64,000 nt of DNA. Origin: Verrucomicrobiota bacterium (GTDB taxonomy: Bacteria > Verrucomicrobiota > Verrucomicrobiia > Opitutales > Opitutaceae). Both the position numbers and the translations under genes were made by a program. The notes beneath the pieces were generated by a model that was given only the letters and a program-made list of their open reading frames with translations, ran no database searches and was not told where the DNA came from. Below are positions 1 through 64,000 of this stretch, piece after piece; the stretch's first letter is position 1, and each line of letters begins with the position of its first letter. Location: the NCBI GenBank assembly GCA_028293545.1, contig JAQGOP010000043.1:127651-191650 (forward strand), given 5' to 3'.

Positions 1-2
1 CG

Positions 3-731
3 CTCACGCATTTTGCCGGTGCCCGCACCCGTCGCGCCCGTCCGGCCATCTCGCATGACTCCGGCCTGACGTGGAAACAATATCCGGAAATCGTCGATCC
101 GGAAGACGCCGACCGCCGGACCACGGCGTTCGGGCGCGTCCTCGCTTTGCCCGACGGCCAGCTGGGTGTCATGCTGTATTCGCAGGTGGTGGATTTCTAC
201 ACGAGCGCCGACGGCGGCGCGACGTGGAAAAAGCGCGGTCGCGTCGCCAACGAGGGTCACAACGAAACCACGTGGATTCGTCTGGCTAACGGCGACCTGT
301 TCGCGGCCTCGCGGACTGGCGAAGCGAAAGACAACTTCATGCTGCTGCAAGGCTATCGGTCCAAGGACAACGGAGCGACTTGGACGTTCGAGCATGATCT
401 CACGCTGGCGCGCCAGCATCCGGCCGATCTCACCACGCTGCCCGATGGGCGGGTCCTTCTGACCTACGGCGTGCGCAACGAGGGCAACTGGAGCATCGCC
501 TACCGCGTCGGGGACGCCGAGGCGAAAAACTGGTCGCCACCGGTATGCCTGGTCGACCTTGAAGGCTCGACCGACCAGCGGTCCGACCCGGCGCCCATCC
601 GCGACGGCGGCTATCCGTCGACGGTGGTGATGCCGGACGGCACGCTGGTCACGGCGTATTATACTCGCGGGGTCATGGCGCACCATCGCTACCATGTCGG
701 CGTGGTGCGTTGGAAACTCCCGCCCCAATAG
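3..731 (+). CDS. Sialidase-like BNR-repeat protein, 5' partial
   Basis: The reading frame is open from the first bases of the window to the stop at 731, so the gene begins upstream. The fragment carries at least three Asp-box (BNR) motifs of the S-x-D-x-G-x-T-W type: SHDSGLTWK near the start, SADGGATWK, and SKDNGATWT. The C-terminal part reads like the last blades of a six-bladed sialidase/neuraminidase propeller, with conserved aromatic and Gly-rich strands (VMPDGTLVTAYYTRG). Family members hydrolyse terminal sialic acid or related glycosides, or only bind glycans. The catalytic Arg triad and Tyr/Glu pair cannot all be checked in a fragment. No partner gene lies downstream on the same strand. 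The fold is well supported, the exact substrate is not. Confidence 0.8.
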   Translation, partial: LTHFAGARTRRARPAISHDSGLTWKQYPEIVDPEDADRRTTAFGRVLALPDGQLGVMLYSQVVDFYTSADGGATWKKRGRVANEGHNETTWIRLANGDLFAASRTGEAKDNFMLLQGYRSKDNGATWTFEHDLTLARQHPADLTTLPDGRVLLTYGVRNEGNWSIAYRVGDAEAKNWSPPVCLVDLEGSTDQRSDPAPIRDGGYPSTVVMPDGTLVTAYYTRGVMAHHRYHVGVVRWKLPPQ

Positions 732-802
732 GTGAGAGGCGACCGCGCCTGGAGACTTCGAGACGGCATCCAGGGCCCGACCGGTTCCCGCCCTCGTTGT
801 TA

Positions 803-1087
803 TACACAAGTGTGGGAGAGGAGGTGCTGGGAGGGATCGACGCCCCAACGGGGCAATTTCAGCCGTAGCCTGGGGCAACGCTCCAGGAATTTATAGGTTT
901 TAATCCGGAGCCCTGGAGGGTCGGCTTAATCTCCGCGATGATCAGGCCCGATCCGCAGCCACGGTTGAACCGCCCTTACAGGGCTGAACTTTCCCAGGGC
1001 GTTGCCCTGGGCTCTGCCTAAAACTGCCCTGTTGGGGCGCACGGCATCCGGAACCATAAGGCGCAAACCTCGCGCCCAACTTGTGTA
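803..1087. repeat. Interspersed palindromic repeat element (about 285 bp)
   Basis: The ends form an imperfect inverted repeat (TACACAAGT at 803-811 against ACTTGTGTA at 1079-1087). A second inner pair lies at 841-855 and 1025-1039 (CGCCCCAACGGGGCA against TGCCCTGTTGGGGCG). Two further short palindromes built on CCAGGGC-GTTGCCCTGG lie at 869-887 and 993-1011. No convincing gene lies between 732 and 1111. The nested arms suggest a structured, non-autonomous repeat between two convergent genes. Confidence 0.6.
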
Positions 1088-1111
1088 GAACAACAAGATC
1101 CCCGCCGCGCC

Positions 1112-2410
1112 TCAGGTGAGGCCGTTCTTGCGGGCGAGGAGCAGCAGGTCGGCGAAGCGGTCGAGCTCGGCCTCCGTCGTGTAGAGGGCGGGGACAACCC
1201 GCAGGCCGCGAAATTCGGGATGCACGACGCCCGCGACCAGCACGCGGTGGCGTTCCCACAGCCAGGTGGCGAGCTTGGGCGGCGGAAGCCCGGCCAGATC
1301 GATGCTCATGATGGCGCCGGCGAAGCCCGGTTTCCGGCTGGTGTTCAAGGTTACGCCGGGCAGGCCCGCGAGGCGCGAAACCCAGCGTTCGCGCAGCCAG
1401 ACGAGGCGCTCGCGCTTTCGCTCGACTCCCACCATTTCCCAAAAATCGAGCGCGGCGCCGATCGCCAGGTAAGGCGCCGCGGAAGCAGTGCCGATGGCTT
1501 CGAAGCGACGAATATCGGTCGGCTCCCGGTCGGTCGGCGGCTGGAGCGGCCAGATCGTCGGGATCAACTCTTTCCGGACATAGAGAAAGCCAGTGCCGTG
1601 GGGCGCGCTCAGCCACTTGTGCAGCGAGGTGGCGTAAATATCGCAGTCGAGTCCGTCCCGGGTGGCGGCGACGTGGGAAAAACCATGCGCCCCGTCGACA
1701 ATCACGAGTATTCCACGGGGCCGGGCCATCTGGACCACCTCCCGAATCGGCATCACCTGCCCGGTCAGCTGGAAGACATGCGAGAGCAGAATCACCTTCG
1801 TGCGTGGAGTGATCGCGTCGGCGAGGGTCTGCACGACTGCGCCGATGTCCTCGGCCGGGACCGATGGCAGCTTGATCTGCCGCAGCACGATTCCTTCCCG
1901 CGCTTGGCGCTGGAGCAGGTCGTTGTGAAACCGGTGGTAGTCCTGCGTCGTGGTCAGCACTTCGTCACCCGGGTTCAGCTTGATCCCGAGCGCCACGGCG
2001 AGGAACCCTTCGGTGGTGTTGCGCGTGATCGCCATTTCCTCGGTGGCGCAGCCGAACGCCTTGGCGAGACGTGCCCGCACGCCTTCCACCTGGGGCCACA
2101 ATACGCGGGCATTGGTGTAGGAAGGCGCTTCGTTGGCCTTCGTCCAAGCCTGGAAAAAAGCCTGGTTCACGATGGCCGGCGCAGGCTGCAGGCCGCCATT
2201 CTCCACGTTGAGAATCGTCCGGTCCACCGCCCATGATTGCTGGATCTCGGACCAGAACTGAGCACCCGTCGCTTGCTTCGCCCGCCCCGCGGCGGCGACC
2301 GCGTCATCGAATCTGGCGGGTTCCGCGGCGTGTGCGGTGGGAATGAACAACCGGGGTGCAATGACCCCGGTCGCGGCGAGTCCGGTGACGAAATTTCGGC
2401 GGCTGAGCAT
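1112..2410 (-). CDS. Class V aminotransferase, Tat-exported (isopenicillin N epimerase-like)
   Basis: A 432-residue fold-type I PLP enzyme. The chosen start (ATG at 2408-2410) gives a twin-arginine signal: MLSRRNF, a hydrophobic stretch, then AHAAEP as a likely cleavage region. The PLP lysine is in ATSLHKWLSAPHG, and the phosphate/cofactor Asp in VIVDGAHGFSH. The order SSHVFQLTG-like strand, DGAH, HKW, GTG is that of the class V family that includes isopenicillin N epimerase, cysteine desulfurase-like and selenocysteine lyase-like enzymes. A longer frame is open to 2908, but that extension is not protein-like and would bury the Tat signal. Periplasmic class V aminotransferases of this kind are common in Verrucomicrobia and Acidobacteria. 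The substrate is unknown. Confidence 0.85.
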   Translation of the reverse strand: MLSRRNFVTGLAATGVIAPRLFIPTAHAAEPARFDDAVAAAGRAKQATGAQFWSEIQQSWAVDRTILNVENGGLQPAPAIVNQAFFQAWTKANEAPSYTNARVLWPQVEGVRARLAKAFGCATEEMAITRNTTEGFLAVALGIKLNPGDEVLTTTQDYHRFHNDLLQRQAREGIVLRQIKLPSVPAEDIGAVVQTLADAITPRTKVILLSHVFQLTGQVMPIREVVQMARPRGILVIVDGAHGFSHVAATRDGLDCDIYATSLHKWLSAPHGTGFLYVRKELIPTIWPLQPPTDREPTDIRRFEAIGTASAAPYLAIGAALDFWEMVGVERKRERLVWLRERWVSRLAGLPGVTLNTSRKPGFAGAIMSIDLAGLPPPKLATWLWERHRVLVAGVVHPEFRGLRVVPALYTTEAELDRFADLLLLARKNGLT

Positions 2411-3086
2411 AGGAAGGGCAGAGGGAAGTTGAGGCGGTAAAAGCAACGGCTGCCGTCTGGTTGGAGGGGCAAGAAACGGGCCGCAGGCCGGGGCAGGGGC
2501 AGCCCTGAAGAGAGCCTTTCCAGGATAGGAGTCGAAGAGATTCTCCAGGTCGGCGTGAGACATTTTCAACGGCGACAGGGAGCGCGCGTGCATTCCGGAT
2601 TCTCCTGGTGGCGAATGGCAATCGCACGAATTTCCCGCCGAGGTCCGCCGCGTGTCCCGGACCGCGGGCAGATTTTCATCGGCTGCGGCGATTTCAGCTG
2701 GGGCGACGAGCTTGGGCGCGGCTTGGGAGACATCCAGGATTTTCGACTCCGGTATCCGGCGGATCCCCAGGTGAAGCGACTTCTCCACCAGGCGTCGTTT
2801 GGCTCTGCCTCCCGCTAAATGCGGACGGAGCCACTCAATGCGCTCGCAACGTAACGATAAGTTCCACCCGCCATTGATTTGCCTTACGAGGGAAACAATC
2901 CCCGGCACAACGCTCGCGCTTTTCCGAAAAGCAACCGATCATGGTACGATCTGAAACTCATCGGTTCCCACTCAGGACGAAATAACCACGCAGTTCCCTG
3001 TTTTTTCCCTCTAAAATCCAATCGCGCGAACTGCGCGGTAGAAATGCGGAACTGGCATAGGGAGCGCTGGTCACGTCGAACGTCCA
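2411..3086. other. Intergenic region between divergent genes, no supported gene
   Basis: 676 bp separate the divergently transcribed aminotransferase and opgG, so promoters for both should be here. The only recognisable item is a copy of a short interspersed motif at 2771-2794 (core GCGACTTCTCC), also found near 16290 and 31276. Reading frames across the region are open but lack coding character. Confidence 0.4.
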
Positions 3087-4619
3087 ATGAGTAAAGCGAG
3101 TTCCGGTTTCTTTTTAGCATTCAAAATGGTGGTGATGTGCGGCCTGGCCGGCTGCGCGGCGCCCGCCGCCATCGAGCCGGTCAACGTCAACTTCGAGTAC
3201 GTGCGCGACCTCGCCGCGGCGGACGCCTCCGGACCTTACCAAACGCCGGCGAAAGATCTGCCGCCCCAGCTGGCTGCGCTGAGTTATGAAGACTTCCGCA
3301 ATATCCGGTTCCGGCCGGCGCAGTCGTTGTGGCGCAATGAGAACCTGCCGTTCCAGCTCCAGTTTTTCCATCGCGGCTTCTTGTTTCCCGAGAAGATCAC
3401 GATCCGTGAGTTCAGCTCGACGCACGAACAGGTCATTCCGTTTGTCCGCGATTTCTTCAGCTACGAGTTGACGAAGGACGTCGGCACCTTGCATTCATCG
3501 CTCGGCTACGCGGGCTTCCGCGTGCACACGCCGATCAACCGCCCGGACGTTTACGACGAGGTCATCGCCTTTCTCGGCTCGAGTTATTTTCGCGCGATCG
3601 GCGCCGGGCAGATTTACGGGCTCTCCGCCCGCGGACTGGCGGTGGACTCGGGCGTCGTTGGCACGACCGAGGAGTTTCCGCGTTTCACCGATTTCTGGGT
3701 GGGAAAGCCCGCGCCGGGCGATACGGCGCTCACGATCTACGCCTTGCTGAAGGGACCGAGTGTCACGGGCGCCTACGAGTTCATCGTTCGCCCGGGAAAA
3801 GCGACGATCATCGACGTGCGCTCCGAGTTGATTTTCCGGCGCGAAGTGGCGCTTCCGGGCGTGGCTCCGCTGACGAGCATGTACTGGTATGGGGAAAATT
3901 CCCTGCGTCCCTTGGGACAAATGCGACAGGAAGTGCATGACTCCGACGGGATGACGGTGCTCGATGCCGCGGGCAACCGCAGCTGGCTGCCGCTTCACAA
4001 CCCGGCCGATCCGGAGTTCGAAGTGGTGCCGACGGAAAAGGTCACGCGTTTCGGCCTGCTGCAGCGCGACCGCCGCATCGGGAGCTACGAAGATATGGAA
4101 TCCCATTACGAGCAACGGCCTTCGGCGTGGATCGAGCCGCAGGGTGAATGGGGTAACGGATCGGTGCGACTGGTGCAGTTGCCGGCCTCGAGCGAATATG
4201 ACGACAACATCGTCGCGTTCTGGGTGCCGGCGGCAAAAATCCCGGTGGGCCAGCCAGTTCAATACAATTACCGCATCGTGTGGTCGCTGGCCGAGCCGGC
4301 GAACGACGGATTTGCCACGGTCGTCGGCACCCGCGAGGGATTTCTCAACAAGGCCAAGTATGGCAGGGTGTTCTGGGTGGATTTTGCCGACGAACAGTTT
4401 GCGACGCGGGACGCGGCGCAGCTCGCGGCCGAGGTTGAAGTCAGCGCCGAGGGTCGGATCGTGCACCAGTCGATCAGTCCTTACCCCCAAATCGGGGGCT
4501 GGCGCGTCTTCATCGAAACCGACGCACCAGTGGCAGGAAAAACGGTCAATGTCCGCTGCCGCCTTCGGGCCGGCACCAAGCCCATTAGCGAAACCTGGAT
4601 TTACGAATGGAAGTCATGA
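3087..4619 (+). CDS. opgG: Periplasmic glucan biosynthesis protein OpgG/MdoG
   Basis: A 510-residue MdoG-family protein required to build osmoregulated periplasmic glucans (beta-1,2/1,6-linked glucose chains) in the periplasm. Family signatures are visible along the length: LSYEDFRNIRFRP near residue 70, FFHRGFLFP, FLGSSYFRAIGAGQIYGLSARGLA near 155-175, and SMYWYGENS followed by EVHDSDG. The N-terminus ends in a lipobox-like LAGC (Cys 23), so this homologue may be a lipoprotein and not the soluble periplasmic form known from E. coli. Downstream a small gene and opgH follow in tight succession, which supports one glucan operon. The initiation site lacks a strong ribosome binding site; a second ATG at 3126 also precedes the signal sequence. 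Confidence 0.93.
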   Translation: MSKASSGFFLAFKMVVMCGLAGCAAPAAIEPVNVNFEYVRDLAAADASGPYQTPAKDLPPQLAALSYEDFRNIRFRPAQSLWRNENLPFQLQFFHRGFLFPEKITIREFSSTHEQVIPFVRDFFSYELTKDVGTLHSSLGYAGFRVHTPINRPDVYDEVIAFLGSSYFRAIGAGQIYGLSARGLAVDSGVVGTTEEFPRFTDFWVGKPAPGDTALTIYALLKGPSVTGAYEFIVRPGKATIIDVRSELIFRREVALPGVAPLTSMYWYGENSLRPLGQMRQEVHDSDGMTVLDAAGNRSWLPLHNPADPEFEVVPTEKVTRFGLLQRDRRIGSYEDMESHYEQRPSAWIEPQGEWGNGSVRLVQLPASSEYDDNIVAFWVPAAKIPVGQPVQYNYRIVWSLAEPANDGFATVVGTREGFLNKAKYGRVFWVDFADEQFATRDAAQLAAEVEVSAEGRIVHQSISPYPQIGGWRVFIETDAPVAGKTVNVRCRLRAGTKPISETWIYEWKS

Positions 4620-5176
4620 AAGCCCAACCCTTACTCGCGGCCGCAGCGCCCGACGCCCATTGGGGCGTCGCCACCGAACGCGTCGAACATTACCTGCGCG
4701 CCCATCGCCTCCGCGGAGACGACCGCGTGGCGCGGCTGGCGAAGGACATCATTGAAGTCGCGCGGGCTCGCCAGCGTCCTGGGGCCGAGCCCGTCGCCGC
4801 GGCCATGGAAACCGCCGAGGCGTGTTTGATGGCGTGGTTGGGCAGTCTGATTCCCGCGGATGACCACGACCTTCGTCCATTGCTCGCCAAGGGCCGGGTT
4901 GCCCTCGCGCTGGGCGGGGTGCCGGATCGGTGGCCGGAATATTTCCTGCGCCATCACCGTCCGCCGGAGGAACTGGTGCGCGTGATGCGCGAAACCGGCT
5001 TGTCATGCGGGCCGAGGGTGAAGCTTACGCACATGTCGCCCTCGCCGGAAAACTTTGCGCCCGCTGGTCGCCGCCTGCCTTGGCTGGCGATATCGCAGGG
5101 TCCGCTGCCGCGCGTGATGACCGGCCTGTTGCTCACGCTCACCGTCATTGGTGCGGCTTGGAGCGCCGGGCTTTAA
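4616..5176 (+). CDS. Hypothetical protein within opgG-opgH operon
   Basis: A 186-residue protein whose ATG overlaps the opgG stop (ATGA at 4616-4619). An in-frame ATG at 4607 is an alternative. The body is Arg/Ala-rich and predicted helical (RVEHYLRAHRLRGDDRVARLAKDIIEVAR). The C-terminus carries one hydrophobic segment, roughly residues 166-186, and would be a tail anchor. I do not recognise a family. Its place between the two glucan genes, with translational coupling on one side and a 15-bp gap to opgH on the other, suggests a role in assembly or control of the glucosyltransferase. Confidence 0.75.
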   Translation: MKAQPLLAAAAPDAHWGVATERVEHYLRAHRLRGDDRVARLAKDIIEVARARQRPGAEPVAAAMETAEACLMAWLGSLIPADDHDLRPLLAKGRVALALGGVPDRWPEYFLRHHRPPEELVRVMRETGLSCGPRVKLTHMSPSPENFAPAGRRLPWLAISQGPLPRVMTGLLLTLTVIGAAWSAGL

Positions 5177-5191
5177 CCAGGAAGCGAAGCG

Positions 5192-7357
5192 ATGCAGGTC
5201 CAACTGTTCGATCCTGCACAACTTGAGCCGGGCGTGGGTTCCAAGCGCCGGTTCTTCGTCGGCGTCATGGTGCTGCTGGTCACGATTCCGGCGATCGTGC
5301 TCATGGCGGACCTCCATCTCCGGACGGGTTACGACGGATGGAAACTGGCGCACCTCGTGATTTTCGCGGTCCTGTTCACGCTGCTCGTGTTCGGTGCGAT
5401 GCAGGCCGTGGTCGGCTACATGCTCCGGGTGCAGGGCGGCGATACGATCAGGATTTCCCAGAGCGTGGACTGGGCTGAAGACCGGGGCCCGCTGGAGGCG
5501 CGCACCGCCGTCGTCATGCCCATCTGCAACGAGGAGGCCGGGCGGGTGATGGAAGGCGTCCGCCTGATTTATGAATCGCTCGAGGCGGACGGCCGGCTGC
5601 CGGGTTTCGATTTTTTCATCCTGAGCGATTCCAACGATCCCAATTGCTGGGTGGCGGAGGAAGTCGCGTGGGCCGGGCTCGTGAAGGAGCTCGGCGCGGC
5701 GGGTCGCCTTTTTTATCGGAAGCGCCGCGGCAACGTGAACAAGAAGGCGGGCAACATCGCGGATTTCTGCCGGCGGTGGGGCAGCCAGTACCGTTACATG
5801 GTGGTATTGGATGCGGACAGCATCATGACGGGCGGGGCGATCGTGGCGCTCGCGCGAATGATGGAGCGCAATCCCGGTGTCGGCCTGATCCAGGCGGTGC
5901 CGCGACTGGTGAACGGCGAGACAATTTTCGCGCGGCTGCAGCAGTTTGCCAGCCGGCTGTATGGCCCGGTCTTCACGGCGGGCACGAACTACTGGCAGCT
6001 GAGCGAGGCGAATTACTGGGGCCACAACGCGATCATCCGCCTCGCGCCGTTCATCAAACACTGTTCGCTGCCCGAATTGCCCGGCGACGGTCCCTTCGGC
6101 GGGCGCATCATGAGCCACGATTACGTCGAGGCGGCGCTGATGCGGCGTGCGGGCTGGCAGGTGTGGCTCGCGGCGTCCATCGAGGGAAGTTTTGAGGAAT
6201 GCCCGGCGAACCTGATCGATTTCGCGAAGCGCGACCGCCGGTGGCTGCAGGGCAACCTGCAGCACCTGCGACTGGTCTTCGGCCCGGGGTTTCACCCCCT
6301 GAGCCGGATGCATTTCGCGATGGGGATATTGTCGTACCTCGCATCGCCGCTCTGGCTCGCATTCCTGGTCCTTTCGACGGCGATCGCGTGGCGCTTCAAG
6401 GCGACGGGTTTGACGCCGCTGCCGGTCGACAGCTTTGCGGAGCTGGTGACATGGCGGTTCGAAACCCAGGCGGTGCTGCTGCTGTCGCTCACGCTGGGCC
6501 TCCTCTTCGTCCCGAAGATTTTCGCGCTGCTCGACCTGCGATCGCGTCCCGAGGAAGTGGCGGCGTTTGGCGGATGGCTGCGGCTGATCGCGGGCATTTT
6601 CATCGAGACGATCCTGTTCACGCTGCTCGCGCCGGTGCTGATGCTTTTCCACAGCACCTTCATCGTCCTCACGCTTTGCCGGCGCAGCGTGGGCTGGAAA
6701 ACGCAGCGGCGCGGACGCGACGGCCAGTCGGACTGGCGCGAGAGCACTGCGCTGCATGGCACCCACACGCTGATCGGGATCGGGTGGCTCGCGCTCGCCT
6801 GGTGGATCAACCCGATGCTGGCGGCGTGGATGTCGCCGATCCTGGCGGGATTCATCCTTTCGATCACGGTTTCGTATTTCACCGGCCGGATCGCGCCTGG
6901 CCTCGTACTCAAACGCGCGGGGCTGCTGACGTGCCCGGAAGAAAGCCGACCGCCCAATGAACTGGTCCGGCTCGAGGAAAGGCTGGCGGAACGCCATCGG
7001 CAGGATGCGCGGATGCCGGGGCCCGATGCCGGGTTGGTCAACTCCGTGGCGGATCCGTACGTCAACGCCGTCCACCTTTCGCAGTTGCGCGCCAAGGATA
7101 ACCCGGCGCCGGCAAACGAGGCCCGCTTTGCCGAGTTGCGCCGAAAGCTGCTGCGGCAGGGGCCGGCCGCGCTCGCGCCGCGCGACAAGCTGGCGCTGAT
7201 GATGGATGCCGAGTCGATGACCGAGCTTCACCGCGAGTTGTGGGCGAGTTCGACCGCGGACGTGGCGCCGGTGTGGCAGCAGGCGCTCACGCGTTACAGC
7301 CGCGCCGAGGAGAAGACTTTCCCCGGCAGCGCAGGCGAACTGGCGATGGGAATGTGA
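5192..7357 (+). CDS. opgH: Glucans biosynthesis glucosyltransferase OpgH/MdoH
   Basis: A 721-residue inner-membrane GT2 glucosyltransferase that polymerises UDP-glucose into the backbone of periplasmic glucans and moves it across the membrane. Two N-terminal membrane segments (VMVLLVTIPAIVLMADL; LVIFAVLFTLLVFGAM) precede the catalytic domain. That domain shows the opening TAVVMPICNEE, VLDADSIMTGG (DxD), the later acidic motif at SHDYVEAALM, and the KRDRRWLQGNLQH (R/QxxRW) motif. Several membrane helices follow, including the stretches around 6310-6380, 6470-6540, 6590-6680 and 6780-6880. It is shorter than E. coli OpgH (about 847 residues), mainly at the N-terminus. It should act with OpgG encoded upstream. 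A short palindromic repeat begins right after the stop. Confidence 0.95.
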   Translation: MQVQLFDPAQLEPGVGSKRRFFVGVMVLLVTIPAIVLMADLHLRTGYDGWKLAHLVIFAVLFTLLVFGAMQAVVGYMLRVQGGDTIRISQSVDWAEDRGPLEARTAVVMPICNEEAGRVMEGVRLIYESLEADGRLPGFDFFILSDSNDPNCWVAEEVAWAGLVKELGAAGRLFYRKRRGNVNKKAGNIADFCRRWGSQYRYMVVLDADSIMTGGAIVALARMMERNPGVGLIQAVPRLVNGETIFARLQQFASRLYGPVFTAGTNYWQLSEANYWGHNAIIRLAPFIKHCSLPELPGDGPFGGRIMSHDYVEAALMRRAGWQVWLAASIEGSFEECPANLIDFAKRDRRWLQGNLQHLRLVFGPGFHPLSRMHFAMGILSYLASPLWLAFLVLSTAIAWRFKATGLTPLPVDSFAELVTWRFETQAVLLLSLTLGLLFVPKIFALLDLRSRPEEVAAFGGWLRLIAGIFIETILFTLLAPVLMLFHSTFIVLTLCRRSVGWKTQRRGRDGQSDWRESTALHGTHTLIGIGWLALAWWINPMLAAWMSPILAGFILSITVSYFTGRIAPGLVLKRAGLLTCPEESRPPNELVRLEERLAERHRQDARMPGPDAGLVNSVADPYVNAVHLSQLRAKDNPAPANEARFAELRRKLLRQGPAALAPRDKLALMMDAESMTELHRELWASSTADVAPVWQQALTRYSRAEEKTFPGSAGELAMGM

Positions 7358-7385
7358 GCGTAGCGCAGGCGGCCCGCCTGCTCCG
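7358..7385. repeat. Short GC palindrome (GTAGCGCAGGCGG..CCGCCTGC family)
   Basis: GCGTAGCGCAGGCGGCCCGCCTGCTCCG abuts the opgH stop codon. Related copies lie at 13516-13623, about 53143-53162, 56517-56540 and 59715-59738, nearly always at the 3' end of a gene. Confidence 0.55.
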
Positions 7386-7496
7386 AAAATCGAAGCCCGC
7401 ATTCGCCTCCATTCGCAGCCAGGAATGCGTTCGGTTCCGCAGCACGGCGCAGATTTCTCCTTTGCGCTGTCACGGGATTGGGTGAGTTTCACCCGC

Positions 7497-8408
7497 ATGG
7501 CCGTTGAACCTATCCGCTACTACGATCGTTATTCGAAGACCGTTAAGACCGAGAAGGTCTACGGGGAGAAGTGGCTGCGGTACGCGTACGACAATCCGGT
7601 GGGCCGTTTTTTCGTGTGGGCGGTGGCGCGCCGGATCTGGTTTTCCAAGTGGTACGGGCGCAAGATGAACAAGCGCTCCAGCGCGCTCCAGGTCCTGCCG
7701 TTCATTTCCGCCTATAATATCGACGTCGATGAATTCGCGAAGTCCGCGTTCGACTTCCGGACCTTCAACGAATTTTTCTACCGCGCCCTCAAGCCGGATG
7801 CGCGCCCGATCGTGGCCGACGAGCGTGTGGCGGTGATGCCCGCGGACGGACGGCACTTGGTCTTCCCGGATGTCGAGTCCTCCGCGGGATTTTATGTGAA
7901 GGGAAAAACCTTTCCGCTTGCCGAACTGCTCGGCGACGACGACCTGGCGCGGACGTTTGCCGGCGGCGCGATGCTGATCTCGCGGTTGTGCCCGGTGGAT
8001 TACCACCGCTTCCATTTTCCGGTGGAGGGAGTCCCCGGCGAGCCCCGGTTGATCAACGGCTGGCTGTACTCGGTCAGCCCCGTCGCGCTGCGCCGTTCAC
8101 TCACCTACCTGACGGAAAACAAGCGCATGGTGACCTCGATCCAATGCCCGCAATTTGGCGCGGTCGTGATGCTGGAAGTTGGTGCGACCAATGTCGGCAG
8201 CATCCAGGAAGCATTTGTCCCGGGCCGCGCGGTGAAGAAAGGCGACGAGAAGGGCCTGTTCGCGTTTGGTGGTTCCTGCGTGATTACGATTTTCCAGCGC
8301 GGGAAAATCCGCTTCGAGCCCGACCTCGTCGAGCAAAGCGCGCAGCATCTGGAAACCTACGTCCGCATGGGCGACCGCCTGGGCACCGCGACCGACTCCG
8401 TTTTTTGA
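7497..8408 (+). CDS. psd: Phosphatidylserine decarboxylase proenzyme
   Basis: A 303-residue PSD. It converts phosphatidylserine to phosphatidylethanolamine using a pyruvoyl group made by self-cleavage. The substrate-side His motif is VDYHRFHFP. The expected cleavage/pyruvoyl serine is in FGGSCV near residue 260, a variant of the LGST motif typical of the Psd-II group. The N-terminal region (YNIDVDEFAKSAFDFRTFNEFFYRALKPDARPI) matches the usual length and order. ATG at 7497 is preferred; the frame is open to 7425 but the extra residues are not family-like. The stop codon lies inside the arm of a large palindromic repeat. Confidence 0.93.
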   Translation: MAVEPIRYYDRYSKTVKTEKVYGEKWLRYAYDNPVGRFFVWAVARRIWFSKWYGRKMNKRSSALQVLPFISAYNIDVDEFAKSAFDFRTFNEFFYRALKPDARPIVADERVAVMPADGRHLVFPDVESSAGFYVKGKTFPLAELLGDDDLARTFAGGAMLISRLCPVDYHRFHFPVEGVPGEPRLINGWLYSVSPVALRRSLTYLTENKRMVTSIQCPQFGAVVMLEVGATNVGSIQEAFVPGRAVKKGDEKGLFAFGGSCVITIFQRGKIRFEPDLVEQSAQHLETYVRMGDRLGTATDSVF

Positions 8409-8589
8409 CTGCGAATGGACGCGAATGGCTACGAGCGAGAGCGAGTGGTGGAGCGCGTTGTCCCTAACGCGCTGAACGACTCGGTCCGCAATTAAGCATC
8501 GACGGAGCCAAAAGCGCGTTAGGGACAACGCGCTCCACCACGCACTCGAGTAACCAAGTCCGGATTCGCGTCCATTCGCGGTTAAAAAA
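8401..8589. repeat. Nested palindromic repeat between psd and the ligase cluster
   Basis: Outer arms at 8401-8426 and 8564-8589 share GCGAATGGACGCGAAT in inverted order, flanked by T6 and A6 runs. Inner arms of 26 bp are perfect inverted copies (8446-8471 and 8515-8540, core GGAGCGCGTTGTCCC). The left outer arm includes the psd stop codon. Related single arms occur at about 28733-28752 (outer type) and at about 49622, 53090 and 56470 (inner type). On RNA this would fold into a long two-part hairpin ending in U-runs, so it could also stop transcription. Confidence 0.75.
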
Positions 8590-8666
8590 CTCACGCGCCC
8601 TTCGATCGACGGCCGGCACCCTGCGCCCTGCGCCGTGGGAACTGCCGGGGTGGGGGTGGGACTAAG

Positions 8667-10136
8667 TTGTGCGGCCGCGCTTCGGCGGCTGCGGTCCTTC
8701 CCACCCAACCCTGCTGCCTCGTGCGCGCGCCACGTTCCTCCACGACTGATGGTTCCGCGGCGATCCTCGCGGAAATCCGGCGCGGGCCGGCGAACCGGGT
8801 CAAGGTGGCCATCGCCGACATCGATGGCGTCTTGCGCGGGAAATACCTCCACAAGGATAAATTCATCGCCGCGGCCGCGGCGGCGCCCGGGGGCGGCTTT
8901 GCCTTCTGCAACGTCGTCTTTGGCTGGGACATTGCCGACCAGTGCTACGACAACACCAAGCTGACCGGCTGGCACACGGGTTATCCCGACGCGCTGGCGC
9001 GGCTCGACCTCGGCACGCGGCGGAAAATCCCGTGGGACGACGACATCCCGTTTTTCCTCGGCGACTTTGTCTGGAATGGCGCCGATGGCCGGGCGGCGGA
9101 AAAACCGCATCCACTCTGTCCGCGGCAAACTCTGAAACGCGTCCTGCGTCGGGCGGAGGACCTCGGCGTGAGTCCGATGTGCGGCATGGAATTTGAATGG
9201 TTCAATTTCGCCGAGACGCCCCAGACCTGGGCGGCGAAGCATCACACGCGGCCCGAACCGGTCACGCCGGGGATGTTTGGCTATTCGATTCTCCGCATGC
9301 AACAAGGCCGGGAGTTTTGTCGCGCGCTGATGGAGGAGCTGCCGGCGTTCGGCGTGCCGATCGAAGGGCTGCACACCGAGACGGGCCCGGGCGTGCTGGA
9401 AGTGGCCATCGCGTTTTCGAATGCGCTGGAGTCGGCCGACCGCGCCATCCTCTTCAAGGCCGCGGCGAAGGAAATCGGCGCACGTTTCGGGATCATGCCG
9501 AGTTTCATGGCCAAGTGGAACCAGGCCTATCCCGGATGCAGTGGCCACATTCACCAGAGCCTCGCCGATCCCCGCACGGGAAAAAATCTCTTCTTTTCCG
9601 GGAAGGGTCGCGACGGCATGAGCCCTCTGTTCGAAAGTTACCTCGCGGGCCAGCTGGCAGTGATGATGGATTTTGGCCCGATGATCTGGCCGACCATCAA
9701 CAGCTACAAACGGCTCGTCGACGGATTCTGGGCGCCGGTGAAACCGACGTGGGGGATCGACAATCGCACCGCAAGTTTTCGCGTGATTCCGGGTTCGCCG
9801 AAATCGACGCGCCTCGAGACGCGTTGTCCCGGAGCGGACGTGAATCCTTACCTGGCGATGGCTGCCGTGATCGCGGCCGGGCTCGAGGGCGTCGAGCGGC
9901 AGCTGAAACTGACGGCGCCGCCGATCCGCGGCGCGAACCAGGGAGCGGATCACATCGCGCGCGCGCCGAGGACTTTGATCGAAACAACGCGTATTTTCCG
10001 CGATTCACCCGTGGCGCGCGACTGGCTCGGGGATGATTTCGTCGATCACTTCGCCGCGACGCGCGAGTGGGAGTGGCGGCAGTGGCTCGATGGCGTGACC
10101 GACTGGGAGCTGAAGCGGTACTTTGAAAGCATTTGA
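8667..10136 (+). CDS. Glutamine synthetase-like gamma-glutamylamide ligase
   Basis: A GS type I-fold ATP-dependent ligase of 489 residues (a GTG at 8721 would give about 471). Conserved catalytic elements are visible: the beta-grasp start VKVAIADIDGVLRGKYL, MCGMEFEWF (metal Glu), TGPGVLEVAIAF, SGHIHQSL (metal His), and NSYKRLVDGFWAPVKPTWGIDNRTASFRV (ATP/glutamate Arg). The adenylylation loop of housekeeping GlnA is not seen. Such paralogues (PuuA, GlnA4, IpuC) join glutamate to an amine instead of ammonia. The three following genes encode two dehydrogenases and a gamma-glutamyl hydrolase, so an amino-alcohol or amine substrate is likely. The first 18 codons look poorly coding, which favours the GTG start. 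Confidence 0.88.
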   Translation: MCGRASAAAVLPTQPCCLVRAPRSSTTDGSAAILAEIRRGPANRVKVAIADIDGVLRGKYLHKDKFIAAAAAAPGGGFAFCNVVFGWDIADQCYDNTKLTGWHTGYPDALARLDLGTRRKIPWDDDIPFFLGDFVWNGADGRAAEKPHPLCPRQTLKRVLRRAEDLGVSPMCGMEFEWFNFAETPQTWAAKHHTRPEPVTPGMFGYSILRMQQGREFCRALMEELPAFGVPIEGLHTETGPGVLEVAIAFSNALESADRAILFKAAAKEIGARFGIMPSFMAKWNQAYPGCSGHIHQSLADPRTGKNLFFSGKGRDGMSPLFESYLAGQLAVMMDFGPMIWPTINSYKRLVDGFWAPVKPTWGIDNRTASFRVIPGSPKSTRLETRCPGADVNPYLAMAAVIAAGLEGVERQLKLTAPPIRGANQGADHIARAPRTLIETTRIFRDSPVARDWLGDDFVDHFAATREWEWRQWLDGVTDWELKRYFESI

Positions 10137-10138
10137 AC

Positions 10139-11278
10139 ATGGCCATTCACCAATTCTCCTTTCCGACGCAGATTCACTTCGGCCCCGGGGCGCGGCATTT
10201 GCTCGCCGCGCAACTTACGGCCGCGGGGGTGAAGCGGCCGCTCATTGTGACCGACAAGGGCATCGCCGCCTTGCCGCTCACGGGTGAGCTCGCGGACAGT
10301 TTAACAAAAGCGGGACTCGCGCCCTCGGTCTTTGGCGGCGTGTTTGGCAATCCCGTCGCCACGCAGGTCGCCGCCGGGGTTTCGGCGTACAAGGCGCACC
10401 AGGCCGACGCCGTGGTGGGATTCGGTGGAGGCGCGGCGCTCGACGTCGCGAAGGTGGTGGCGATGATGGCGGTGCACGAGGGCGGGGTGCTCAACTACGC
10501 GTGGGATCATCCGCAGGTGCGCGCGATCACGCGGCCGCTGCCTTACTTTGTCGCGCTCCCGACCACGAGCGGCACAGGTTCGGAAGTGGGGCGGTCGGCG
10601 GTGATTTCCGATGACGTCACGCATGTGAAGAAGGTGATTTTTTCGCCGGCGCTGCTCGCCAAGGCGGTGTTCGCGGACCCGGAGCTCACGCTCGATCTGC
10701 CGGCGAAAATCACCGCCGCCACGGGGATGGATGCCTTGACCCACAACGTCGAAAGCTACCTCTCCCCGGTTTACCATCCGTTGTGCGACGGCATCGCGCT
10801 CGAAGGCGCGCGCATCGCGGCCCACGCCCTGCCCGGCGCGGTCCGGAACGGGCGCGATCTCCAGGCGCGTTCCTCGATGATGATGAGTTCGATGATGGGC
10901 GCAATCGCGTTCCAGAAAGACCTCGGCGCGGTGCACTCGTGCGCGCACGCGTTGAGCGCGGTCTGCGATCTTCACCATGGGCTCGCGAACGGCGTGATGA
11001 TCGACCACGTCATGCGATTCAATGCGGATGCGGCGCCCGATAAATTTGCCGAGCTGGCGCGGGTGTGCGGCGCGGGCGCGGGCGCCGGTGATTTCGTCGC
11101 GTGGCTGGGACGATTGAAGGAAGAACTGGGCATTCCCGCCGTCCTGGGCGCGGTCGGGGTGAGGGCGGACCAGATCCCGGCGCTCGTCGACATCGCAGTG
11201 GCCGACTCGTGCCACCGCACGAACCCGAAGCCCTGCACCCGCGCTGATTTCGAGCGCCTCTTTGCCGAGGCGATGTGA
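10139..11278 (+). CDS. Iron-containing alcohol dehydrogenase
   Basis: A 379-residue group III (Fe-dependent) NAD(P)-alcohol dehydrogenase. It has the dinucleotide site GFGGGAALDVAK near residue 97, TTSGTGSEV, and the metal set DALTHNVESY, HSCAHALSAVCDLHHGLANG, and a Cys/His-rich tail ending in SCHRTNPKPCTRADFERL. ATG at 10139 is three bases past the stop of the ligase gene; a TTG at 10133 is also in frame. Placed between a gamma-glutamyl ligase and a gamma-glutamyl hydrolase, it most likely oxidises the hydroxyl of a gamma-glutamylated amino alcohol to the aldehyde. Standard putrescine catabolism would use an FAD oxidase (PuuB) at this position, so its presence argues for a different substrate. 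Confidence 0.92.
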   Translation: MAIHQFSFPTQIHFGPGARHLLAAQLTAAGVKRPLIVTDKGIAALPLTGELADSLTKAGLAPSVFGGVFGNPVATQVAAGVSAYKAHQADAVVGFGGGAALDVAKVVAMMAVHEGGVLNYAWDHPQVRAITRPLPYFVALPTTSGTGSEVGRSAVISDDVTHVKKVIFSPALLAKAVFADPELTLDLPAKITAATGMDALTHNVESYLSPVYHPLCDGIALEGARIAAHALPGAVRNGRDLQARSSMMMSSMMGAIAFQKDLGAVHSCAHALSAVCDLHHGLANGVMIDHVMRFNADAAPDKFAELARVCGAGAGAGDFVAWLGRLKEELGIPAVLGAVGVRADQIPALVDIAVADSCHRTNPKPCTRADFERLFAEAM

Positions 11279-11284
11279 GGAGCC

Positions 11285-12109
11285 ATGGCGACGCCGCTCC
11301 GCATCGGGCTCACGGCCCGGCTGATGTATCCCGACCCGGCGCGCACCGTCCTGCCGGCGAAAACCGTGCAGTACGCCGAGGAAAATGCGGCGAACTGGCT
11401 CGTCCTCGGCGGTGCGTTGGTGCTCATGATTCCCCGCATCAGCGAAACGGCGATGCGTTCGCCGAACGTGGTTTCATATCCGGACTACGCCGAAGCGCTC
11501 GATGGCCTCGTGCTGCAGGGCGGCTCCGATATCTCTCCCCAGACTTACGGCGAAAATGCGCTTCACCCGGCGTGGGTGGGCGATCGGTTGCGCGACAAAT
11601 ACGAACTGGCGGTGTATCGGGAATTTCGCCGCCTGCGCAAACCGGTGCTCGGCATTTGCCGCGGCTGCCAGTTGATCAACGTCGCGGAGGGCGGTTCACT
11701 TTACCAGGACCTGGGCACGCAGGTCCCGGCGTCGGCGCATCACCGTCACGAGCAGCGCTACGATGCGAATGTCCACGAAGCGACGATCGAACCCGGCTCG
11801 CACCTCGCGCAACTCCATGGGCCGACGAAGCGCATCCAGGTAAATTCAATTCACCATCAAGCCATCAAGACCCTTGGGAAAAATCTCACCGTCGAGGCCT
11901 GGTCTTACCCGGATGGCCTGATCGAGGCGGTGCGCGGAGCAGGAGTCGACTACCTGGTCGGCGTGCAGTGGCATCCCGAATTTCCCGGCCCCGCTGGCAG
12001 CAGGCTGGTCGACGATGCGCCCTTGCGGGCGGAATTTCTCAACGCCTGCGAAAAACGACGTGCGGAAAACGCCGCAAAAACGACCGCGTCCGTGTCACAA
12101 AATGCCTAA
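11285..12109 (+). CDS. Gamma-glutamyl amide hydrolase, class C26 glutamine amidotransferase (PuuD-like)
   Basis: A 274-residue class I glutamine amidotransferase-fold hydrolase. The nucleophile Cys sits in LGICRGCQLINV, and the His-Glu pair in GVQWHPEFPG. LVLQGGSDISPQTYGE is the substrate-side loop typical of PuuD and gamma-Glu-GABA hydrolases. It releases glutamate from gamma-glutamyl compounds in the cytoplasm, after oxidation of the amine moiety. An AGGAG ribosome site lies just before the ATG at 11285. The 3' end overlaps the aldehyde dehydrogenase start by 8 bp, indicating translational coupling. Confidence 0.92.
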   Translation: MATPLRIGLTARLMYPDPARTVLPAKTVQYAEENAANWLVLGGALVLMIPRISETAMRSPNVVSYPDYAEALDGLVLQGGSDISPQTYGENALHPAWVGDRLRDKYELAVYREFRRLRKPVLGICRGCQLINVAEGGSLYQDLGTQVPASAHHRHEQRYDANVHEATIEPGSHLAQLHGPTKRIQVNSIHHQAIKTLGKNLTVEAWSYPDGLIEAVRGAGVDYLVGVQWHPEFPGPAGSRLVDDAPLRAEFLNACEKRRAENAAKTTASVSQNA

Positions 12110-13520
12110 GCCCGCGCCCGCCTCATTGAAGATCGTGAACCCGGCAGACGGACGCGTGTTCGCGTCGCTTCCCTGCGACGACCGTGCTGCGGTGCGCGAC
12201 AAGTATCGGGCGGCGCGCACGGCGCAGACCGCCTGGGCCGGGCAGCCCCTTGCGGAACGCCTGGCGGTCATCGCTCGCTTTCGCGCGCTGCTGGTGCGCG
12301 ATGCCGAGGAATTGGCGCGATTGCTGACCCGGGAAATGGGGAAGCCGATCGCGCAGTCGCGCAACGAGCTCAAAGGCGTGCTGGGCCGCATCGATTTTTT
12401 CCTCGCGGAAGCGCCCGGGGTCTTGGCGGCCGAGGATGTTCACCGGGAAAAAGATGCGAGCGGCGGAAGCCTCGTCGAGCGGATCACGCAGGAACCGCTC
12501 GGGGTCATCGCGAACATCTCGGCGTGGAATTACCCGTATTTCGTGGGCGGGAATGTTTTTCTCCCGGCGCTGCTGGCCGGGAACGCCGTGCTCTACAAGC
12601 CGTCGGAGTTCACCACCCTCACCGGGCGCGCGATAGCGGAGAGGCTGGATGAGTCGGGCCTGCCCCGGGACGTTTTCATCCCGCTCGTTGGCGGCGGCGC
12701 GGTGGGGGCGGAGTTGCTGCGGCAGCCGGTCGACGGCGTGTTTTTCACCGGCTCCGTCGCGACCGGAAAGAAAATCGCGCGGGCGATGGCGTCGCGGATG
12801 GTCAAGGTGCAGCTCGAACTCGGGGGCAAGGATCCGACTTACGTGTGCGACGACGTGGCCGACGTGGCGCAGGCTGCGGCGAGTTTGGCCGACGGCGCGT
12901 TTTACAACACCGGGCAGAGCTGCTGCTCGGTCGAGCGGATCTACGTCCAGGAAGGAGCCTTCGAATCCTTCGTAAAGGCGTTCGTGCAGGCGGTGAAAGG
13001 TTTCAAGCTGGGCGATCCCACGCGGGAAAGAACCTACCTCGGGCCGCTCGCGCGGGCGGCGCAGCTCGAGGTGCTGGAAGCCCAGGTCGCGGATGCGCAA
13101 CGCAAGGGCGCGCGGGTGCTGACCGGCGGGCGGCGCGTGAAGCGGAAGGGCAATTATTTTGAGCCGACGGTGTTGGTGGACGTCGACCACACGATGGCGG
13201 TGATGCGGGATGAAAGTTTTGGGCCCATCATCGGGATCATGAGCGTGCCGGGCGACGAGGCGGCGATCGCGCTGATGAACGACACGGAGTTCGGCCTGAC
13301 CGCGGGAGTGTATTCGTCGGATCGCGCGCGGGCGGAAAAAATCCTGGCGAGGGTGAAGAGCGGCTCGGCGTACTGGAATTGCTGCGACCGGGTGAGCCCG
13401 CGCCTGCCTTGGTCCGGCTATGGGAATTCCGGGATGGGCCTGACGCTCTCGCGCGCTGGGATTGCGACGTTCACGCGGCCGCGGGGCTGGCACCTGAAGG
13501 AGCGTAGCGGCTCAATGTAG
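12102..13520 (+). CDS. NAD(P)-dependent aldehyde dehydrogenase
   Basis: A 472-residue ALDH-superfamily enzyme. Visible motifs are NISAWNYPYFVGGNVFLPAL, YKPSEFTTLTG (cofactor Lys), FFTGSVATGKKIA, LELGGKDPTYVCDD (general-base Glu) and NTGQSCCSVERIYV (catalytic Cys). It should oxidise the gamma-glutamylated aldehyde produced by the preceding alcohol dehydrogenase to the acid, which the amidohydrolase then splits. The frame is open to 12015, but the ATG at 12102 with an 8-bp overlap to the previous gene is the natural start. The last codons read S-M-stop, with the TAG stop contributed by a palindromic repeat (TGTAGCGCAGGC) that starts at 13516. Confidence 0.93.
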   Translation: MPKPAPASLKIVNPADGRVFASLPCDDRAAVRDKYRAARTAQTAWAGQPLAERLAVIARFRALLVRDAEELARLLTREMGKPIAQSRNELKGVLGRIDFFLAEAPGVLAAEDVHREKDASGGSLVERITQEPLGVIANISAWNYPYFVGGNVFLPALLAGNAVLYKPSEFTTLTGRAIAERLDESGLPRDVFIPLVGGGAVGAELLRQPVDGVFFTGSVATGKKIARAMASRMVKVQLELGGKDPTYVCDDVADVAQAAASLADGAFYNTGQSCCSVERIYVQEGAFESFVKAFVQAVKGFKLGDPTRERTYLGPLARAAQLEVLEAQVADAQRKGARVLTGGRRVKRKGNYFEPTVLVDVDHTMAVMRDESFGPIIGIMSVPGDEAAIALMNDTEFGLTAGVYSSDRARAEKILARVKSGSAYWNCCDRVSPRLPWSGYGNSGMGLTLSRAGIATFTRPRGWHLKERSGSM

Positions 13521-13623
13521 CGCAGGCATCCTGCCTGCTTCGCTCCGTCTGAGCCCAGGCCCGGCCCAAGTACTCCCGCCGGTCCACCGTTTCAACCGGA
13601 GCAGGCAGGATGCCTGCGCTACA
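13516..13623. repeat. Palindromic repeat with perfect 24-bp arms
   Basis: Arms at 13516-13539 and 13600-13623 are perfect inverted copies with the core GTAGCGCAGGCATCCTGCC, separated by 60 bp. The left arm supplies the aldehyde dehydrogenase stop codon. The hairpin may double as a transcription terminator for the four-gene cluster, although there is no clear T-run. Confidence 0.7.
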
Positions 13624-13682
13624 TCCGGACACGCCGCAGGTTTTGTCCTGTAAAATTCGGGGACACGCGACAGGCTGCATCC

Positions 13683-14063
13683 ATGGTCAAAAAACTTTTG
13701 CACACGCGCATGCGCGTGAACGATCTCGGGCAGACGATTAAGTTTTACCAGGATGCCCTCGGTTTGAAACTGTCGCGCCAGCACACGTCGCCGCGCGGGG
13801 CGCAGCTGGCATTCCTCCAGACGCCGAACAGCGAGGAGGAAATCGAGCTCTGCCAGCTGCCCAACAGCCCGAGCGTGCAGGTGCAGCCGGACTTGATGCA
13901 CCTGGCGTTCGAGGTCGAGGACCTGGCGGCGTTCGCCGCGGCCCTCGAGAAAAAAGGTTACAAGCTCAGCGATGGCCCGACGAAGACCGGCAGCGGCTCG
14001 GTGATCGCTTTCATCGATGCGCCCGAGGGCTATGAAGTGGAATTGATCCAGCGCGCGAAGTGA
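13683..14063 (+). CDS. VOC family / glyoxalase I-like protein
   Basis: A 126-residue single-domain vicinal oxygen chelate protein. Putative metal ligands are His 7 (KKLLHTRMRV), Glu in EEEIELCQ, His in DLMHLAFEV, and Glu in GYEVELIQ, the H-E-H-E order of lactoylglutathione lyase. The N-terminal RVNDLGQTIKFYQDALGLKL is the family signature. A methylglyoxal-detoxifying role is plausible. It is shorter than E. coli GloA (135 residues), and other VOC functions such as methylmalonyl-CoA epimerase-like activity cannot be ruled out. It overlaps the next gene by 4 bp. Confidence 0.85.
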   Translation: MVKKLLHTRMRVNDLGQTIKFYQDALGLKLSRQHTSPRGAQLAFLQTPNSEEEIELCQLPNSPSVQVQPDLMHLAFEVEDLAAFAAALEKKGYKLSDGPTKTGSGSVIAFIDAPEGYEVELIQRAK

Positions 14064-14818
14064 GCGCCGGCGCCGCGACGTCCGCGGGGAAGTGGGAATC
14101 GCCCTGGTTCGATGCCTCGGCGTTCGTGGCGGGTCTTGCGCTGGCGTGGTTTGGCCATTGGCAGACGAAGGACCTGGTGTGGAGCTTGTGGCTCTCGAGC
14201 CTGCTCGTCGGCTATGCGATGATCCTGTGGATGATCTTCAGCCCGGGACTTTTCATCGCATGCCATGCTTGGCGCGACCGCGATGGAGTCGAAGCGACAG
14301 CGGTGTCGCGCCTCGTGGGCTTGGGCGGGATCTATTTGGTCGGCGCGCTCTTTCTCCTCGGTTTTTTCACCTTTCACTTCGGGATGTTTCACTTCGTGCA
14401 CTCGGCTTTCCTGAGCGCATTTTTCCCGATGACAGAAGGGGCGACCAGGAACGGCATGCCGGGGCTCGCGCTCTATCGCGCCGTGTTCCTGGCCTACTGG
14501 CCCTTCGTGCTGGTCGCAGCGGTGGCGGAGCGACAGGCGTTCCGCTGGCTTGGCGGCAATGACACGGCTCCCGCGAATACGTCAGTGGCCCCGGCGGACA
14601 TCGCGGCGCGAAAAGCAAAAAATGCACTCGGCGGCGCGACGGCGAACATGATGACGCCGTACAGGAACGTGATCCGGCTTCACCTCCTGATTTTCTTTTT
14701 CGCATTCGCGAGTTTCACCCACGTCGAAAATTTTGCGGTCTATGCCGTCGTATACGCGGTGTATTTTTTCCCATGGCGGCTGCTTCGACGCCGGGCGGGT
14801 GGAGCGGTTTCCCCGTAA
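14060..14818 (+). CDS. Multi-pass membrane protein, DUF6498-like
   Basis: A 252-residue protein starting at GTG (GTGA overlap with the glyoxalase stop). About six hydrophobic segments are visible: FVAGLALAWFGHW, LWLSSLLVGYAMILWMIF, LVGLGGIYLVGALFLLGFF, AVFLAYWPFVLVAAVA, LHLLIFFFAFASF and FAVYAVVYAVYFFPW. The motif TFHFGMFHFVHSAFL resembles the His-containing helix of DUF6498 membrane proteins. The function is unknown. Translational coupling to the VOC gene may be coincidental. Confidence 0.7.
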   Translation: MSAGAATSAGKWESPWFDASAFVAGLALAWFGHWQTKDLVWSLWLSSLLVGYAMILWMIFSPGLFIACHAWRDRDGVEATAVSRLVGLGGIYLVGALFLLGFFTFHFGMFHFVHSAFLSAFFPMTEGATRNGMPGLALYRAVFLAYWPFVLVAAVAERQAFRWLGGNDTAPANTSVAPADIAARKAKNALGGATANMMTPYRNVIRLHLLIFFFAFASFTHVENFAVYAVVYAVYFFPWRLLRRRAGGAVSP

Positions 14819-14915
14819 GGCGCTGTTTGAATCGGCCCGCGATTGATGGCGAACCGAGTTCCCCATTCGACCGGACCTGGGTTTCCGACAACGCGTTGGG
14901 CGCAACGTGTTCCAC
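14819..14915. repeat. Degenerate palindromic repeat between convergent genes
   Basis: The 97-bp gap holds ACAACGCGTTGGGCGCAACGTGTTCCACC, a diverged relative of the GGTGGAGCGCGTTGTCCC repeat, together with a CCGGACCTGG segment. No gene is seen. Confidence 0.4.
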
Positions 14916-16127
14916 CTAGGCTTTGGGCACGGGCTGGCCGATCTGCTCGAGCAGTTTCGTGAACCACGGAGTCTGCACGTCGAAGTGCTTTCCACCCTTG
15001 ATGCGGGGAAACTCGATGGCGCGCAGCTCGTTGTTCCTTTCCTCGTCCTCGCCGATCACTCCACTTTCGCGGCGCAGCGCACAGGTGACGGCGTGGCGCA
15101 CGCAGCGGTCGATCAGGCCGAGGTCGGCGCTGTTCGCGGCGGCGGCGCGCGCGTAATATCCGCTCTTCTGGACGAGCACCTTGTCGGCGCCGAGCAGCTT
15201 GGAGAAGCTGTCACCGAACCATTTCCCGGGATTGATCAGGTCGAGCTTCACGTGGCCGAAGGGATCGCGCGGCGGCACTTCGCCGCGGGCGATCATCTCC
15301 GCGACGATCTGCTCCACGCCGGCGCCTTCGCTCAGGAAAACATTCGCATTGCCCTCGCGGTCCATGATCCCGCGGAGGCGAGTGGCCTCGGTCGCGATGT
15401 CGAACGGAAGTTCCGGGAGGTATACGCCATGCACGGAAAGCCGATCGCGGCTGATGCCGAGGCTCGGCACGTACGGCTGCGACTCGAGCAGCTTCATGTA
15501 TTCGTAGGTCGTGGCGGCGGCGAGCCAGCCGCAGTGGCGGCCCATGATCTCATGGATGATGAGCACGCGCGAACTGGAGCTGTGCTCGGCGACGACGCGT
15601 TGGAAAAACAGCGCGCCTTCGCGGGCCGCCGTCAGCGCGCCGAGGCTCTGGCGGATCGGGATGATGTCGTTGTCGATCGTCTTCGGCAGGCCGATGACCG
15701 TCAGCTCGTGGCCTTCCTTCGCGAGGTAAGCCGCGAGGTCCGCGGCGGTGGTGTTGGTGTCGTCGCCACCGATGGTGTGCAGGACGTCGACCTGGTCCTT
15801 GCGCAGCTGCGCCGCCGCGACCGCGAGGGGGTTTTCGCCTTCCTTGACCAAGCCACGCTTCACGCAGTCCTTCACGTTGGTGAGCTTGACGCGGCTGTTG
15901 CCGATCGGGCTGCCGCCGTAGTTGCGGAGCACGCGCGCGGAGTCGCGAAGGTCGTCGGCGACGGGAATCCGGTCGCCCTGCAGCAGGCCCTTGTAGCCGT
16001 TGCGATAGCAGATCAGCTCGATGTCCGGCGCGATGGCGGTGTAACGCTCGATGAGTCCGCCCGTGGCGGCGCTGAGGCAGGGGGCGAGCCCGCCCGCGGT
16101 GAGGATGGCGACTTTGCGAGGAGGCAT
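14916..16127 (-). CDS. pfp: Pyrophosphate-dependent 6-phosphofructokinase
   Basis: A 403-residue phosphofructokinase. The diagnostic motif is GGDDTNTTAADLA: Asp in the second acidic position, where ATP-PFK has Gly (GGDGS), marks PPi as phosphoryl donor. Other motifs are LTAGGLAPCLSAATGG, GLPKTIDNDII (catalytic PKTIDND) and IIHEIMGRHCGWLAAAT. The enzyme reversibly interconverts fructose 6-phosphate and fructose 1,6-bisphosphate, so it may serve glycolysis and gluconeogenesis. The start at 16127 (MPPRKVAILTAGG) puts the first strand at the usual distance; the frame is open to 16283 but without family similarity. It stands alone, convergent with the membrane protein gene. Confidence 0.93.
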   Translation of the reverse strand: MPPRKVAILTAGGLAPCLSAATGGLIERYTAIAPDIELICYRNGYKGLLQGDRIPVADDLRDSARVLRNYGGSPIGNSRVKLTNVKDCVKRGLVKEGENPLAVAAAQLRKDQVDVLHTIGGDDTNTTAADLAAYLAKEGHELTVIGLPKTIDNDIIPIRQSLGALTAAREGALFFQRVVAEHSSSSRVLIIHEIMGRHCGWLAAATTYEYMKLLESQPYVPSLGISRDRLSVHGVYLPELPFDIATEATRLRGIMDREGNANVFLSEGAGVEQIVAEMIARGEVPPRDPFGHVKLDLINPGKWFGDSFSKLLGADKVLVQKSGYYARAAAANSADLGLIDRCVRHAVTCALRRESGVIGEDEERNNELRAIEFPRIKGGKHFDVQTPWFTKLLEQIGQPVPKA

Positions 16128-16189
16128 GAGTGGGTGGGATGAAGCAGGTTTCGCGCTACGCGATAAACCTAAAATTTCCGGATGACAGC

Positions 16190-16311
16190 CTCGCGAAAGA
16201 ATAACCAAGGTGGTCCGCGTTGTTCGCCGCGAGCCTGCCGGATGGGAGCGACTCCGGCTGCGAGCTTTCGCGGTCCGACCCAAGCAACGCTTTGCGGAGA
16301 AGTCGCTTCAC
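16190..16311. repeat. Repeat fragments between cfa and pfp
   Basis: The stretch contains CGCGAGCCTGCCGGATGGGAGCGACTCCGGCTGCGAGC, a partly self-complementary segment, and at about 16289-16311 an inverted copy of the short motif also present at 2771 and 31276 (core GGAGAAGTCGC). No gene is evident. Confidence 0.4.
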
Positions 16312-16332
16312 TCTCGGCTGCGCCGAGTCGGG

Positions 16333-17541
16333 CTACCGCACCGCTTGGTACCCGCCAAGGACTCCGCCCTTCGCGAGGACAAATTGGAAGAGCTCGATAT
16401 CCCGCGCGCGAAACGCGCCGGCACAGCTCAGCAGATAATAACGCCACATGCGTCCAAAGCGCTCGCCGTAGTGATTGCGAAACTGATCCCAGGAGCGGCG
16501 GAAATTTTCCTCCCACGCCATCAGCGTGCGGTCGTAATAGGCTCCGAAATTATGGACGTCCTCGACCACGAAGCGTTCCTCCGCCGCGTGCGTGACCTGG
16601 GCGGGGGAGGGCAGCATCGAGTTGGGGAAAATGTAACGCGTGATCCAGGGATCGGAGCCGGTGCGCGACGCCGTGCCGCCGATGGTGTGGCAGAGGAAAA
16701 GACCGCCGACATCCAGGCAGCGCGCGGCTGCGGCCATGTACGCGCCGTAATTTTTATATCCGACGTGCTCCATCATTCCGACGCTGGCAATGCGGTCGAA
16801 GGGTTCGTTGAGCTCGCGATAATCCTGCAGCCGGATCTCGACCGGCAGGCCCCGGCTGGCTTCAACCGCGTAGTCCCGCTGTTCGGCCGAAACGGTGATG
16901 CCGACCACCGAGCACCCGTAATGTTCGGCGGCGTAACGTGAGAGTCCGCCCCAGCCGCAGCCGATGTCGAGGAGTCGGTGGCCGGAACGGAGGCCGAGCT
17001 TGCGGCAGATCAGGTCCATCTTTCGGCGCTGCGCCTCGGCAAGGTCGTCGGTGCCTTGGAAATACGCACAGGAATACTGCATCGAAGGATCGAGCATCGC
17101 GGCGAAAAATCGATTGCCCAAATCGTAGTGCGCCGACGCCGAGCGGCGGGCGCGGGCCACGGTCTGGAGATTGAAAACCTTCGCCACCAACCCCGCCATG
17201 ATCGTCTTCGGATTGAGCGGCAGATGCTGGGCCAGCTCGGCGCGCAGGGCGCGGAATGTCATCTCGTCGATGGCGGCGCAATCCCACCAGCCATCCATGT
17301 AGGCCTCGCCAAAACCAAGCGTGCCCGTGGCCAGCACGCGGCGATAAAAACGGAGGTCATTGACCCTGAGATCCCAAGGCCGGTCACCGCCGATCCGGAT
17401 ATCGGCGAGGGCGAACAGGTCGGTGATGATCCGCTGTGCACTCCCGAAATGGCGGGAGGAAAGCCGCTGCGACGGCCATGTCCGACCCGGGGGCGAGGCC
17501 CAAGGGCGGGTATTCGGGGGATTGATAACTTCGGGGGGCAT
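16333..17541 (-). CDS. cfa: Cyclopropane-fatty-acyl-phospholipid synthase
   Basis: A 402-residue SAM-dependent methyltransferase of the CFA/mycolic acid cyclopropane synthase family. It methylenates double bonds of membrane phospholipid acyl chains. Motifs are ASAHYDLGNRFFAAMLDPSMQYSCAYF, HRLLDIGCGWGGLSRYAAEHYG (SAM site), ITVSAEQRDYA and IASVGMMEHVGYKNY, with FIFPNSMLPS-like sequence later (YIFPNSMLPSPAQV). The length is close to E. coli Cfa (382). The start at 17541 (MPPEVIN) is preferred; an in-frame start at 17592 would add a Cys/Pro-rich leader. The 3' end runs into repeat fragments. Confidence 0.93.
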   Translation of the reverse strand: MPPEVINPPNTRPWASPPGRTWPSQRLSSRHFGSAQRIITDLFALADIRIGGDRPWDLRVNDLRFYRRVLATGTLGFGEAYMDGWWDCAAIDEMTFRALRAELAQHLPLNPKTIMAGLVAKVFNLQTVARARRSASAHYDLGNRFFAAMLDPSMQYSCAYFQGTDDLAEAQRRKMDLICRKLGLRSGHRLLDIGCGWGGLSRYAAEHYGCSVVGITVSAEQRDYAVEASRGLPVEIRLQDYRELNEPFDRIASVGMMEHVGYKNYGAYMAAAARCLDVGGLFLCHTIGGTASRTGSDPWITRYIFPNSMLPSPAQVTHAAEERFVVEDVHNFGAYYDRTLMAWEENFRRSWDQFRNHYGERFGRMWRYYLLSCAGAFRARDIELFQFVLAKGGVLGGYQAVR

Positions 17542-18053
17542 ACCGAATCCCGGTGGTGGCGTTCCACACCGGCAGCGGGATTGACCCACCACGTCGCGAT
17601 GCGTTCCAAGCCGGGCGCGATTGCAGTGTTAATCACGAGCGGACACGTCTCTACACGGATCAGGGCTGAAATTTCAGCACCCTAGCTTGCTCCGATTCGG
17701 GCGCACTTGTGTCGGACAGGGCGGTGGAAAAACCCAGCCGCCAGGCCTTGATTTCCACACCGATCAACCCGCCAGACTTTCAACCAGCCAGCTTTAGATT
17801 TTCAATTGGCCAGGTTCAGACTTTCAAATGGCCAGGGAAAACTGGCGGATATGCAGGAGGAGGGGATTGGTTTTTCCCCTTTCGCGACACGGAGCTCCAC
17901 GAGGTGGATTCAGTTTTTGGAGAATATGCCGGGCGCGTAGTGGGAATCGAAGTCAAGGGTCGGCGAACGCAGATGGTGACGCCGAACCGATTGGATGTCT
18001 TCCCGCTTGCCTAGCAGAAGTTGGGCTCGGCATTCTCGCGGCGAAAATCCCGC
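17542..18053. other. Intergenic region with a weak small ORF
   Basis: About 510 bp between cfa and tRNA-Leu. A 101-codon plus-strand ORF (17709-18014) is open but resembles no family. It includes a degenerate triplicated segment around 17770-17840, built on TTTCAA followed by GGCCAGG. The composition drops toward AT here, at the start of an island-like stretch. I see no convincing gene. Confidence 0.35.
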
Positions 18054-18135
18054 GCCCGGGTGGTGGAATTGGCAGACACGACGGTCTTAGAAGCCGTTGC
18101 CGCAAGGCTTGCAGGTTCGAGTCCTGTCCCGGGCA
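18054..18135 (+). tRNA. tRNA-Leu (anticodon UAG)
   Basis: The acceptor arms GCCCGGG (18054-18060) and CCCGGGC (18128-18134) pair perfectly, with discriminator A at 18135. The anticodon arm is ACGGT-CTTAGAA-GCCGT, giving anticodon TAG. A long variable arm (TTGCCGCAAGGCTTG region) is typical of class II tRNA-Leu. The T arm is GCAGG-TTCGAGT-CCTGT. The 3' CCA is not encoded. Confidence 0.95.
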
Positions 18136-18256
18136 TTCCTGTCAAAATCAATGTAGGTCTTTGGGCTCATATACGACTCTAGCGTTTCGCCGTAAAACGT
18201 AGGAGTAGAGTACAACGGGCATCTAGTGCGGAATATCGACGCGCCGATTGGCTCGC

Positions 18257-18952
18257 CTACGGGTTTTTCCGCGGTAGCAATCTACGCGCGTGCCGTCTCG
18301 CGAGGAGGCCACAAATCGCACTCCCAGTGAGGAGCAGTAATGCGGTCGACGCATTATCCGGCACCGATGATCCGCCAGTCCCAACGCTGCTCAGGAGAAT
18401 CCGCGCATTCGCGCTACCGTCTCCCCCTCCCTCGTATCCGTTTATTCCGCTCGAAAACACTAGCTCGTAATGATGCGTGTCGAAAGAGTTGAAAACCACA
18501 GTTTCATTGAAACTGTAATTGGGATAACTCGGGTAGTAAAAACCTGTCACGTTCGATCCGTCCGTGAGGTCGTGAATGAAAATGTCGAGGTACGCATAGT
18601 CATTTACGCGTCCCGATAAATTAAACGTCGTCTGCCCCGTGAGCGCACGAAATGTGGTCGTATTCCAAAGGGTAAAGTGTGCATCTCCCTCGTCGTCTGG
18701 AACCGCACCATACGCGAAGCCGGAGAAGCTGAATGTGCTCATCGTTACCGCGCCACCGACTCCGCCGACTGAAATGGGCGTGCCATTCGAACTCGCGGCA
18801 TGGTAGCCATATGTTTGATCGGAAACAGCGGTGTCTCTGGCGTAGCCGTCGATCGAGATATAGGAAGACAGAATATAAATGCCATTGGCATACGCGCTAA
18901 CGGCTGTAAAACAAAGGAAGGCAAGGAACGTCGCGCGCAAGGGGGTTTTCAT
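18257..18952 (-). CDS. Secreted protein with VPD-type CTERM sorting signal
   Basis: A 231-residue exported protein. The start at 18952 gives a signal peptide (MKTPLRATFLAFLCFTAVSAYA). The mature part is rich in Ser, Gly, Tyr and aromatic residues, with no recognised enzyme motif. The C-terminus reads SVPDNASTALLLLTGSAICGLLARRHARR: a VPD-x-x-ST motif, a hydrophobic helix, then Arg-rich tail, as in VPDSG/PEP-CTERM exosortase substrates. Such proteins are probably processed and attached to or released at the cell surface. The function is unknown. It is the first gene of the lower-GC stretch after tRNA-Leu, and differs from the PEP-type tails of the four large proteins at the end of the window. 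Confidence 0.75.
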   Translation of the reverse strand: MKTPLRATFLAFLCFTAVSAYANGIYILSSYISIDGYARDTAVSDQTYGYHAASSNGTPISVGGVGGAVTMSTFSFSGFAYGAVPDDEGDAHFTLWNTTTFRALTGQTTFNLSGRVNDYAYLDIFIHDLTDGSNVTGFYYPSYPNYSFNETVVFNSFDTHHYELVFSSGINGYEGGGDGSANARILLSSVGTGGSSVPDNASTALLLLTGSAICGLLARRHARRLLPRKNP

Positions 18953-19088
18953 TGGGTTGGTAATTCTGCGAGGCGCGACCGAGTTGTGCAAGCTCCTCCC
19001 CAGTTAGGTTTGATGGCGTCGGCGCATTTCTCCGCGTTGCGTCTCACGTAGAATTTTTTAACGCTCGAAATTTTGAACCGTCGTTGTG

Positions 19089-19142
19089 CTCATACTCATA
19101 CTCATACTCATACTCATACTCATACTCATACTCATACTCATA
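19089..19142. repeat. Hexanucleotide tandem repeat (CTCATA) x9
   Basis: Nine uninterrupted copies of CTCATA lie in an otherwise gene-poor gap (18953-19379). On the minus strand it reads TATGAG and would encode Tyr-Glu repeats in an ORF (19044-19514) that otherwise lacks coding character. A perfect hexamer array is prone to slippage and keeps all frames open. Confidence 0.9.
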
Positions 19143-19379
19143 CCACGTTGCCCCGTCTGGGCCGATTTTCATCTGGCCGGTTCTTCGGCCGCTCATCTGC
19201 ATTTGCTGCTTGGTGGGCAACTCTGGCTCCGAAGTCAGGCTTGCTTTGAGGGCGGACGCACTTGCCGTAACGGGTTGAAAAAATCCCGAGTCCCGGGGCT
19301 CTTCGGTTCTAAGATATGAGGTTATACTGGAGGATTTGAGATACTTGATTTTTACGAACGCCTTCCTCTTCCTGATTTC

Positions 19380-19640
19380 ATGGTTTGCAGAATGTGCGGA
19401 CAGAAGAAGAAATTGATCGAGGCGCACATCATTCCGCGGAGTTTTTTCCGAATCTCGCCCGAGGAAAAGATTCCTTCGCTGCTCGTGACAAACGTCGAGG
19501 GACAGCACACGCAAAAACTGTGGAAGGGAGTTGCCTCAACGACCAATTCGTCCTGCAGAACGATCATGTTTAGCAACTGGAGAAGGACTTCGACCTCTAT
19601 GCCTGCGGACGAACCGTTCGCACTTCGTGCCCTGCAGGAG
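19380..19640 (+). pseudogene. Decayed zinc-finger / HNH-like gene fragment
   Basis: The first about 50 codons read MVCRMCGQKKKLIEAHIIPRSFF..., with a CxxC pair followed by EAHIIP, the pattern at the start of a family of small zinc-binding, HNH-like proteins often found in defence and mobile regions. Similarity then continues in a different frame (LNDQFVLQNDHV, a TAG stop, then QLEKDFDLYA), which indicates at least one frameshift near 19527 and one nonsense codon. The remains end close to the helicase gene on the opposite strand. The intact relative is probably several times longer. The family assignment rests on a short motif and is moderate. Confidence 0.45.
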
Positions 19641-19748
19641 CGCTGGACGGGAAAATTTCCACCCGCGGCTCGGGATCCAGGCCCGCGAGGAAAGTACTCC
19701 CAACATCCTGCAGGGTAAAATTGTCGATCATGAGCGAGGCTGGCTTCG

Positions 19749-22067
19749 TCATAGACTTGGCTCCTCGGACGTGACCGGGTCTCGCGGTCTCTCATTTAGG
19801 GGATCGGGATTTGCTCGGGACTCTCGAGCATTTGACCTGGAGGACGGACTTACCAAGTCCGCCAACAGCGACAGCGTCCCTGGGACATCCAGATATTGGG
19901 CCGCGAAGTTCACATTGAGCACATCTTCCGGCAGCTTCTCATCCCACTTTTCTCGGATCTTGGTCTGGACGGTTGCCGCAATCTCGAGAGCGGAGGGCGG
20001 ACGCTGCGCGAGCATTTCACGTAAGGTCTCGAGGACTTCCGTCACGCTCACGCCCTTGACTTCGATGTACAGGCGATCGTTCTCGGCCGCGACTTTCCTC
20101 GCCTGCAACATCAGGGTCAACGTATCGACGATCCGGTCGCCCTTCCATGGCAAGATTTGAACAGTGGCTCCCGCCGCGCGAATCTGTACGCGATCCAGGT
20201 TCAACGCGTGATACTGATCCCTCCCTTCCTTCAGCAGCTTTTGCGCAGTGGCGTCGAGGAAAGGAATGTTGTCGTCAGACTGCAGGATCGCGCGCATTTC
20301 TTCGCGCACGCGAGTGTGGAGCATCGCTCCGGAGTCTCCTTCAAAATTTGGGAGCGCGCCGCCACCGCCGGGCCGGACCTCGATCACGAGCTCCTCTTGG
20401 GAAACACTCACGACTTCCCAACGGCGCCCACCGAAGATCACAAAACCACCGGGAGCCAAAGGCCGGGTCACCGGCATTGAACCCAGGAGCCTTCCGGCGG
20501 TGACAACGCGAAACTCCTCCCGAGTACTGAAAGCCGCGTAGAAGGTGTAGTGCTCGACGAGTCTTTCGCCTTTCGGGGCGAGCAGAATAAGGCCGGTTGG
20601 ATCTTGGAAGATGATCTCCTGTGCTCCCAGGCCACGAAGAAGGGACCCAAAGATCTCGGGGTCGAGCGCCGGGAATGCGCCGCGCGCACAGAGCATATCC
20701 CAAAGCGCGCTCGCATGCGCCCCGCCAAATTGGGCGAGCAGAGAAAGCAACTGCTGCACGAGCGTCGAAGCGTGTAGCCCCTCAGTCCCGATGGGCTCGT
20801 ACCATCCGCGCGTGAGGAGCCGCACCATGGCAATGGTCTGCACGAGATCGCAGCGCAGCTGATCAGCGAGATCCGATTGCAGCGTGAGCTGTCGCTCGAT
20901 CACGTAGCCTCGCAGGATCGCCGATTCGCCTTTCCGGCGACCCGAACGCCCCAATCGCTGGCGCAGGCTCGCGACCGAAGGCGGTGGCCCGATTTGGGTG
21001 ACGCTCTTGACTGAACCAATGTCGATCCCGAGTTCGAGAGTACTCGTGCAGATGGCCGAGGCCGGGCGCTCCTTTTGTTTCAGAGCTTCCTCAGTCTGCT
21101 CGCGGATCTCCTTCGAGAGGTTTCCGTGATGTGGCCAGAATTCATTCGGGACGCGGGCTTCCTCGCAGCAGCGGCGCAAACGGTCGGCGAAAAATTCCAC
21201 AGCGCTCCGGCTGTTGGGGAAAATGAGGTTATTGGATCCCCGCAGAACCTTGAAAAGATCAAGGGCGATGCTGGATTTCGCGATCAACTCAGCGTCGGCG
21301 ACTTCGTCAGCTTTTGCGCCCGGAGCAGCTGCCGGCTGCTGTACGCCGCGAATCAAAACTTTTAGCTCCTGGCCTCCCTCCTTGGCTTCAATCAGTACGA
21401 CCGCCGGGCCATGGCCTTGGCGGAGAAAATCCTGGGCGCCGGCCATGTCGCCGAGCGTCGCGGAAAGGCCGATCCGTGGCACCGAGCGATCGAGCAGGCG
21501 GTCGATCCGGTGCAATTGTGACTGGAGCTGTTTCCCTCGTTCGGCGCCCATGAACGAGTGCAGTTCGTCGATCACGATGTAGCGCAGGCCGGAGAAGATC
21601 GCGAGGAGCGCACTTCCTTGACGCATCAACATGGCCTCCATCGATTCCGGAGTAATCAGTACACAGCCACAGGGACGCTTGAAAAATTTCGTTTTCCGCG
21701 AGGCTGCGATGTCGCCGTGCCACGGCGTAACGGGAATCTCCAGCGATTCGGCCAAGCTTTCGAGCCGAGTCCATTGATCGTTGATCAGGGCTTTGAGGGG
21801 GCTGATATACACCGCGAGGCCCATGTCTTCGGGCTCCTGCGCCAGCCGAGTGAGAATAGGTAGGAAGGCGGCTTCAGTTTTGCCAGAGGCCGTCGACGCC
21901 GCAATGATCACATCCCGATCGCCGGCCAAGATCGGGGGAATTGCGCGTTCTTGCGCGTCGCGTAATTCGGTCCAGCCCGATTGCCAAATCCAGCGTTGGA
22001 TGCGGGGATCGAGCCGATCGAAACTGCTCGAACGCGTCTCAGAGTTTGAATTTGGCGAATTCGTCAT
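19749..22067 (-). CDS. Lhr/BrxHI-like superfamily II DEAD-box helicase
   Basis: A 772-residue ATP-dependent helicase. Motif I is ASTASGKT (57-64), motif II DELH (167-170), motif III SAT (202-204). The second RecA domain has CTSTLELGIDIG (340-351) and QRLGRSGR (370-377). The T-S-x-LELGIDIG form is characteristic of Lhr-like helicases, including the BrxHI helicases of BREX-type clusters. After the core, about 380 residues contain winged-helix/Lhr-like extension (GGRRWEVVSVSQEELVIEV) and a Ser/Arg-rich tail. The start overlaps the preceding ATPase gene by 29 bp, so it is the third gene of a coupled operon with the BrxD-like ATPase and TerB-domain protein. It probably remodels DNA for that complex. 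No nuclease motif is seen. Confidence 0.88.
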   Translation of the reverse strand: MTNSPNSNSETRSSSFDRLDPRIQRWIWQSGWTELRDAQERAIPPILAGDRDVIIAASTASGKTEAAFLPILTRLAQEPEDMGLAVYISPLKALINDQWTRLESLAESLEIPVTPWHGDIAASRKTKFFKRPCGCVLITPESMEAMLMRQGSALLAIFSGLRYIVIDELHSFMGAERGKQLQSQLHRIDRLLDRSVPRIGLSATLGDMAGAQDFLRQGHGPAVVLIEAKEGGQELKVLIRGVQQPAAAPGAKADEVADAELIAKSSIALDLFKVLRGSNNLIFPNSRSAVEFFADRLRRCCEEARVPNEFWPHHGNLSKEIREQTEEALKQKERPASAICTSTLELGIDIGSVKSVTQIGPPPSVASLRQRLGRSGRRKGESAILRGYVIERQLTLQSDLADQLRCDLVQTIAMVRLLTRGWYEPIGTEGLHASTLVQQLLSLLAQFGGAHASALWDMLCARGAFPALDPEIFGSLLRGLGAQEIIFQDPTGLILLAPKGERLVEHYTFYAAFSTREEFRVVTAGRLLGSMPVTRPLAPGGFVIFGGRRWEVVSVSQEELVIEVRPGGGGALPNFEGDSGAMLHTRVREEMRAILQSDDNIPFLDATAQKLLKEGRDQYHALNLDRVQIRAAGATVQILPWKGDRIVDTLTLMLQARKVAAENDRLYIEVKGVSVTEVLETLREMLAQRPPSALEIAATVQTKIREKWDEKLPEDVLNVNFAAQYLDVPGTLSLLADLVSPSSRSNARESRANPDPLNERPRDPVTSEEPSL

Positions 22068-23364
22068 CGCGAGCAGACGGTGCTACGGCGGTGCCGAGTT
22101 CAAGGGCGGCCTCCCGGGCGGCTCCGTCATCCTGCGCGATCGTGACTGCACTGAGGAGAGATCGCCATTCCGTGCCGGGATTTTGCTGCAGAACGGCGAG
22201 GAGGTTCACGAAGGACGTGATCGTGGTGCGAGGGGTGCGAAAATACGCTTCGCCGATTCGCTCGTGGCAATGGGCCATGAACGCGGTCAGAGCCTCGTCC
22301 GGCAGTGGATATTTCTTCGGGTCGCCAAAGGCGAAAACGTGCTGGATCTTTTGCAAGAGCACCAAGAAGTCTTCCTGGCTCAGGCTGGAAAGGCGAATGA
22401 CCGGATGCTGGTAGTCGACTAAGCCGTCTTTCGCGAAGGTGTTTTCGGCGAGCCGCGATTGGAGCGCCGCGTAGCTGTAAAGCCCGCGGCGCGTGTCCAG
22501 GAGAAATTCCGGCGTGCCGCCGAGCACGAAGCCGAGGCCCTCGGTCGTCCCCTGTAAGACATCATTCAAGATGCGCAAAATTTGTTCGTAGTTGGCATTG
22601 CGAGCTTGGGAGTTTGAAAGCTTGTAGAGATTAACCATCTCATCGAGGCACACCAGCAACCCAGCGAACCCGCAGAGGCGGACGAAAACGCTCAGGAGTT
22701 TGAGCTGATCGTAGACCGAAGCGTCATCGATGATTGTGCGCACACCCAGGGCGGCGCGGGCATCGGTCTTGGTGGTGAATTCCCCACGCAACCAGCGAAT
22801 CGCATTCGCTTTCAACTGCTCGTTGGAGTCCTGATGACCTCGCCAGTAAGCCTCGATCACTTTGGCGAAATCGTAGCCGTTCACCATCTCCGACAGTCGA
22901 GAGAGTTTCTTGGCAATGATGGCATCAACTCCGAGATTCGCTTCTTTGGCTTCGGTCGTTGCGGTGTAAATGAATTTTTCGACAATGCCGGGCAGGGCGC
23001 CGCCGTCCGGTTTGGTGCGAGTCGAAAGATTCTTGCTCAGTTCCGCATAGAGGGACCGAGCTTTACCGTCGGATGCTTGCAGGCGGCGGTCGGGGTTGAG
23101 ATCGGCGGTCGTAGCCACGAGTTTTTTCTCGAGCGCGATCGAGCGGACGAGATTTAGGAAAAACGTCTTGCCCGAGCCGTATTCCCCGATGACGAGGCGG
23201 AAACCGGTTCCCCCATCGGCGAGGCGATCGATGTCCTTCATCAACGAATCAATTTCCTGCGCGCGTCCGACTTGGATCAGATATTGCCCTACACGGGGCA
23301 CGACTCCGGCGCGGAGTGCTTGCACAACGGAATCTCGATCTTTGGGGCGAATGGGAGAGGTCAT
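22039..23364 (-). CDS. BrxD-like (DUF2791) P-loop ATPase
   Basis: A 441-residue AAA/STAND-like ATPase of the BREX BrxC/BrxD family. The P-loop is IGEYGSGKTFFLNL (60-67), Walker B is LLVCLDEM near residue 240, and NLYKLSNSQARNANYEQILRILNDVLQG and FVLGGTPEFL are the family's following segments. The C-terminal part (LPDEALTAFMAHCHERIGEAYFRTPRTTITSFVNLL) matches the lid region. The family forms DNA-associated ATPase complexes in BREX phage defence, and also occurs outside BREX beside TerB-domain proteins and helicases. The ATG overlaps the upstream TerB gene's stop by 4 bp, and its stop overlaps the helicase start by 29 bp. No pglX, pglZ, brxA or brxB lies nearby, so this is not a complete BREX locus. 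Confidence 0.87.
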   Translation of the reverse strand: MTSPIRPKDRDSVVQALRAGVVPRVGQYLIQVGRAQEIDSLMKDIDRLADGGTGFRLVIGEYGSGKTFFLNLVRSIALEKKLVATTADLNPDRRLQASDGKARSLYAELSKNLSTRTKPDGGALPGIVEKFIYTATTEAKEANLGVDAIIAKKLSRLSEMVNGYDFAKVIEAYWRGHQDSNEQLKANAIRWLRGEFTTKTDARAALGVRTIIDDASVYDQLKLLSVFVRLCGFAGLLVCLDEMVNLYKLSNSQARNANYEQILRILNDVLQGTTEGLGFVLGGTPEFLLDTRRGLYSYAALQSRLAENTFAKDGLVDYQHPVIRLSSLSQEDFLVLLQKIQHVFAFGDPKKYPLPDEALTAFMAHCHERIGEAYFRTPRTTITSFVNLLAVLQQNPGTEWRSLLSAVTIAQDDGAAREAALELGTAVAPSARDDEFAKFKL

Positions 23365-26300
23365 GCAGCGGTTTCCTTGAGTAAATGGACTCCGACATCG
23401 AGGGGGTCTTCGCCCTCAATGAGCGGCTGATTGTACTGGGTGAAAGCAGCGTCGTTGATCCTCTCGATCGCGCCATCGGTCATCAAGCCTTTGTCCGTGC
23501 AGATTTCCTCAAACTCGCCCCGGGTCCATTGCGCGCGGCCGAGAACCACTGCCAAGAGTTCAGCGTGCGCTGAGTCCAATCCAAGAAGTCCGAGTGGGGG
23601 GGAGTCCGGTCTATTCGCGGCTGCGAATTCCTTTGGCTGCTCAACGACGGCCGGAGTATCTTCGACGTAAATCGCAGCGACGCGTTGAGAAACTTGGTCG
23701 GAGGAGGCGCGCAAGCGCGCCACTTTCTCCATGTCCAATTTCAGTGGGCCGGAGCGCTGCGCCGGCGCCGGTGAAGGAGTTGTCGTAGGGATTGCCGCAA
23801 GCCCGTGAAGTCGCGAATAGAGCATGGAGCTATCTAGGGCCAAGAGTGTATAGATTTTCTCCATGATCCGAACTTCGGCCGGATCCACGAGGCCGTCGGC
23901 GTAGACGACTGTGAGCAAGAAATCGGCGACTTGGGCGCGGATGCCGGCGCTGAGGGGTGCGATGGCCGCTTTGAGGCCGTTCGTTGAAGGCGACTTCAAG
24001 CGATTGACGGCCATGCGGGCGAGCAGTCGTTGGCGACCGGCAGGTTCTACTTCGGGCGTTTTTTGGAGCTCCTCTTGCAGCCGCCGAATTTCCGGTTCGG
24101 AGAAATCGCGGTCTGCACTCGCGACGGCGGAGGCGAGCTGGAGCAGAAGAGAAGCAAAGCCGAAACCGCGGCCGAGTTCTGGGGTTCCTTCGACAGGAAA
24201 GAGGGCGATAGGGTCGTCGATACCGGGCACCTCTTTGGTAAATTGCAGGCTTGGTTCGATGCCGATCTTCAACGTGCCCAGGGCTTGCGCAAGGGCGACG
24301 TATTGGGCGCGGGTGGGAGCGAGCGTGTGCTCGAAGATCGCCATCAACGAGCGCAGCGGATGCGTGGCCGGAATACCCGACTGGCGACTGGAGCGCATGA
24401 AGGTTTCCAGTTCGGTGCGAAGGGATTCCGGCCAGAGGACGGGGGGAAGCAACAATCGGGATTCCCACGAATCAGGCTGATCACGATTGCGCGCCACAAA
24501 CCGGCTGTAGCCGTCCAATTGCTCGAAACAGGCTGTCGCGACTTCATCGAGTTTGGCATAGCTCGCGGTGAGAACCGAAACGTCGGGTAGATCCACCGCT
24601 TGCGCTAGAAATTCTCCGAACGAGGCACTCGCCGCTCGATAAGTGATTTTGAGCCGGGTCTTATTGGCCGGTAAAAGGAGCCCCTCGCCATATCTACGCT
24701 GATACTCGTGAGTGAAGAGACTTTTGAAGTGATCGGGACAACGCTCTGCGGCGGCCAAAAGCCTTGTACGGGGATCTGAGTAGTACCATGCGTACGCCCA
24801 GTTCGCCGGGAGCGGTTCGCCGTCGACGGCGAATTTGCCGAGCTTGCGTCGTAGTTCGAAAGAGAGCTGGTAGCGTTCGACGGCGGGCGGCGCTGCGGTT
24901 GAATCGAAGCCCGAGTCAATGGCATGAAGCGTTTCGACGTAGTTGAGGAAGTCGCCGGAGTATTTGTTGAAACTACGATTGGTCGCGAAGATCGCCCGGA
25001 GGCGTTTTACCTCGGCAATGATGTGCTCACGATCGGATACCGCACTCGGGTCATTGGTCGGATCGGAGAGAGCTCGGCGTTCGAGTCCGTAGAAATAGAG
25101 GAAAACATAGCCGACATCGGCGGCAGGGTCTGCTTTCCCGTCGGCAATCCATTGCAGATACGAGGCCCGCGCCGTTGGTTCTGCTTCGGAATAATTGGAC
25201 CAGTAGTTCAACATCCGTTGCCGGGGATTGGCGGCGGCGAGGTTAAGTGGAAGTTCGGGATCGATGAGCGCAGGTTCCAGCGAACGACCGTGAATGGCGC
25301 CCAAGTCTTGACCGACATAGAGGAGGCCTCCGGTAAGTTTGAAGCCGCCAACTGAGGTCGTCCTTCCCATTGGAATCCAGCACTCAGCCGAGGTGGCTGA
25401 GAACGTCGGTGCCTGCTGTACCGAAGATTGGCTTAGGGAGACATCGATTTTGAACGAAGGACGCCCAGTGATCTGGTAGGTGCGTGCCGGCGCAGCAGTG
25501 GATTGGACATGAATCGGTTCTTCCGCGGGCATGGAGATGTTTGGAGGAACGGAAGCTCCCATCAAGGAAGGGCCCAAGAGTTCGTCGAACGCCGCCTGAT
25601 ATTTCCCGCTCTGGGCAATGACATGGGCTGAGAGATTCGATGGCGAGATGGGAAGGCGGACGAGGGCGAGCGCCTCGGTGAGACGCGCGGTGGCTTGGCT
25701 AAAGGCCAAGCCCCAGTCACTGCCGGTTGCCATCCGACTTTGCAGCCGCTGCGCATGTTCGATCGCCGCGCGGAGCGGATCACGTGTTTGGGATTTAAAA
25801 ATCCACGTTAGGAAACCGGTTTGGTCCCGAATTTGGATCCATTCACTTTTGAATGCACCGGATGCAGCTTCCAGCGCGGCCCGCGCCGGCTTGAGGGTTT
25901 CGTGATTAATGTGCTGAAGGAAGATTCGCGCGAAGAGTTGTTTTCCAGCGGCATCCGTGTCGTCGAGCACCGGGTGCGGAATCGGCTGTCGGTACGCCGA
26001 CTTGGTGAGACTCGAGCAGGCGGCTGCAAGACGTGTGGCGGAATCCGGCCCAATTCCTCGCAGGCGCTCGAACTGAGGAGCCGACCAACCTTGGCACGCG
26101 AGGAGGTTCATGATGCCCATATCCCGCAGGGGTTGCATGCGAGCTCCAGGAGCCAGTTTTCGAATGTCGTCCAATGACACCGACTGTAAATAGCGCTTCC
26201 GCATCGCGGCGATATACGCTTCCCCGGCTTGCCGCGCAGCCGTGCGCATGCTCAAGATCTGCTCTTGGATTCGAGCTTCGAGCTCGTCGAATGAGCGGCC

Positions 26301-26837
26301 GAGCGCACGTAGTTTGCGACGCATGATTCCGGTCGCGGAAGTCTGGTACCAGACGATGAAACCAAGGATGACCGCGATGATGGCAGCCGCGGCAATCGCT
26401 TTCATTTCCGTGGCGCGCGCCGCAGCTGCGGTGGTCAGCGGGTCAACGAGAGAAAGAATGGGATTTTCAGAGACGACGGCGCTTGGGGGCGCAGCGACGG
26501 CCAGAGGAGTGGGGGCCGGCGGTGGGGCTTCCTGCAGAACTGCCACTAGCGCCTGAGTCGGATGAATCGGCCGCAACGTAATACCTAAGGAACGACTATC
26601 CGGAATCGGTGCCGGTGGGGAATTCTGCGCCATGCCCGGTGCTGGGGGAAGTGGCGTATTTGCAGTCACTGCAGTGGGAGCCGCAACTTCGTTTGCGACC
26701 GGATTCGAAACCGCGGCCGGCGGAAGTATAGCCGTTGCGCGCACCACTTTCGGTTTTGGCGCGGGGCCCGTTTTGTCGGTTTCGCAACCGGCGACAACGA
26801 GTGCGACCAACATCAATGCAGTGGGGTAAAGACGCAT
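23361..26837 (-). CDS. TerB-N / TerB / TerB-C protein with lipobox and membrane anchor
   Basis: A 1158-residue protein and the first gene of the coupled trio. The N-terminus is a lipoprotein-like signal (LMLVALVVAGC, Cys 18) and a Pro/Ala-rich linker. A membrane helix follows at about 146-165 (AIAAAAIIAVILGFIVWY), then a helical stretch with a helix-hairpin-helix-like motif (RLRGIGPDSATRL, near 259-270). A TerB-N region starts near 485, containing YLQWIADGKADPAADVGYVFLYFYGLERR (559-588). A TerB helical domain around 900-1010 (FGFASLLLQLASAVASADRDFSEPE), then TerB-C to the end (DSAHAELLAVVLGRAQWTRGEFEEIC, LIEGEDPLDV). TerB domains are known from tellurite/phage-resistance clusters. The membrane-anchored N-terminus is unusual and would tether a BrxD-helicase complex to the envelope. 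Confidence 0.82.
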   Translation of the reverse strand: MRLYPTALMLVALVVAGCETDKTGPAPKPKVVRATAILPPAAVSNPVANEVAAPTAVTANTPLPPAPGMAQNSPPAPIPDSRSLGITLRPIHPTQALVAVLQEAPPPAPTPLAVAAPPSAVVSENPILSLVDPLTTAAAARATEMKAIAAAAIIAVILGFIVWYQTSATGIMRRKLRALGRSFDELEARIQEQILSMRTAARQAGEAYIAAMRKRYLQSVSLDDIRKLAPGARMQPLRDMGIMNLLACQGWSAPQFERLRGIGPDSATRLAAACSSLTKSAYRQPIPHPVLDDTDAAGKQLFARIFLQHINHETLKPARAALEAASGAFKSEWIQIRDQTGFLTWIFKSQTRDPLRAAIEHAQRLQSRMATGSDWGLAFSQATARLTEALALVRLPISPSNLSAHVIAQSGKYQAAFDELLGPSLMGASVPPNISMPAEEPIHVQSTAAPARTYQITGRPSFKIDVSLSQSSVQQAPTFSATSAECWIPMGRTTSVGGFKLTGGLLYVGQDLGAIHGRSLEPALIDPELPLNLAAANPRQRMLNYWSNYSEAEPTARASYLQWIADGKADPAADVGYVFLYFYGLERRALSDPTNDPSAVSDREHIIAEVKRLRAIFATNRSFNKYSGDFLNYVETLHAIDSGFDSTAAPPAVERYQLSFELRRKLGKFAVDGEPLPANWAYAWYYSDPRTRLLAAAERCPDHFKSLFTHEYQRRYGEGLLLPANKTRLKITYRAASASFGEFLAQAVDLPDVSVLTASYAKLDEVATACFEQLDGYSRFVARNRDQPDSWESRLLLPPVLWPESLRTELETFMRSSRQSGIPATHPLRSLMAIFEHTLAPTRAQYVALAQALGTLKIGIEPSLQFTKEVPGIDDPIALFPVEGTPELGRGFGFASLLLQLASAVASADRDFSEPEIRRLQEELQKTPEVEPAGRQRLLARMAVNRLKSPSTNGLKAAIAPLSAGIRAQVADFLLTVVYADGLVDPAEVRIMEKIYTLLALDSSMLYSRLHGLAAIPTTTPSPAPAQRSGPLKLDMEKVARLRASSDQVSQRVAAIYVEDTPAVVEQPKEFAAANRPDSPPLGLLGLDSAHAELLAVVLGRAQWTRGEFEEICTDKGLMTDGAIERINDAAFTQYNQPLIEGEDPLDVGVHLLKETAA

Positions 26838-27255
26838 GCGGAAGGTTAGGTGCTACGACGTGTCGGTTAGTGGACCATCGCCTCCGCATTCCCCGGCGGC
26901 ATATAGAGGATGAAGATGTTCCGCATGGGGCGCTGCGGTCAGTCATGCTCCAAGGCTTGGTGGGGGACAAGCGGCTTTGTCACTGCAGGCGCATTTCACC
27001 GTGAAGAGGTCAACGGTACCGAGCCACATTGTCCTTGGTCAGAGGAACGGCCGCAGGGGTAGATTTTCGCGTGCGCTACTGGTGGGTCAGCCAAAACCAA
27101 ACCTACCGGCAAGAAACCGAAGGTGGCTACCTTTGGTCTCCGAACGCAATCGCGATGGAGGTATAGCCGTTAGTTAGGAGAACGATTCACATTCGACGGC
27201 GGAGCGGCGGAGGGCTCACGTTTCGAATCTCTGCGGCTCAGTAGCGAGAAAACGG
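26838..27255. other. Gap upstream of the TerB operon, no gene seen
   Basis: 418 bp between the divergent TerB operon and the RHS fragment. It should contain the operon promoter (minus strand, just above 26837). No intact ORF or clear repeat is visible, and the mixed composition suggests eroded sequence. Confidence 0.4.
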
Positions 27256-27798
27256 GTGCACCCGAATGAAGACGTATTCCGCGAGGGGAGATCAGATCTC
27301 CCGGATTTCGCTGGCACGTTCGCGTTCGTTTTCAGGGCGTGGTATTTCTCTCCAACGGGGCGTATCGCCGTCTACACCGAACGCGGGGTGACGTCGGACA
27401 TCCGTTACTTCCATACGGACGGATTGGGCTCTCTGACGGCGGTGTCGAACGAATACGGCCTCGTGGCAAAGCGGTTCGCCTTCGATGCCTGGGGAAAACG
27501 GCTTGTCCTTCCGACCAACGCACCGGGGCCAGGGGTGCTGGCGACATCAGCTAATATCGATGGCTATACGCGTGGTTTCACGGATCACGAGCAACTCGAC
27601 GACCTCGGACTCGTGCACATGCACGGGCGGATCTATGATCTAGTTTTAGGACGGTTTCTCTCCGCCGATTCGAATCTGGATAGCGACAACGATCCGCAGG
27701 CGTTCAACCGCTATGCCTGGAATGCCTTCCCCAAGCTGCGTCGCGGCTCCAACGAGGCGGCGGCCTTGCTTGCTCAAAACCCGATCCGTCACTACTAA
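27256..27798 (+). pseudogene. Orphan RHS-repeat C-terminal fragment
   Basis: About 180 codons encode only the end of an RHS/YD-repeat protein: DIRYFHTDGLGSLTAVSNEYG, the core RFAFDAWGKR, then GLVHMHGRIYDLVLGRFLSADSN and QAFNRYAW. A normal RHS protein has over 1000 residues upstream and carries on past NRYSYVLNNPL into a variable toxin tip. Here the conserved part is cut on the 5' side (the putative GTG at 27256 precedes unrelated residues), and after NRYAWNAF only 20 residues follow. It is therefore a truncated remnant, perhaps a displaced RHS cassette, and not a working toxin. Confidence 0.7.
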
Positions 27799-27847
27799 GC
27801 ATTGAATCTACTGAAGACAGTCGGTAGCAAGTCGGTCTTTAACTTTG

Positions 27848-28372
27848 ATGCCTATGTTCGCCAAAATCCTTAGATATCTGGCTGCACTTGCCGCGGGCGC
27901 AGTATTGGCTTGCGGGAAGGGTAATGCGGCTCACGACAGCGAAGGTATTGTAAGCGAGATCCGGATTGATGGATACCGAACATTGTTCGCGTTTCCGCTG
28001 CTTGATTTGGAGGCGATGGGAAAGGAATACTTCGTGAGCACTCTGCACGGCCTGAAGATCGAGCGCATTGTCGTTGATGGGGTCACACTTCCTCCGCCCG
28101 AGAAGCGTATCTATGTGGACGAAGGCCTGCGCGAAGTGATCCGTTGCGGAGGAACCGTGCAGATTTACCAGGTCGTACACGGCGACCAGTTGGTCTTTGC
28201 CGAGCACTTAGGGCCCGATGCGGACACAACTGTCTATCGTGGTTATGAAATCATAGAGAACTACCGTTCGCTCTCGATCACTTACCGGATCCGCTATCCT
28301 GACATGAGCCTAGGACCGCTCAGCACCCTCCGTGTGCTCCGCGGAAAGCCGCCCCTTCCGGCGCGGAAATAG
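27848..28372 (+). CDS. Putative lipoprotein of unknown function downstream of RHS remnant
   Basis: A 174-residue protein with an N-terminal hydrophobic segment ending in a lipobox-like VLACGKG (signal peptide from MPMFAKILRYLAALAAGA). The mature part is beta-rich with several Tyr/Ile strands (VYRGYEIIENYRSLSITYRIRYPD). I do not recognise a family. It lies 49 bp after the RHS C-terminal remnant, where RHS loci usually keep the immunity gene for the last toxin tip. A periplasmic immunity or orphan role is possible but unproven. The start could also be the second ATG at 27854. Confidence 0.6.
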   Translation: MPMFAKILRYLAALAAGAVLACGKGNAAHDSEGIVSEIRIDGYRTLFAFPLLDLEAMGKEYFVSTLHGLKIERIVVDGVTLPPPEKRIYVDEGLREVIRCGGTVQIYQVVHGDQLVFAEHLGPDADTTVYRGYEIIENYRSLSITYRIRYPDMSLGPLSTLRVLRGKPPLPARK

Positions 28373-28516
28373 TCCGGCACGGGCGAAGCCTCCACCGTTC
28401 TTTGCCCTATGCGGGTCGATCGTTGCCTGATCGCACGGAGCGCGAATCCAAATACCGGCGGCACCGTAATTCTCATCGTAAGGAGTTTGGAGTCGCGTGG
28501 TTTCTAGGCGTTGGCC

Positions 28517-28744
28517 TTAATGGCGGCCCGCTGCCGTCCCCGGCTGGCGTGAGGCAAGGTCTTCCGCGCGAGCAGCGATTTCGCGTTTCCGCTTCGGATC
28601 AAGCCCCGAAATCCTCCCGCTTCTCGGACTCAGGTATGCGTTTGCCTCATTGAAAAGCTGGCGGAGCCGAGCGTCGGTTTCCTTGGAAATCTTGGCCCCA
28701 CTCCTTGACCTCCGAAAAGATCCCGGGGTTCGATTCGCGTCCAT
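28517..28744 (-). CDS. Possible small ORF or gene remnant
   Basis: A 75-codon minus-strand frame with coding-like composition in its last 60 residues (ISKETDARLRQLFNEANAYL, GLDPKRKREIAARAEDLA), which look like two amphipathic helices. The first residues derive from the interspersed GCGAATGGACGCGAAT repeat, so the true 5' end may have been lost. No family is recognised. The rest of the gap 28373-28810 holds only the repeat arm at about 28733-28752. Confidence 0.3.
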   Translation of the reverse strand: MDANRTPGSFRRSRSGAKISKETDARLRQLFNEANAYLSPRSGRISGLDPKRKREIAARAEDLASRQPGTAAGRH

Positions 28745-28810
28745 TCGCGGTTCAAACTCTCCCGTGTAAATTGCTGTGCGGTCGTGGGGATTTTGCCCAG
28801 TGTATTTTTC

Positions 28811-29773
28811 ATGCCGCTCGACCTTACTGCCATTCGCGAAGCGCATGACCGGATCCGTCCGCATATTCACCGCACGCCGGTGATGACCAGCGGTTCGCTC
28901 GATGCGCTTTGTGGCGGTTCGCTGTTTTTCAAATGCGAGAACTTCCAGAAGGTTGGCGCGTTCAAGGCGCGGGGCGCCGCCAATGCGGTTTTTTCTTTGT
29001 CGACCGAGCAAGCGGCGCACGGCGTGGCGACGCATTCCTCCGGCAACCACGCCGCGGCCCTCGCGCGCGCGGCCCGGATTCGCGGGATCGCAGCCTATAT
29101 CGTCATGCCGTCCAATTCGGCGAAATCGAAGATCCGCAACGTCGAGGCCTACGGCGGTCGCATCACTTTCTGCGAACCCAACCAAAAAGCGCGCGAGGAA
29201 ACGTGTGCGCGGATTGTCGCCGAAACCGGCGCCGCGATGGTGCATCCGTTCACTGACGAGTGCGTGATGGCTGGCCAGGGCACGGCGGTGATCGAGCTGA
29301 TGGAAGAAGTCCCCAACCTCGACGTAGTGCTCTGCCCGGTCGGCGGCGGTGGATTGCTGGCGGGCACGGCGATCGCGGCGTAGGCGCTGCGACCGTCAAT
29401 GAAAGTGATCGCAGTTGAACCCGCCGAAGCGGCGGACGCCGCAAAGTCTTTCCGCGCCGGTCACATTGTCCCGCTCGATCACACCGCCACGATTGCCGAC
29501 GGGCTGCGCACGACGGTGGGCGAACCCAATTTTGCCGTGATGCAGCGCGCGGTGGACGATGTCGTCACCGTGAGCGAAGCCGCCATCGTCGACGCCATGC
29601 GCCGGATCTGGGAAACGCTGAAGATCGTGATCGAGCCGTCGGCGGCGGTGCCGTACGCCGCGATCCTTGACGGCCGGTACTTGGTGGCGGGACGCCGCGC
29701 CGGCGTGATTCTTACGGGCGGAAATGTCGATTTGGATGCGCTGCCGTGGATGACGGAAAAGCCCCAAGCTTGA
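28811..29773 (+). pseudogene. Serine/threonine dehydratase (PLP), interrupted by one in-frame TAG
   Basis: Ignoring one codon, the frame encodes a 320-residue fold-type II PLP enzyme of the threonine dehydratase / serine racemase family, the usual length. The PLP lysine is in ENFQKVGAFKARGAAN, the Asn site in SSGNHAAALARAA, and the glycine loop in PVGGGGLLAGTAIAA. At 29381-29383 the codon following GTAIAA is TAG; relatives usually have Lys there (AAK-ALRPS). The downstream part, ALRPSMKVIAVEPAEAADA to the end, continues in the same frame with full similarity, including ILTGGNVDL. A single A-to-T change (AAG to TAG) explains it. It is either a recent pseudogene, a strain polymorphism, a sequencing error or a read-through site. 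Confidence 0.85.
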
Positions 29774-29779
29774 CGAAGA

Positions 29780-29841
29780 GAAAAGCTCCAATGAGCCACC
29801 GGTGTTTCAACGGAGCTTGGAAGTTGGAGCTTGGAGCTTTT
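29780..29841. terminator. Palindrome with T-run at converging gene ends
   Basis: AAAAGCTCCAA on the left pairs with TTGGAGCTTTTTT on the right across a short spacer, giving a stem followed by T6 on the plus strand and by T-rich sequence on the minus strand. It sits between the dehydratase and the glycosylase, which converge. It also contains the repeat unit CAAGCTCCAACTTCC, read in the glycosylase as its last residues (KLQAPTSKL). Confidence 0.6.
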
Positions 29842-30766
29842 TTCCCGCTCGTTCCCACGAAAACAGATACTGCTGCGCCAAACCGGCGAGCGGGCCGAAG
29901 TGGGTGCGGCCGAAATGAGCGACTTGTGCGGGCTTCCAGTTTTCCAGGCCGTAACGCTTGGCCATCGCCTTGATGATCCAGGTGTCGACGGGGAACGCCT
30001 CGAGTTTCCCCGCGCCAAAAAGCAGCACGCAGTCCGCGACTTTTTCTCCGACGCCGGGAAGCGAGCAGAGCCGCGCCTTTGCCTCGGGGTAGGGGAGTAG
30101 CTCGGTCGCCTCGAGCCAGCCGGGATGCGCCGCGAGGAAGTGCGAGGTCTGATGAATGTAGCGCGCACGAAAACCGAGCTGGCACGCCCGCAGGTCGGCT
30201 TCGGGAATTTCGGCGATCTCCATCCAAGTGGGTAAACGCCAGCCGAGCGAGGCGGGCAGCGCGGCGAGTGCATCCGGCGCGAGGAGCGGCGCGCCGTGTT
30301 TCTCGGCGAGGAGCGCGACCATCTGCTTGATCTGGACAATCTGCTTCGTGGCGCTGCACAGGAAGCAGAGCAGGGTGTCGCCAAACGGCTGGCGGAGAAT
30401 CCGCAGCCCGGGAAATTCCGCGAGGCAGCGCGCGAGATGCGCGTCGCTGCGCCAGGGGAGCGAATCGGTGAGTTCGGCCAGCTCGCGCGCGCCGTTGAAG
30501 TAGAGCGCAAGCGCCGGGCCGGTCGCCTCCGTGCGGCCCGCCGGAGCGGACCAGCGCAGGGTGCCGCCGGCATCGAGCGACAGCCGCGCGAGGTGAGGGC
30601 CAAACGTCCCGACCCAAACCTCAGGTTCGGCACGGTGCCAGCGGAACGCCTGGCCGCCGTCGAGCGTTTCCGCGAGGACGTCGGAATTCAGCCGCGGCGC
30701 ACCGGCGAGCGCCTGCCAGTCCGACCAGGCGACGGGCTGGAGCCTTACTTCGCGGGTTTTTCCCAC
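29807..30766 (-). CDS. OGG1-type 8-oxoguanine DNA glycosylase
   Basis: A HhH-GPD base-excision repair glycosylase of about 319 residues that removes oxidised guanine from DNA. The N-terminal OGG_N domain shows ETLDGGQAFRWHR. The HhH-GPD core shows LCSLPGVGEKVADCVLLFG, with the catalytic Lys of the K-VADC motif, and EAFPVDTWIIKAM with the conserved Asp. Eukaryote-like OGG1 of this form is found in several bacterial phyla. The GTG at 30766 (22-bp overlap with the preceding gene) is a reasonable start; an ATG at 30826 would overlap by 82 bp. The last residues (KLQAPTSKLR) are encoded by an interspersed repeat, so the C-terminus has been altered by repeat insertion. Confidence 0.88.
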   Translation of the reverse strand: MGKTREVRLQPVAWSDWQALAGAPRLNSDVLAETLDGGQAFRWHRAEPEVWVGTFGPHLARLSLDAGGTLRWSAPAGRTEATGPALALYFNGARELAELTDSLPWRSDAHLARCLAEFPGLRILRQPFGDTLLCFLCSATKQIVQIKQMVALLAEKHGAPLLAPDALAALPASLGWRLPTWMEIAEIPEADLRACQLGFRARYIHQTSHFLAAHPGWLEATELLPYPEAKARLCSLPGVGEKVADCVLLFGAGKLEAFPVDTWIIKAMAKRYGLENWKPAQVAHFGRTHFGPLAGLAQQYLFSWERAGKKLQAPTSKLR

Positions 30767-31215
30767 AGGAAACTTTTGCTGGTCGCGAGCGTGGTGCCGT
30801 CGGTCGAGACGACTTCCAGTTTCCACGCCACCGGCCGCGCTTTATTTCCCGGCCAGTCCTTGCCCGTGAGGCCGAGGTTGTAGACGGTTTCGCCGCGCGG
30901 AAGGGGGACTGGGAAGGTGTACTGGCGAACCTGCGGCGCGTCGGGCCGGATGACCGAGAGCACCATTTTTGCCGCGGGTTGCTCGCCGGCGTTGTTGCGC
31001 ACGCGGGTGACGAAATAAAAGCCCGCGCGATTTTCCACCTGGCTGCGGCGCACGGTTTCGCGGCCGGTGTTTTCCTTGCCGGTGAAGTATTCGGAAATGC
31101 GATCGAAGGATTCCGCGTCGCGCCACTCCGGCCACACGCGCACGAAATCCACGTCGGCGGCGTGCGCCACCGCGAACGAACCGAGCAGGAAGGCGAGGAT
31201 GAGGACAAAACGCAT
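30745..31215 (-). CDS. Conserved secreted protein, unknown function
   Basis: A 156-residue exported protein with a clear signal peptide (MRFVLILAFLLGSFAVAHAA). The mature part, DVDFVRVWPEWRDAESFDRISEYFTG, then a beta-sandwich-like region (FYFVTRVRNNAGEQPAAKMVLSVIRPDAPQ, TYNFPVPLPRGETVYNLGLTGKDWPG-like), reads as a small periplasmic beta protein. The family is not recognised. It overlaps the glycosylase gene downstream, so the two are probably co-transcribed despite the functional difference. The start at 31215 is chosen because it gives the signal peptide; upstream in-frame sequence is repeat-derived. Confidence 0.7.
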   Translation of the reverse strand: MRFVLILAFLLGSFAVAHAADVDFVRVWPEWRDAESFDRISEYFTGKENTGRETVRRSQVENRAGFYFVTRVRNNAGEQPAAKMVLSVIRPDAPQVRQYTFPVPLPRGETVYNLGLTGKDWPGNKARPVAWKLEVVSTDGTTLATSKSFLWEKPAK

Positions 31216-31275
31216 CGGCAGGGAAATTGGGGGAGCGGGCGCAGGGTTGGGAGACTTATTTTGGCGCCGCGCGAG

Positions 31276-31299
31276 GTGGAGCGACTTCTCCGCAAGGCG
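31276..31299. repeat. Short interspersed motif (GTGGAGCGACTTCTCCGC)
   Basis: A copy of the motif also seen at 2771-2794 and, inverted, at about 16289-16311. It lies upstream of the secreted protein gene in the 31216-31384 gap, where no gene is present. Confidence 0.5.
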
Positions 31300-31384
31300 C
31301 GGTTTGATTCGGCGCACGATAAAAACGCGGGACGGGCGGGCTCAACGCGTTCCAGCGAGTGCGAACTAAAACGTCTTGGCTGCT

Positions 31385-32995
31385 TTAGCGTTTCAGCTCG
31401 ACCAGCTGGTAGCGGTGGATGCCCAACGGCGAGGGCTCCCAGTGTTTGACGGCGGGGTGGATCAGGTAGGTGCGCGAGCCGTAGACGACGGGTGCGATCG
31501 GCGCGTCGGCGAGCAGCAGCGTCTCGGCTTTTTGAAGAAGGGCGTAACGCGCGGCGGGTTCGGCGGTGTGGTCGGCTTCGTCGATCAGGCGGTCGTACGC
31601 CGCGTTGCTGTAACCAGTCCAGTTGTTGCCGTTGCCGGTGACGAAGATGCCGAGGAACGTGATCGGGTCGGCGAAGTCCGCGGTCCAAGCCATCAGGCCG
31701 AGCGTGTGGCTCAGCGTCTGCTGGTTCTGAAGCCAGGTCTTTTGTTCATAGGGCTCGATCGTGATGTGCACCCCGAGCTCGCGGTCCCACATGGCTTGGA
31801 TCGTCTCGGCTTCCTTCGGAGTCTTGTCGTCGTTGAGAACCTGCATCGCGAGCGGCGGCAATCCGCGCCCGCCGGGAAAACCTGCTTCCGCGAGCAGCGC
31901 GCGCGCCGCCGCGTAGTCCACGCCCTGTCCCGTCGGCGCCACATAGCCGCCGCAGCCGGGCGGCGTGACCGCGGAGGCCGGCTGGCGCGCGCGGTTGAAG
32001 ACGCTCGATGAAATGGCCGCGCGGTCGATCGCGAGCGACAGCGCGCGCCTGACCTTCGGGTTCGTGAACGGCGCTTTCGTGGTGTTGAAATTGACGTAGC
32101 TCAGGAAGAGCAGCGGATCCATGCGCAGCCGGTCCGGGGCGTCTTTCTGGTAAACGGGAATTTTCGAAGCCGGCAGGCCATAGGTGATGTGAACCTGGCC
32201 CGCGCGAAAATTGAGCTCCTCGGTTTCGGTTTTCTCGGTGGGAAAAAAGACCACGCGTTCGAGCTGGTTGTGCGCGGCGTCCCAGTAACCGGGGTTTTTT
32301 GAAACGACCAGGCGCGCGTTCGGCCGCCATTCGGCGAGTTGGAACGCGCCGTTGCTCACGAGGTTGCCGGGTCGCGTCCATTGCGTGTCGCGATCCTGCA
32401 TGCGGCCATACTTCTCGATCGTCGCCCGGTGCACGGGCATCCAGGTGCTGTGCGCGGCGAGGGAAAGCAGGTACGGTGTCGGGCGTTCGAGGGTGAGGCG
32501 AATCGTGGTAGGGTTGACGACCGCGACACCGACCTCGGAAAATTGCGTGACCTTGCCGGTGTTGAAGTCCTCGGCGTGCTTGATCGGGTAGAGCATGTAC
32601 GAATACACGGAGCCGAGCGCGGGGGTGAGGATGCGCTGGAATGAATACGCGAAGTCGTCGGCGGTGACGGGATCGCCGTTCGACCAGCGCGAATTTGCGC
32701 GCAGGTGGAACGTGTAGGTCAGGCCGTCCGGCGAGAGGTCCCAGCTTTCGGCCATGCCGGGCCGGGGCTGCGAGGTTTTTTCGTCGAGGACGGTGAGACC
32801 CTCGAACAGCGCGATCGCGATGTTCATGTCGGTCGCGGCGTTGAGAAGGTTGGGATCGAGCGTGGCGGGCTCGTTCTGGTTTCCGACCAAGAGCGTGTGG
32901 GTGCGGATGCCTTCGTCGGCGGGCGTCTCGCGCTTCGCGCAACCGGCGGCGGTGCAGAGGACGGCAAGCACGACTGGAAGCAGGCGGGAGCGCAT
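31385..32995 (-). CDS. oppA: Oligopeptide ABC transporter substrate-binding lipoprotein (OppA-like)
   Basis: A 536-residue family 5 extracellular solute-binding protein. The start at 32995 gives a lipoprotein signal (LPVVLAVLCTAAGC, lipobox AAGC). Family motifs are NEPATLDPNLLNAATDMNIAIALFEGL, SWDLSPDGLTYTFHLR, WSNGDPVTADDFAYSFQRILTP and YVNFNTTKAPFTNPKVRRALSLAIDR. These proteins capture oligopeptides (or murein peptides) for uptake. The expected OppB, C, D and F genes are not adjacent, so the permease must be elsewhere or the protein serves as a stand-alone receptor. It is divergent from the GYF/RDD gene, 110 bp away. Confidence 0.92.
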   Translation of the reverse strand: MRSRLLPVVLAVLCTAAGCAKRETPADEGIRTHTLLVGNQNEPATLDPNLLNAATDMNIAIALFEGLTVLDEKTSQPRPGMAESWDLSPDGLTYTFHLRANSRWSNGDPVTADDFAYSFQRILTPALGSVYSYMLYPIKHAEDFNTGKVTQFSEVGVAVVNPTTIRLTLERPTPYLLSLAAHSTWMPVHRATIEKYGRMQDRDTQWTRPGNLVSNGAFQLAEWRPNARLVVSKNPGYWDAAHNQLERVVFFPTEKTETEELNFRAGQVHITYGLPASKIPVYQKDAPDRLRMDPLLFLSYVNFNTTKAPFTNPKVRRALSLAIDRAAISSSVFNRARQPASAVTPPGCGGYVAPTGQGVDYAAARALLAEAGFPGGRGLPPLAMQVLNDDKTPKEAETIQAMWDRELGVHITIEPYEQKTWLQNQQTLSHTLGLMAWTADFADPITFLGIFVTGNGNNWTGYSNAAYDRLIDEADHTAEPAARYALLQKAETLLLADAPIAPVVYGSRTYLIHPAVKHWEPSPLGIHRYQLVELKR

Positions 32996-33105
32996 GCGGC
33001 TCACCATGCACACGCGGCGTTGCCTGCCAAGTTTGGGGTGTGCGCCGGACGTATTTCGTTGCTTCGGGTTCCGGGCATGCGTTTCAAAGATCGCGCAACC
33101 CCACC

Positions 33106-33864
33106 ATGCAATGGTACTACTCGATTAACGGGCAGCGGCTAGGTCCGGTCCCGGAGGCGGAATTTGAGCGGATGGTGCGCGATGGGATGATCAGGCCCGA
33201 AACGCTGGTATGGCGCCAGGGAATGAAGGAGTGGCAGGCCTATTCCACGACCCAACCCATCGCGGGCGAGGGCGAGGAGACCGAAACCTGCGCGGTCAGC
33301 GGAAAACGTTACCCGAAGCGGGAGATGATCCAGTTCGAAGGGAAATGGATCAGCGCGGAACACCGCGACGAATTTTTCCAGCGGCTGCGCGAGGGCGTCG
33401 GACAGCCGATGGACTTCACCTACGGGAACGTGGGCCGTCGGTTCTGCGCCAAGCTCATCGATGGGATCATTGGCGGCGTCATTGGGGTGAGCCTCAACAT
33501 GATCGTCGCGATGTTTGTCTTTGGTTCGGCCAATTACTTTCCTCGGGCGGCGCAGGGTTATTCGGCGCAGAAACAATTGCTCTTCCAAGTGATCACGACG
33601 CCGTTGGGCATCCTCGTCGGCCTCGCTTATGCCGTGTTTTTCATTTCCCGGTTCGACGCCACTCCGGGGAAGATGGCGCTGGGGCTGAAAATCGTGCGAC
33701 CGGACGGCTCGAAGTTGTCGACGCCGCGGATCATCGGCCGCCACTTCGCCGAGTGGATCAGCGGCGCGATCCTCCTGATCGGTTACATCATGGCGGGGTT
33801 CGACGACCAGCGGCGGGCTTTGCACGATCGCATCTGCGATACCCGCGTGATCCGGGTGGGCTGA
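33106..33864 (+). CDS. GYF_2-RDD domain membrane protein
   Basis: A 252-residue protein. Residues 1-50 form a GYF_2 domain (MQWYYSINGQRLGPVPEAEFERMVRDGMI, then WRQGMKEWQAY). A short linker contains ETCAVSGKRYPKREM, a small zinc-finger-like element common in such proteins. Then an RDD domain with about four membrane segments begins at YGNVGRRFCAKLIDGIIGGVIGV and includes RFDATPGKMALGLKIVRPDG and GRHFAEWISGAILLIGYIM. GYF_2 domains bind Pro-rich or other peptides; RDD is a membrane domain of unclear transport or anchoring role. First gene of a co-directional run that leads to MoxR. Confidence 0.85.
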   Translation: MQWYYSINGQRLGPVPEAEFERMVRDGMIRPETLVWRQGMKEWQAYSTTQPIAGEGEETETCAVSGKRYPKREMIQFEGKWISAEHRDEFFQRLREGVGQPMDFTYGNVGRRFCAKLIDGIIGGVIGVSLNMIVAMFVFGSANYFPRAAQGYSAQKQLLFQVITTPLGILVGLAYAVFFISRFDATPGKMALGLKIVRPDGSKLSTPRIIGRHFAEWISGAILLIGYIMAGFDDQRRALHDRICDTRVIRVG

Positions 33865-33871
33865 CCGCGAA

Positions 33872-34447
33872 ATGATCGCGAGTTCCGCGCTGTCCTGCCC
33901 GAAATGCCAGCGAACGCTCGACGAGCTTTCGTGGCATGACAGTTCGGGCGGGCGCTGCCGGCAGTGCAACGCGGAGTTCGTATTCGTGGAATTTCCCGCG
34001 CTGACACGCGCCCCGACGCGGGTCACGCCAAAGGCCGTGGTGGTGTCGGAGCACGCGACGTGTTTTTTCCACGCGCAGAACGAGGCGGAGTCCGTCTGTG
34101 AATCCTGCGGGCGCATGCTGTGCGCGGTGTGCACGGTGGAATTTTCGGGCCGGCGCCTTTGTCCCAGCTGCATCGCCCTGGCGCGCAAGTCGCCGAAGGC
34201 CGCGTCGACCCACCGCGTGCTGTACGGCGGCATCGCGCTTTCGCTGGCGATCCTGCCGCTTTTCCTGTGGCCCTTCACGGCGGTGACGGCGCCGCTGTCG
34301 CTGGGGTTCGTAATTTTTGGCTGGCGCAAGCCGGGGAGCTTGGTCGGCGGGGGCCGCGCGAGGCTGATCATCGCGGGGATGCTGGCGCTGATGGAAATCG
34401 CGGCGTGGATTGTCGTGCTCGCCTTCGGATTCACGCGCCACCGCTAA
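33872..34447 (+). CDS. Zinc-ribbon/B-box-like membrane protein
   Basis: A 191-residue protein with an N-terminal zinc ribbon (CPKCQRTLDEL, CRQCNAEF) and a second B-box-like finger (CFFHAQNEAESVCESCGRMLCAVCTVEF, then CPSCIALAR). Two hydrophobic stretches follow (GGIALSLAILPLFLWPF and LIIAGMLALMEIAAWIVVLAFGF). It starts 8 bp after the GYF/RDD gene. Similar zinc-finger-plus-DUF4190-like membrane proteins are common in Verrucomicrobia, with no assigned function. Confidence 0.75.
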   Translation: MIASSALSCPKCQRTLDELSWHDSSGGRCRQCNAEFVFVEFPALTRAPTRVTPKAVVVSEHATCFFHAQNEAESVCESCGRMLCAVCTVEFSGRRLCPSCIALARKSPKAASTHRVLYGGIALSLAILPLFLWPFTAVTAPLSLGFVIFGWRKPGSLVGGGRARLIIAGMLALMEIAAWIVVLAFGFTRHR

Positions 34448-34451
34448 TCCC

Positions 34452-34964
34452 ATGCCCAAGACCCCACGCACTTACCAGCGGCTCACACGGCCGACATCGT
34501 CGATCGGCAGCTACAACAGCCTCTGGGTCGCGAAGGACCATTTGCTGATCGTGAAGTCGAACGGTTATTCCGAGGAATACCAGCAGCTCCAGCTGCGGGA
34601 CATCCAGGGCATCTGCATCGTCGATTCGGGTCGCCGATTCAATTGGGCCCTCGGCTGGGGGACGGTCGCCGCGGTCAGCGGCCTGTTCACGATCGGATCC
34701 TATTTCGCCCACGAGACGCCGTGGGTTTCGGGGGTGATCCTGATTCCCTCCCTGGTCGCGTTCACTTGGAATCAACTGCTGGGGGCAGGTTGCCAGGTCG
34801 TGGTGATGACGGGCGTGCAAGCGGCGAAGCTGCCTTCGCTGGTGCGCTGGCCGAAGGCGCGGAAGGTGCTCGCGCGGATTCGCCCGTTGATCGATGCGGC
34901 CCAGGCCGACCTCCTGACCCAGCCGGTGGCTGCGCCGGTCGAACCGCCACCTCCGCTGGTGTGA
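34452..34964 (+). CDS. Membrane protein of unknown function
   Basis: A 170-residue protein with a beta-rich N-terminal domain that looks PH-like (SYNSLWVAKDHLLIVKSNGYSEEYQQLQLRDIQGI), two hydrophobic segments in the middle (WGTVAAVSGLFTIGSYF, VSGVILIPSLVAFTWNQLL) and a cytoplasmic tail ending Pro-rich. It starts 5 bp after the zinc-ribbon gene and ends 3 bp before the next start, so it belongs to the same operon. Confidence 0.7.
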   Translation: MPKTPRTYQRLTRPTSSIGSYNSLWVAKDHLLIVKSNGYSEEYQQLQLRDIQGICIVDSGRRFNWALGWGTVAAVSGLFTIGSYFAHETPWVSGVILIPSLVAFTWNQLLGAGCQVVVMTGVQAAKLPSLVRWPKARKVLARIRPLIDAAQADLLTQPVAAPVEPPPPLV

Positions 34965-34966
34965 GC

Positions 34967-35311
34967 ATGATCGCGCCCGCGCCCTTTGCCGACGGCACGC
35001 TGCGCGCGCGGCGCTGCGTGCGTCATGGCGATCGCGAGGCCGCGGCGCGATGCCCGGAGTGCGGGCGTTTTTTCTGCCGGGAATGCGTGGTCGAGCACGA
35101 CGGGAAAATCCTGTGCGCGGACTGCCTTGCGCGGAGCGCGGTCGCCAGCCGCGCCGCGCACCGGGGTCGCGGCATTCGCCGTTCGCTCGGCCTGGCTGCG
35201 GCGGTGATGTTCACGTGGCTGATTTTTTATGGGGCGGGCCTGCTGCTGTTGCGGATCCCCGCCTCGTTTCACGAGGGCACGGTCTGGCAGACGGAGGCAC
35301 CGGCGCCATGA
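34967..35311 (+). CDS. Small B-box zinc-finger membrane protein
   Basis: A 114-residue protein. One B-box-like zinc finger, CVRHGDREAAARCPECGRFFCRECVVEHDGKILCADC, is followed by a single membrane helix (SLGLAAAVMFTWLIFYGAGLLLL). It resembles the second finger of the protein encoded at 33872, so the two may share a role in binding partners at the membrane. Its stop overlaps the next start (ATGA). Confidence 0.75.
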   Translation: MIAPAPFADGTLRARRCVRHGDREAAARCPECGRFFCRECVVEHDGKILCADCLARSAVASRAAHRGRGIRRSLGLAAAVMFTWLIFYGAGLLLLRIPASFHEGTVWQTEAPAP

Positions 35312-36954
35312 GCCGGCGCGAGGCCCGCGATCCCGCGGCTGGCCCGACTGCGGTTGAACTGGTCGAAGAGAGCGTGCACCTGCTGCGGACGGCGGCGCCG
35401 GGGACGATGCTCGTCTATTACGCGGGCTCGATTCCGTTCACGCTCGGCCTGTTGTTTTTTTGGGCGCACACGACGTGGTTCGCGCCGACGGGAGTGGAGC
35501 TGGCGTGGTCGGCGTTGGGCCTGACCGTGCTCTTCGGCGCAATGAAGGCGGCGCACGCGGATTTTTGCGCCCGGTTGCTCGCGCAGCGACTGGGTGCGAG
35601 TTCGCGGACGAGGGATGGGCGCGGCTGGGCCAGGCTGGCGGCGGACTCGTTTCGCGTCCAGGCGTTCGGGTTGGTGATCCTGCCGCTTTCCTTGTTGGCG
35701 GGCGTGCCGTTTGGCTGGGTCTACGCGTACTTCCAGAATCTCAGCGTGCTGGCGGACGAAGCGGACGCGACGACGGTGGCGCGCTCGCAGGCCGCGCTCT
35801 GGCCGGGCCAGAACCACCTTGGGCTGTTGATTTTTTTTGGGCTGGCGCTGTGTGCGTGGATCAACCTGGCGGGGGCGTTGTGGATGGTGCCGTGGTTCGC
35901 GAACCGCGTGCTGGGGATTGAAAACGTGTTCGGGCTTTCCGGGCGGTGGTTTCTCAACACGACGTCGCTCGCGTCGGTGACAATGTTGACGTGGCTGGCG
36001 GTGGATCCGTTGTCGAAGGCGTTTTATACGCTGCGGGTTTTCCACGGCCGCGCGCGGCGGACGGGCGAGGATGTGCGGGCGGATTTGCACGCGGCGCGGC
36101 CGAGCGGGCGGGCGCTGGCGGCGGTGATGCTGCTGATGCTGGCCGGGTCGATGGTCCCTGGCCTGCGCGCGGCCGAAGCCGTTGCACCGGTTCCCTCGAA
36201 GATCAGCGCGGGCCGGCTCGACCAGGCGATCGAACACACGCTGGCGGGGCGCAATTTCCAGTGGCGGCTTCGCCCGGTGCCGGTGATCAGGCCGGCGTCG
36301 GGCGACGGTCCCATCTATCGTTTCATCCAGGCCGGCGCGGATTGGGTGGTCGAGGCGGCGCGGACGGTCGGCCGCGCCATCGGCCGGGCGTTCAAGTGGT
36401 TCTCCGATTTGTTTCGATCCTCGGCGCCGCCCGCGGCCCCCAGCGACAGCGGGGTGAGCGGGGCGGTGCTGGGCGACCTGATGATCGTGATCTCGATCGC
36501 GATCGGCGCGGGCCTGCTGACCTGGGTGGGAATGGCGGTGTGGAAACGCGCGCGTGAAACCAGGGCGCCGACGTTGAACGCACGCCTGACTGCAGTGCCC
36601 GTGCCGGACCTGAATGATGAAAACACGCAGGCCGCGCAGTTGCCGACCGACGGCTGGCTCGCGCTCGCGCGGGAGCAGATGGCGCGCGGGGAATGGCGGC
36701 TCGCGTTGCGCGCGCTGCACCTCGCAATGCTGGCGCGGCTGGCGGCGGAGGGCTGGGTGTCGCTGGCGAAATTCAAAACCAACCTCGACTACGAGCGGGA
36801 ACTGCGCCGGCGCGCGGTCGCGCGCGGGGAATTGCCGGAGCGATTCGCGCAACGTCGGCGGTTTTTTGAAGCGGCATGGTATGGGCGGGCGGAGCCGGCG
36901 GAATCGGAGGCGCGCGCCTGGCTGGCTGAACTCGAACCCGGGTCGAAGCCATGA
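35308..36954 (+). CDS. DUF4129-like multi-pass membrane protein
   Basis: A 548-residue protein with about six N-terminal membrane helices. A further helix near the end, LGDLMIVISIAIGAGLLTWVGMAVW, is followed by a cytoplasmic helical domain (GWLALAREQMARGEWRLALRALHLAMLARLAAEGWVSL) that resembles the DUF4129 tail of MoxR-cluster proteins. The central loop, with a Pro-rich periplasmic part, lies between residues 290 and 400. It overlaps its neighbours on both sides by 4 bp. Such proteins occur with DUF58, DUF4350 and MoxR genes and are presumed envelope components of a chaperone-like complex. Confidence 0.75.
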   Translation: MSRREARDPAAGPTAVELVEESVHLLRTAAPGTMLVYYAGSIPFTLGLLFFWAHTTWFAPTGVELAWSALGLTVLFGAMKAAHADFCARLLAQRLGASSRTRDGRGWARLAADSFRVQAFGLVILPLSLLAGVPFGWVYAYFQNLSVLADEADATTVARSQAALWPGQNHLGLLIFFGLALCAWINLAGALWMVPWFANRVLGIENVFGLSGRWFLNTTSLASVTMLTWLAVDPLSKAFYTLRVFHGRARRTGEDVRADLHAARPSGRALAAVMLLMLAGSMVPGLRAAEAVAPVPSKISAGRLDQAIEHTLAGRNFQWRLRPVPVIRPASGDGPIYRFIQAGADWVVEAARTVGRAIGRAFKWFSDLFRSSAPPAAPSDSGVSGAVLGDLMIVISIAIGAGLLTWVGMAVWKRARETRAPTLNARLTAVPVPDLNDENTQAAQLPTDGWLALAREQMARGEWRLALRALHLAMLARLAAEGWVSLAKFKTNLDYERELRRRAVARGELPERFAQRRRFFEAAWYGRAEPAESEARAWLAELEPGSKP

Positions 36955-38156
36955 GCCGTCGCGTCCAAGTCACCTTGTTGGTTGCGCTGCTCGTGGCTTT
37001 GGCGGCGAGCCTCGCGGTGCTCTATCGGCTGCGGATGGGGCAGGGTGATGTTTTCCCGACGTATTCCACGCTGCGCGCGGACCCGGTGGGCTTGCGCGCC
37101 CTTTATGAAAGTCTCGACGAAATCCCCGGGGTGCGCGTGACGCGATGGCTGAAGCCGATCGGCCAGTTGCCGGCGAGCCCGGCGCGCACCGTGATGATCG
37201 TGGGGCTCACGACGGCGCAGTGGGAGAGCTTTTCCGCGGAGGAATTTTCCGCGCTCGACGCGGCGGTGCGCGGAGGAAGCCGGCTGGTGATCACCCTCCA
37301 GGCGCCGGCCGATCTTGAGCCGCTGAAGGTGCATCCCGAGGCCCCGGTGAAGCCCAAGGAGGAGGAGAAGGCGAAGGATAAGCCCGATGGGAAAAAGCCA
37401 ACCCCGCAGCCTCGTGGGCGCCTGCCGGCGGAAGAAACCGCCGCCGAAAAATTGCCGGCGCGAATGGACCTGGCGAAATTGTGGGGCTTGGAATTAAAGC
37501 GGCGCCCGTTTCGCGGGAGCGTGCGCCGGGCGGTTGGCGTTGACGCGACCCTGCCCGCGCAACTGGCGTGGAACAGCGGCGTTTATTTCCTCCCGAGGCA
37601 AGGCGCGGGGTGGAAGGCGATTTATTCCGCCCCGGACCCGATGGTGCTGGAGCGCCCGCTCGGGCTGGGGTCGATCGTCGTGGCGGGGAGCTCTTATTTC
37701 CTGAGCAACGAAGCTTTGCAGCGCGACCGCGCGGTGAGCCTCCTCGTGCTGGTGGTGGGCCAGCAGTCCCGCGTGGAATTCGTCGAGAGCCACCTCGGGG
37801 TGGAGGCCAATCCGGGCATCGCGGCGCTCGCGCGGCGATACGGCCTGGCTCCCGCGTTTTTTTCGCTGCTGGTGCTGGCGGGGCTGTTCGCATGGCGGCG
37901 CATGGCGCATTTCGTGCCGCCGAACGAAACGACGGATCGCATTGTGCTGAAGTACAACCAGACGGCGGGCTTGGGGGCATTGCTGCGGCGGGCGGTGCGC
38001 CCGGCCGACTTGATGGCAGCCTGCGCCGCGGAATGGCGGGTCACGGCGAGGCCGGCCGATCGCGAGCGGGCCGACGCCGTGCTCACGCAGCCGGGCCGCC
38101 GGGCCGGGCCGGCCGATCTTTATAACGCTGTGCTGGGCGCGTTGCGCCGGCGCTGA
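36951..38156 (+). CDS. DUF4350 domain membrane protein
   Basis: A 401-residue protein with an N-terminal membrane segment (VTLLVALLVALAASLAVLY). The DUF4350 region is built on YSTLRADPVGLRALYESLDEIPGVRVTRW and MIVGLTTAQWESFSAEEFSALDAAVRGGSRLVIT, a Rossmann-like module. A charged Lys/Pro-rich insert lies near residues 125-160. A second membrane segment is at about 300-320 (FFSLLVLAGLFAWRRM), followed by a helical tail. It overlaps the DUF4129-like gene by 4 bp. DUF4350 proteins nearly always neighbour MoxR and DUF58. Confidence 0.82.
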   Translation: MSRRVQVTLLVALLVALAASLAVLYRLRMGQGDVFPTYSTLRADPVGLRALYESLDEIPGVRVTRWLKPIGQLPASPARTVMIVGLTTAQWESFSAEEFSALDAAVRGGSRLVITLQAPADLEPLKVHPEAPVKPKEEEKAKDKPDGKKPTPQPRGRLPAEETAAEKLPARMDLAKLWGLELKRRPFRGSVRRAVGVDATLPAQLAWNSGVYFLPRQGAGWKAIYSAPDPMVLERPLGLGSIVVAGSSYFLSNEALQRDRAVSLLVLVVGQQSRVEFVESHLGVEANPGIAALARRYGLAPAFFSLLVLAGLFAWRRMAHFVPPNETTDRIVLKYNQTAGLGALLRRAVRPADLMAACAAEWRVTARPADRERADAVLTQPGRRAGPADLYNAVLGALRRR

Positions 38157-38170
38157 AAAACATTTCACCC

Positions 38171-39136
38171 ATGAATCCATCCCTCGCTTCGCTCACCACC
38201 ACGCTGGCCTCGGCTCGCGCGGAAGTTGCCAAGATTGTCATTGGCCAGGACTCCGCGGTCGAACTCGCGCTGATCGCGCTGCTCACGCACCAGCACGCGT
38301 TGATTGAAGGCGTGCCGGGTGTCGCGAAGACCCTGCTCGTGCGCACGCTTGGCCGGGTGCTGGGGGTGGAGAGCGGGCGCGTGCAATTCACGCCGGACCT
38401 GATGCCGGCGGACATCACGGGGACGAATGTGTTCAACCTCCAGACCAACCAGTTCACGCTGATCCGCGGGCCGGTGTTCACCGCGTTCCTGCTGGCGGAC
38501 GAAATCAACCGCGCGCCGGCGAAAACGCAGTCGGCGCTGCTGCAGGCGATGCAGGAGCGCGCGGTGACGATCGACCGCGACACGCATGCGCTGGATGTGA
38601 ATTTCACGGTGTTCGCCACGCAGAATCCCGCCGACTCCGAAGGCACGTACCCGCTGCCCGAGGCGCAGAAGGATCGGTTCATGGTGAAGATCAAGATGGA
38701 GCCGCCGGCGCGCGCCGAGGAGCTGATGCTCGCGCAGCGCATGCTCGGCACCGATACGCCCGAGGCGATGCTCGCGGCCGGAGCGGTGCAGCCGGTGTTG
38801 GGCGCCGGGGGGCTGGCGGAATTGCGCGGGGGGCTTGGCAACGTCGTGGTGCGCGAGGAAATCGTGGCGTATGTCGTGGACCTCGTGCGCAGCACGCGCA
38901 CGCACGAGAGCGTGCTCGTGGGCGCGGGCCCGCGCGCGACGCAATCGCTGCTGCTCGGGTCGCGGGCGAAGGCGGCGCTCGAAGGCCGCGATTATGTGAC
39001 GCCGGATGACGCGCGCAGCCTGGCGGGGCCGGTCCTCGGGCATCGCCTCGTGCTGCGGCCGGAATTCGAAATCGAGGGACTCACGGTCGACGAGGTTTTG
39101 ACACGGATCCTCGAGCAGGTGGCCGTCCCGCGCTAA
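38171..39136 (+). CDS. MoxR-family AAA+ ATPase
   Basis: A 321-residue MoxR AAA+ ATPase, a chaperone-like enzyme proposed to mature or insert cofactors into partner proteins, often those with VWA/DUF58 domains. Walker A is GVPGVAKT, Walker B LLADEINRA, sensor VFATQNP, and the characteristic LLQAMQERAVTIDRDTH loop and GTYPLPEAQKDRFMVKIKM follow. The C-terminal lid includes GPRATQSLLLGSRAKAALEGRDYVTPDDA. It sits between the membrane genes and the DUF58 gene, the usual order. Confidence 0.95.
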   Translation: MNPSLASLTTTLASARAEVAKIVIGQDSAVELALIALLTHQHALIEGVPGVAKTLLVRTLGRVLGVESGRVQFTPDLMPADITGTNVFNLQTNQFTLIRGPVFTAFLLADEINRAPAKTQSALLQAMQERAVTIDRDTHALDVNFTVFATQNPADSEGTYPLPEAQKDRFMVKIKMEPPARAEELMLAQRMLGTDTPEAMLAAGAVQPVLGAGGLAELRGGLGNVVVREEIVAYVVDLVRSTRTHESVLVGAGPRATQSLLLGSRAKAALEGRDYVTPDDARSLAGPVLGHRLVLRPEFEIEGLTVDEVLTRILEQVAVPR

Positions 39137-39149
39137 CCTCCCAGCGCCG

Positions 39150-40484
39150 ATGAATTTTGTCCCCGCATCCCGTCTCATCGGCCTGGCCGCGGTCATCGCG
39201 GCGCTGGCGGCGGTCGCCGGACCGCTGGCGGAGTGGATGCCCGCGTGGTTCGCGCTGGCGGCGGCGGCGGTGCTGCTGGCGGGGGCGGACCTGGTCGTGA
39301 GCCTGCTGGGCGCGACACGGTTGGCGCCGACGCTTCCGCCGATCGTGCGTTTCAGCAAGGACCGGCCGGGGATGGTGCCGATTTCATTTCCGCTGACGGC
39401 CGGCGTGGGGCGGCGCATCCGGTTCGGGCTCGGGTTGCCGGACGCCTTTGAAGCGAAAGCGGAGGAGGCGCAGGTGAATTTGCCGGCGGGCACGGGTTCG
39501 GCGCGGATCGAATGGGAATGCACCCCGCGCCGGCGCGGGCGTTTTGAAACGGCGGTCGCCGCCATTGAAACCGGATCACGGCTGGGTTTCTGGCGCCTGC
39601 GCCAGCGGGTCAACCTGGCCTGCGACCTGCGGGTTTACCCGAACCTGCTCAGCGAGCGTCGCCAGCTGGCCGCGCTGTTCCTGGCGCGCGGGCAGCAGGG
39701 TGCGATCGTGCGTCGCACGGTCGGGCGCGGGCGGGAGTTTGAAAAACTCCGGGAGTATCTGCCGGGCGATGGGTTCGATGAGATCCACTGGAAGGCGACG
39801 GCGAAACGCGGTCGGCCGGTGACGAAGATTTTCCAGGCGGAGCGCACGCAGGAAATTTACGTCGTGATCGATCGATCGCGGCTGAGCGCGCGGCCGCTAG
39901 GGCAGGACGGCGTGACGCAGACGGTGCTCGAGCGTTACCTGACCGCGTCGCTTGTGCTGCTGCTGGCGGCGGAGCGGCAGGGGGATCGGTTCGGGTTGGT
40001 CGCGTATGACGACCGGGTGCGGGTTTTCCTGCGGGCGGGGCGGGGCCGCGGCCACTACGGCGCGGCGCGCGAAGCGGCGCTGGCGCTGACGCCCAGCGAT
40101 TCGACGCCGGACATGGCGGAAGTGGTGCGGCACCTGCGCATGCAGCTGCGGAGGCGCGCACTGTTATTTTTCCTGACGGACCTGACCGATCCGGTGCTCG
40201 CGGAAGATTTCACCAAGCAGGTGAGGCTGCTCGCGCGCCAGCATCTCGTGTTCGTGAGCCAGCTTCGTGCGCCGGGGGTGGGGCCGCTGTTCATGGGCGC
40301 GGAGGTGAAGGACGACGCGGAAGTGTATGCGCGACTGGCGGGCCATGTCCGCTGGGCGGAGGGGCGCGCGCTGGGGCAGCGCTTGAAGCCGCTGGGTGTG
40401 ACCTCGGCGGTGCTGGAGAATGAAACCTTGGCGGCGCAGTTGGTCACGCAGTACCTGCAGGTGAAGCGGAGGCAGGCGCTGTGA
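39150..40484 (+). CDS. DUF58 domain protein
   Basis: A 444-residue protein. Two membrane segments are in the first 50 residues. A beta-sandwich region follows, then the DUF58 signature REYLPGDGFDEIHWKATAKRGRPVTK near residue 210. The C-terminal half is VWA-like (YVVIDRSRLS, LLLAAERQGDRFGLVAYDDRVRVF, ALLFFLTDLTDP). DUF58 proteins are the standard partners of MoxR ATPases and probably sit at the cytoplasmic membrane face. It overlaps the next gene by 4 bp. Confidence 0.92.
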   Translation: MNFVPASRLIGLAAVIAALAAVAGPLAEWMPAWFALAAAAVLLAGADLVVSLLGATRLAPTLPPIVRFSKDRPGMVPISFPLTAGVGRRIRFGLGLPDAFEAKAEEAQVNLPAGTGSARIEWECTPRRRGRFETAVAAIETGSRLGFWRLRQRVNLACDLRVYPNLLSERRQLAALFLARGQQGAIVRRTVGRGREFEKLREYLPGDGFDEIHWKATAKRGRPVTKIFQAERTQEIYVVIDRSRLSARPLGQDGVTQTVLERYLTASLVLLLAAERQGDRFGLVAYDDRVRVFLRAGRGRGHYGAAREAALALTPSDSTPDMAEVVRHLRMQLRRRALLFFLTDLTDPVLAEDFTKQVRLLARQHLVFVSQLRAPGVGPLFMGAEVKDDAEVYARLAGHVRWAEGRALGQRLKPLGVTSAVLENETLAAQLVTQYLQVKRRQAL

Positions 40485-41491
40485 TCGTCAACCTGGATCG
40501 ATTCATCGGTGACGAGCGGCCGCAGTGGGAGCGGCTCGATGCGCTCCTGAAATCGCTGGCGGTCGACCCGTGGCGCCAGCAATCGCTCGAGGAGGTGCGG
40601 GAGCTCGAGCGTTTATACCAGCGGGCGGTGGCGGACCTGGCGCGGCTGGCGACGTTCGCGGCGGAACCGGAGGTGCGCCGCTACCTGGAAAACCTGGTCG
40701 CGCGGGGACACTCGGAGATCCACGGGATGCATGCGGAAGCGGGACGGCGGTTTCGTCCCTGGCTTTGGCTGACGCGGACGCTCCCGCAAACCTGGCGCCG
40801 GCGCGCGGGCGCTTTCTGGCTGGCGACGCTCTTGATGGTGGCGGGAGGAATTTTTGGCGGGCTGGCGGTCGCGTTTGACCCGGAGGCGAAGGCGGCGCTG
40901 ATGCCGTTTCAAAACCTGAAGGACAGTCCCGGGGAGCGCGTGGCGCGCGAGGAGCGGGAGCGCGGCAAGGAGTTGCAGGATCACAAGGCGACGTTTTCGG
41001 GATCGCTGATGACGCATAACACGCGCGTGACCTTGACGGCCGTGGCGCTGGGGATGACGGCGGGATTGGGGACGCTGATCCTGATGTTTTATAACGGAGT
41101 GGTGCTCGGCGCGGTGGCGATCGACTACGTGCTGGCGGGGCAGACGACGTTCCTCCTCGGGTGGCTGCTGCCGCACGGCGTGGTGGAATTGCCCGCGATG
41201 CTGGTCGGGGGGCAGGCGGGATTTGTGCTCGCGGGCGCGATCCTGGGCCGGGGAAATCGCGAGCGGCTCGCCGCGCGACTGCGCGCGGCGGGGCCGGATG
41301 TGGTGACGCTCTCCTTTGGGGCGGCGTTGATGCTGGTGTGGGCCGGAATGGTGGAGGCGTTTTTTTCGCAGTATCACGAGCCGGTGTTGCCGTATGCGGT
41401 GAAGATCGCGTTTGGGATGGTCGAGCTGGCGGCGCTGGCGTGGTACCTGGCGCGGGCGGGTCGAACGCCTCGGGCGGGAGCAGTGAAATGA
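40481..41491 (+). CDS. SpoIIM-like (stage II sporulation protein M) membrane protein
   Basis: A 336-residue protein. The N-terminal about 95 residues are soluble and helical (WERLDALLKSLAVDPWRQQSLEEVRELERLYQRAVADLARLA). About six membrane segments follow, with the SpoIIM motifs FSGSLMTHNTRVTLTAVALGMTAGLGTLILMFYNGVVLG and LLPHGVVELPAMLVGGQAGFVLA. It is the usual fifth partner in MoxR-DUF58 operons outside sporulating bacteria; a sporulation role is not implied. It overlaps the next gene by 4 bp (ATGA). Confidence 0.9.
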   Translation: MIVNLDRFIGDERPQWERLDALLKSLAVDPWRQQSLEEVRELERLYQRAVADLARLATFAAEPEVRRYLENLVARGHSEIHGMHAEAGRRFRPWLWLTRTLPQTWRRRAGAFWLATLLMVAGGIFGGLAVAFDPEAKAALMPFQNLKDSPGERVAREERERGKELQDHKATFSGSLMTHNTRVTLTAVALGMTAGLGTLILMFYNGVVLGAVAIDYVLAGQTTFLLGWLLPHGVVELPAMLVGGQAGFVLAGAILGRGNRERLAARLRAAGPDVVTLSFGAALMLVWAGMVEAFFSQYHEPVLPYAVKIAFGMVELAALAWYLARAGRTPRAGAVK

Positions 41492-42246
41492 ACGCGGAGC
41501 GCGTCAACGTCGTGCACGTGCGCACGCCCGAGGGCGTGGCCTTCACTTATCGCCTGGCGAGCCCGGTGCTGCGCCTGGCGGCGCTGGCGATCGATTGGGC
41601 GACGGTGTCGGCGGCGTGGTCGTTGATCGCGACGGGCCTGGTGCTGGTGAACGCGGTGAGCCGCGACCTCGCGGGGATGTTCACCGCCATCGGTTATTTC
41701 GTGCTGTCGATCGGCTACAGCATCGCGACGGAGTGGTTGTGGCATGGTCACACCGTCGGCAAACGGCTCGTGCAGCTGCGCGTGGTCGACGAGCGCGGGC
41801 TGCGGCTTACCTTTGCGCAGGTGGCGTTGAGGAATTTATTGCGGGCGGTGGATGTGCTGCCGATGGCGTACCTGGTGGGTGGGGTGACGGCGCTGCTGAG
41901 TCGCAAGGGCCAGCGCCTGGGCGACCTGGCGGCGGGGACGCTGGTGATTTGGGAAATGCCGGAATTGATTCCCGCGTTGGAGGCGGAGGGCGGCGGGAAA
42001 TATAATTCGTTGCGCGCGCATGGCGTGGTCGTGGCGCGATTGCGGCAGGCGGTGAACCCGGGAGAGGCAAGGGCGGCGTGGCAGGCGGTGGCGCGGCGCG
42101 CGGAGTTCGAGGCCGAGTCGAGGGTGAGGTTGTTCGCCGAGCTCGCGGCCCACTTTCGGCGACTGACGCCGATGCCGCCGGAAATCTGGGAGGGTGTTTC
42201 GGACGAGCAGTTCGTGCGCAACGTCGTCGACGTGCTGTACGGCTGA
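41488..42246 (+). CDS. RDD family membrane protein
   Basis: A 252-residue RDD protein, second in the cluster. The RDD core is FTYRLASPVLRLAALAIDWATV, followed by TEWLWHGHTVGKRLVQLRVVDERGLRL and QRLGDLAAGTLVIWE, with three to four membrane helices. A cytoplasmic helical tail of about 90 residues follows. It ends the MoxR operon; a palindromic repeat begins within 10 bp of the stop. Confidence 0.88.
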   Translation: MNAERVNVVHVRTPEGVAFTYRLASPVLRLAALAIDWATVSAAWSLIATGLVLVNAVSRDLAGMFTAIGYFVLSIGYSIATEWLWHGHTVGKRLVQLRVVDERGLRLTFAQVALRNLLRAVDVLPMAYLVGGVTALLSRKGQRLGDLAAGTLVIWEMPELIPALEAEGGGKYNSLRAHGVVVARLRQAVNPGEARAAWQAVARRAEFEAESRVRLFAELAAHFRRLTPMPPEIWEGVSDEQFVRNVVDVLYG

Positions 42247-42253
42247 GCCGATC

Positions 42254-42404
42254 AATACCGGATTGCGGATACCGGATACCGGATAGCTCAGCACCCGCCC
42301 AAGACACCGGCGAACGAGGGACCCGTGCGTGATACTGCCTTTCCTCTCCGGCATCCGGTTTCCGGTTTTGGCTATCCGGTTTCCGGTATCCGCAATCCGC
42401 TATT
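42254..42404. repeat. Inverted repeat of GGATTGCGGATACCGGATA units at convergent gene ends
   Basis: The left arm (42254-42285) contains ACCGGATTGCGGATACCGG, and the right arm (42373-42404) is its near-complement, CCGGTATCCGCAATCCG. The right arm contains the stop codon of the ABC exporter gene on the minus strand (CAATAG-CGGATTGCGG). Related units are present inside that gene near 43190-43300 and inside the VWA gene near 49196. Confidence 0.75.
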
Positions 42405-44328
42405 GGGCATCTGCCTTGGCTTCGAGCACGGCTTCTTCGCGCTCGCGGCGGAATTGGCTGGTGTAGAGTTCGTAGTAGTGGCCGCGCTGCTGGAGCAGCT
42501 CGGCGTGCGTGCCGGATTCCTCGATGCGGCCCTTGGTGATCACGAGGATGCGGTCCGCGCGGCGGATCGTGCTGAGGCGGTGGGCGATGACGAAGCTGAT
42601 GCGGCCGGCAAAGATCGTCTCAAGGCCGCGCTGGATCAGCTGTTCGGTCTCGGTGTCGATCGACGACGTGGCTTCGTCCATCACGAAGATCTGCGGGTTT
42701 GCGAGCAGCGCCCGGGCGAAGGAGAGCAACTGCCGCTGCCCGGTGGAGAGGCGGTTGCCGCCTTCGCCCACGTGGGAGTCGTAGCCCTGTTCCATCTGCG
42801 TGATGAACTCATGCGCGTTGACGAGCTTGGCGGCGGCCTCGACTTCGGCGTCAGTGGCGTCGAGCCGGCCGTAGCGGATGTTTTCACGGACGGTGCCTTT
42901 GAAGAGATGCGGGGTCTGCAGGACGATCCCGAGCTGGGCCTGGAGCCAGGCGAGCGGGCGTTCGCGGTAGTCGGTGCCGTTGATAAGGACTTCGCCGCTG
43001 ACCGGTTCGTAGAAACGGCAGACGAGGGAAACGATGGTGCTCTTCCCGCCGCCGGAGGGGCCGACGAGCGCAATGGTTTCACCGGCGCGCACCTTGAGGC
43101 TGAAATCGTGGAGGACGGTGGGCCCGGTGTCGTACTTGAAGGCGATGTTCTTGAATTCGATGGAGTTGATTTGGCTGGAGAGGCCGTCGGGGGAAATTGC
43201 GGATTGCGGATTGTGAATTGCGGATTGATCGGAGGCGCCGTTGGCCGCGGCAGCGCGGTTTGGGCGATCCGCAATCCGCGATCCGAAATCAGCAATGCGA
43301 CGCAGGACTGCGTCGCTGTCCCGGATTGCCGGCTCGGTTGCCAGCAGTCCCATCACGCGCTCGCCGGCGGCTTGGGCGCCTTGCATCTCGGTGAGGCGCT
43401 GGGCGAGCTGGTTGATGGGATTGAAAAACTGGCCGGCGAAATTGATGAAGGCGACGAGCGTGCCGAGCGTGATGGCGTCGTGCGATGCGAGGTAACCGCC
43501 GCGCCAAAGCGCGAGGCCGGCAGCGAGGCTGCCCAGGGTCGTCACGATGGGAAAATAGATCGAGGTCTGCCGCGCGTTGAGGACGGAGGCTTCGAACATC
43601 TGCCGGGAGAGCTGCTGGAATTCGACGAGGTTGTCGGCCTCGCGCACGAGGGTCTTCGTGGTGCGCACGCCTTGGATCGATTCGTTGTAGCCGGCGGTGA
43701 TCTGGGAGTTGAACTTCCGGATTTCACGCGAGCTCAGGAGCATCTTGCGCTGGAAAAATTTCGAGATGATCGCGAGCGGGGGCACGACGCCGATGATAAT
43801 GAGGCCGAGCCGCCAGTTCATATAGAGGAGGCTGGCGGCGATCATGGTGACGTAGCTCAGGCCCCACACGATATCGAGGGAACCCCAGCCGATCACGCGC
43901 GCGAGGCGGTCGCAGTCGCTGGTGAGGCGGGTGATGAGCCAGCCCACGGGGCGCGCGTCGAAAAACGAGAACTCCAGCTCCTGCAGCTTGTTGAAACAGT
44001 CGCGCCGGATGTCGTGCGCCATCCGGTTCGAGAGCGTGCCGGCGAGCTCGATGAAGCTCCAGACGCAGCCGCAGAAAAATGCGGTCACGACCAGGTAGGC
44101 GGTGATGTACCAGCGGAAGGGCGCGTGGGCGCCTTCGCGGATGACGCCGTCGATCACCCAGCGCGTGATCTGGACAAAAACCGCGTCGCAGATGGCAAGG
44201 ACGACCGCGGAAAGGAGGAGCGGGATGAGCAGGTGCTTGAAGCGCAGGGCCCGGCTGAAGATTTTCAGCCAGAGGCTCGTGTCGACGCGGGCCTTGAAGT
44301 CATCGTCCTGGAGATTGGGCGCGGGCAT
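42400..44328 (-). CDS. ABC exporter subunit (TMD-NBD), with translated repeat in linker
   Basis: A 642-residue type IV (MsbA/LmrA-like) ABC half-exporter. Six membrane helices occupy the first about 320 residues. The NBD has Walker A GPSGGGKST, signature LSTGQ (a variant of LSGGQ), Walker B FVMDEATSSID with the catalytic Glu, and switch IAHRLST. Between the TMD and NBD, about residues 345-380 read RIADFGSRIADRPNRAAAA and DQSAIHNPQSAIS, which is translation of the CGGATTGCGGATT interspersed repeat. With the 3-bp-spaced upstream gene it should form a heterodimeric exporter; the cargo (lipid, drug or peptide) is unknown. Its stop codon also lies in a repeat arm. Confidence 0.93.
   Translation of the reverse strand: MPAPNLQDDDFKARVDTSLWLKIFSRALRFKHLLIPLLLSAVVLAICDAVFVQITRWVIDGVIREGAHAPFRWYITAYLVVTAFFCGCVWSFIELAGTLSNRMAHDIRRDCFNKLQELEFSFFDARPVGWLITRLTSDCDRLARVIGWGSLDIVWGLSYVTMIAASLLYMNWRLGLIIIGVVPPLAIISKFFQRKMLLSSREIRKFNSQITAGYNESIQGVRTTKTLVREADNLVEFQQLSRQMFEASVLNARQTSIYFPIVTTLGSLAAGLALWRGGYLASHDAITLGTLVAFINFAGQFFNPINQLAQRLTEMQGAQAAGERVMGLLATEPAIRDSDAVLRRIADFGSRIADRPNRAAAANGASDQSAIHNPQSAISPDGLSSQINSIEFKNIAFKYDTGPTVLHDFSLKVRAGETIALVGPSGGGKSTIVSLVCRFYEPVSGEVLINGTDYRERPLAWLQAQLGIVLQTPHLFKGTVRENIRYGRLDATDAEVEAAAKLVNAHEFITQMEQGYDSHVGEGGNRLSTGQRQLLSFARALLANPQIFVMDEATSSIDTETEQLIQRGLETIFAGRISFVIAHRLSTIRRADRILVITKGRIEESGTHAELLQQRGHYYELYTSQFRREREEAVLEAKADAQ
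43190..43300. repeat. In-frame copy of the CGGATTGCGGATT repeat inside an ABC gene
   Basis: GATTGCGGATTGTGAATTGC on one side and GATCCGCAATCCGCGATCCG on the other form an imperfect inverted repeat of about 110 bp. It is read without frame disruption as part of the exporter's TMD-NBD linker. Confidence 0.75.
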
Positions 44329-44331
44329 GGT

Positions 44332-46194
44332 TCAGGCGGGCTTGAGCTCGGTTTTGAAATCGTCCTCGACGTTGGTCTGGATCTGCCAGAGCCGACGGTA
44401 GAGGCCGTCCTGCGCGGAGAGTTCGGCATGCGTGCCGGTCTGGATGATGCGGCCATGATCGAGGACGATCACGCGGTCGGCGTGCGCGAGGGTGGAGAGG
44501 CGGTGGGCAATGACGAGGGTCGTGGCCCGGCCGCGGCGTTCGCGGAGGGCGTCGAGGATGATGCTCTCGGTTTCCGCATCGATGGCGCTCATGGCGTCGT
44601 CGAGGATGAGGAGCGGCGGGCGCTTCAGCACGGCGCGCGCGATGGCGACGCGCTGGCGCTGTCCCCCGGAGAGCGTGATGCCGCGTTCGCCGATGAGGGT
44701 GTTGTAGCCCTGCTCGAAGGAAAGGATGGTGTCGTGGATCGACGCGGCGCGGGCGGCGGCCTCGATTTCCTGGTCCGGCGCGTCGCCGCGCCCGAGCCGC
44801 AGGTTGTCGCGGAGGGTCTTCGAAAACAGGAAGGGCTCCTGCATGACGACGCCGACCTGGGCGCGCAGCCATTTGCGCGGAAGCGAGGACAGTTCGCGGC
44901 CATCGAACCGGATCGAACCTTCACTGTAATCGTAGAGTCGGAGGAGGAGGTGCAGGAGCGTGCTCTTGCCGGAACCGGAGGGCCCGAGGATGGCGAGGCT
45001 TTCACCGGGCTGGATATCGAAGCTCACGCCGTTGAGGGCGCCGCGTCCCGCCACGGGCAGGCCGGAAGCGGCGTGGTGGAAATGGAGATCGCGGACGGAG
45101 ATGCGGCCGGTGATGGGGGCCGCCAGATCCGTTTCCGGCGGGGGTGCGGGAGCGACCGGCGCGGAGTCGGCCTCGCGCTGGACGGCGAGGATTTCGCGGA
45201 TGCGGGTGAGTGCGACGGCGGTTTTGCCGAGGTCGGTGAGGATGCGGCCCATCTGGCGGAGCGGCCAGAGCATGATGCTCAGGTACGACATGAACGCGAA
45301 GAGCATGCCGACCGTGAGCCGGCCCTCGACGATCCACTGCGCGCCGACGAGGAGGGTAAGGCCGAGCTGGCAGAGGGCGACGACGTCACTGATCGACCAG
45401 TACCATGACATCAGGCGAATGAGGCGGAGGCTGCGGTCGCGGTAGAGGGCGTTGGGGACGGCGAACTTGGCGCGCTCGAATTCCTGGCGCGCGAAGGCGC
45501 GCACGACGCGGATGCCGGTGAGGTTTTCCTGGATGACCGCGGTGAGCGCGCCCTCGGCTTCATCGACGTCCTTGAATGCCTGCTTCACTTTCCGGAAATA
45601 GAAATAGGCGTAGAATATCAGCGGCCCGATCAGGGAGAACGAGACGAGCGTCATGGGCACGCTGAGCGAAACCAGCAACGGGAGGGCGGTGACGGCGAGG
45701 ATGAGCGCGGTGCCGATTTCCATGACCTGGGCGGCGAGGAACTGGCGGGCGGTTTCGACGTCGCTGGTGCAGCGCTGGACGAGGTCGCCGGTTTCGGCGC
45801 GGTCGTGGTGCCGGGCGGGCAGGTGGTTGAGATGATCGTAGAGCTGGTCCTTGAGCTGGCGTGCGATGCCGTCGCTTGCGAGGGAGGCCTGCCAGCCTTT
45901 GAGGTAGTTGAAAATCCCGCTGGCGAGGCTGAGCAGCACCATGGCAACGGGGGCAAGCCAGAGGTGGGTGCGGAGGTGTTCGGCGCCCCCAAGAGCGCGG
46001 AGCACGGCGGCGATGAGGGCGGGGGTTTCCGGGCCGACGACTTTGCCCCCGACGGCGTAGTCGATGGTCACGCTGCCGATGAGCGGGACGCCGTAGGCGA
46101 GGAAGGTGGCGAGGACGACGCAAGCGAGAGCCAGGCAGTAGCGCAGGCGGTTGCCGCGCATGATCGAACCGATGGCTTGGAGCTGGGAAAACAT
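44332..46194 (-). CDS. ABC exporter subunit (TMD-NBD) with Asp-type Walker B
   Basis: A 620-residue half-exporter. Six membrane segments occupy the first about 310 residues. The NBD has Walker A GPSGSGKST, canonical signature LSGGQ, H-loop IAHRLST, but Walker B reads LLILDDAMSAID: the catalytic Glu is replaced by Asp. In heterodimeric exporters this marks the degenerate site, which is completed by the partner's altered signature (LSTGQ in the gene at 42400). One consensus and one degenerate site are therefore predicted. It is followed after 3 bp by the partner gene, so the two are one operon. A possible attenuator lies in its leader. Confidence 0.93.
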   Translation of the reverse strand: MFSQLQAIGSIMRGNRLRYCLALACVVLATFLAYGVPLIGSVTIDYAVGGKVVGPETPALIAAVLRALGGAEHLRTHLWLAPVAMVLLSLASGIFNYLKGWQASLASDGIARQLKDQLYDHLNHLPARHHDRAETGDLVQRCTSDVETARQFLAAQVMEIGTALILAVTALPLLVSLSVPMTLVSFSLIGPLIFYAYFYFRKVKQAFKDVDEAEGALTAVIQENLTGIRVVRAFARQEFERAKFAVPNALYRDRSLRLIRLMSWYWSISDVVALCQLGLTLLVGAQWIVEGRLTVGMLFAFMSYLSIMLWPLRQMGRILTDLGKTAVALTRIREILAVQREADSAPVAPAPPPETDLAAPITGRISVRDLHFHHAASGLPVAGRGALNGVSFDIQPGESLAILGPSGSGKSTLLHLLLRLYDYSEGSIRFDGRELSSLPRKWLRAQVGVVMQEPFLFSKTLRDNLRLGRGDAPDQEIEAAARAASIHDTILSFEQGYNTLIGERGITLSGGQRQRVAIARAVLKRPPLLILDDAMSAIDAETESIILDALRERRGRATTLVIAHRLSTLAHADRVIVLDHGRIIQTGTHAELSAQDGLYRRLWQIQTNVEDDFKTELKPA

Positions 46195-46270
46195 CTGGAA
46201 GAAATTCGAAGGTTAAAAATTCGAAATTCGAGGGAGGGCGGGCGGGAAAACGAGGGATTCTAAACTGGAG

Positions 46271-46345
46271 AATAAAAAACCCGCTCGGTGGGAGCGGGTG
46301 GGGAAACGTGGGAGAGTTTCCGTAGGCCCGCTCGGTGCGGCGGGC
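46271..46345 (-). promoter_or_regulatory. Candidate transcription attenuator in ABC exporter leader
   Basis: Read on the minus strand, a first hairpin (GCCCGCCGCACCGAGCGGGC, 46345-46326) is followed by a middle hairpin (GGAAAC...GTTTCC), then by CCCGCTCCCACCGAGCGGG (46298-46280) with a following T6 run, an intrinsic terminator. The 3' arm of the first hairpin (GAGCGGG) can also pair with the 5' arm of the terminator (CCCGCTC), so the two folds are mutually exclusive. The terminator ends about 77 bp before the exporter start at 46194. Confidence 0.45.
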
Positions 46346-46506
46346 TGGAACCGGCTTAGATGGCCGGGATGCCCGCGGGTGCGACGAAGAGAATATAAAT
46401 AAATTCAGCGCGCATCATGGGGAGGGCAGGGATTGGTGCGGAGGAAGGGGATTGTGGGCGCGGCTAGCAAGTCGGGAATTTGGGGCACCACGAAATACAC
46501 GAAACA

Positions 46507-46694
46507 CACGAAAGGAAATACCCTGAGGTCAAACCCTCAGGATTTTTAGCCGCAAAGAAGCGCAAGTTTTCCCGGGGCTGCGAAGGAGATTGGGGAGCGC
46601 TTATAAGCGCGCGGAAGTTTCGATTCGAAGCCTTGGAAACTGCGCTTCTTTGCGGCTAAAAATCCTAAGGATCGGTGCCGGGTATTCTTTCGTG
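46507..46694. repeat. Nested palindromic repeat with perfect 26-bp arms
   Basis: Inner arms at 46539-46564 and 46641-46666 are perfect inverted copies (core TTTTAGCCGCAAAGAAGCGC). Outer arms CACGAAAGG-AATACCC (46507-46523) and GGGTATTCTTTCGTG (46680-46694) are nearly so. The left part also has a small CCCTGAGG..CCTCAGG hairpin. It fills much of the 46346-46838 gap between the divergent ABC exporter operon and the sigma-factor gene. Confidence 0.8.
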
Positions 46695-46838
46695 ATGCCT
46701 GACCCTCCGGATGGGCGAAGATCAGGGCTGATTCGCGGTCGGTTCGGCTCGCGTGGGTTTTTCGTGGTGAAAAAAGGGGAAGGGGATGAAGTTCCTTCTA
46801 AGAAACCCGCGCTTCCTCCGTTTCATCCGCAGAACGTC

Positions 46839-47378
46839 ATGTCCACCGAACTCCCGACTCCTCGGGCCCAGACGCATGAAAACACCGGATTTCTGGAACG
46901 CATCTTCGCGGAGCAACAGGCTCCGCTTACCCGCTATACCGCGCGCCTGCTGGGGGATCACGACCGCGCGCGCGATGTCGTGCAGGACGCCTTCGTCAAA
47001 CTCATGGCCCAGCCGCGCGCCGAGGTGGAGGGCCATGTCGTCGAATGGCTTTTCACGGTCTGCCGCAACGGCGCGCTCGATGTCCTGCGAAAGGAGCATC
47101 GGATGAGACGCTTCGAGGAGGGGGAAATGGAGCGCGCCGCGGGCGCCGAGGACCGCCCAGGCCGCACGCTCGAAGCGGCCGAGACGCAGGCTTCCGTGCT
47201 GCGGCTGATCGACCGCCTGCCGCCGAACCAGCAGGAAGTGGTGCGGCTCAAGTTCCAAAATGGTTTTAGCTACAAGGAAATCGCCGGGATCACTGCGTTG
47301 TCGGTGACGAATGTCGGTTTCCTGATTCACACCGCGGTCACGCGCTTGCGCCGCGAATTCGGGGCCGAGCGAACATAA
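46839..47378 (+). CDS. ECF-type RNA polymerase sigma factor
   Basis: A 179-residue sigma-70 family factor. Region 2 shows LLGDHDRARDVVQDAFVKLM and VVEWLFTVCRNGALDVLRKE; region 4 shows IDRLPPNQQEVVRLKFQNGFSYKEIAGITALSVTNVGFLIHTAVTRLRREF. Start at 46839 (MSTELPT) follows a plausible purine-rich site. The next gene, 17 bp downstream, encodes a membrane VWA protein whose N-terminus resembles an anti-sigma zinc-less domain, so the pair is a probable sigma/anti-sigma unit. The signal sensed is unknown. Confidence 0.93.
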   Translation: MSTELPTPRAQTHENTGFLERIFAEQQAPLTRYTARLLGDHDRARDVVQDAFVKLMAQPRAEVEGHVVEWLFTVCRNGALDVLRKEHRMRRFEEGEMERAAGAEDRPGRTLEAAETQASVLRLIDRLPPNQQEVVRLKFQNGFSYKEIAGITALSVTNVGFLIHTAVTRLRREFGAERT

Positions 47379-47395
47379 GCCTGGAGAAAATACCG

Positions 47396-49561
47396 ATGAG
47401 CCTTTCCAAAATTTCCCCCGATGATCCGAAATTGACCGCCTACGCGCTCGGCGAGCTCGCGGGCGAGGAGCGCACGGCCTTCGAGGCCGCGCTGCGCGAA
47501 GACGTCGCGGCGCAGGCCGCGGTCGAAGCCATCCGCGCGATGGCCGCCCGCCTGGAGTTCGCGCTCGCCGCGGAACCCATGGTGCCGCCGGCGCCGGCCG
47601 CGAAGGAGCTGCTGGCCGCGGGTCCCTACGCGAAAAAAGCCAGGCTGCTGAAATTCCCGCAGCTCTATTATCTCGCCGGCGGGCTGGCCGCCGCATGTTT
47701 CGCCGTAATCGTGGCGCTGAACCCAGCGAGCCACCGGGTGCGTGAGGCGAGGTACCAGGAAGTAAGCCTGATCGGGGCCGCGAATGAAAAGAAGCGCGCC
47801 GAGGTTGAAGCCGACCTGGCGAAGGACACCGCGGCAATGCCGCTGGAGCCGCCCGCATCCGCTTCGGTGGCGGGTGCGGCGGGCGTCGAGCAGGCAAGGA
47901 AGCGCGATGTGCGCGACAAGGTTGAAAGCGGACTGAAGGAACGCCAGCGCATCGATGCGCAGGGGGGAGCTGTCGTTAAGATGCAGCTGTCCAGCCGGGC
48001 CATGGCGTCGTGGTCCCCCGGCGTTCATAAGGACGAAGCCGGTTCGGCGGGTTTCTTGAAGGAGGCCGCTGCTCCCGCGCCGACGACCGTCCCGAACACC
48101 GAGGCGTACGCGTATCGGCGGGACAATGATTTCCTCCGCGCGGCAGAAAACCCGTTGTCCACGTTTTCCATCGACGTCGACACGGCCAGTTATTCCAACG
48201 TCCGCCGTTTCCTCGATGGCGGCCTGGTGCCTCCGCCCGATGCGGTGCGCGTGGAGGAGCTGGTGAATTATTTCCCGTATCATTACGCGCCGCCGGCGGG
48301 CGGCGTGCCGTTCGCGGCCTCGATGGAGGTGGCGGACGCCCCGTGGGCGCCGACGCATCGGCTGGTACGGATCGGATTGAAGGGCCGCGAAGTGACGACG
48401 AGCCAGCGGCCGGTGGCGAACCTCGTTTTCCTGCTCGATGTTTCGGGGTCGATGAACGAGCCGAACAAGCTGCCGCTCGTGAAGGAGTCGATGCGATTGC
48501 TGGTTAGCAAACTTCGCCCGGATGACCGCGTGGCGATCGTGGTGTACGCCGGCGCGAGCGGGTTGGCGCTGCCTTCGACGCCGGTGGCGAGGTCGCATGA
48601 AATTCTCGCGGCGCTGGATGAGCTTTCCCCGGGCGGTTCGACGAACGGCGCGATGGGGCTGCACCTCGCGTATGATATCGCGAAGGCCAATTTCGTGGCG
48701 GGCGGGGTGAACCGCGTCATCCTCTGCACCGACGGCGACTTCAACGTGGGGGTGACGAACGACGGGGAACTGATCCGTCTCGTCACCGAGAAGGCGAAGT
48801 CGGGCGTGTTCCTGACGGCGCTCGGTTTCGGGATGGGCAATTACAAGGACGCGACGCTGGAGCAGCTCGCGGACAAGGGTAACGGCAACTACGGCTACAT
48901 CGATACGCGCCGCGAGGCCGAGAAGCTGCTCGTCGAGCAGGTGAACGGCACGCTGGTGACGATCGCGAAGGACGTGAAGCTCCAAGTGGAGTTCAACCCG
49001 GCGCAGGTCGCGAGCTACCGTTTGATCGGCTACGAGAACCGGATGCTGAACAAGGAGGATTTCAACAACGACAAGATCGACGCCGGCGAAATCGGCGCGG
49101 GGCACACCGTGACGGCGCTATATGAAGTGGTCCCGGTGGGAGCGGAGGGCGAGGGCCAGGCGGAGTCGCGGGTGGGCGCGGTCGATGAACTGAGATACCG
49201 GATTGCGGGGGCTGGAAACCGGAAAACTCAGGCGGGAGACGAGCGGGAGAATGCGAGCCGAGGCTCGGCGGAGTTGCTGACGCTCAAGGTGCGTTACAAG
49301 GAGCCGTCGGCGGAGGTAAGCCGGAAGCTGGAGTTCCCGCTGGTGGATGCGAAGCGCGGGTTCGCGGAGGCGAGCGCGGATTTCAAGTTCGCGGCGGCGG
49401 TCGCGGAATTCGGGATGATCCTCCGCGACTCACCGCACAAGGGCGCGGGCACGATGAAGGACGTGATCGCTTGGGCGGAAGCGGGGATCAATTCGGATGT
49501 CGGCGGTTATCGCGGGGAGTTCATCAGCCTGGCGCGGCGGGTGGACCTGATCGTGCAGTAG
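47396..49561 (+). CDS. Membrane VWA protein (YfbK-like) with anti-sigma-like N-terminus
   Basis: A 721-residue protein. The first 60 residues (ISPDDPKLTAYALGELAGEERTAFEAALRED) resemble the short helical N-terminus of anti-sigma factors. One membrane helix (YYLAGGLAAACFAVIVALNP) lies near 85-105. Then a VWF_A N-terminal domain of the YfbK type (NPLSTFSIDVDTASYSNVRRFL, LVNYFPYHY), and the VWA domain with MIDAS LDVSGSMN and later LCTDGDFNVG. The C-terminal DUF3520 region extends to about residue 720. Near 49196 about 25 residues (RYRIAGAGNRKTQAG) come from an interspersed repeat. It probably binds the sigma factor inside and a ligand outside. Confidence 0.88.
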   Translation: MSLSKISPDDPKLTAYALGELAGEERTAFEAALREDVAAQAAVEAIRAMAARLEFALAAEPMVPPAPAAKELLAAGPYAKKARLLKFPQLYYLAGGLAAACFAVIVALNPASHRVREARYQEVSLIGAANEKKRAEVEADLAKDTAAMPLEPPASASVAGAAGVEQARKRDVRDKVESGLKERQRIDAQGGAVVKMQLSSRAMASWSPGVHKDEAGSAGFLKEAAAPAPTTVPNTEAYAYRRDNDFLRAAENPLSTFSIDVDTASYSNVRRFLDGGLVPPPDAVRVEELVNYFPYHYAPPAGGVPFAASMEVADAPWAPTHRLVRIGLKGREVTTSQRPVANLVFLLDVSGSMNEPNKLPLVKESMRLLVSKLRPDDRVAIVVYAGASGLALPSTPVARSHEILAALDELSPGGSTNGAMGLHLAYDIAKANFVAGGVNRVILCTDGDFNVGVTNDGELIRLVTEKAKSGVFLTALGFGMGNYKDATLEQLADKGNGNYGYIDTRREAEKLLVEQVNGTLVTIAKDVKLQVEFNPAQVASYRLIGYENRMLNKEDFNNDKIDAGEIGAGHTVTALYEVVPVGAEGEGQAESRVGAVDELRYRIAGAGNRKTQAGDERENASRGSAELLTLKVRYKEPSAEVSRKLEFPLVDAKRGFAEASADFKFAAAVAEFGMILRDSPHKGAGTMKDVIAWAEAGINSDVGGYRGEFISLARRVDLIVQ

Positions 49562-49744
49562 GGGCGAGGCGCGCACAGGTGCGCTGAAAGCTTCGACATG
49601 CGAGCTCCGGCGAAACTTCGGTGGTGGAACGCGTTGTCGAAGACCCTGGGCCCATCGAATGGGAGCGGCTCCGTCGGCATAAAACGCAGGCGGAGCCAAA
49701 CCTCGTAGCGGTGCGTCTTTCAGAGGCGGGTCGGAGACCGCGCC
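49562..49744. repeat. Repeat-derived gap between convergent genes
   Basis: The gap contains GGTGGAACGCGTTGTCGAAG, a relative of the 8446 palindrome arm, and further GC palindromes such as GGAGCGGCTCCG. No gene is present. Confidence 0.45.
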
Positions 49745-52700
49745 CTACGTGCGCTTGCGGAGGCCGAGGAGCGCGAGCAGGCCCAGGCCGAGCAGCACAT
49801 AAGTCGAGGGCTCGGGGACGGGGGTGAAATTCAACAGGAGGATCGAGCCGGCCTGGCTCACGGTGAAAACCGTTCCTGCCATCGTGCCGTTTTGGAAATT
49901 GGCCGACGTGATCGTGAACGCCGTGGGATCGAAACCCGTGATGGTGCCGGAAGCGGAGACCAGCGGAATGGAGTAAGGCGTGCCCTGCGTGAGGTTCGCG
50001 AGGCCGAGGTCGAAGTTGGGGTCGAAGGTGTCGACGTTGATCACGAAGCCGCCGGAGGTCGCGGAGATGAAGAGATTTCCGCTGACGATCAACAGGGAAG
50101 AACCGTCAGGCCTCGACGGATCCTGGGTGCCCCAGACATAAATGCCGCCGTTGGCGAACGTCACATCGGTGTTGAACGTGAGCAGGCCGAGGATGCCGTG
50201 GTTGCCGAAGCCTGCGTAGGAACCGGGGGCGACGGCGCGGCCGGTGCCGAACGTGACGTTCGTGGTGCCCGAGGGGGCGTACGTGCCGAATCCGCCGAGC
50301 ACGCCGGCAGTGTAGGTGAGGGGGTTGGTGAAGGTGACGCCGGGGCCGATGAGAAGGCCGCCGTTGGGCGCGTTGAGGGTGACGGCGCCCGTCCCGGCGG
50401 CGGTGTTGGTGCCGAGGCCGACGACTGCCTGGTTCGAAATGGTGGTGCCCCCGCTGTAGGTGTTGTTGCCGTAGAGATAAATGTTGGACCCGGCGGAACC
50501 CGTCGGCGCGGTGGCGACGATGCTGCCGGAGCCGGAGATGACGCCGCCGAATTCGTGCCATTGATTCGAGTCGGAGTTGTCAAAGTTGAGCGTCGTGCCG
50601 GACGGGACGATGAGGCTGCCTTGGTCGCCGTAAATGCCGCGGAGGATGGGCGCGGTCGCCGCGCCGCTGAACGTGGCGGTGCCGCTGCCGGTCAATCCGA
50701 AGTTCAGCGTGCCCATGCCGGCGGCGACATTGTTCGCGAAGGTGAGGGCGCCATTGAAGAGAGCAATATTGCCGAGAAATCCCGAGTTGTTGCCCGCGAG
50801 CGTGACGCTGAGCGGAACGGAATTATACATGTCGAGCTCGGTGGTGGCGTCGCCGCTGATGCTGCCGGAGAGGGTGAAGGCGTTGAGCCCGGTGAAGAAC
50901 AGCCGCGGCCCCACGGTGCCGGTGTCGACGAGGCTGACGTTGTTCGCGAGGTTCACGCCGGGGACGTTGGCGGCGAGGCCGGCGTAGCCGCCGTTGGCGG
51001 TGGTGATGTTGAGGGCGCCCGAGCCGAGGGCGGTGCTGGTGCCGAGCGAAAGCGTGAGGCCGCCGAGGTTGCTCGCGACGTTCATCGTGGTGCCGCCGGA
51101 ATAGGTGCTGCTGCCGTTCATGATGACGGTGCCGCTCGAATAGGACAGGGACGAGGAGGGACTGCCGACGACGACGCCGAGGGTGCCGCCGATGGCCCCG
51201 TTGACGGTGAGGACGCCGTTCTGCGCCGCGGTGAAGCGGAGCGTGTTGGCGGCGTTGCTGCCGTTCGTGACGGTGGAGGGCGTGATCGTGGTGGCGTCGA
51301 TGTTGGCCGAGGTGATGGTGCCGATGAAAACGCCGTCGTTGAAACCGGTCAGGTTGATGTTGCTGATCGAGACCGTGGAATTTCCCTGGTGCGTGTCGAA
51401 GCCGATGATGCCCCAAGTGCCGGGCTGGTTGAACTTCGAGAGGAACGAGGCGACGGAGGCGACGCCGGCGACGTCGGTGTAACCGATATAGCTGGCGCCG
51501 ACGGCGGTGGCAGTACCGGTGGCGATCAGCGCGGGCGTGGAGGGAGAAATTGAACTCGCCCCGTCGAAAACGAGGTAACCGTTCGAAACGGTCGTGGGGC
51601 CGTTGTAGGTGTTTGCGCCCTGGAGATAGACCGTGAGCGGGTAGGCGGAACTCGTGCTATTGAGGCTGAAACCTCTGGCCAAGCTGAGGCTCGACGCGAC
51701 GTAAAGGGTGCCGCCACCGTTGCCGAATTGGTAATTGGCACCCTGCGGAGTGATGGTGCCGGAGATGATCGCAGTTGTCGCGGTGCCGATGCGCAGGCCG
51801 GCATTGAAGCCGGTGAAATCGAAGTTGGCGGTGAACGTCGCGGTGGCACTCCCGGGCGTGGTGTCGACGCCGATGCCGCCCGACGAGCCCGCGGTATTGA
51901 TTTTTGTGTTCAGGAAACTCACGAACTGGCCGGCCGTGGCATCAGCGAAGCCGATGTAGCCCTGGGCGTTGACGAGCGCGGTGCCGGGCAGGGCGGTTTG
52001 CGACCCGAAGACAAGGTTGCCGGAGATGGTCGTGCCGCCGGAATACGTGTTGGTCCCCGTGAGGAAAATAATGCCGGCGCCCATGGAGGTGAGCGAGCGG
52101 GCGCCCCCGAGTTCACCAATGTTGCCGGCGATGATGATCGGGATGCGGCTGGTGAGCCCGGGGCGCGGGATGCTGCCGGCGACGTTGGGTGCGGCGATGA
52201 ATGGCTGGGTGGCCAGGCCCGAGAACGTGATGTTGCTCGCGAGGGTGAATGCACCGGTAAAGGTCAGCGGTGCGTCCCACGTGCGGAAGGAAACGGTGTT
52301 GCTGCCAGACAAGATGAAGGGATTGGCGATCGTCTGCGTGCCGTGCGCAATCAGCGGGGTCGCCGCCACCGGGTTCGTGATCAGGCTGACGGTGCCGGTG
52401 CCGAACGGTTGGGAATTCCAGAACGCGGCGCCGATGCTGTTCACGCCGTCGCCGAGCGTGGTGTTGCCGGAGTAGGTGTTGCCGACGCCGGTGTTGTTAA
52501 AAATAAATACTCCGCCGTTGTTGAGATCAGAGCTGATCAGGGTGAGCGGCGAGCTGCCGGTGATCGTGCCTGCGACCACGATCTGGCCCGCGCCGGTGTC
52601 GAGCGTCTGCGCACCCGTGAGGTTGAGCGTGATGTTGGACGTGAACCAGAGATTGTTGAAGTTGGCATCGCCGGAGTGCACGCCGTTCGAGAGCGTCAGC

Positions 52701-52978
52701 GTGACAGGTGAGAGGCCATCGATGAAATAACTCTGGCTGTCGAAAAGCGTCAGCGACTGCAGGCTGTACGACGACGGGAGCACGAGGCGAATGCCCCCGG
52801 CCTGTCCAAGGAAAACGCTGGCGGAGCCATCGTTGGGCGGGACGCTCAGACCGAACCAATTGAGCGGATTAGTGATATTACCGTTCGGACCCAACCCGCT
52901 CCACACGTATTGCGCGTGGGCGTTGGTTCCGGCGATGAGCGCAAACAACCCCAGCATAACGCGTCGTAGGAACGTCAT
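49745..52978 (-). CDS. PEP-CTERM autotransporter-strand repeat protein A
   Basis: A 1077-residue exported protein. The start at 52978 gives a signal peptide (MTFLRRVMLGLFALIAGTNAHA). It has an N-terminal domain beginning with YVWSGLGPNGNITNPLNWFG and numerous autotransporter-associated beta-strand repeats such as TYSGGTTISGNLVFGS and TYSGGTTISNQAVVGLG. Two copies of a shared module (GYIG...GIGVDT at about 51970-51700; SYIG...GIIGFDT at about 51500-51210) lie in the middle. The C-terminus is VPEPSTYVLLGLGLLALLGLRKR, a PEP-CTERM exosortase signal. Such proteins are probably right-handed beta-helices on the cell surface or in the matrix. The exosortase is not in the window. Confidence 0.88.
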   Translation of the reverse strand: MTFLRRVMLGLFALIAGTNAHAQYVWSGLGPNGNITNPLNWFGLSVPPNDGSASVFLGQAGGIRLVLPSSYSLQSLTLFDSQSYFIDGLSPVTLTLSNGVHSGDANFNNLWFTSNITLNLTGAQTLDTGAGQIVVAGTITGSSPLTLISSDLNNGGVFIFNNTGVGNTYSGNTTLGDGVNSIGAAFWNSQPFGTGTVSLITNPVAATPLIAHGTQTIANPFILSGSNTVSFRTWDAPLTFTGAFTLASNITFSGLATQPFIAAPNVAGSIPRPGLTSRIPIIIAGNIGELGGARSLTSMGAGIIFLTGTNTYSGGTTISGNLVFGSQTALPGTALVNAQGYIGFADATAGQFVSFLNTKINTAGSSGGIGVDTTPGSATATFTANFDFTGFNAGLRIGTATTAIISGTITPQGANYQFGNGGGTLYVASSLSLARGFSLNSTSSAYPLTVYLQGANTYNGPTTVSNGYLVFDGASSISPSTPALIATGTATAVGASYIGYTDVAGVASVASFLSKFNQPGTWGIIGFDTHQGNSTVSISNINLTGFNDGVFIGTITSANIDATTITPSTVTNGSNAANTLRFTAAQNGVLTVNGAIGGTLGVVVGSPSSSLSYSSGTVIMNGSSTYSGGTTMNVASNLGGLTLSLGTSTALGSGALNITTANGGYAGLAANVPGVNLANNVSLVDTGTVGPRLFFTGLNAFTLSGSISGDATTELDMYNSVPLSVTLAGNNSGFLGNIALFNGALTFANNVAAGMGTLNFGLTGSGTATFSGAATAPILRGIYGDQGSLIVPSGTTLNFDNSDSNQWHEFGGVISGSGSIVATAPTGSAGSNIYLYGNNTYSGGTTISNQAVVGLGTNTAAGTGAVTLNAPNGGLLIGPGVTFTNPLTYTAGVLGGFGTYAPSGTTNVTFGTGRAVAPGSYAGFGNHGILGLLTFNTDVTFANGGIYVWGTQDPSRPDGSSLLIVSGNLFISATSGGFVINVDTFDPNFDLGLANLTQGTPYSIPLVSASGTITGFDPTAFTITSANFQNGTMAGTVFTVSQAGSILLLNFTPVPEPSTYVLLGLGLLALLGLRKRT

Positions 52979-53158
52979 GGTTGCACCCTTTAGGAAAGGT
53001 AGGTTTCCAGCAAGGGGAAAGGCCGGCGTTTGGACGCGGACGGAGCCAAACTCGTTCGACAGGCCCGGGGTTTCCGACGGCGTATTGGGGACAACACGCT
53101 CCAACACACCTACTCGAGGGTATTGCTCGCTACTTCCGGAGCAGGCGGGCCGCCTGCG
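52979..53158. repeat. Repeat-rich intergenic gap between proteins A and B
   Basis: Holds GACGGAGCCAAACTCG, GGGGACAACACGCTCCAAC (relative of the 8446 family) and GGAGCAGGCGGGCCGCCTGC at about 53143-53162, the latter supplying the stop of the next gene. Confidence 0.5.
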
Positions 53159-56100
53159 CTACTTTTTTCGGCGGAAGGCGGGGATCAGCAGCAAGGCCAG
53201 GCCGCTGCCCAACAGCGCGTAGGTCGAAGGCTCGGGGACCGGCGTGAAGTTCAGCTGCAGGAGGTTGCCGCTCTGCGTGAAAGCAAAAGTGCCGGGGCCG
53301 ATGTCGGCGCTGAAGGCGGACGCATCGATCACGAATGCGGTCGGGTCGAAAGAACCGTTGTGAAACACGATCGACGAATTGGTCGCGTCGAAGAGTGTCC
53401 ACGTGTAAGTCTGGTTGAGGAACCCAACGGCCGTGCCCGGCGCACCGGAGGCGTCGAGGGAGTAAAGCTTGATGGTGAACGGGGTCGCCGCTGTGACCGA
53501 GCTGTCGATATGGAGCGTAAAGGAAAAATCCGTGATCCCGACGACATCCCAGCCGATCCCCTGCGAGCTGTTCGGATCCTTGATGCTGAACTCCATTTTC
53601 GCGCCGCCCATCAGGGTCAGGGTGTCGAAGTCCAATTCGCCGACCTGCGAAGCGCCGTTCACGCCCGGTGAAATGATCGAAGTATTCGACAGCGTGACAG
53701 AGTTGAAGACCAGGCCGCTGCCCTGGAGTCGGCCGCCGTTGTCGACATAAATGCCGGAACTGATCCCGACCTGGTTGAGCGTCAGCGTGCCGCCATGCAC
53801 CCAGATGGCGGCGCCGCTGTTGAGGGTCGAACCCGATTGGAGTACAACCGCGCCCTGGTTGATCTGCAGCGCGACTTGAGGCGAAAGGGGCAGCGTCGCC
53901 TCGATCGTGCCGTAGTTGAAATTGAAATCGGCGTTCAGGGTGAGTGTGCCGGTCCCGGTTTTCACGAGGCGCAGGGTGTCGGAAAAATCGGTGGAACGAA
54001 ATTCCCCGTAGAAATTCGAGTCGATGGCTTGATTGATGGTGAGGACGGCGTTGGCCACGGTCATCCGAATCGATGTGTAGTCCTCATCGTAACCGCTGCT
54101 CAAGCCGCCGATCACGGGGGCGGCGGTATCGAAGTAAACCTGGCTGCCCGAGCTGCCGAATGAAAGGACGCCGGCGCCAGAGGCGTGGTTTGCCGCCAGG
54201 TGGAGCAGCGCACTTTCGCCGACATAAATGCCGCCGGTGAAGTCGCTCGTGTCGTTGCTGAGCGTGAGATTGGAGAAGGACTCCATGTAGAAACCCTGGG
54301 CGCCGCTGATCTTGCCGTTAAGCGTGAGGTCCGCGCTCAACGACGAGATGCGAAGCTGGCTGTTAAGCATGAAGGGATTTGAAACGATCACATCGAGGTC
54401 CGCGATCAGGCCGGGCGTGAGGGTCTGCCCAAGAGCGCTCCAACCGCCGGGCAGCGTCATCGGCTGGACGATGACTGTCCCGGTGCCGAGAGCGGTGGTC
54501 GGATCGGTGCCGGTGACGCCGTTGCTTTGGCCGATCGCGAGCAGGCCGCCGTAGAGCGTGATGTTGCCCGTAAGCGTGGAGTTATCGCCGCTCAGGATCA
54601 CCGTCGAATAGTGCCCGAGCAGGGGAGAGCTGAACGTGGCGGGTGAATTCGGGTCGCCAATGACGACGCCGGCCGAGCCGGACAAGGTGCTGCTGATCTC
54701 GAGGACGCTGCCCTTGTAAGCGGCGAAGCGATACGGATCCGTGCCACCGTTGGTGGTGGTGATGGCGCCGCTGATGACGGTGCCGGCGGAGACGCCGTCG
54801 TCGTAATACCCGCCCTCGGAGGTGCCGAGATAGAGCGCGCCGGTAAACGGGGAGAGGTCGATCGGCCGGTTGACGTCGCGATTACCCAGCGTGTCGAAAC
54901 CAATCATGCCGACGGATGTGAGCGAGATGTGGTTAAGGAAAACGCTGATGTCGGAATCGTCCGGCGTCGGGCTGCCAGAGTCGGCGCTTTGGGTGCCGAC
55001 ATATCCACCGGTGCTGACGGTGATGTTGCGGCTGCCGGAGGGAAGCGCGAGGTCGGCAAACACGAGCGCAGAATTGATCACGGTCACGGTGCCGGTGAAG
55101 GTGTTGGCGGAGGAGGTCAGGAAGACGCTGAGCGGAAATGACGCGGGTGAGGTGACCACCACGTTGCGCGCGCCGGTAAGGTCGGAGTCCACCTCGAGGT
55201 AACCCGCGCCGCCGCCGAAGCGGTAGTCGGTGCCTTGGGGCGTGATCGTGCCGGAGATCACGGTGCCGCTGAACCCATTGTTGGTGGTGGAACCGAGGCG
55301 CGCGGTGGAGGAGAAACCGGTGAGGTCGATCGGGGTGCTGACGTCGTAGTCGACGCCGATGGTGCCGAAGGTCGCGGCTTTGTTGAAGCGATCGATGAAG
55401 TCGGCCTGGAAATCCGGGAGCACGTCGGAGATGCCGATGTAGCCGTTGGCGCCGGCGGTGAATGCGTTGGTGACGGGCGTCGCGGGCAGAGCGTTCACGT
55501 CGTTGAAAACCAGCAGGCCGTTGAGGGAGGTCGTGCCGCCGGTGTAGGTGTTCGCGCCGTAGAGATAGAGACGGCCGTTGCCGTTGAGCGTGAGGCTGAA
55601 GGGCCCGACGATGTCGCCAATGCTCATGTCGGCGCCGTTGGTATCGATAGTGGTGTTGGCGTTCAGGGTCAGCTGCCCGTTCAGGTTGAGCGGGATGAAA
55701 TTCAGCGCGCGGACCAAGCCGTTGCTTTGGACGTCGATGAAGAGGGAAACCACGTCGTTAGTGGAACCGTTGACCGGATCGGATAGCGAAATGAGCGTGC
55801 CGCCGTTGAATATGAGGTCGCCGTCGCCGAGGGAGTTCACTCCGCCGTCGCTGTAGCCATAGATCGTGACCGAGCCGGCGGTGAGCGTGAGGCCCCCCGT
55901 CCAGTTGCTGGAGGTGTCCGCGAGCGTGAGGTTGCCGGCGCCGATCTTGGTCAGGCGGAAACCGGAGGTGTTGTCAGAAATATAATCCTCCAGCAGGAGT
56001 GTTCCGCTCTGGATCGTCCAGGTTTGGGCGGCCTCGAGCACGACGTGACCTTCGATGGTCGACGTCACGTTGCCGGAAGGCGCGTAGAGGATACCGCTGG

Positions 56101-56398
56101 AGCCAATGTGCGTGGCGCCGACGCCGCCTTCGAGGAAGTAGCCCTTCGTGTTACCGCTGAACGTGAGCTTGTTCACGCTCACGCTGGTGTAGTGGACGAG
56201 GATCGTGCCGGTGTTGCCGAAGGTCAGCTGGGTGTTGACGATGTCGTCAACGGGAACGACGCCATTGAGCCAGTTCTCGGGGGTGAACAGATAACCGTCG
56301 TCGTTGGAGCCGACCCAAGTGTAGACAACCTGGGCGCGGGAGGAAAGCGCTGCACCGAGCAGGCCGAGGGACACGAAAAACAGGAGGCGCAGTTTCAC
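53159..56398 (-). CDS. PEP-CTERM autotransporter-strand repeat protein B
   Basis: A 1079-residue exported protein starting at GTG 56398, with signal MKLRLLFFVSLGLLGAALSSRA. The N-terminal domain begins VVYTWVGSNDDGYLFTPENW. Beta-strand repeats include NTYTGGTTSLNGLLVFND and STLTGNITLYGGLLAIGQ. Two copies of the shared module are at about 55455-55190 (GYIGISDV ... GTIGVDY) and 55010-54690 (GYVGTQSA ... MIGFDT). The C-terminus is VPEPSTYALLGSGLALLLIPAFRRKK. The stop TAG is the start of a GTAGCGCAGG palindrome. Confidence 0.88.
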   Translation of the reverse strand: MKLRLLFFVSLGLLGAALSSRAQVVYTWVGSNDDGYLFTPENWLNGVVPVDDIVNTQLTFGNTGTILVHYTSVSVNKLTFSGNTKGYFLEGGVGATHIGSSGILYAPSGNVTSTIEGHVVLEAAQTWTIQSGTLLLEDYISDNTSGFRLTKIGAGNLTLADTSSNWTGGLTLTAGSVTIYGYSDGGVNSLGDGDLIFNGGTLISLSDPVNGSTNDVVSLFIDVQSNGLVRALNFIPLNLNGQLTLNANTTIDTNGADMSIGDIVGPFSLTLNGNGRLYLYGANTYTGGTTSLNGLLVFNDVNALPATPVTNAFTAGANGYIGISDVLPDFQADFIDRFNKAATFGTIGVDYDVSTPIDLTGFSSTARLGSTTNNGFSGTVISGTITPQGTDYRFGGGAGYLEVDSDLTGARNVVVTSPASFPLSVFLTSSANTFTGTVTVINSALVFADLALPSGSRNITVSTGGYVGTQSADSGSPTPDDSDISVFLNHISLTSVGMIGFDTLGNRDVNRPIDLSPFTGALYLGTSEGGYYDDGVSAGTVISGAITTTNGGTDPYRFAAYKGSVLEISSTLSGSAGVVIGDPNSPATFSSPLLGHYSTVILSGDNSTLTGNITLYGGLLAIGQSNGVTGTDPTTALGTGTVIVQPMTLPGGWSALGQTLTPGLIADLDVIVSNPFMLNSQLRISSLSADLTLNGKISGAQGFYMESFSNLTLSNDTSDFTGGIYVGESALLHLAANHASGAGVLSFGSSGSQVYFDTAAPVIGGLSSGYDEDYTSIRMTVANAVLTINQAIDSNFYGEFRSTDFSDTLRLVKTGTGTLTLNADFNFNYGTIEATLPLSPQVALQINQGAVVLQSGSTLNSGAAIWVHGGTLTLNQVGISSGIYVDNGGRLQGSGLVFNSVTLSNTSIISPGVNGASQVGELDFDTLTLMGGAKMEFSIKDPNSSQGIGWDVVGITDFSFTLHIDSSVTAATPFTIKLYSLDASGAPGTAVGFLNQTYTWTLFDATNSSIVFHNGSFDPTAFVIDASAFSADIGPGTFAFTQSGNLLQLNFTPVPEPSTYALLGSGLALLLIPAFRRKK

Positions 56399-56536
56399 AG
56401 GGATGCGACCCTGTTTAACGCCGCTCTGGCGCTCAAGGCTATTTCCCGGCTTGAGCAATCGCCGCAAGGTGGAACGCGTGGTACGCCTTGAGCCTGTCGA
56501 ACGGGTCACTGACGCGGAAGCAGGCGGCCGCCGGCG
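56399..56536. repeat. Repeat-rich gap between proteins B and C
   Basis: Contains GGTGGAACGCGTGGTACGCC and the palindrome GCAGGCGGCCGCCGGCGC at about 56520-56537, contiguous with the 3' end of the next gene. Confidence 0.5.
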
Positions 56537-59500
56537 CTACTTTCTGCGGCGGAGCGCGGGGATCAGCAGCAGGGCCAGGCCGCCGCCGAGCAGGGCGTAG
56601 GTCGAGGGCTCGGGCACGGGAGTGAAATTCAGGAAGACGTCGTTGCCGACGGCAACGACATGGAATGCGCCGCTGCCGAGGCTGTTGCCGAACCCGGTGG
56701 TATCGAGAACGACGTTCGCCGGCGCGAATCCCGAAAGGCTGTCGCTGTGCGCAATCAACCACGAATAACCCATGGAAGAATCAAAATCCGCCACGAGGCC
56801 GCCTTGTGAGCCGCCCGAGTCGAGCGATACCAGGCTGAACGTAAAGGGAGAACCCAGGGTCGCGGTGAACGTGAGGCCACCCGTGACGTCAATTGTGTCG
56901 TAGCCGGCACCACGCGTGCCGGAGGCCGCTTGGACTTCCACCTGATATGCGCCACCGGGTCCCCAAGTCTGGCCACCGGTAAACGTCAGGAAGCCGACGG
57001 AATTCCCGGGACCAAGCAGCGCGCCCGCGCCGATCGTGAGGTGGCCCGCGAAAGTTCCGTTGCCGCCGAGCGTGCCGCCGCTGGCGCCGAAGCTGATGGC
57101 ATTCGAAATCGTGACCCCGGCGCCGACGCTGAGGCGGCCGCCGTTGAAAACGATTCCGCCGGAGCCGAGGGAGTCGTTCTGCGTCACGGCCACACTGCCG
57201 CCGAGCAAGGTCGTGGTCCCCGTGTAGCCCGGGTTGTGATTCGTCAGGGTCAGCGTCGGCGGGGTTTCCGCGCCGCCTTCGTTGATCATGAAGTTGCCCG
57301 AACCGATGAGATGACCGTTGAACGTCGAGTCGTTGTTCAGGAACGTCGTCAGGTTCCCGGATCCGAAATTCACGATGGTGCGGTCGTCGCCGCTGATTGA
57401 GCCGACGGAAGGATTCGCGGAGGTGAAGATCACCTGGGCATCGTCGACGTTGTCGAAATTCTGGAGATAGAGGTCGATGACCCCGGCGGCCGCATCGGCC
57501 GTGAATTTTACCTTCCCGCTGACGACGTCCATGAACCCGGTAAGGCCGGAGTTGTCGCCGCTGAAGGTAACCGTGTTGATGGCGGTCTTCTGGAAATTGC
57601 CATAGCCGGAGCCGGCGCCCGAGAAGGTATAGTCAAAGGTCCCGGCGAGAATGATCCGGCCGTATCCGTCGTAGTGGACCACATTGGAGAAGGTGAGATT
57701 TGCAGCCGAGGTCGAGAAGGTGACGTCGTTGCCTTGGTTGAAGTACTCGAGCGGCCCGGTGCCGAGCGCGCTGCTGTTGCTCACGATCAATGCGCCGGAA
57801 TAGAACCCCGTGCCCTGGCCGTAGGTGTTCGTGCCATTCAGCGTCACGGTCGGATGATAAGTGGTGTTGGCGGGTTCGAGGTTGGCGAGATCGGTCACAT
57901 CCAAGCCGATGTTAACGTAGTTCCCCGCACCGGTCAGCGTGGAGTCGACCGTGAGTTGGCCGTTGCGAAACCCGGTGAAGCGAAACGTGGCGTCCTGGTC
58001 CGGCGTGATGGTGCCGGTAAGCGTGACCTTGGTGGAAGTCCCGAGGTAAGGCGTCGAACTGCCGTTGAAAACGCTCATGTCGATGTTCTCTGAAACCGTC
58101 CGGCCGGCGACGGGATCGTGGGCGTCGAGTCCCACCACGCCATCCATGTCGTCGACGTCGATATGGGAGAAGAACTGTGCGGTCGTGAGTCCGGAATTTT
58201 CCGTCTCACCGATGTAGCCCTCGCTGCTCGAGCTCAGGGTGCTGTTCGGCGACATCGCGCCCGCGCTGTCGAAGATCACGGCGCCGCCGCTGCTGGCGAG
58301 GGTGGTGCCGTAATAGGTGTTGTTGCCGCGCAGGAAGAGCTGGAGCCCGTCACCCACCTCGAGGCGGGCGCTGGTTTCGGTCAGGTTCGATGTGACGGTC
58401 AGGATCCCGCGGCCGCTGAAATAATAGGAGTTCTCCGAGTCGATCGTGATCGGCCCGCTGAGGATGGCCGCCGAATTGGTGCCGATGCGAACGGTGTCGT
58501 CAGGGAAAATCGTGAGGTCGATCGCCTCGCTGAACGTCTGCGGGCTGGCGGCGTTGGGGGAATCGAAGCCGATGATGCCGTCGCTGTTGGCGGTGTCGAA
58601 GCGCGCCAGGAAATTGGCCTGCACGCCGGTGGTGACCTCGGTGCCGATGTAGCCGTTGTCCGAAGCTTGGAGCAATCCCGTGGTGGGCGCGCCGTTCGCG
58701 AAGACCAGGATGGCATCGTTGAAGACCTTCGTGCCGCCGGTGTAGGAGGCAGTGCCCGCGATGCGGGTGGCGCCGTCGCGTTCGAAGCGGAAGAGGGTGC
58801 CGGCGGTGGTTTCCCCGACGTTGGTCAGCGTGAGGAGGCCGTCGCCCTCCACGTTCACATACACGGTATTCAACGACAGCCCGCTTTGCGCGGTGGTGGT
58901 GCCGGTGATGACAAGCGAACCCTTGCCGTCCACTTCGCCGAAGTTCGCTGAACCGGAAAGACTGAAGTTGTTCGGGAGCGTCGTCGTCTGCGTGTCGTTG
59001 TAATAGTCGACCGCCTCGAGGACACCGCCGTCCATCTTGACCAGGCCCGTGCCGAGCACGCCGTCATTGTGAACCAGGATGCGGCCTTCGATGAGGTCGA
59101 CGGTGCCGGTCATCGTGTTCGGCAGGAAGTGGTCAAAGACGGTGGTCCCCGCGCCGTACTTCGAGATGTTGCCCGCGCCGCCGACATCGCCGAAGAAATA
59201 AATATCGCCCGAGCCCACCTCGATGTCGCCTTGCGAGAAGATGTGATTGCCTGCGCTGAAAACAATCGGCACGCCCACGAGGATGGTCAGCGATGGCAAG
59301 GCCATCTCGATGTCGCCGGTGATCGTGAGCGGGCCGGTGCCGGTGAAGTTGTAACCGCTCGAGGTGGCGGTGACGGTGAAGTTGTGGATCGAGAACGCGG
59401 AGTTGAACGCCGGCAGGAAGTCGCCGTTGGCCGCAAAAACGAGATCCTCGCCGCCGACTCCGGTCGGCGCGGTGCCCCCGAGCCAGTTGGCGGGGTTGTT

Positions 59501-59620
59501 GATGTCGTCGTTTGCACCGCCGCCGGTCCAGGTGAACGTGGTTTGGGCGGATGCGTTGAGCGCGGCGAAAAGGGCGACCAGGAGCGCCCGAAAAACAGAG
59601 CATGAAAAGCGCGGTTTCAC
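56537..59620 (-). CDS. PEP-CTERM autotransporter-strand repeat protein C
   Basis: A 1027-residue exported protein starting at GTG 59620, with a signal peptide (FRALLVALFAALNASA). The N-terminal domain opens TTFTWTGGGANDDINNPANW. Repeats include NPGYTGTTTLLGGSVAVTQN. Two copies of the shared module are at about 58655-58395 (GYIGTEVT ... GIIGFDS) and 58225-57950 (GYIGETEN ... VVGLDA). The C-terminus is VPEPSTYALLGGGLALLLIPALRRRK. Its last 100 bp and the abutting palindrome (56534-56633) are identical to those of protein D (59732-59831). Confidence 0.88.
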   Translation of the reverse strand: MKPRFSCSVFRALLVALFAALNASAQTTFTWTGGGANDDINNPANWLGGTAPTGVGGEDLVFAANGDFLPAFNSAFSIHNFTVTATSSGYNFTGTGPLTITGDIEMALPSLTILVGVPIVFSAGNHIFSQGDIEVGSGDIYFFGDVGGAGNISKYGAGTTVFDHFLPNTMTGTVDLIEGRILVHNDGVLGTGLVKMDGGVLEAVDYYNDTQTTTLPNNFSLSGSANFGEVDGKGSLVITGTTTAQSGLSLNTVYVNVEGDGLLTLTNVGETTAGTLFRFERDGATRIAGTASYTGGTKVFNDAILVFANGAPTTGLLQASDNGYIGTEVTTGVQANFLARFDTANSDGIIGFDSPNAASPQTFSEAIDLTIFPDDTVRIGTNSAAILSGPITIDSENSYYFSGRGILTVTSNLTETSARLEVGDGLQLFLRGNNTYYGTTLASSGGAVIFDSAGAMSPNSTLSSSSEGYIGETENSGLTTAQFFSHIDVDDMDGVVGLDAHDPVAGRTVSENIDMSVFNGSSTPYLGTSTKVTLTGTITPDQDATFRFTGFRNGQLTVDSTLTGAGNYVNIGLDVTDLANLEPANTTYHPTVTLNGTNTYGQGTGFYSGALIVSNSSALGTGPLEYFNQGNDVTFSTSAANLTFSNVVHYDGYGRIILAGTFDYTFSGAGSGYGNFQKTAINTVTFSGDNSGLTGFMDVVSGKVKFTADAAAGVIDLYLQNFDNVDDAQVIFTSANPSVGSISGDDRTIVNFGSGNLTTFLNNDSTFNGHLIGSGNFMINEGGAETPPTLTLTNHNPGYTGTTTLLGGSVAVTQNDSLGSGGIVFNGGRLSVGAGVTISNAISFGASGGTLGGNGTFAGHLTIGAGALLGPGNSVGFLTFTGGQTWGPGGAYQVEVQAASGTRGAGYDTIDVTGGLTFTATLGSPFTFSLVSLDSGGSQGGLVADFDSSMGYSWLIAHSDSLSGFAPANVVLDTTGFGNSLGSGAFHVVAVGNDVFLNFTPVPEPSTYALLGGGLALLLIPALRRRK

Positions 59621-59734
59621 GGGAGCAATGGACGAAATTCGCTCGGCTGCTTCAAGGCCAAAGCCGAGTGGCCCGCCGTCCGTAGGATCCGGATTTCAGA
59701 GGCCTCGCGGGGAGAAGCAGGCGGGCCGCCTGCG
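59621..59734. repeat. Repeat-rich gap between proteins C and D
   Basis: Contains GAAGCAGGCGGGCCGCCTGC at about 59715-59734, whose continuation provides the stop of the next gene. Otherwise no feature is seen. Confidence 0.5.
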
Positions 59735-62700
59735 CTACTTTCTGCGGCGGAGCGCGGGGATCAGCAGCAGGGCCAGGCCGCCGCCGAGCAGGGCGTAGGT
59801 CGAGGGCTCGGGCACGGGAGTGAAATTCAGGTTCAGGTTGTTGCCCGAGACGCTGAGAAAGAAATTCGTCGCGGTCGGGTTATTTGAAAACCCGCTCGCG
59901 TCGATCGCGATGTTCGCCGCGTTGAAACCCACGATGCCGCCCACGGCCGTCGCGATGGTGAACGAATACCCCGTGCCCGTGTTGAAATCGCTCGAGTTGC
60001 CCGGGACGCCGCTGCCGTTGAGCGAAATGAGCTTCAGGGTGAAACTCCCCGGGGTGAGCGTGCTCAGGTCAAGCGTGCCGCTGCTGATGGAAATCAAATC
60101 CCATCCCGTGCTGGTGCCCATGCCGCCCGCGACGGTTTGCAGCTGCCAGTCGTACTCGCCGCCCGGCGCCCAGGTCAGGCCGCTCGCAAAGGTCAGCGTG
60201 CCGGGGGAATTGCCGGGCGAAATAATGACGCCCGTGCCGGCGTTGATGTGGGAGCTGATCGTGCCGTTGCCCGAGAGCGTGCCGCCGCTGCTCAGGTCCA
60301 ACGTGTTGGTCAAGGTCACACCCGAAGCGAGGCCGAGATTGCCGCCTTGGAGATGCACGGTGCTCGTGCCGAAAGCATTGTTGGATCCCGCGACCAAGGT
60401 GCCCCCCGTGATGTTGGTGTTGCCGGAGTAGGTGTTGTTGCCCGAAAGCACGTTGTAGCCGGCACTGTTATAAACCGTGAGCACGCCCGTCAGCAAAACC
60501 GGGGTGCCACCGGATGAGCCATCGCGCGTGAAATAATAGGGCGCGCTGCTGGTGTTGCCGGTCATCAGGCGGAAGTCGGCGGCGCCGGCGCCACCGTTGA
60601 TCGCCGTCGCGTTCACGATGCTGCCGTCGGCGAACGGGTCGCTGGCACCGATGATGAAATGAGCGACACTGCCCGCGATGTCCGCGAGCGAAACCGTGCC
60701 GGCGCCGCCATTCACATTGAGGATGCCATGGTTGGAGAGCTGGATCTGCGCCGTCCCGAGGTTCGTGCCGCCGCTCAACGGCCCGTTGACGTTCCACACC
60801 GCGGTGTTGGTCACCGTAACCTGGCCCACGCCACCGTTGAGTCCCACCGCGGCGGAGGCGCTGGAAACGATCGCACCGTTGGAAAGCTGGAGGAGTCCAT
60901 GGCCGGAGGATGAGCCCACGTACAAGTACGTGTTGTTGTTCCAGACGCTGCCGGCGCCCGACATGATGACCTGGCCATTGCCTTGGTAACCGATGGAACC
61001 GCGGTTCGCCGCGATCAAACCGCCGTTGGTGATGTTGAGGAGGCCGCTGCCCGCCGCATCGAATGCGCCCACGATCAGTTCGTCGGCCACGGTCCAGGTG
61101 CTGCCGACGCCGTCGATCGTCGCAATGCCGTCGCCCGATTCCCCGACGAAACCTTGGTTGGTCGAGAAATCCCCGCCGCCGCTGACGACCAGGGTGGCGT
61201 GGTTCGTGGCGTTGGCCGCGACGGTCACGTCGGCCGAGGGATGGCTCACTGAGCCGGTGATGGTGAGCGTGCCATTCGCCAGGAAGGTCCCGCCCGCGTA
61301 GTCGTTGGTGGCGTTGTTGAGGGTGAGGTTGCCGGTGCCGTCGAGCTTGAGCCCGCCGGTGCCGGTGATCTGACCGTCGTAATTTGCGTCAAATCCCTGG
61401 TGGATGGTCAGCAAGCCGCCGGTGGCGAGCACGACCATGGTGTTTCCATCGCCCGACAGCGTCCCCATGACGGGGCCCGCGGAAGTGAAGCGAACGGTGC
61501 CGCCGGTGCCCCCGTCGGTGCCGTTGATCAGGTTGATGGCAACCAAACCCGCCGAGTTGTTGCTCGAGAAAAGGAGCTCGCCGTCCCGCACGCGAAAGCC
61601 ACTGACCAAACCGGAGTTCGTACCCGACAGGGTGATCGTGTTGCCCCCAGTCTTGAAGATGAAATGGCTCGAGCCGCCGCCGGACAGGTCGCCGGCCAGC
61701 GTGAAGTTGTCGTTACCATCGAGCGTGAAGATGTCGTTCAGGGAAGAAAACGTGCCGAAATTGATCGCGTTCGAAATCGTGAGCGCAGGCGTATTCGTGC
61801 TGAGGCCCGCAGGCAGGGGATTGAAATCCCCGATCGTCAGCGTGCCGGTGCCCATCGCGGTGTTGGAACCGATGATCAATTCGCCGGAAAGCAGCGTCGT
61901 GCCGCCCGTGTAGGTGTTGTTGCCGGTGAGGGTGACGCTCGGGAAATACGTGATGCCCGGCGCGAGGTTGGTGAACACGAGGCCTGCGGGCTGGCCGATG
62001 ACGACCGAACGCGGCGTCGAGATGTTGATGTCGGTCAGCGTGGAGTCGACCTGCAGGTGCCCTTCGCGGAAACCGGTGAAACGGTAGGTGGCCCCGGGCG
62101 GGGTGATCGCGCCGTTGAGGATCACCGAGGTGGACGAGCCGATGTAAACCGAATCTTGGAATCCCGTCAGGTCGACGGGGAGGCTGACCGTTCGCGGCGA
62201 ATTAAAGGTGTCGAAGCCGATGACACCCACCGTCGCCGCCGTGTTGAACTGGCCGATGAATTGGGTCGCGTCCTGAACGATGTCGTCCGTCGACCCGATG
62301 TACCCGCCGGAGCCTGCGATCAGCGGGCCGGTCGACAGCGAAGAAGCTCCTTCGAAGATCACCGCGCCGCCGCCGGACGCGGTCGTGTTACCGGTGTAAA
62401 GGTTGGTGCTGAGGAGAATGAGCTGAAGGCCGTCGGTGACCAGCACGTGGCGTGGCGGGCCGTTGTCGTTCAGGGAATCGGACACGGACAGGACACCACG
62501 GCCGCCAAAATTGTAGGTGTTGCCTTGCGGCGTGATGCTGCCGGCAAGGACGGCGCCGGTGGAGGTGCCAAGGCGGACGCTGGGATCGAAGCCCGTCAGG
62601 TCGATGTTTTCGGAGAAAGTCGTCGGGTCGTCGGCCGCGAACGAATCGAATCCGATGATACCGGTGGTCGTCGCCAAGTTAAAGCGCCCGAGGAAATGGG

Positions 62701-63679
62701 GCTGAATGTTGGTCGTGGCTTCCGTGCCGATATAGGCGTTGCCCGTCACGCTCATGAGGCCGGTCAGCGGCGCATCGTTGCCGAAGATGAGCACGCCGTC
62801 GGAAACATTCGTGCCGCCGGTATAAGTCGCCAATCCGCGGAAAATGACGGTGCCGCCGCCGTCCAGGTTGTAGCTCGTAGAGGGGGAGGTTTCACCGACA
62901 TCGCCTTCAATCGCGACCTGGGTCGTGGGATCGACGTGCAGCCCGACGCTGGAAACACCGGAGGCGGCGTTGGCGGCGCCGGCGAAGGTGAGCAGCGCGA
63001 AGGAGCCGACTTCGCTGCCGAAGCGGACGTTCGCGGAAAAAACGAGGCTGTTTTCCAGGCGCACCGTGCGATCGAGGTCGTAGCCGGTGATGATCAGCCG
63101 CCCGCCATTCATCGTGATCACGCCGGTGCCGAGCGATCCGTCGCCCGCGGTGCTGAGGTCCCCCGCCGCAAGGTCGATGGCGCCGGTGTAGGTGCTGGCG
63201 CCGTCGTCGGTGACGATGAAGAGCGAATTGGCGCCGCTCTTGACGATGTTGCCGGAACTGGCGAGCGCGCCGAACACGTACAGGTTCGCGCCGGCGACGG
63301 AAAACAGGTGGGTCCCGGCACTGAGGTTCAGCGTGCTGAAATTGAAAACAAAGAAACCGCCCGAACCCGCGGTGCTGGTGGCGTTGCCGTTGAGCGTGAA
63401 GACCTGGCCGAAGTCGCCGATGAAGTAACCGGCGTTTGGCGCGGTCATCGTCACATTGCTCGCCGCGAAATTATTCGGGAACGTCACGGAACTCCGGCTG
63501 GTGGCGCCAAACGTCAGGTCTTCGCCGCCGGTTCCCACCGGCGCCACGCCGCCCTGCCAGTTGGCCGGGTTGGTGAGATTGTTGTTGGCGCCGTTGCCGG
63601 TCCAGATGAACTGGGCTTTCGCGCAGGTCGCGCCGGCGAGGAGTGTGCCCGCCAGCCAGAGAAGCGACCTGATTTTCAC
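59735..63679 (-). CDS. PEP-CTERM autotransporter-strand repeat protein D (largest)
   Basis: A 1314-residue exported protein starting at GTG 63679 (IRSLLWLAGTLLAGATCAKA signal; an in-frame start at 63721 is unlikely). The N-terminal domain opens FIWTGNGANNNLTNPANW. Shared modules lie at about 62750-62490 (AYIGTEAT ... GIIGFDS) and 62315-62055 (GYIGSTDD ... VIGFDT). The region around 61260-60690 carries T5SS/PEP-CTERM-associated repeats, e.g. GGLIAANRGSIGYQGNGQV and NGAIVSSASAAVGLNGGVG, absent from A, B and C. The C-terminus is VPEPSTYALLGGGLALLLIPALRRRK. Confidence 0.88.
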   Translation of the reverse strand: MKIRSLLWLAGTLLAGATCAKAQFIWTGNGANNNLTNPANWQGGVAPVGTGGEDLTFGATSRSSVTFPNNFAASNVTMTAPNAGYFIGDFGQVFTLNGNATSTAGSGGFFVFNFSTLNLSAGTHLFSVAGANLYVFGALASSGNIVKSGANSLFIVTDDGASTYTGAIDLAAGDLSTAGDGSLGTGVITMNGGRLIITGYDLDRTVRLENSLVFSANVRFGSEVGSFALLTFAGAANAASGVSSVGLHVDPTTQVAIEGDVGETSPSTSYNLDGGGTVIFRGLATYTGGTNVSDGVLIFGNDAPLTGLMSVTGNAYIGTEATTNIQPHFLGRFNLATTTGIIGFDSFAADDPTTFSENIDLTGFDPSVRLGTSTGAVLAGSITPQGNTYNFGGRGVLSVSDSLNDNGPPRHVLVTDGLQLILLSTNLYTGNTTASGGGAVIFEGASSLSTGPLIAGSGGYIGSTDDIVQDATQFIGQFNTAATVGVIGFDTFNSPRTVSLPVDLTGFQDSVYIGSSTSVILNGAITPPGATYRFTGFREGHLQVDSTLTDINISTPRSVVIGQPAGLVFTNLAPGITYFPSVTLTGNNTYTGGTTLLSGELIIGSNTAMGTGTLTIGDFNPLPAGLSTNTPALTISNAINFGTFSSLNDIFTLDGNDNFTLAGDLSGGGSSHFIFKTGGNTITLSGTNSGLVSGFRVRDGELLFSSNNSAGLVAINLINGTDGGTGGTVRFTSAGPVMGTLSGDGNTMVVLATGGLLTIHQGFDANYDGQITGTGGLKLDGTGNLTLNNATNDYAGGTFLANGTLTITGSVSHPSADVTVAANATNHATLVVSGGGDFSTNQGFVGESGDGIATIDGVGSTWTVADELIVGAFDAAGSGLLNITNGGLIAANRGSIGYQGNGQVIMSGAGSVWNNNTYLYVGSSSGHGLLQLSNGAIVSSASAAVGLNGGVGQVTVTNTAVWNVNGPLSGGTNLGTAQIQLSNHGILNVNGGAGTVSLADIAGSVAHFIIGASDPFADGSIVNATAINGGAGAADFRLMTGNTSSAPYYFTRDGSSGGTPVLLTGVLTVYNSAGYNVLSGNNTYSGNTNITGGTLVAGSNNAFGTSTVHLQGGNLGLASGVTLTNTLDLSSGGTLSGNGTISSHINAGTGVIISPGNSPGTLTFASGLTWAPGGEYDWQLQTVAGGMGTSTGWDLISISSGTLDLSTLTPGSFTLKLISLNGSGVPGNSSDFNTGTGYSFTIATAVGGIVGFNAANIAIDASGFSNNPTATNFFLSVSGNNLNLNFTPVPEPSTYALLGGGLALLLIPALRRRK

Positions 63680-63740
63680 AGGGGAAAGCTCAGCGCGAGG
63701 GGCTGCCCGCGCAAGGTTCAATTCCGAGGTTACGCGGCAA

Positions 63741-64000
63741 TCAGCGCGTCGCGGTCGCTTCCTTGCGCTGGAGCGCGGCCACGTGCGGCTCGAGATGGCT
63801 GATGAAATCCTTCATCGTCGCGTCCAACCCGAAAAACCATTTCGCCATCGCGCGGAAAATTGGCGGGTTGATGAAACCATCCTCCGTCAACGTGAGCTTC
63901 GTTTGCCCGGCGCCTGCGTCGGCGAGCTCGTACGTCCAGCTCCCGCCGAACGGCAGGTCGTTCTTCGCAATGACCCGCACCAGCTTCTCGTTCAGGCGCG
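63741..64000 (-). CDS. SRPBCC-like protein, 5' partial (start beyond window)
   Basis: The frame is open from the window edge (RLNEKLVRVIAKND) to the stop at 63741. The visible 86 residues have strands typical of a START/SRPBCC fold (PFGGSWTYELADAGAGQTKLTLTEDGFI) followed by the C-terminal helix (FGLDATMKDFISHLEPHV). These ligand-binding proteins are often annotated polyketide cyclase-like. The 5' part is outside the window. A GTG at 63980 lies inside the fold and is not the true start. Confidence 0.65.
   Translation of the reverse strand, partial: RLNEKLVRVIAKNDLPFGGSWTYELADAGAGQTKLTLTEDGFINPPIFRAMAKWFFGLDATMKDFISHLEPHVAALQRKEATATR

Follow-up and report, generated by a model that had tools for sequence, protein, structure and literature searches.

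Three overlapping genes in a 64,000-nucleotide stretch of DNA from a Verrucomicrobiota bacterium (hereafter, the window) encode a TerB-domain protein, a BrxD-like ATPase and a helicase, raising the question of which system they form and what the long N-terminus of the TerB-domain protein contributes to it. A reading made from the sequence alone had proposed a single operon for a DNA-processing or anti-phage system that stands alone and differs from canonical BREX. The open reading frame (ORF) coordinates agree with one operon (Table 1), in which sngA and sngB overlap by 4 bp and sngB and sngC by 29 bp.

Identity of the three-gene locus

The profile searches that the sequence-only reading had proposed as a check returned TerB_N, TerB and TerB_C in SngA, BrxC_BrxD in SngB, and DEAD and Helicase_C in SngC, all above the Pfam cut-offs. 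The sequence motifs of both enzymes are intact, with GEYGSGKT at residue 60 and LVCLDE at residue 237 of SngB, and GKT, DELH, SAT and QRLGRSGR in SngC. In PADLOC, the SngA model is the sole match of the first protein (1 family), with no BREX model among its matches, and the Shango models outscore their BREX counterparts for the other two (596 versus 153 bits for BrxD in SngB; 899 versus 406 bits for BrxHI in SngC). SngB reaches only 148.6 bits against the NCBIfam BrxD equivalog, below the cut-off of 350, and all 24 NCBIfam families among the matches listed for SngC fall below their own cut-offs.

Table 1. The Shango operon of the window and the parts of SngA, with positions counted from the first base of the window
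Feature	Position	Strand	Basis
sngA-sngB-sngC Shango operon	19749..26837	-	PADLOC SngA 272, SngB 596, SngC 899 bits
sngA, 1158 aa, TerB-domain protein, N-terminal extension of ~485 aa	23361..26837	-	Pfam, PADLOC
sngB, 441 aa, AAA+ ATPase, BrxC/BrxD family	22039..23364	-	Pfam PF10923, 505 bits
sngC, 772 aa, superfamily 2 helicase, BrxHI/Lhr-like	19749..22067	-	PADLOC SngC 899 bits
SngA 1-18, lipoprotein-type signal ending in lipobox-like VAGC (C18)	26784..26837	-	Read from sequence
SngA 19-143, Pro/Ala-rich linker, predicted periplasmic	26409..26783	-	Composition: 26 P and 26 A of 125
SngA 145-163, predicted transmembrane helix, then positively charged stretch	26349..26405	-	Hydropathy, model
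SngA 216-281, helix-hairpin-helix-like segment (LRGIGPDSA)	25995..26192	-	Conserved in L024, L031
SngA 490-693, TerB_N	24759..25370	-	Pfam 153 bits, cut-off 25
SngA 900-1004, TerB	23826..24140	-	Pfam 43 bits, cut-off 24.4
SngA 1022-1153, TerB_C	23379..23774	-	Pfam 79 bits, cut-off 26.3

SngA (the TerB protein), SngB (the BrxD-like ATPase) and SngC (the helicase) are all encoded here, adjacent, in this order and on one strand, and each matches its PADLOC model. The locus is near certainly a complete Shango anti-phage system, already published and not new. Shango was reportedly described by Millman et al. in 2022, who reportedly proposed that TerB is linked to the membrane in both Bunzi and Shango. 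The published system of PMC10250203 likewise combines an ATPase and a helicase with a TerB protein; its Pseudomonas aeruginosa PA14 copy, placed in PAO1, had a 10- to 100-fold effect on many, not all, phages.

The likeness to type 2 BREX lies in a homologous ATPase-helicase pair, which would also fit a relic or side branch of that system in which BrxD and BrxHI were retained and a TerB protein was added. Against such an origin stand the far higher scores of the Shango models, the failure of SngB to reach the BrxD cut-off, the presence of the TerB protein SngA, which is retained upstream at loci across many phyla, and the distribution of the PglZ phosphatase. For PglZ, the refutation test set by the sequence-only reading came out in favor of that reading: the bacterium's own genome (0/1; a draft, ~84% complete) showed no PglZ, and of 39 further genomes with the Shango trio, 2 had PglZ above the Pfam cut-off and two more had matches below it. 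The BREX core is thus absent as judged on PglZ in the own genome and on the four ORFs of the window that flank the operon, which gave no PADLOC defence match. We consider the remnant scarcely credible; it is mostly refuted, with PglZ not found in a draft genome. A system against tellurite or chemical stress, which the TerB domains would suit, is also very improbable, since published Shango restricts phages (PMC10250203) and the similarly built locus L024 adjoins PADLOC candidate defence genes (six neighbouring ORFs scanned). The sequence-only reading was right in calling the system stand-alone and non-BREX; the trio already had a name, and the membrane-type N-terminus of SngA had escaped it.

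Genomic setting and origin of the operon

The lower-GC island that had been noted around the operon is borne out. GC content is ~0.54-0.61 over 17-29 kb of the window versus ~0.61-0.69 to either side, and at third codon positions the operon has a GC of 0.64-0.69 versus 0.85-0.88 in two flanking genes, the exceptions within sngA being the first 144 codons (0.56) and the 20 codons that encode the membrane helix (0.75). Both measures mark the block as foreign. The neighbouring tRNA-Leu of the sequence-only reading is located at 18054-18135, ~1.6 kb from the operon end, but a link to it found no support: the last 13 bases of the tRNA have no exact repeat elsewhere in the window, and an insertion at this tRNA is therefore not supported. 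As to the putative gene remnants, the four ORFs tested had no Pfam or PADLOC match, and their status as remnants was judged by eye. Unlike L024, the window has no candidate defence genes by PADLOC in the four ORFs next to its operon.

In 16.5-40 kb stretches of five genomes of the same genus, nothing matched the window between 16.2 and 28.8 kb over more than 150 bases. Three of them (L140, L142 and L143) carry pieces matching 14.9-16.1 and 28.8-29.8 kb of the window only 51-210 bases apart, and the remaining two show yet another local arrangement, indicating that the site is prone to rearrangement. At E 1e-20, SngA occurs in 7 of 372 genomes of the order, the window's included, and among the nine same-genus genomes listed in the window's own alone; at E 1e-80, SngB occurs in 15 of 387 genomes of the phylum, again counting the window's. 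A quick tree of 93 SngB proteins joins the window with L024 and L031 in a starred group (SH-aLRT 98) that lies within a mostly proteobacterial part, apart from L025, L028, L029 and L030 of the same family. L031 comes from a Lacunisphaera metagenome-assembled genome. Foreign-type GC, these comparisons among genomes and the position in the SngB tree together make horizontal transfer the most likely origin of this copy. SngB had no match in the 'phages' collection; eight Shango loci were found in viral contigs.

The N-terminus of SngA

PADLOC matches SngA over residues 472-1148 only, and it is the ~485 residues ahead of TerB_N, with a lipobox signal, a linker, a membrane helix, a coiled coil and a segment resembling a helix-hairpin-helix (HhH), that set the window's SngA apart within Shango. 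This N-terminus is the new part of the locus, a variant feature of a known system that the sequence supports. The presumed lipobox, like the motif names used here, was assigned by eye, and the pattern alone is not telling because it also matches 8 other SngA N-termini. Residues 145-163 have a mean Kyte-Doolittle hydropathy of 2.37 over 19 residues, although shuffled versions of the same N-terminus attain the threshold in 40% of draws. The net charge rises from -1 before this segment to +5 after it. The AlphaFold model places a helix at residues 132-166; its pLDDT is below 50 over residues 1-142, whereas most of the TerB core is modeled with confidence. The topology derives from a hydropathy scan rather than a trained predictor, which counts against the membrane model.

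Modeled alone, the N-terminal inner domain was poor (mean pLDDT 49.5), with the HhH-like segment locally at ~70-86. Across the window, L024 and L031, this segment gave matches to Pfam RecR_HhH, HHH_5 and HHH below the cut-offs (E 0.0019-0.015); its Foldseek matches were non-significant, one being the RAD51 N-terminal lobe (TMt 0.75, E 3.7), and a sequence search of the PDB returned chance-level matches only. The LRGIGP(D/E)SA segment is thus probably, not provably, an HhH. By sequence, no Shango structure was found in the PDB: at the limits applied, neither SngA nor SngB had a match, and SngC matched helicases; by fold, full-length SngA matched nothing at E 0.001, its best matches being 2h5n (unknown function) and 2ou3 (a tellurite resistance protein) at E 0.03-0.17.

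The predicted envelope-spanning layout, that is a signal or lipobox, an outside region, a membrane helix and the inner TerB core, is found in the window and also in L024, which repeats the plan with a lipobox of its own (LTGGC), provided that translation starts at Met 60 of the longest ORF. In L031 the signal sequence lacks a lipobox, the outside region is different, and a second segment, at 1.74, stays under the threshold of 1.8. All three share the stretch just inside the membrane that contains the LRGIGP(D/E)SA motif. A stand-alone family formed by residues 165-485 was also considered and rejected: among 273 genomes of the order, only G000 and G330 matched, together with a weak match with a stop in G484.

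To place this N-terminus among its relatives, we took a census of 80 genome loci, the best 80 of 535 and nearest to the window's SngB, and 14 wider loci of the phylum, which gave 82 complete SngA proteins, or 83 with the window's. Because those 80 loci are the ones nearest to the window's SngB, the census does not sample Shango at random; it also includes near copies. It leaves out L050, L056, L060, L061, L065, L068, L077, L079, L082, L105 and L109, in which SngA is absent, cut by a contig end or short, and L074, in which the match covers only part of SngA; L069, L076 and L107 were restored with an SngA ORF found by BLAST. The ORF caller uses the earliest start, and some N-termini may be too long.

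Defined as 19 residues of mean hydropathy at least 1.8 ahead of TerB_N, a hydrophobic segment is present in 47 of the 83 SngA proteins, about 10 times the 4.6 expected from shuffles of the same N-termini. The same scan of the SngA core, which is nearly fivefold longer, finds it in 3 of 83, and the first 150 residues contain it in none of 94 SngB and none of 88 SngC proteins (anywhere in the protein, 3/94 and 3/88). The other 36 SngA proteins lack it, among them seven actinobacterial-branch rows, four cyanobacterial rows and seven of the distant branch L017-L023, indicating that the anchor is not essential to Shango. On the tree the label is clustered, yet it requires at least 18 changes, compared to 29.2 for shuffled labels. 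Twelve further SngA proteins, picked by hand from plasmids and Escherichia coli, show the segment in 11 cases; the ten plasmid copies came from 672 records matching L103 and the three E. coli copies from 479 genomes, with L159 left uncounted. The two E. coli proteins that we read both start with a membrane segment followed by lysines.

Behind this variable N-terminus, the TerB domains are retained. In two sets of SngA, each including the window's, TerB_C was found in 58/58 and 26/26, TerB_N in 56/58 and 26/26, and TerB in 50/58 and 22/26. Three alphaproteobacterial SngA, L095, L103 and the plasmid copy L152, carry PG_binding_1 at the N-terminus (51, 57 and 33 bits; cut-off 23), by eye behind a signal-like start; in L152 the second segment lies under the 1.8 threshold, and the membrane helix after the outside domain was likewise placed by eye. 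Other N-terminal domains are Sel1 in two proteins and DUF2510 and DUF4236 in one each. Net charge after the last segment is higher in 35, lower in 20 and equal in 3 of 58 segment-bearing SngA, a weak rule over the whole group. It is higher in six copies with an outside region or a second segment (the window, L024, L026, L029, L095 and L103); L031 and L152 are uninformative here because only their signal was scored.

A proposed membrane-held Shango and its alternatives

As read from its sequence, the window's SngA is most likely bitopic, and we propose that SngA may often anchor Shango at the inner membrane, acting as an envelope sensor or as a scaffold for the ATPase-helicase pair. Outside the inner membrane, SngA would expose its N-terminus, either anchored by a lipid or led by a signal peptide, and then a flexible linker, followed by one transmembrane helix; inside the cell would lie the coiled coil, the HhH-like segment and the TerB_N/TerB/TerB_C core. 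In the proposed complex, SngA would keep both its partners, the AAA+ ATPase SngB and the SngC helicase, at the inner membrane. Sensing of a trigger, either an envelope disturbance or DNA reaching the membrane, would then let SngB load SngC onto that DNA, which would be unwound or remodeled so that phage replication is blocked. The loader role of SngB toward SngC is carried over from BREX, where BrxD is proposed as a possible loader of BrxHI (PMC12839542). Pfam detected no nuclease domain in the three Shango proteins, which counts against the proposed stop of phage DNA. We judge the joint reading, a complete Shango whose bitopic SngA would hold SngB and SngC at the inner membrane for helicase loading triggered by the envelope or by DNA, to be somewhat favored.

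Alternatively, the operon may encode an ordinary Shango that acts wholly on cytoplasmic DNA and is triggered by a phage-made DNA structure; the membrane segment would then be a dispensable addition of some lineages that does no more than enrich SngA at the membrane. The 36 SngA proteins lacking the segment are in line with this explanation, as is the fact that the conserved parts are the TerB domains, the ATPase and the helicase. The excess of segments over the shuffled expectation, their presence in both E. coli proteins read and the periplasm-type domains fused at that very place in three alphaproteobacterial SngA argue against it, and we regard it as unlikely.

The membrane-held reading can be extended, tentatively, to envelope surveillance: SngA would span the inner membrane and touch peptidoglycan or perhaps the outer membrane, and phage entry would switch the membrane-held helicase loader such that incoming DNA is seized. 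We hold this to be possible, though doubtful as a whole. The outer membrane would be reached by the lipid anchor on its linker of ~125 residues, a chain length sufficient to span the periplasm. A parallel in how it works only is offered by Zorya (ZorAB with ZorCD or ZorE), with a membrane protein that reaches peptidoglycan and a cytoplasmic partner that acts on DNA (PMC11890865). By contrast, SngA matches no model of the ion-driven ZorA/ZorB motor, the three Shango proteins show no nuclease domain in Pfam, and no Zor model appeared for SngA (1 family), SngB (2 families) or SngC (among 25 of 56 families listed).

A 2026 review (PMC12926258) lists the mechanism of Shango as unknown, and in the literature that we could search, the first Shango paper aside, we found no account of an SngA that spans the membrane or binds peptidoglycan. 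Shango is common: an Enterobacter sngB matches in 479 of 5,426 complete E. coli genomes, and in 467 the match covers at least 80% of the gene. The wide spread of the SngA N-terminal feature makes a bench test worthwhile. A membrane anchor with swappable outside domains provides a testable start for asking whether Shango senses phages as they enter through the envelope, which has been proposed for Zorya, or DNA in the cytoplasm. If true, envelope surveillance by Shango would solve the problem that Zorya solves in a second way, without a motor and with outside sensor domains that can be swapped.

Open reading frames beside the Shango operon

On the sngC side, just past the end of this superfamily 2 helicase gene, we noticed a perfect hexanucleotide repeat (CTCATA, 9.2 copies) at 19089-19143. 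The short ORF at 19380-19718 resembles, by eye, the start of an HNH-type protein and returned no match in Pfam and PADLOC scans, and the product of the ORF at 18257-18991 has a terminus (VPDNAS...LLARR) resembling, on inspection by eye, a sorting signal of the PEP-CTERM type, with no match in a Pfam scan. On the sngA side, the ORF at 27256-27798 reads by eye as a fragment of an RHS-repeat protein and is without a match in Pfam or PADLOC.

Farther along the window, the pieces flanking 33000-42400 lie only 0.1-0.3 kb apart in four stretches from sister genomes of the same genus (L138, L140, L142 and L143). Genes in this block include DUF4350, DUF58 and SpoIIM (Pfam), together with a DUF4129 match that falls below the cut-off.

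Shango loci in other genomes

In genome G330, the Shango locus L024, whose SngA is built like that of the window, is flanked by PADLOC candidate defence genes: among six neighbouring ORFs scanned, two matched PDC-S46, and PDC-S15 was also present.

Candidate defence genes around the G330 Shango locus (L024 numbering)
Feature	Coordinates	Source
PDC-S46 / PDC-S15 genes	L024:622-3651 and 12928-13758	PADLOC

In the distant Shango branch of this phylum (L017-L023), SngA is without the membrane segment, and six of the seven copies are far shorter, at 480-523 aa.
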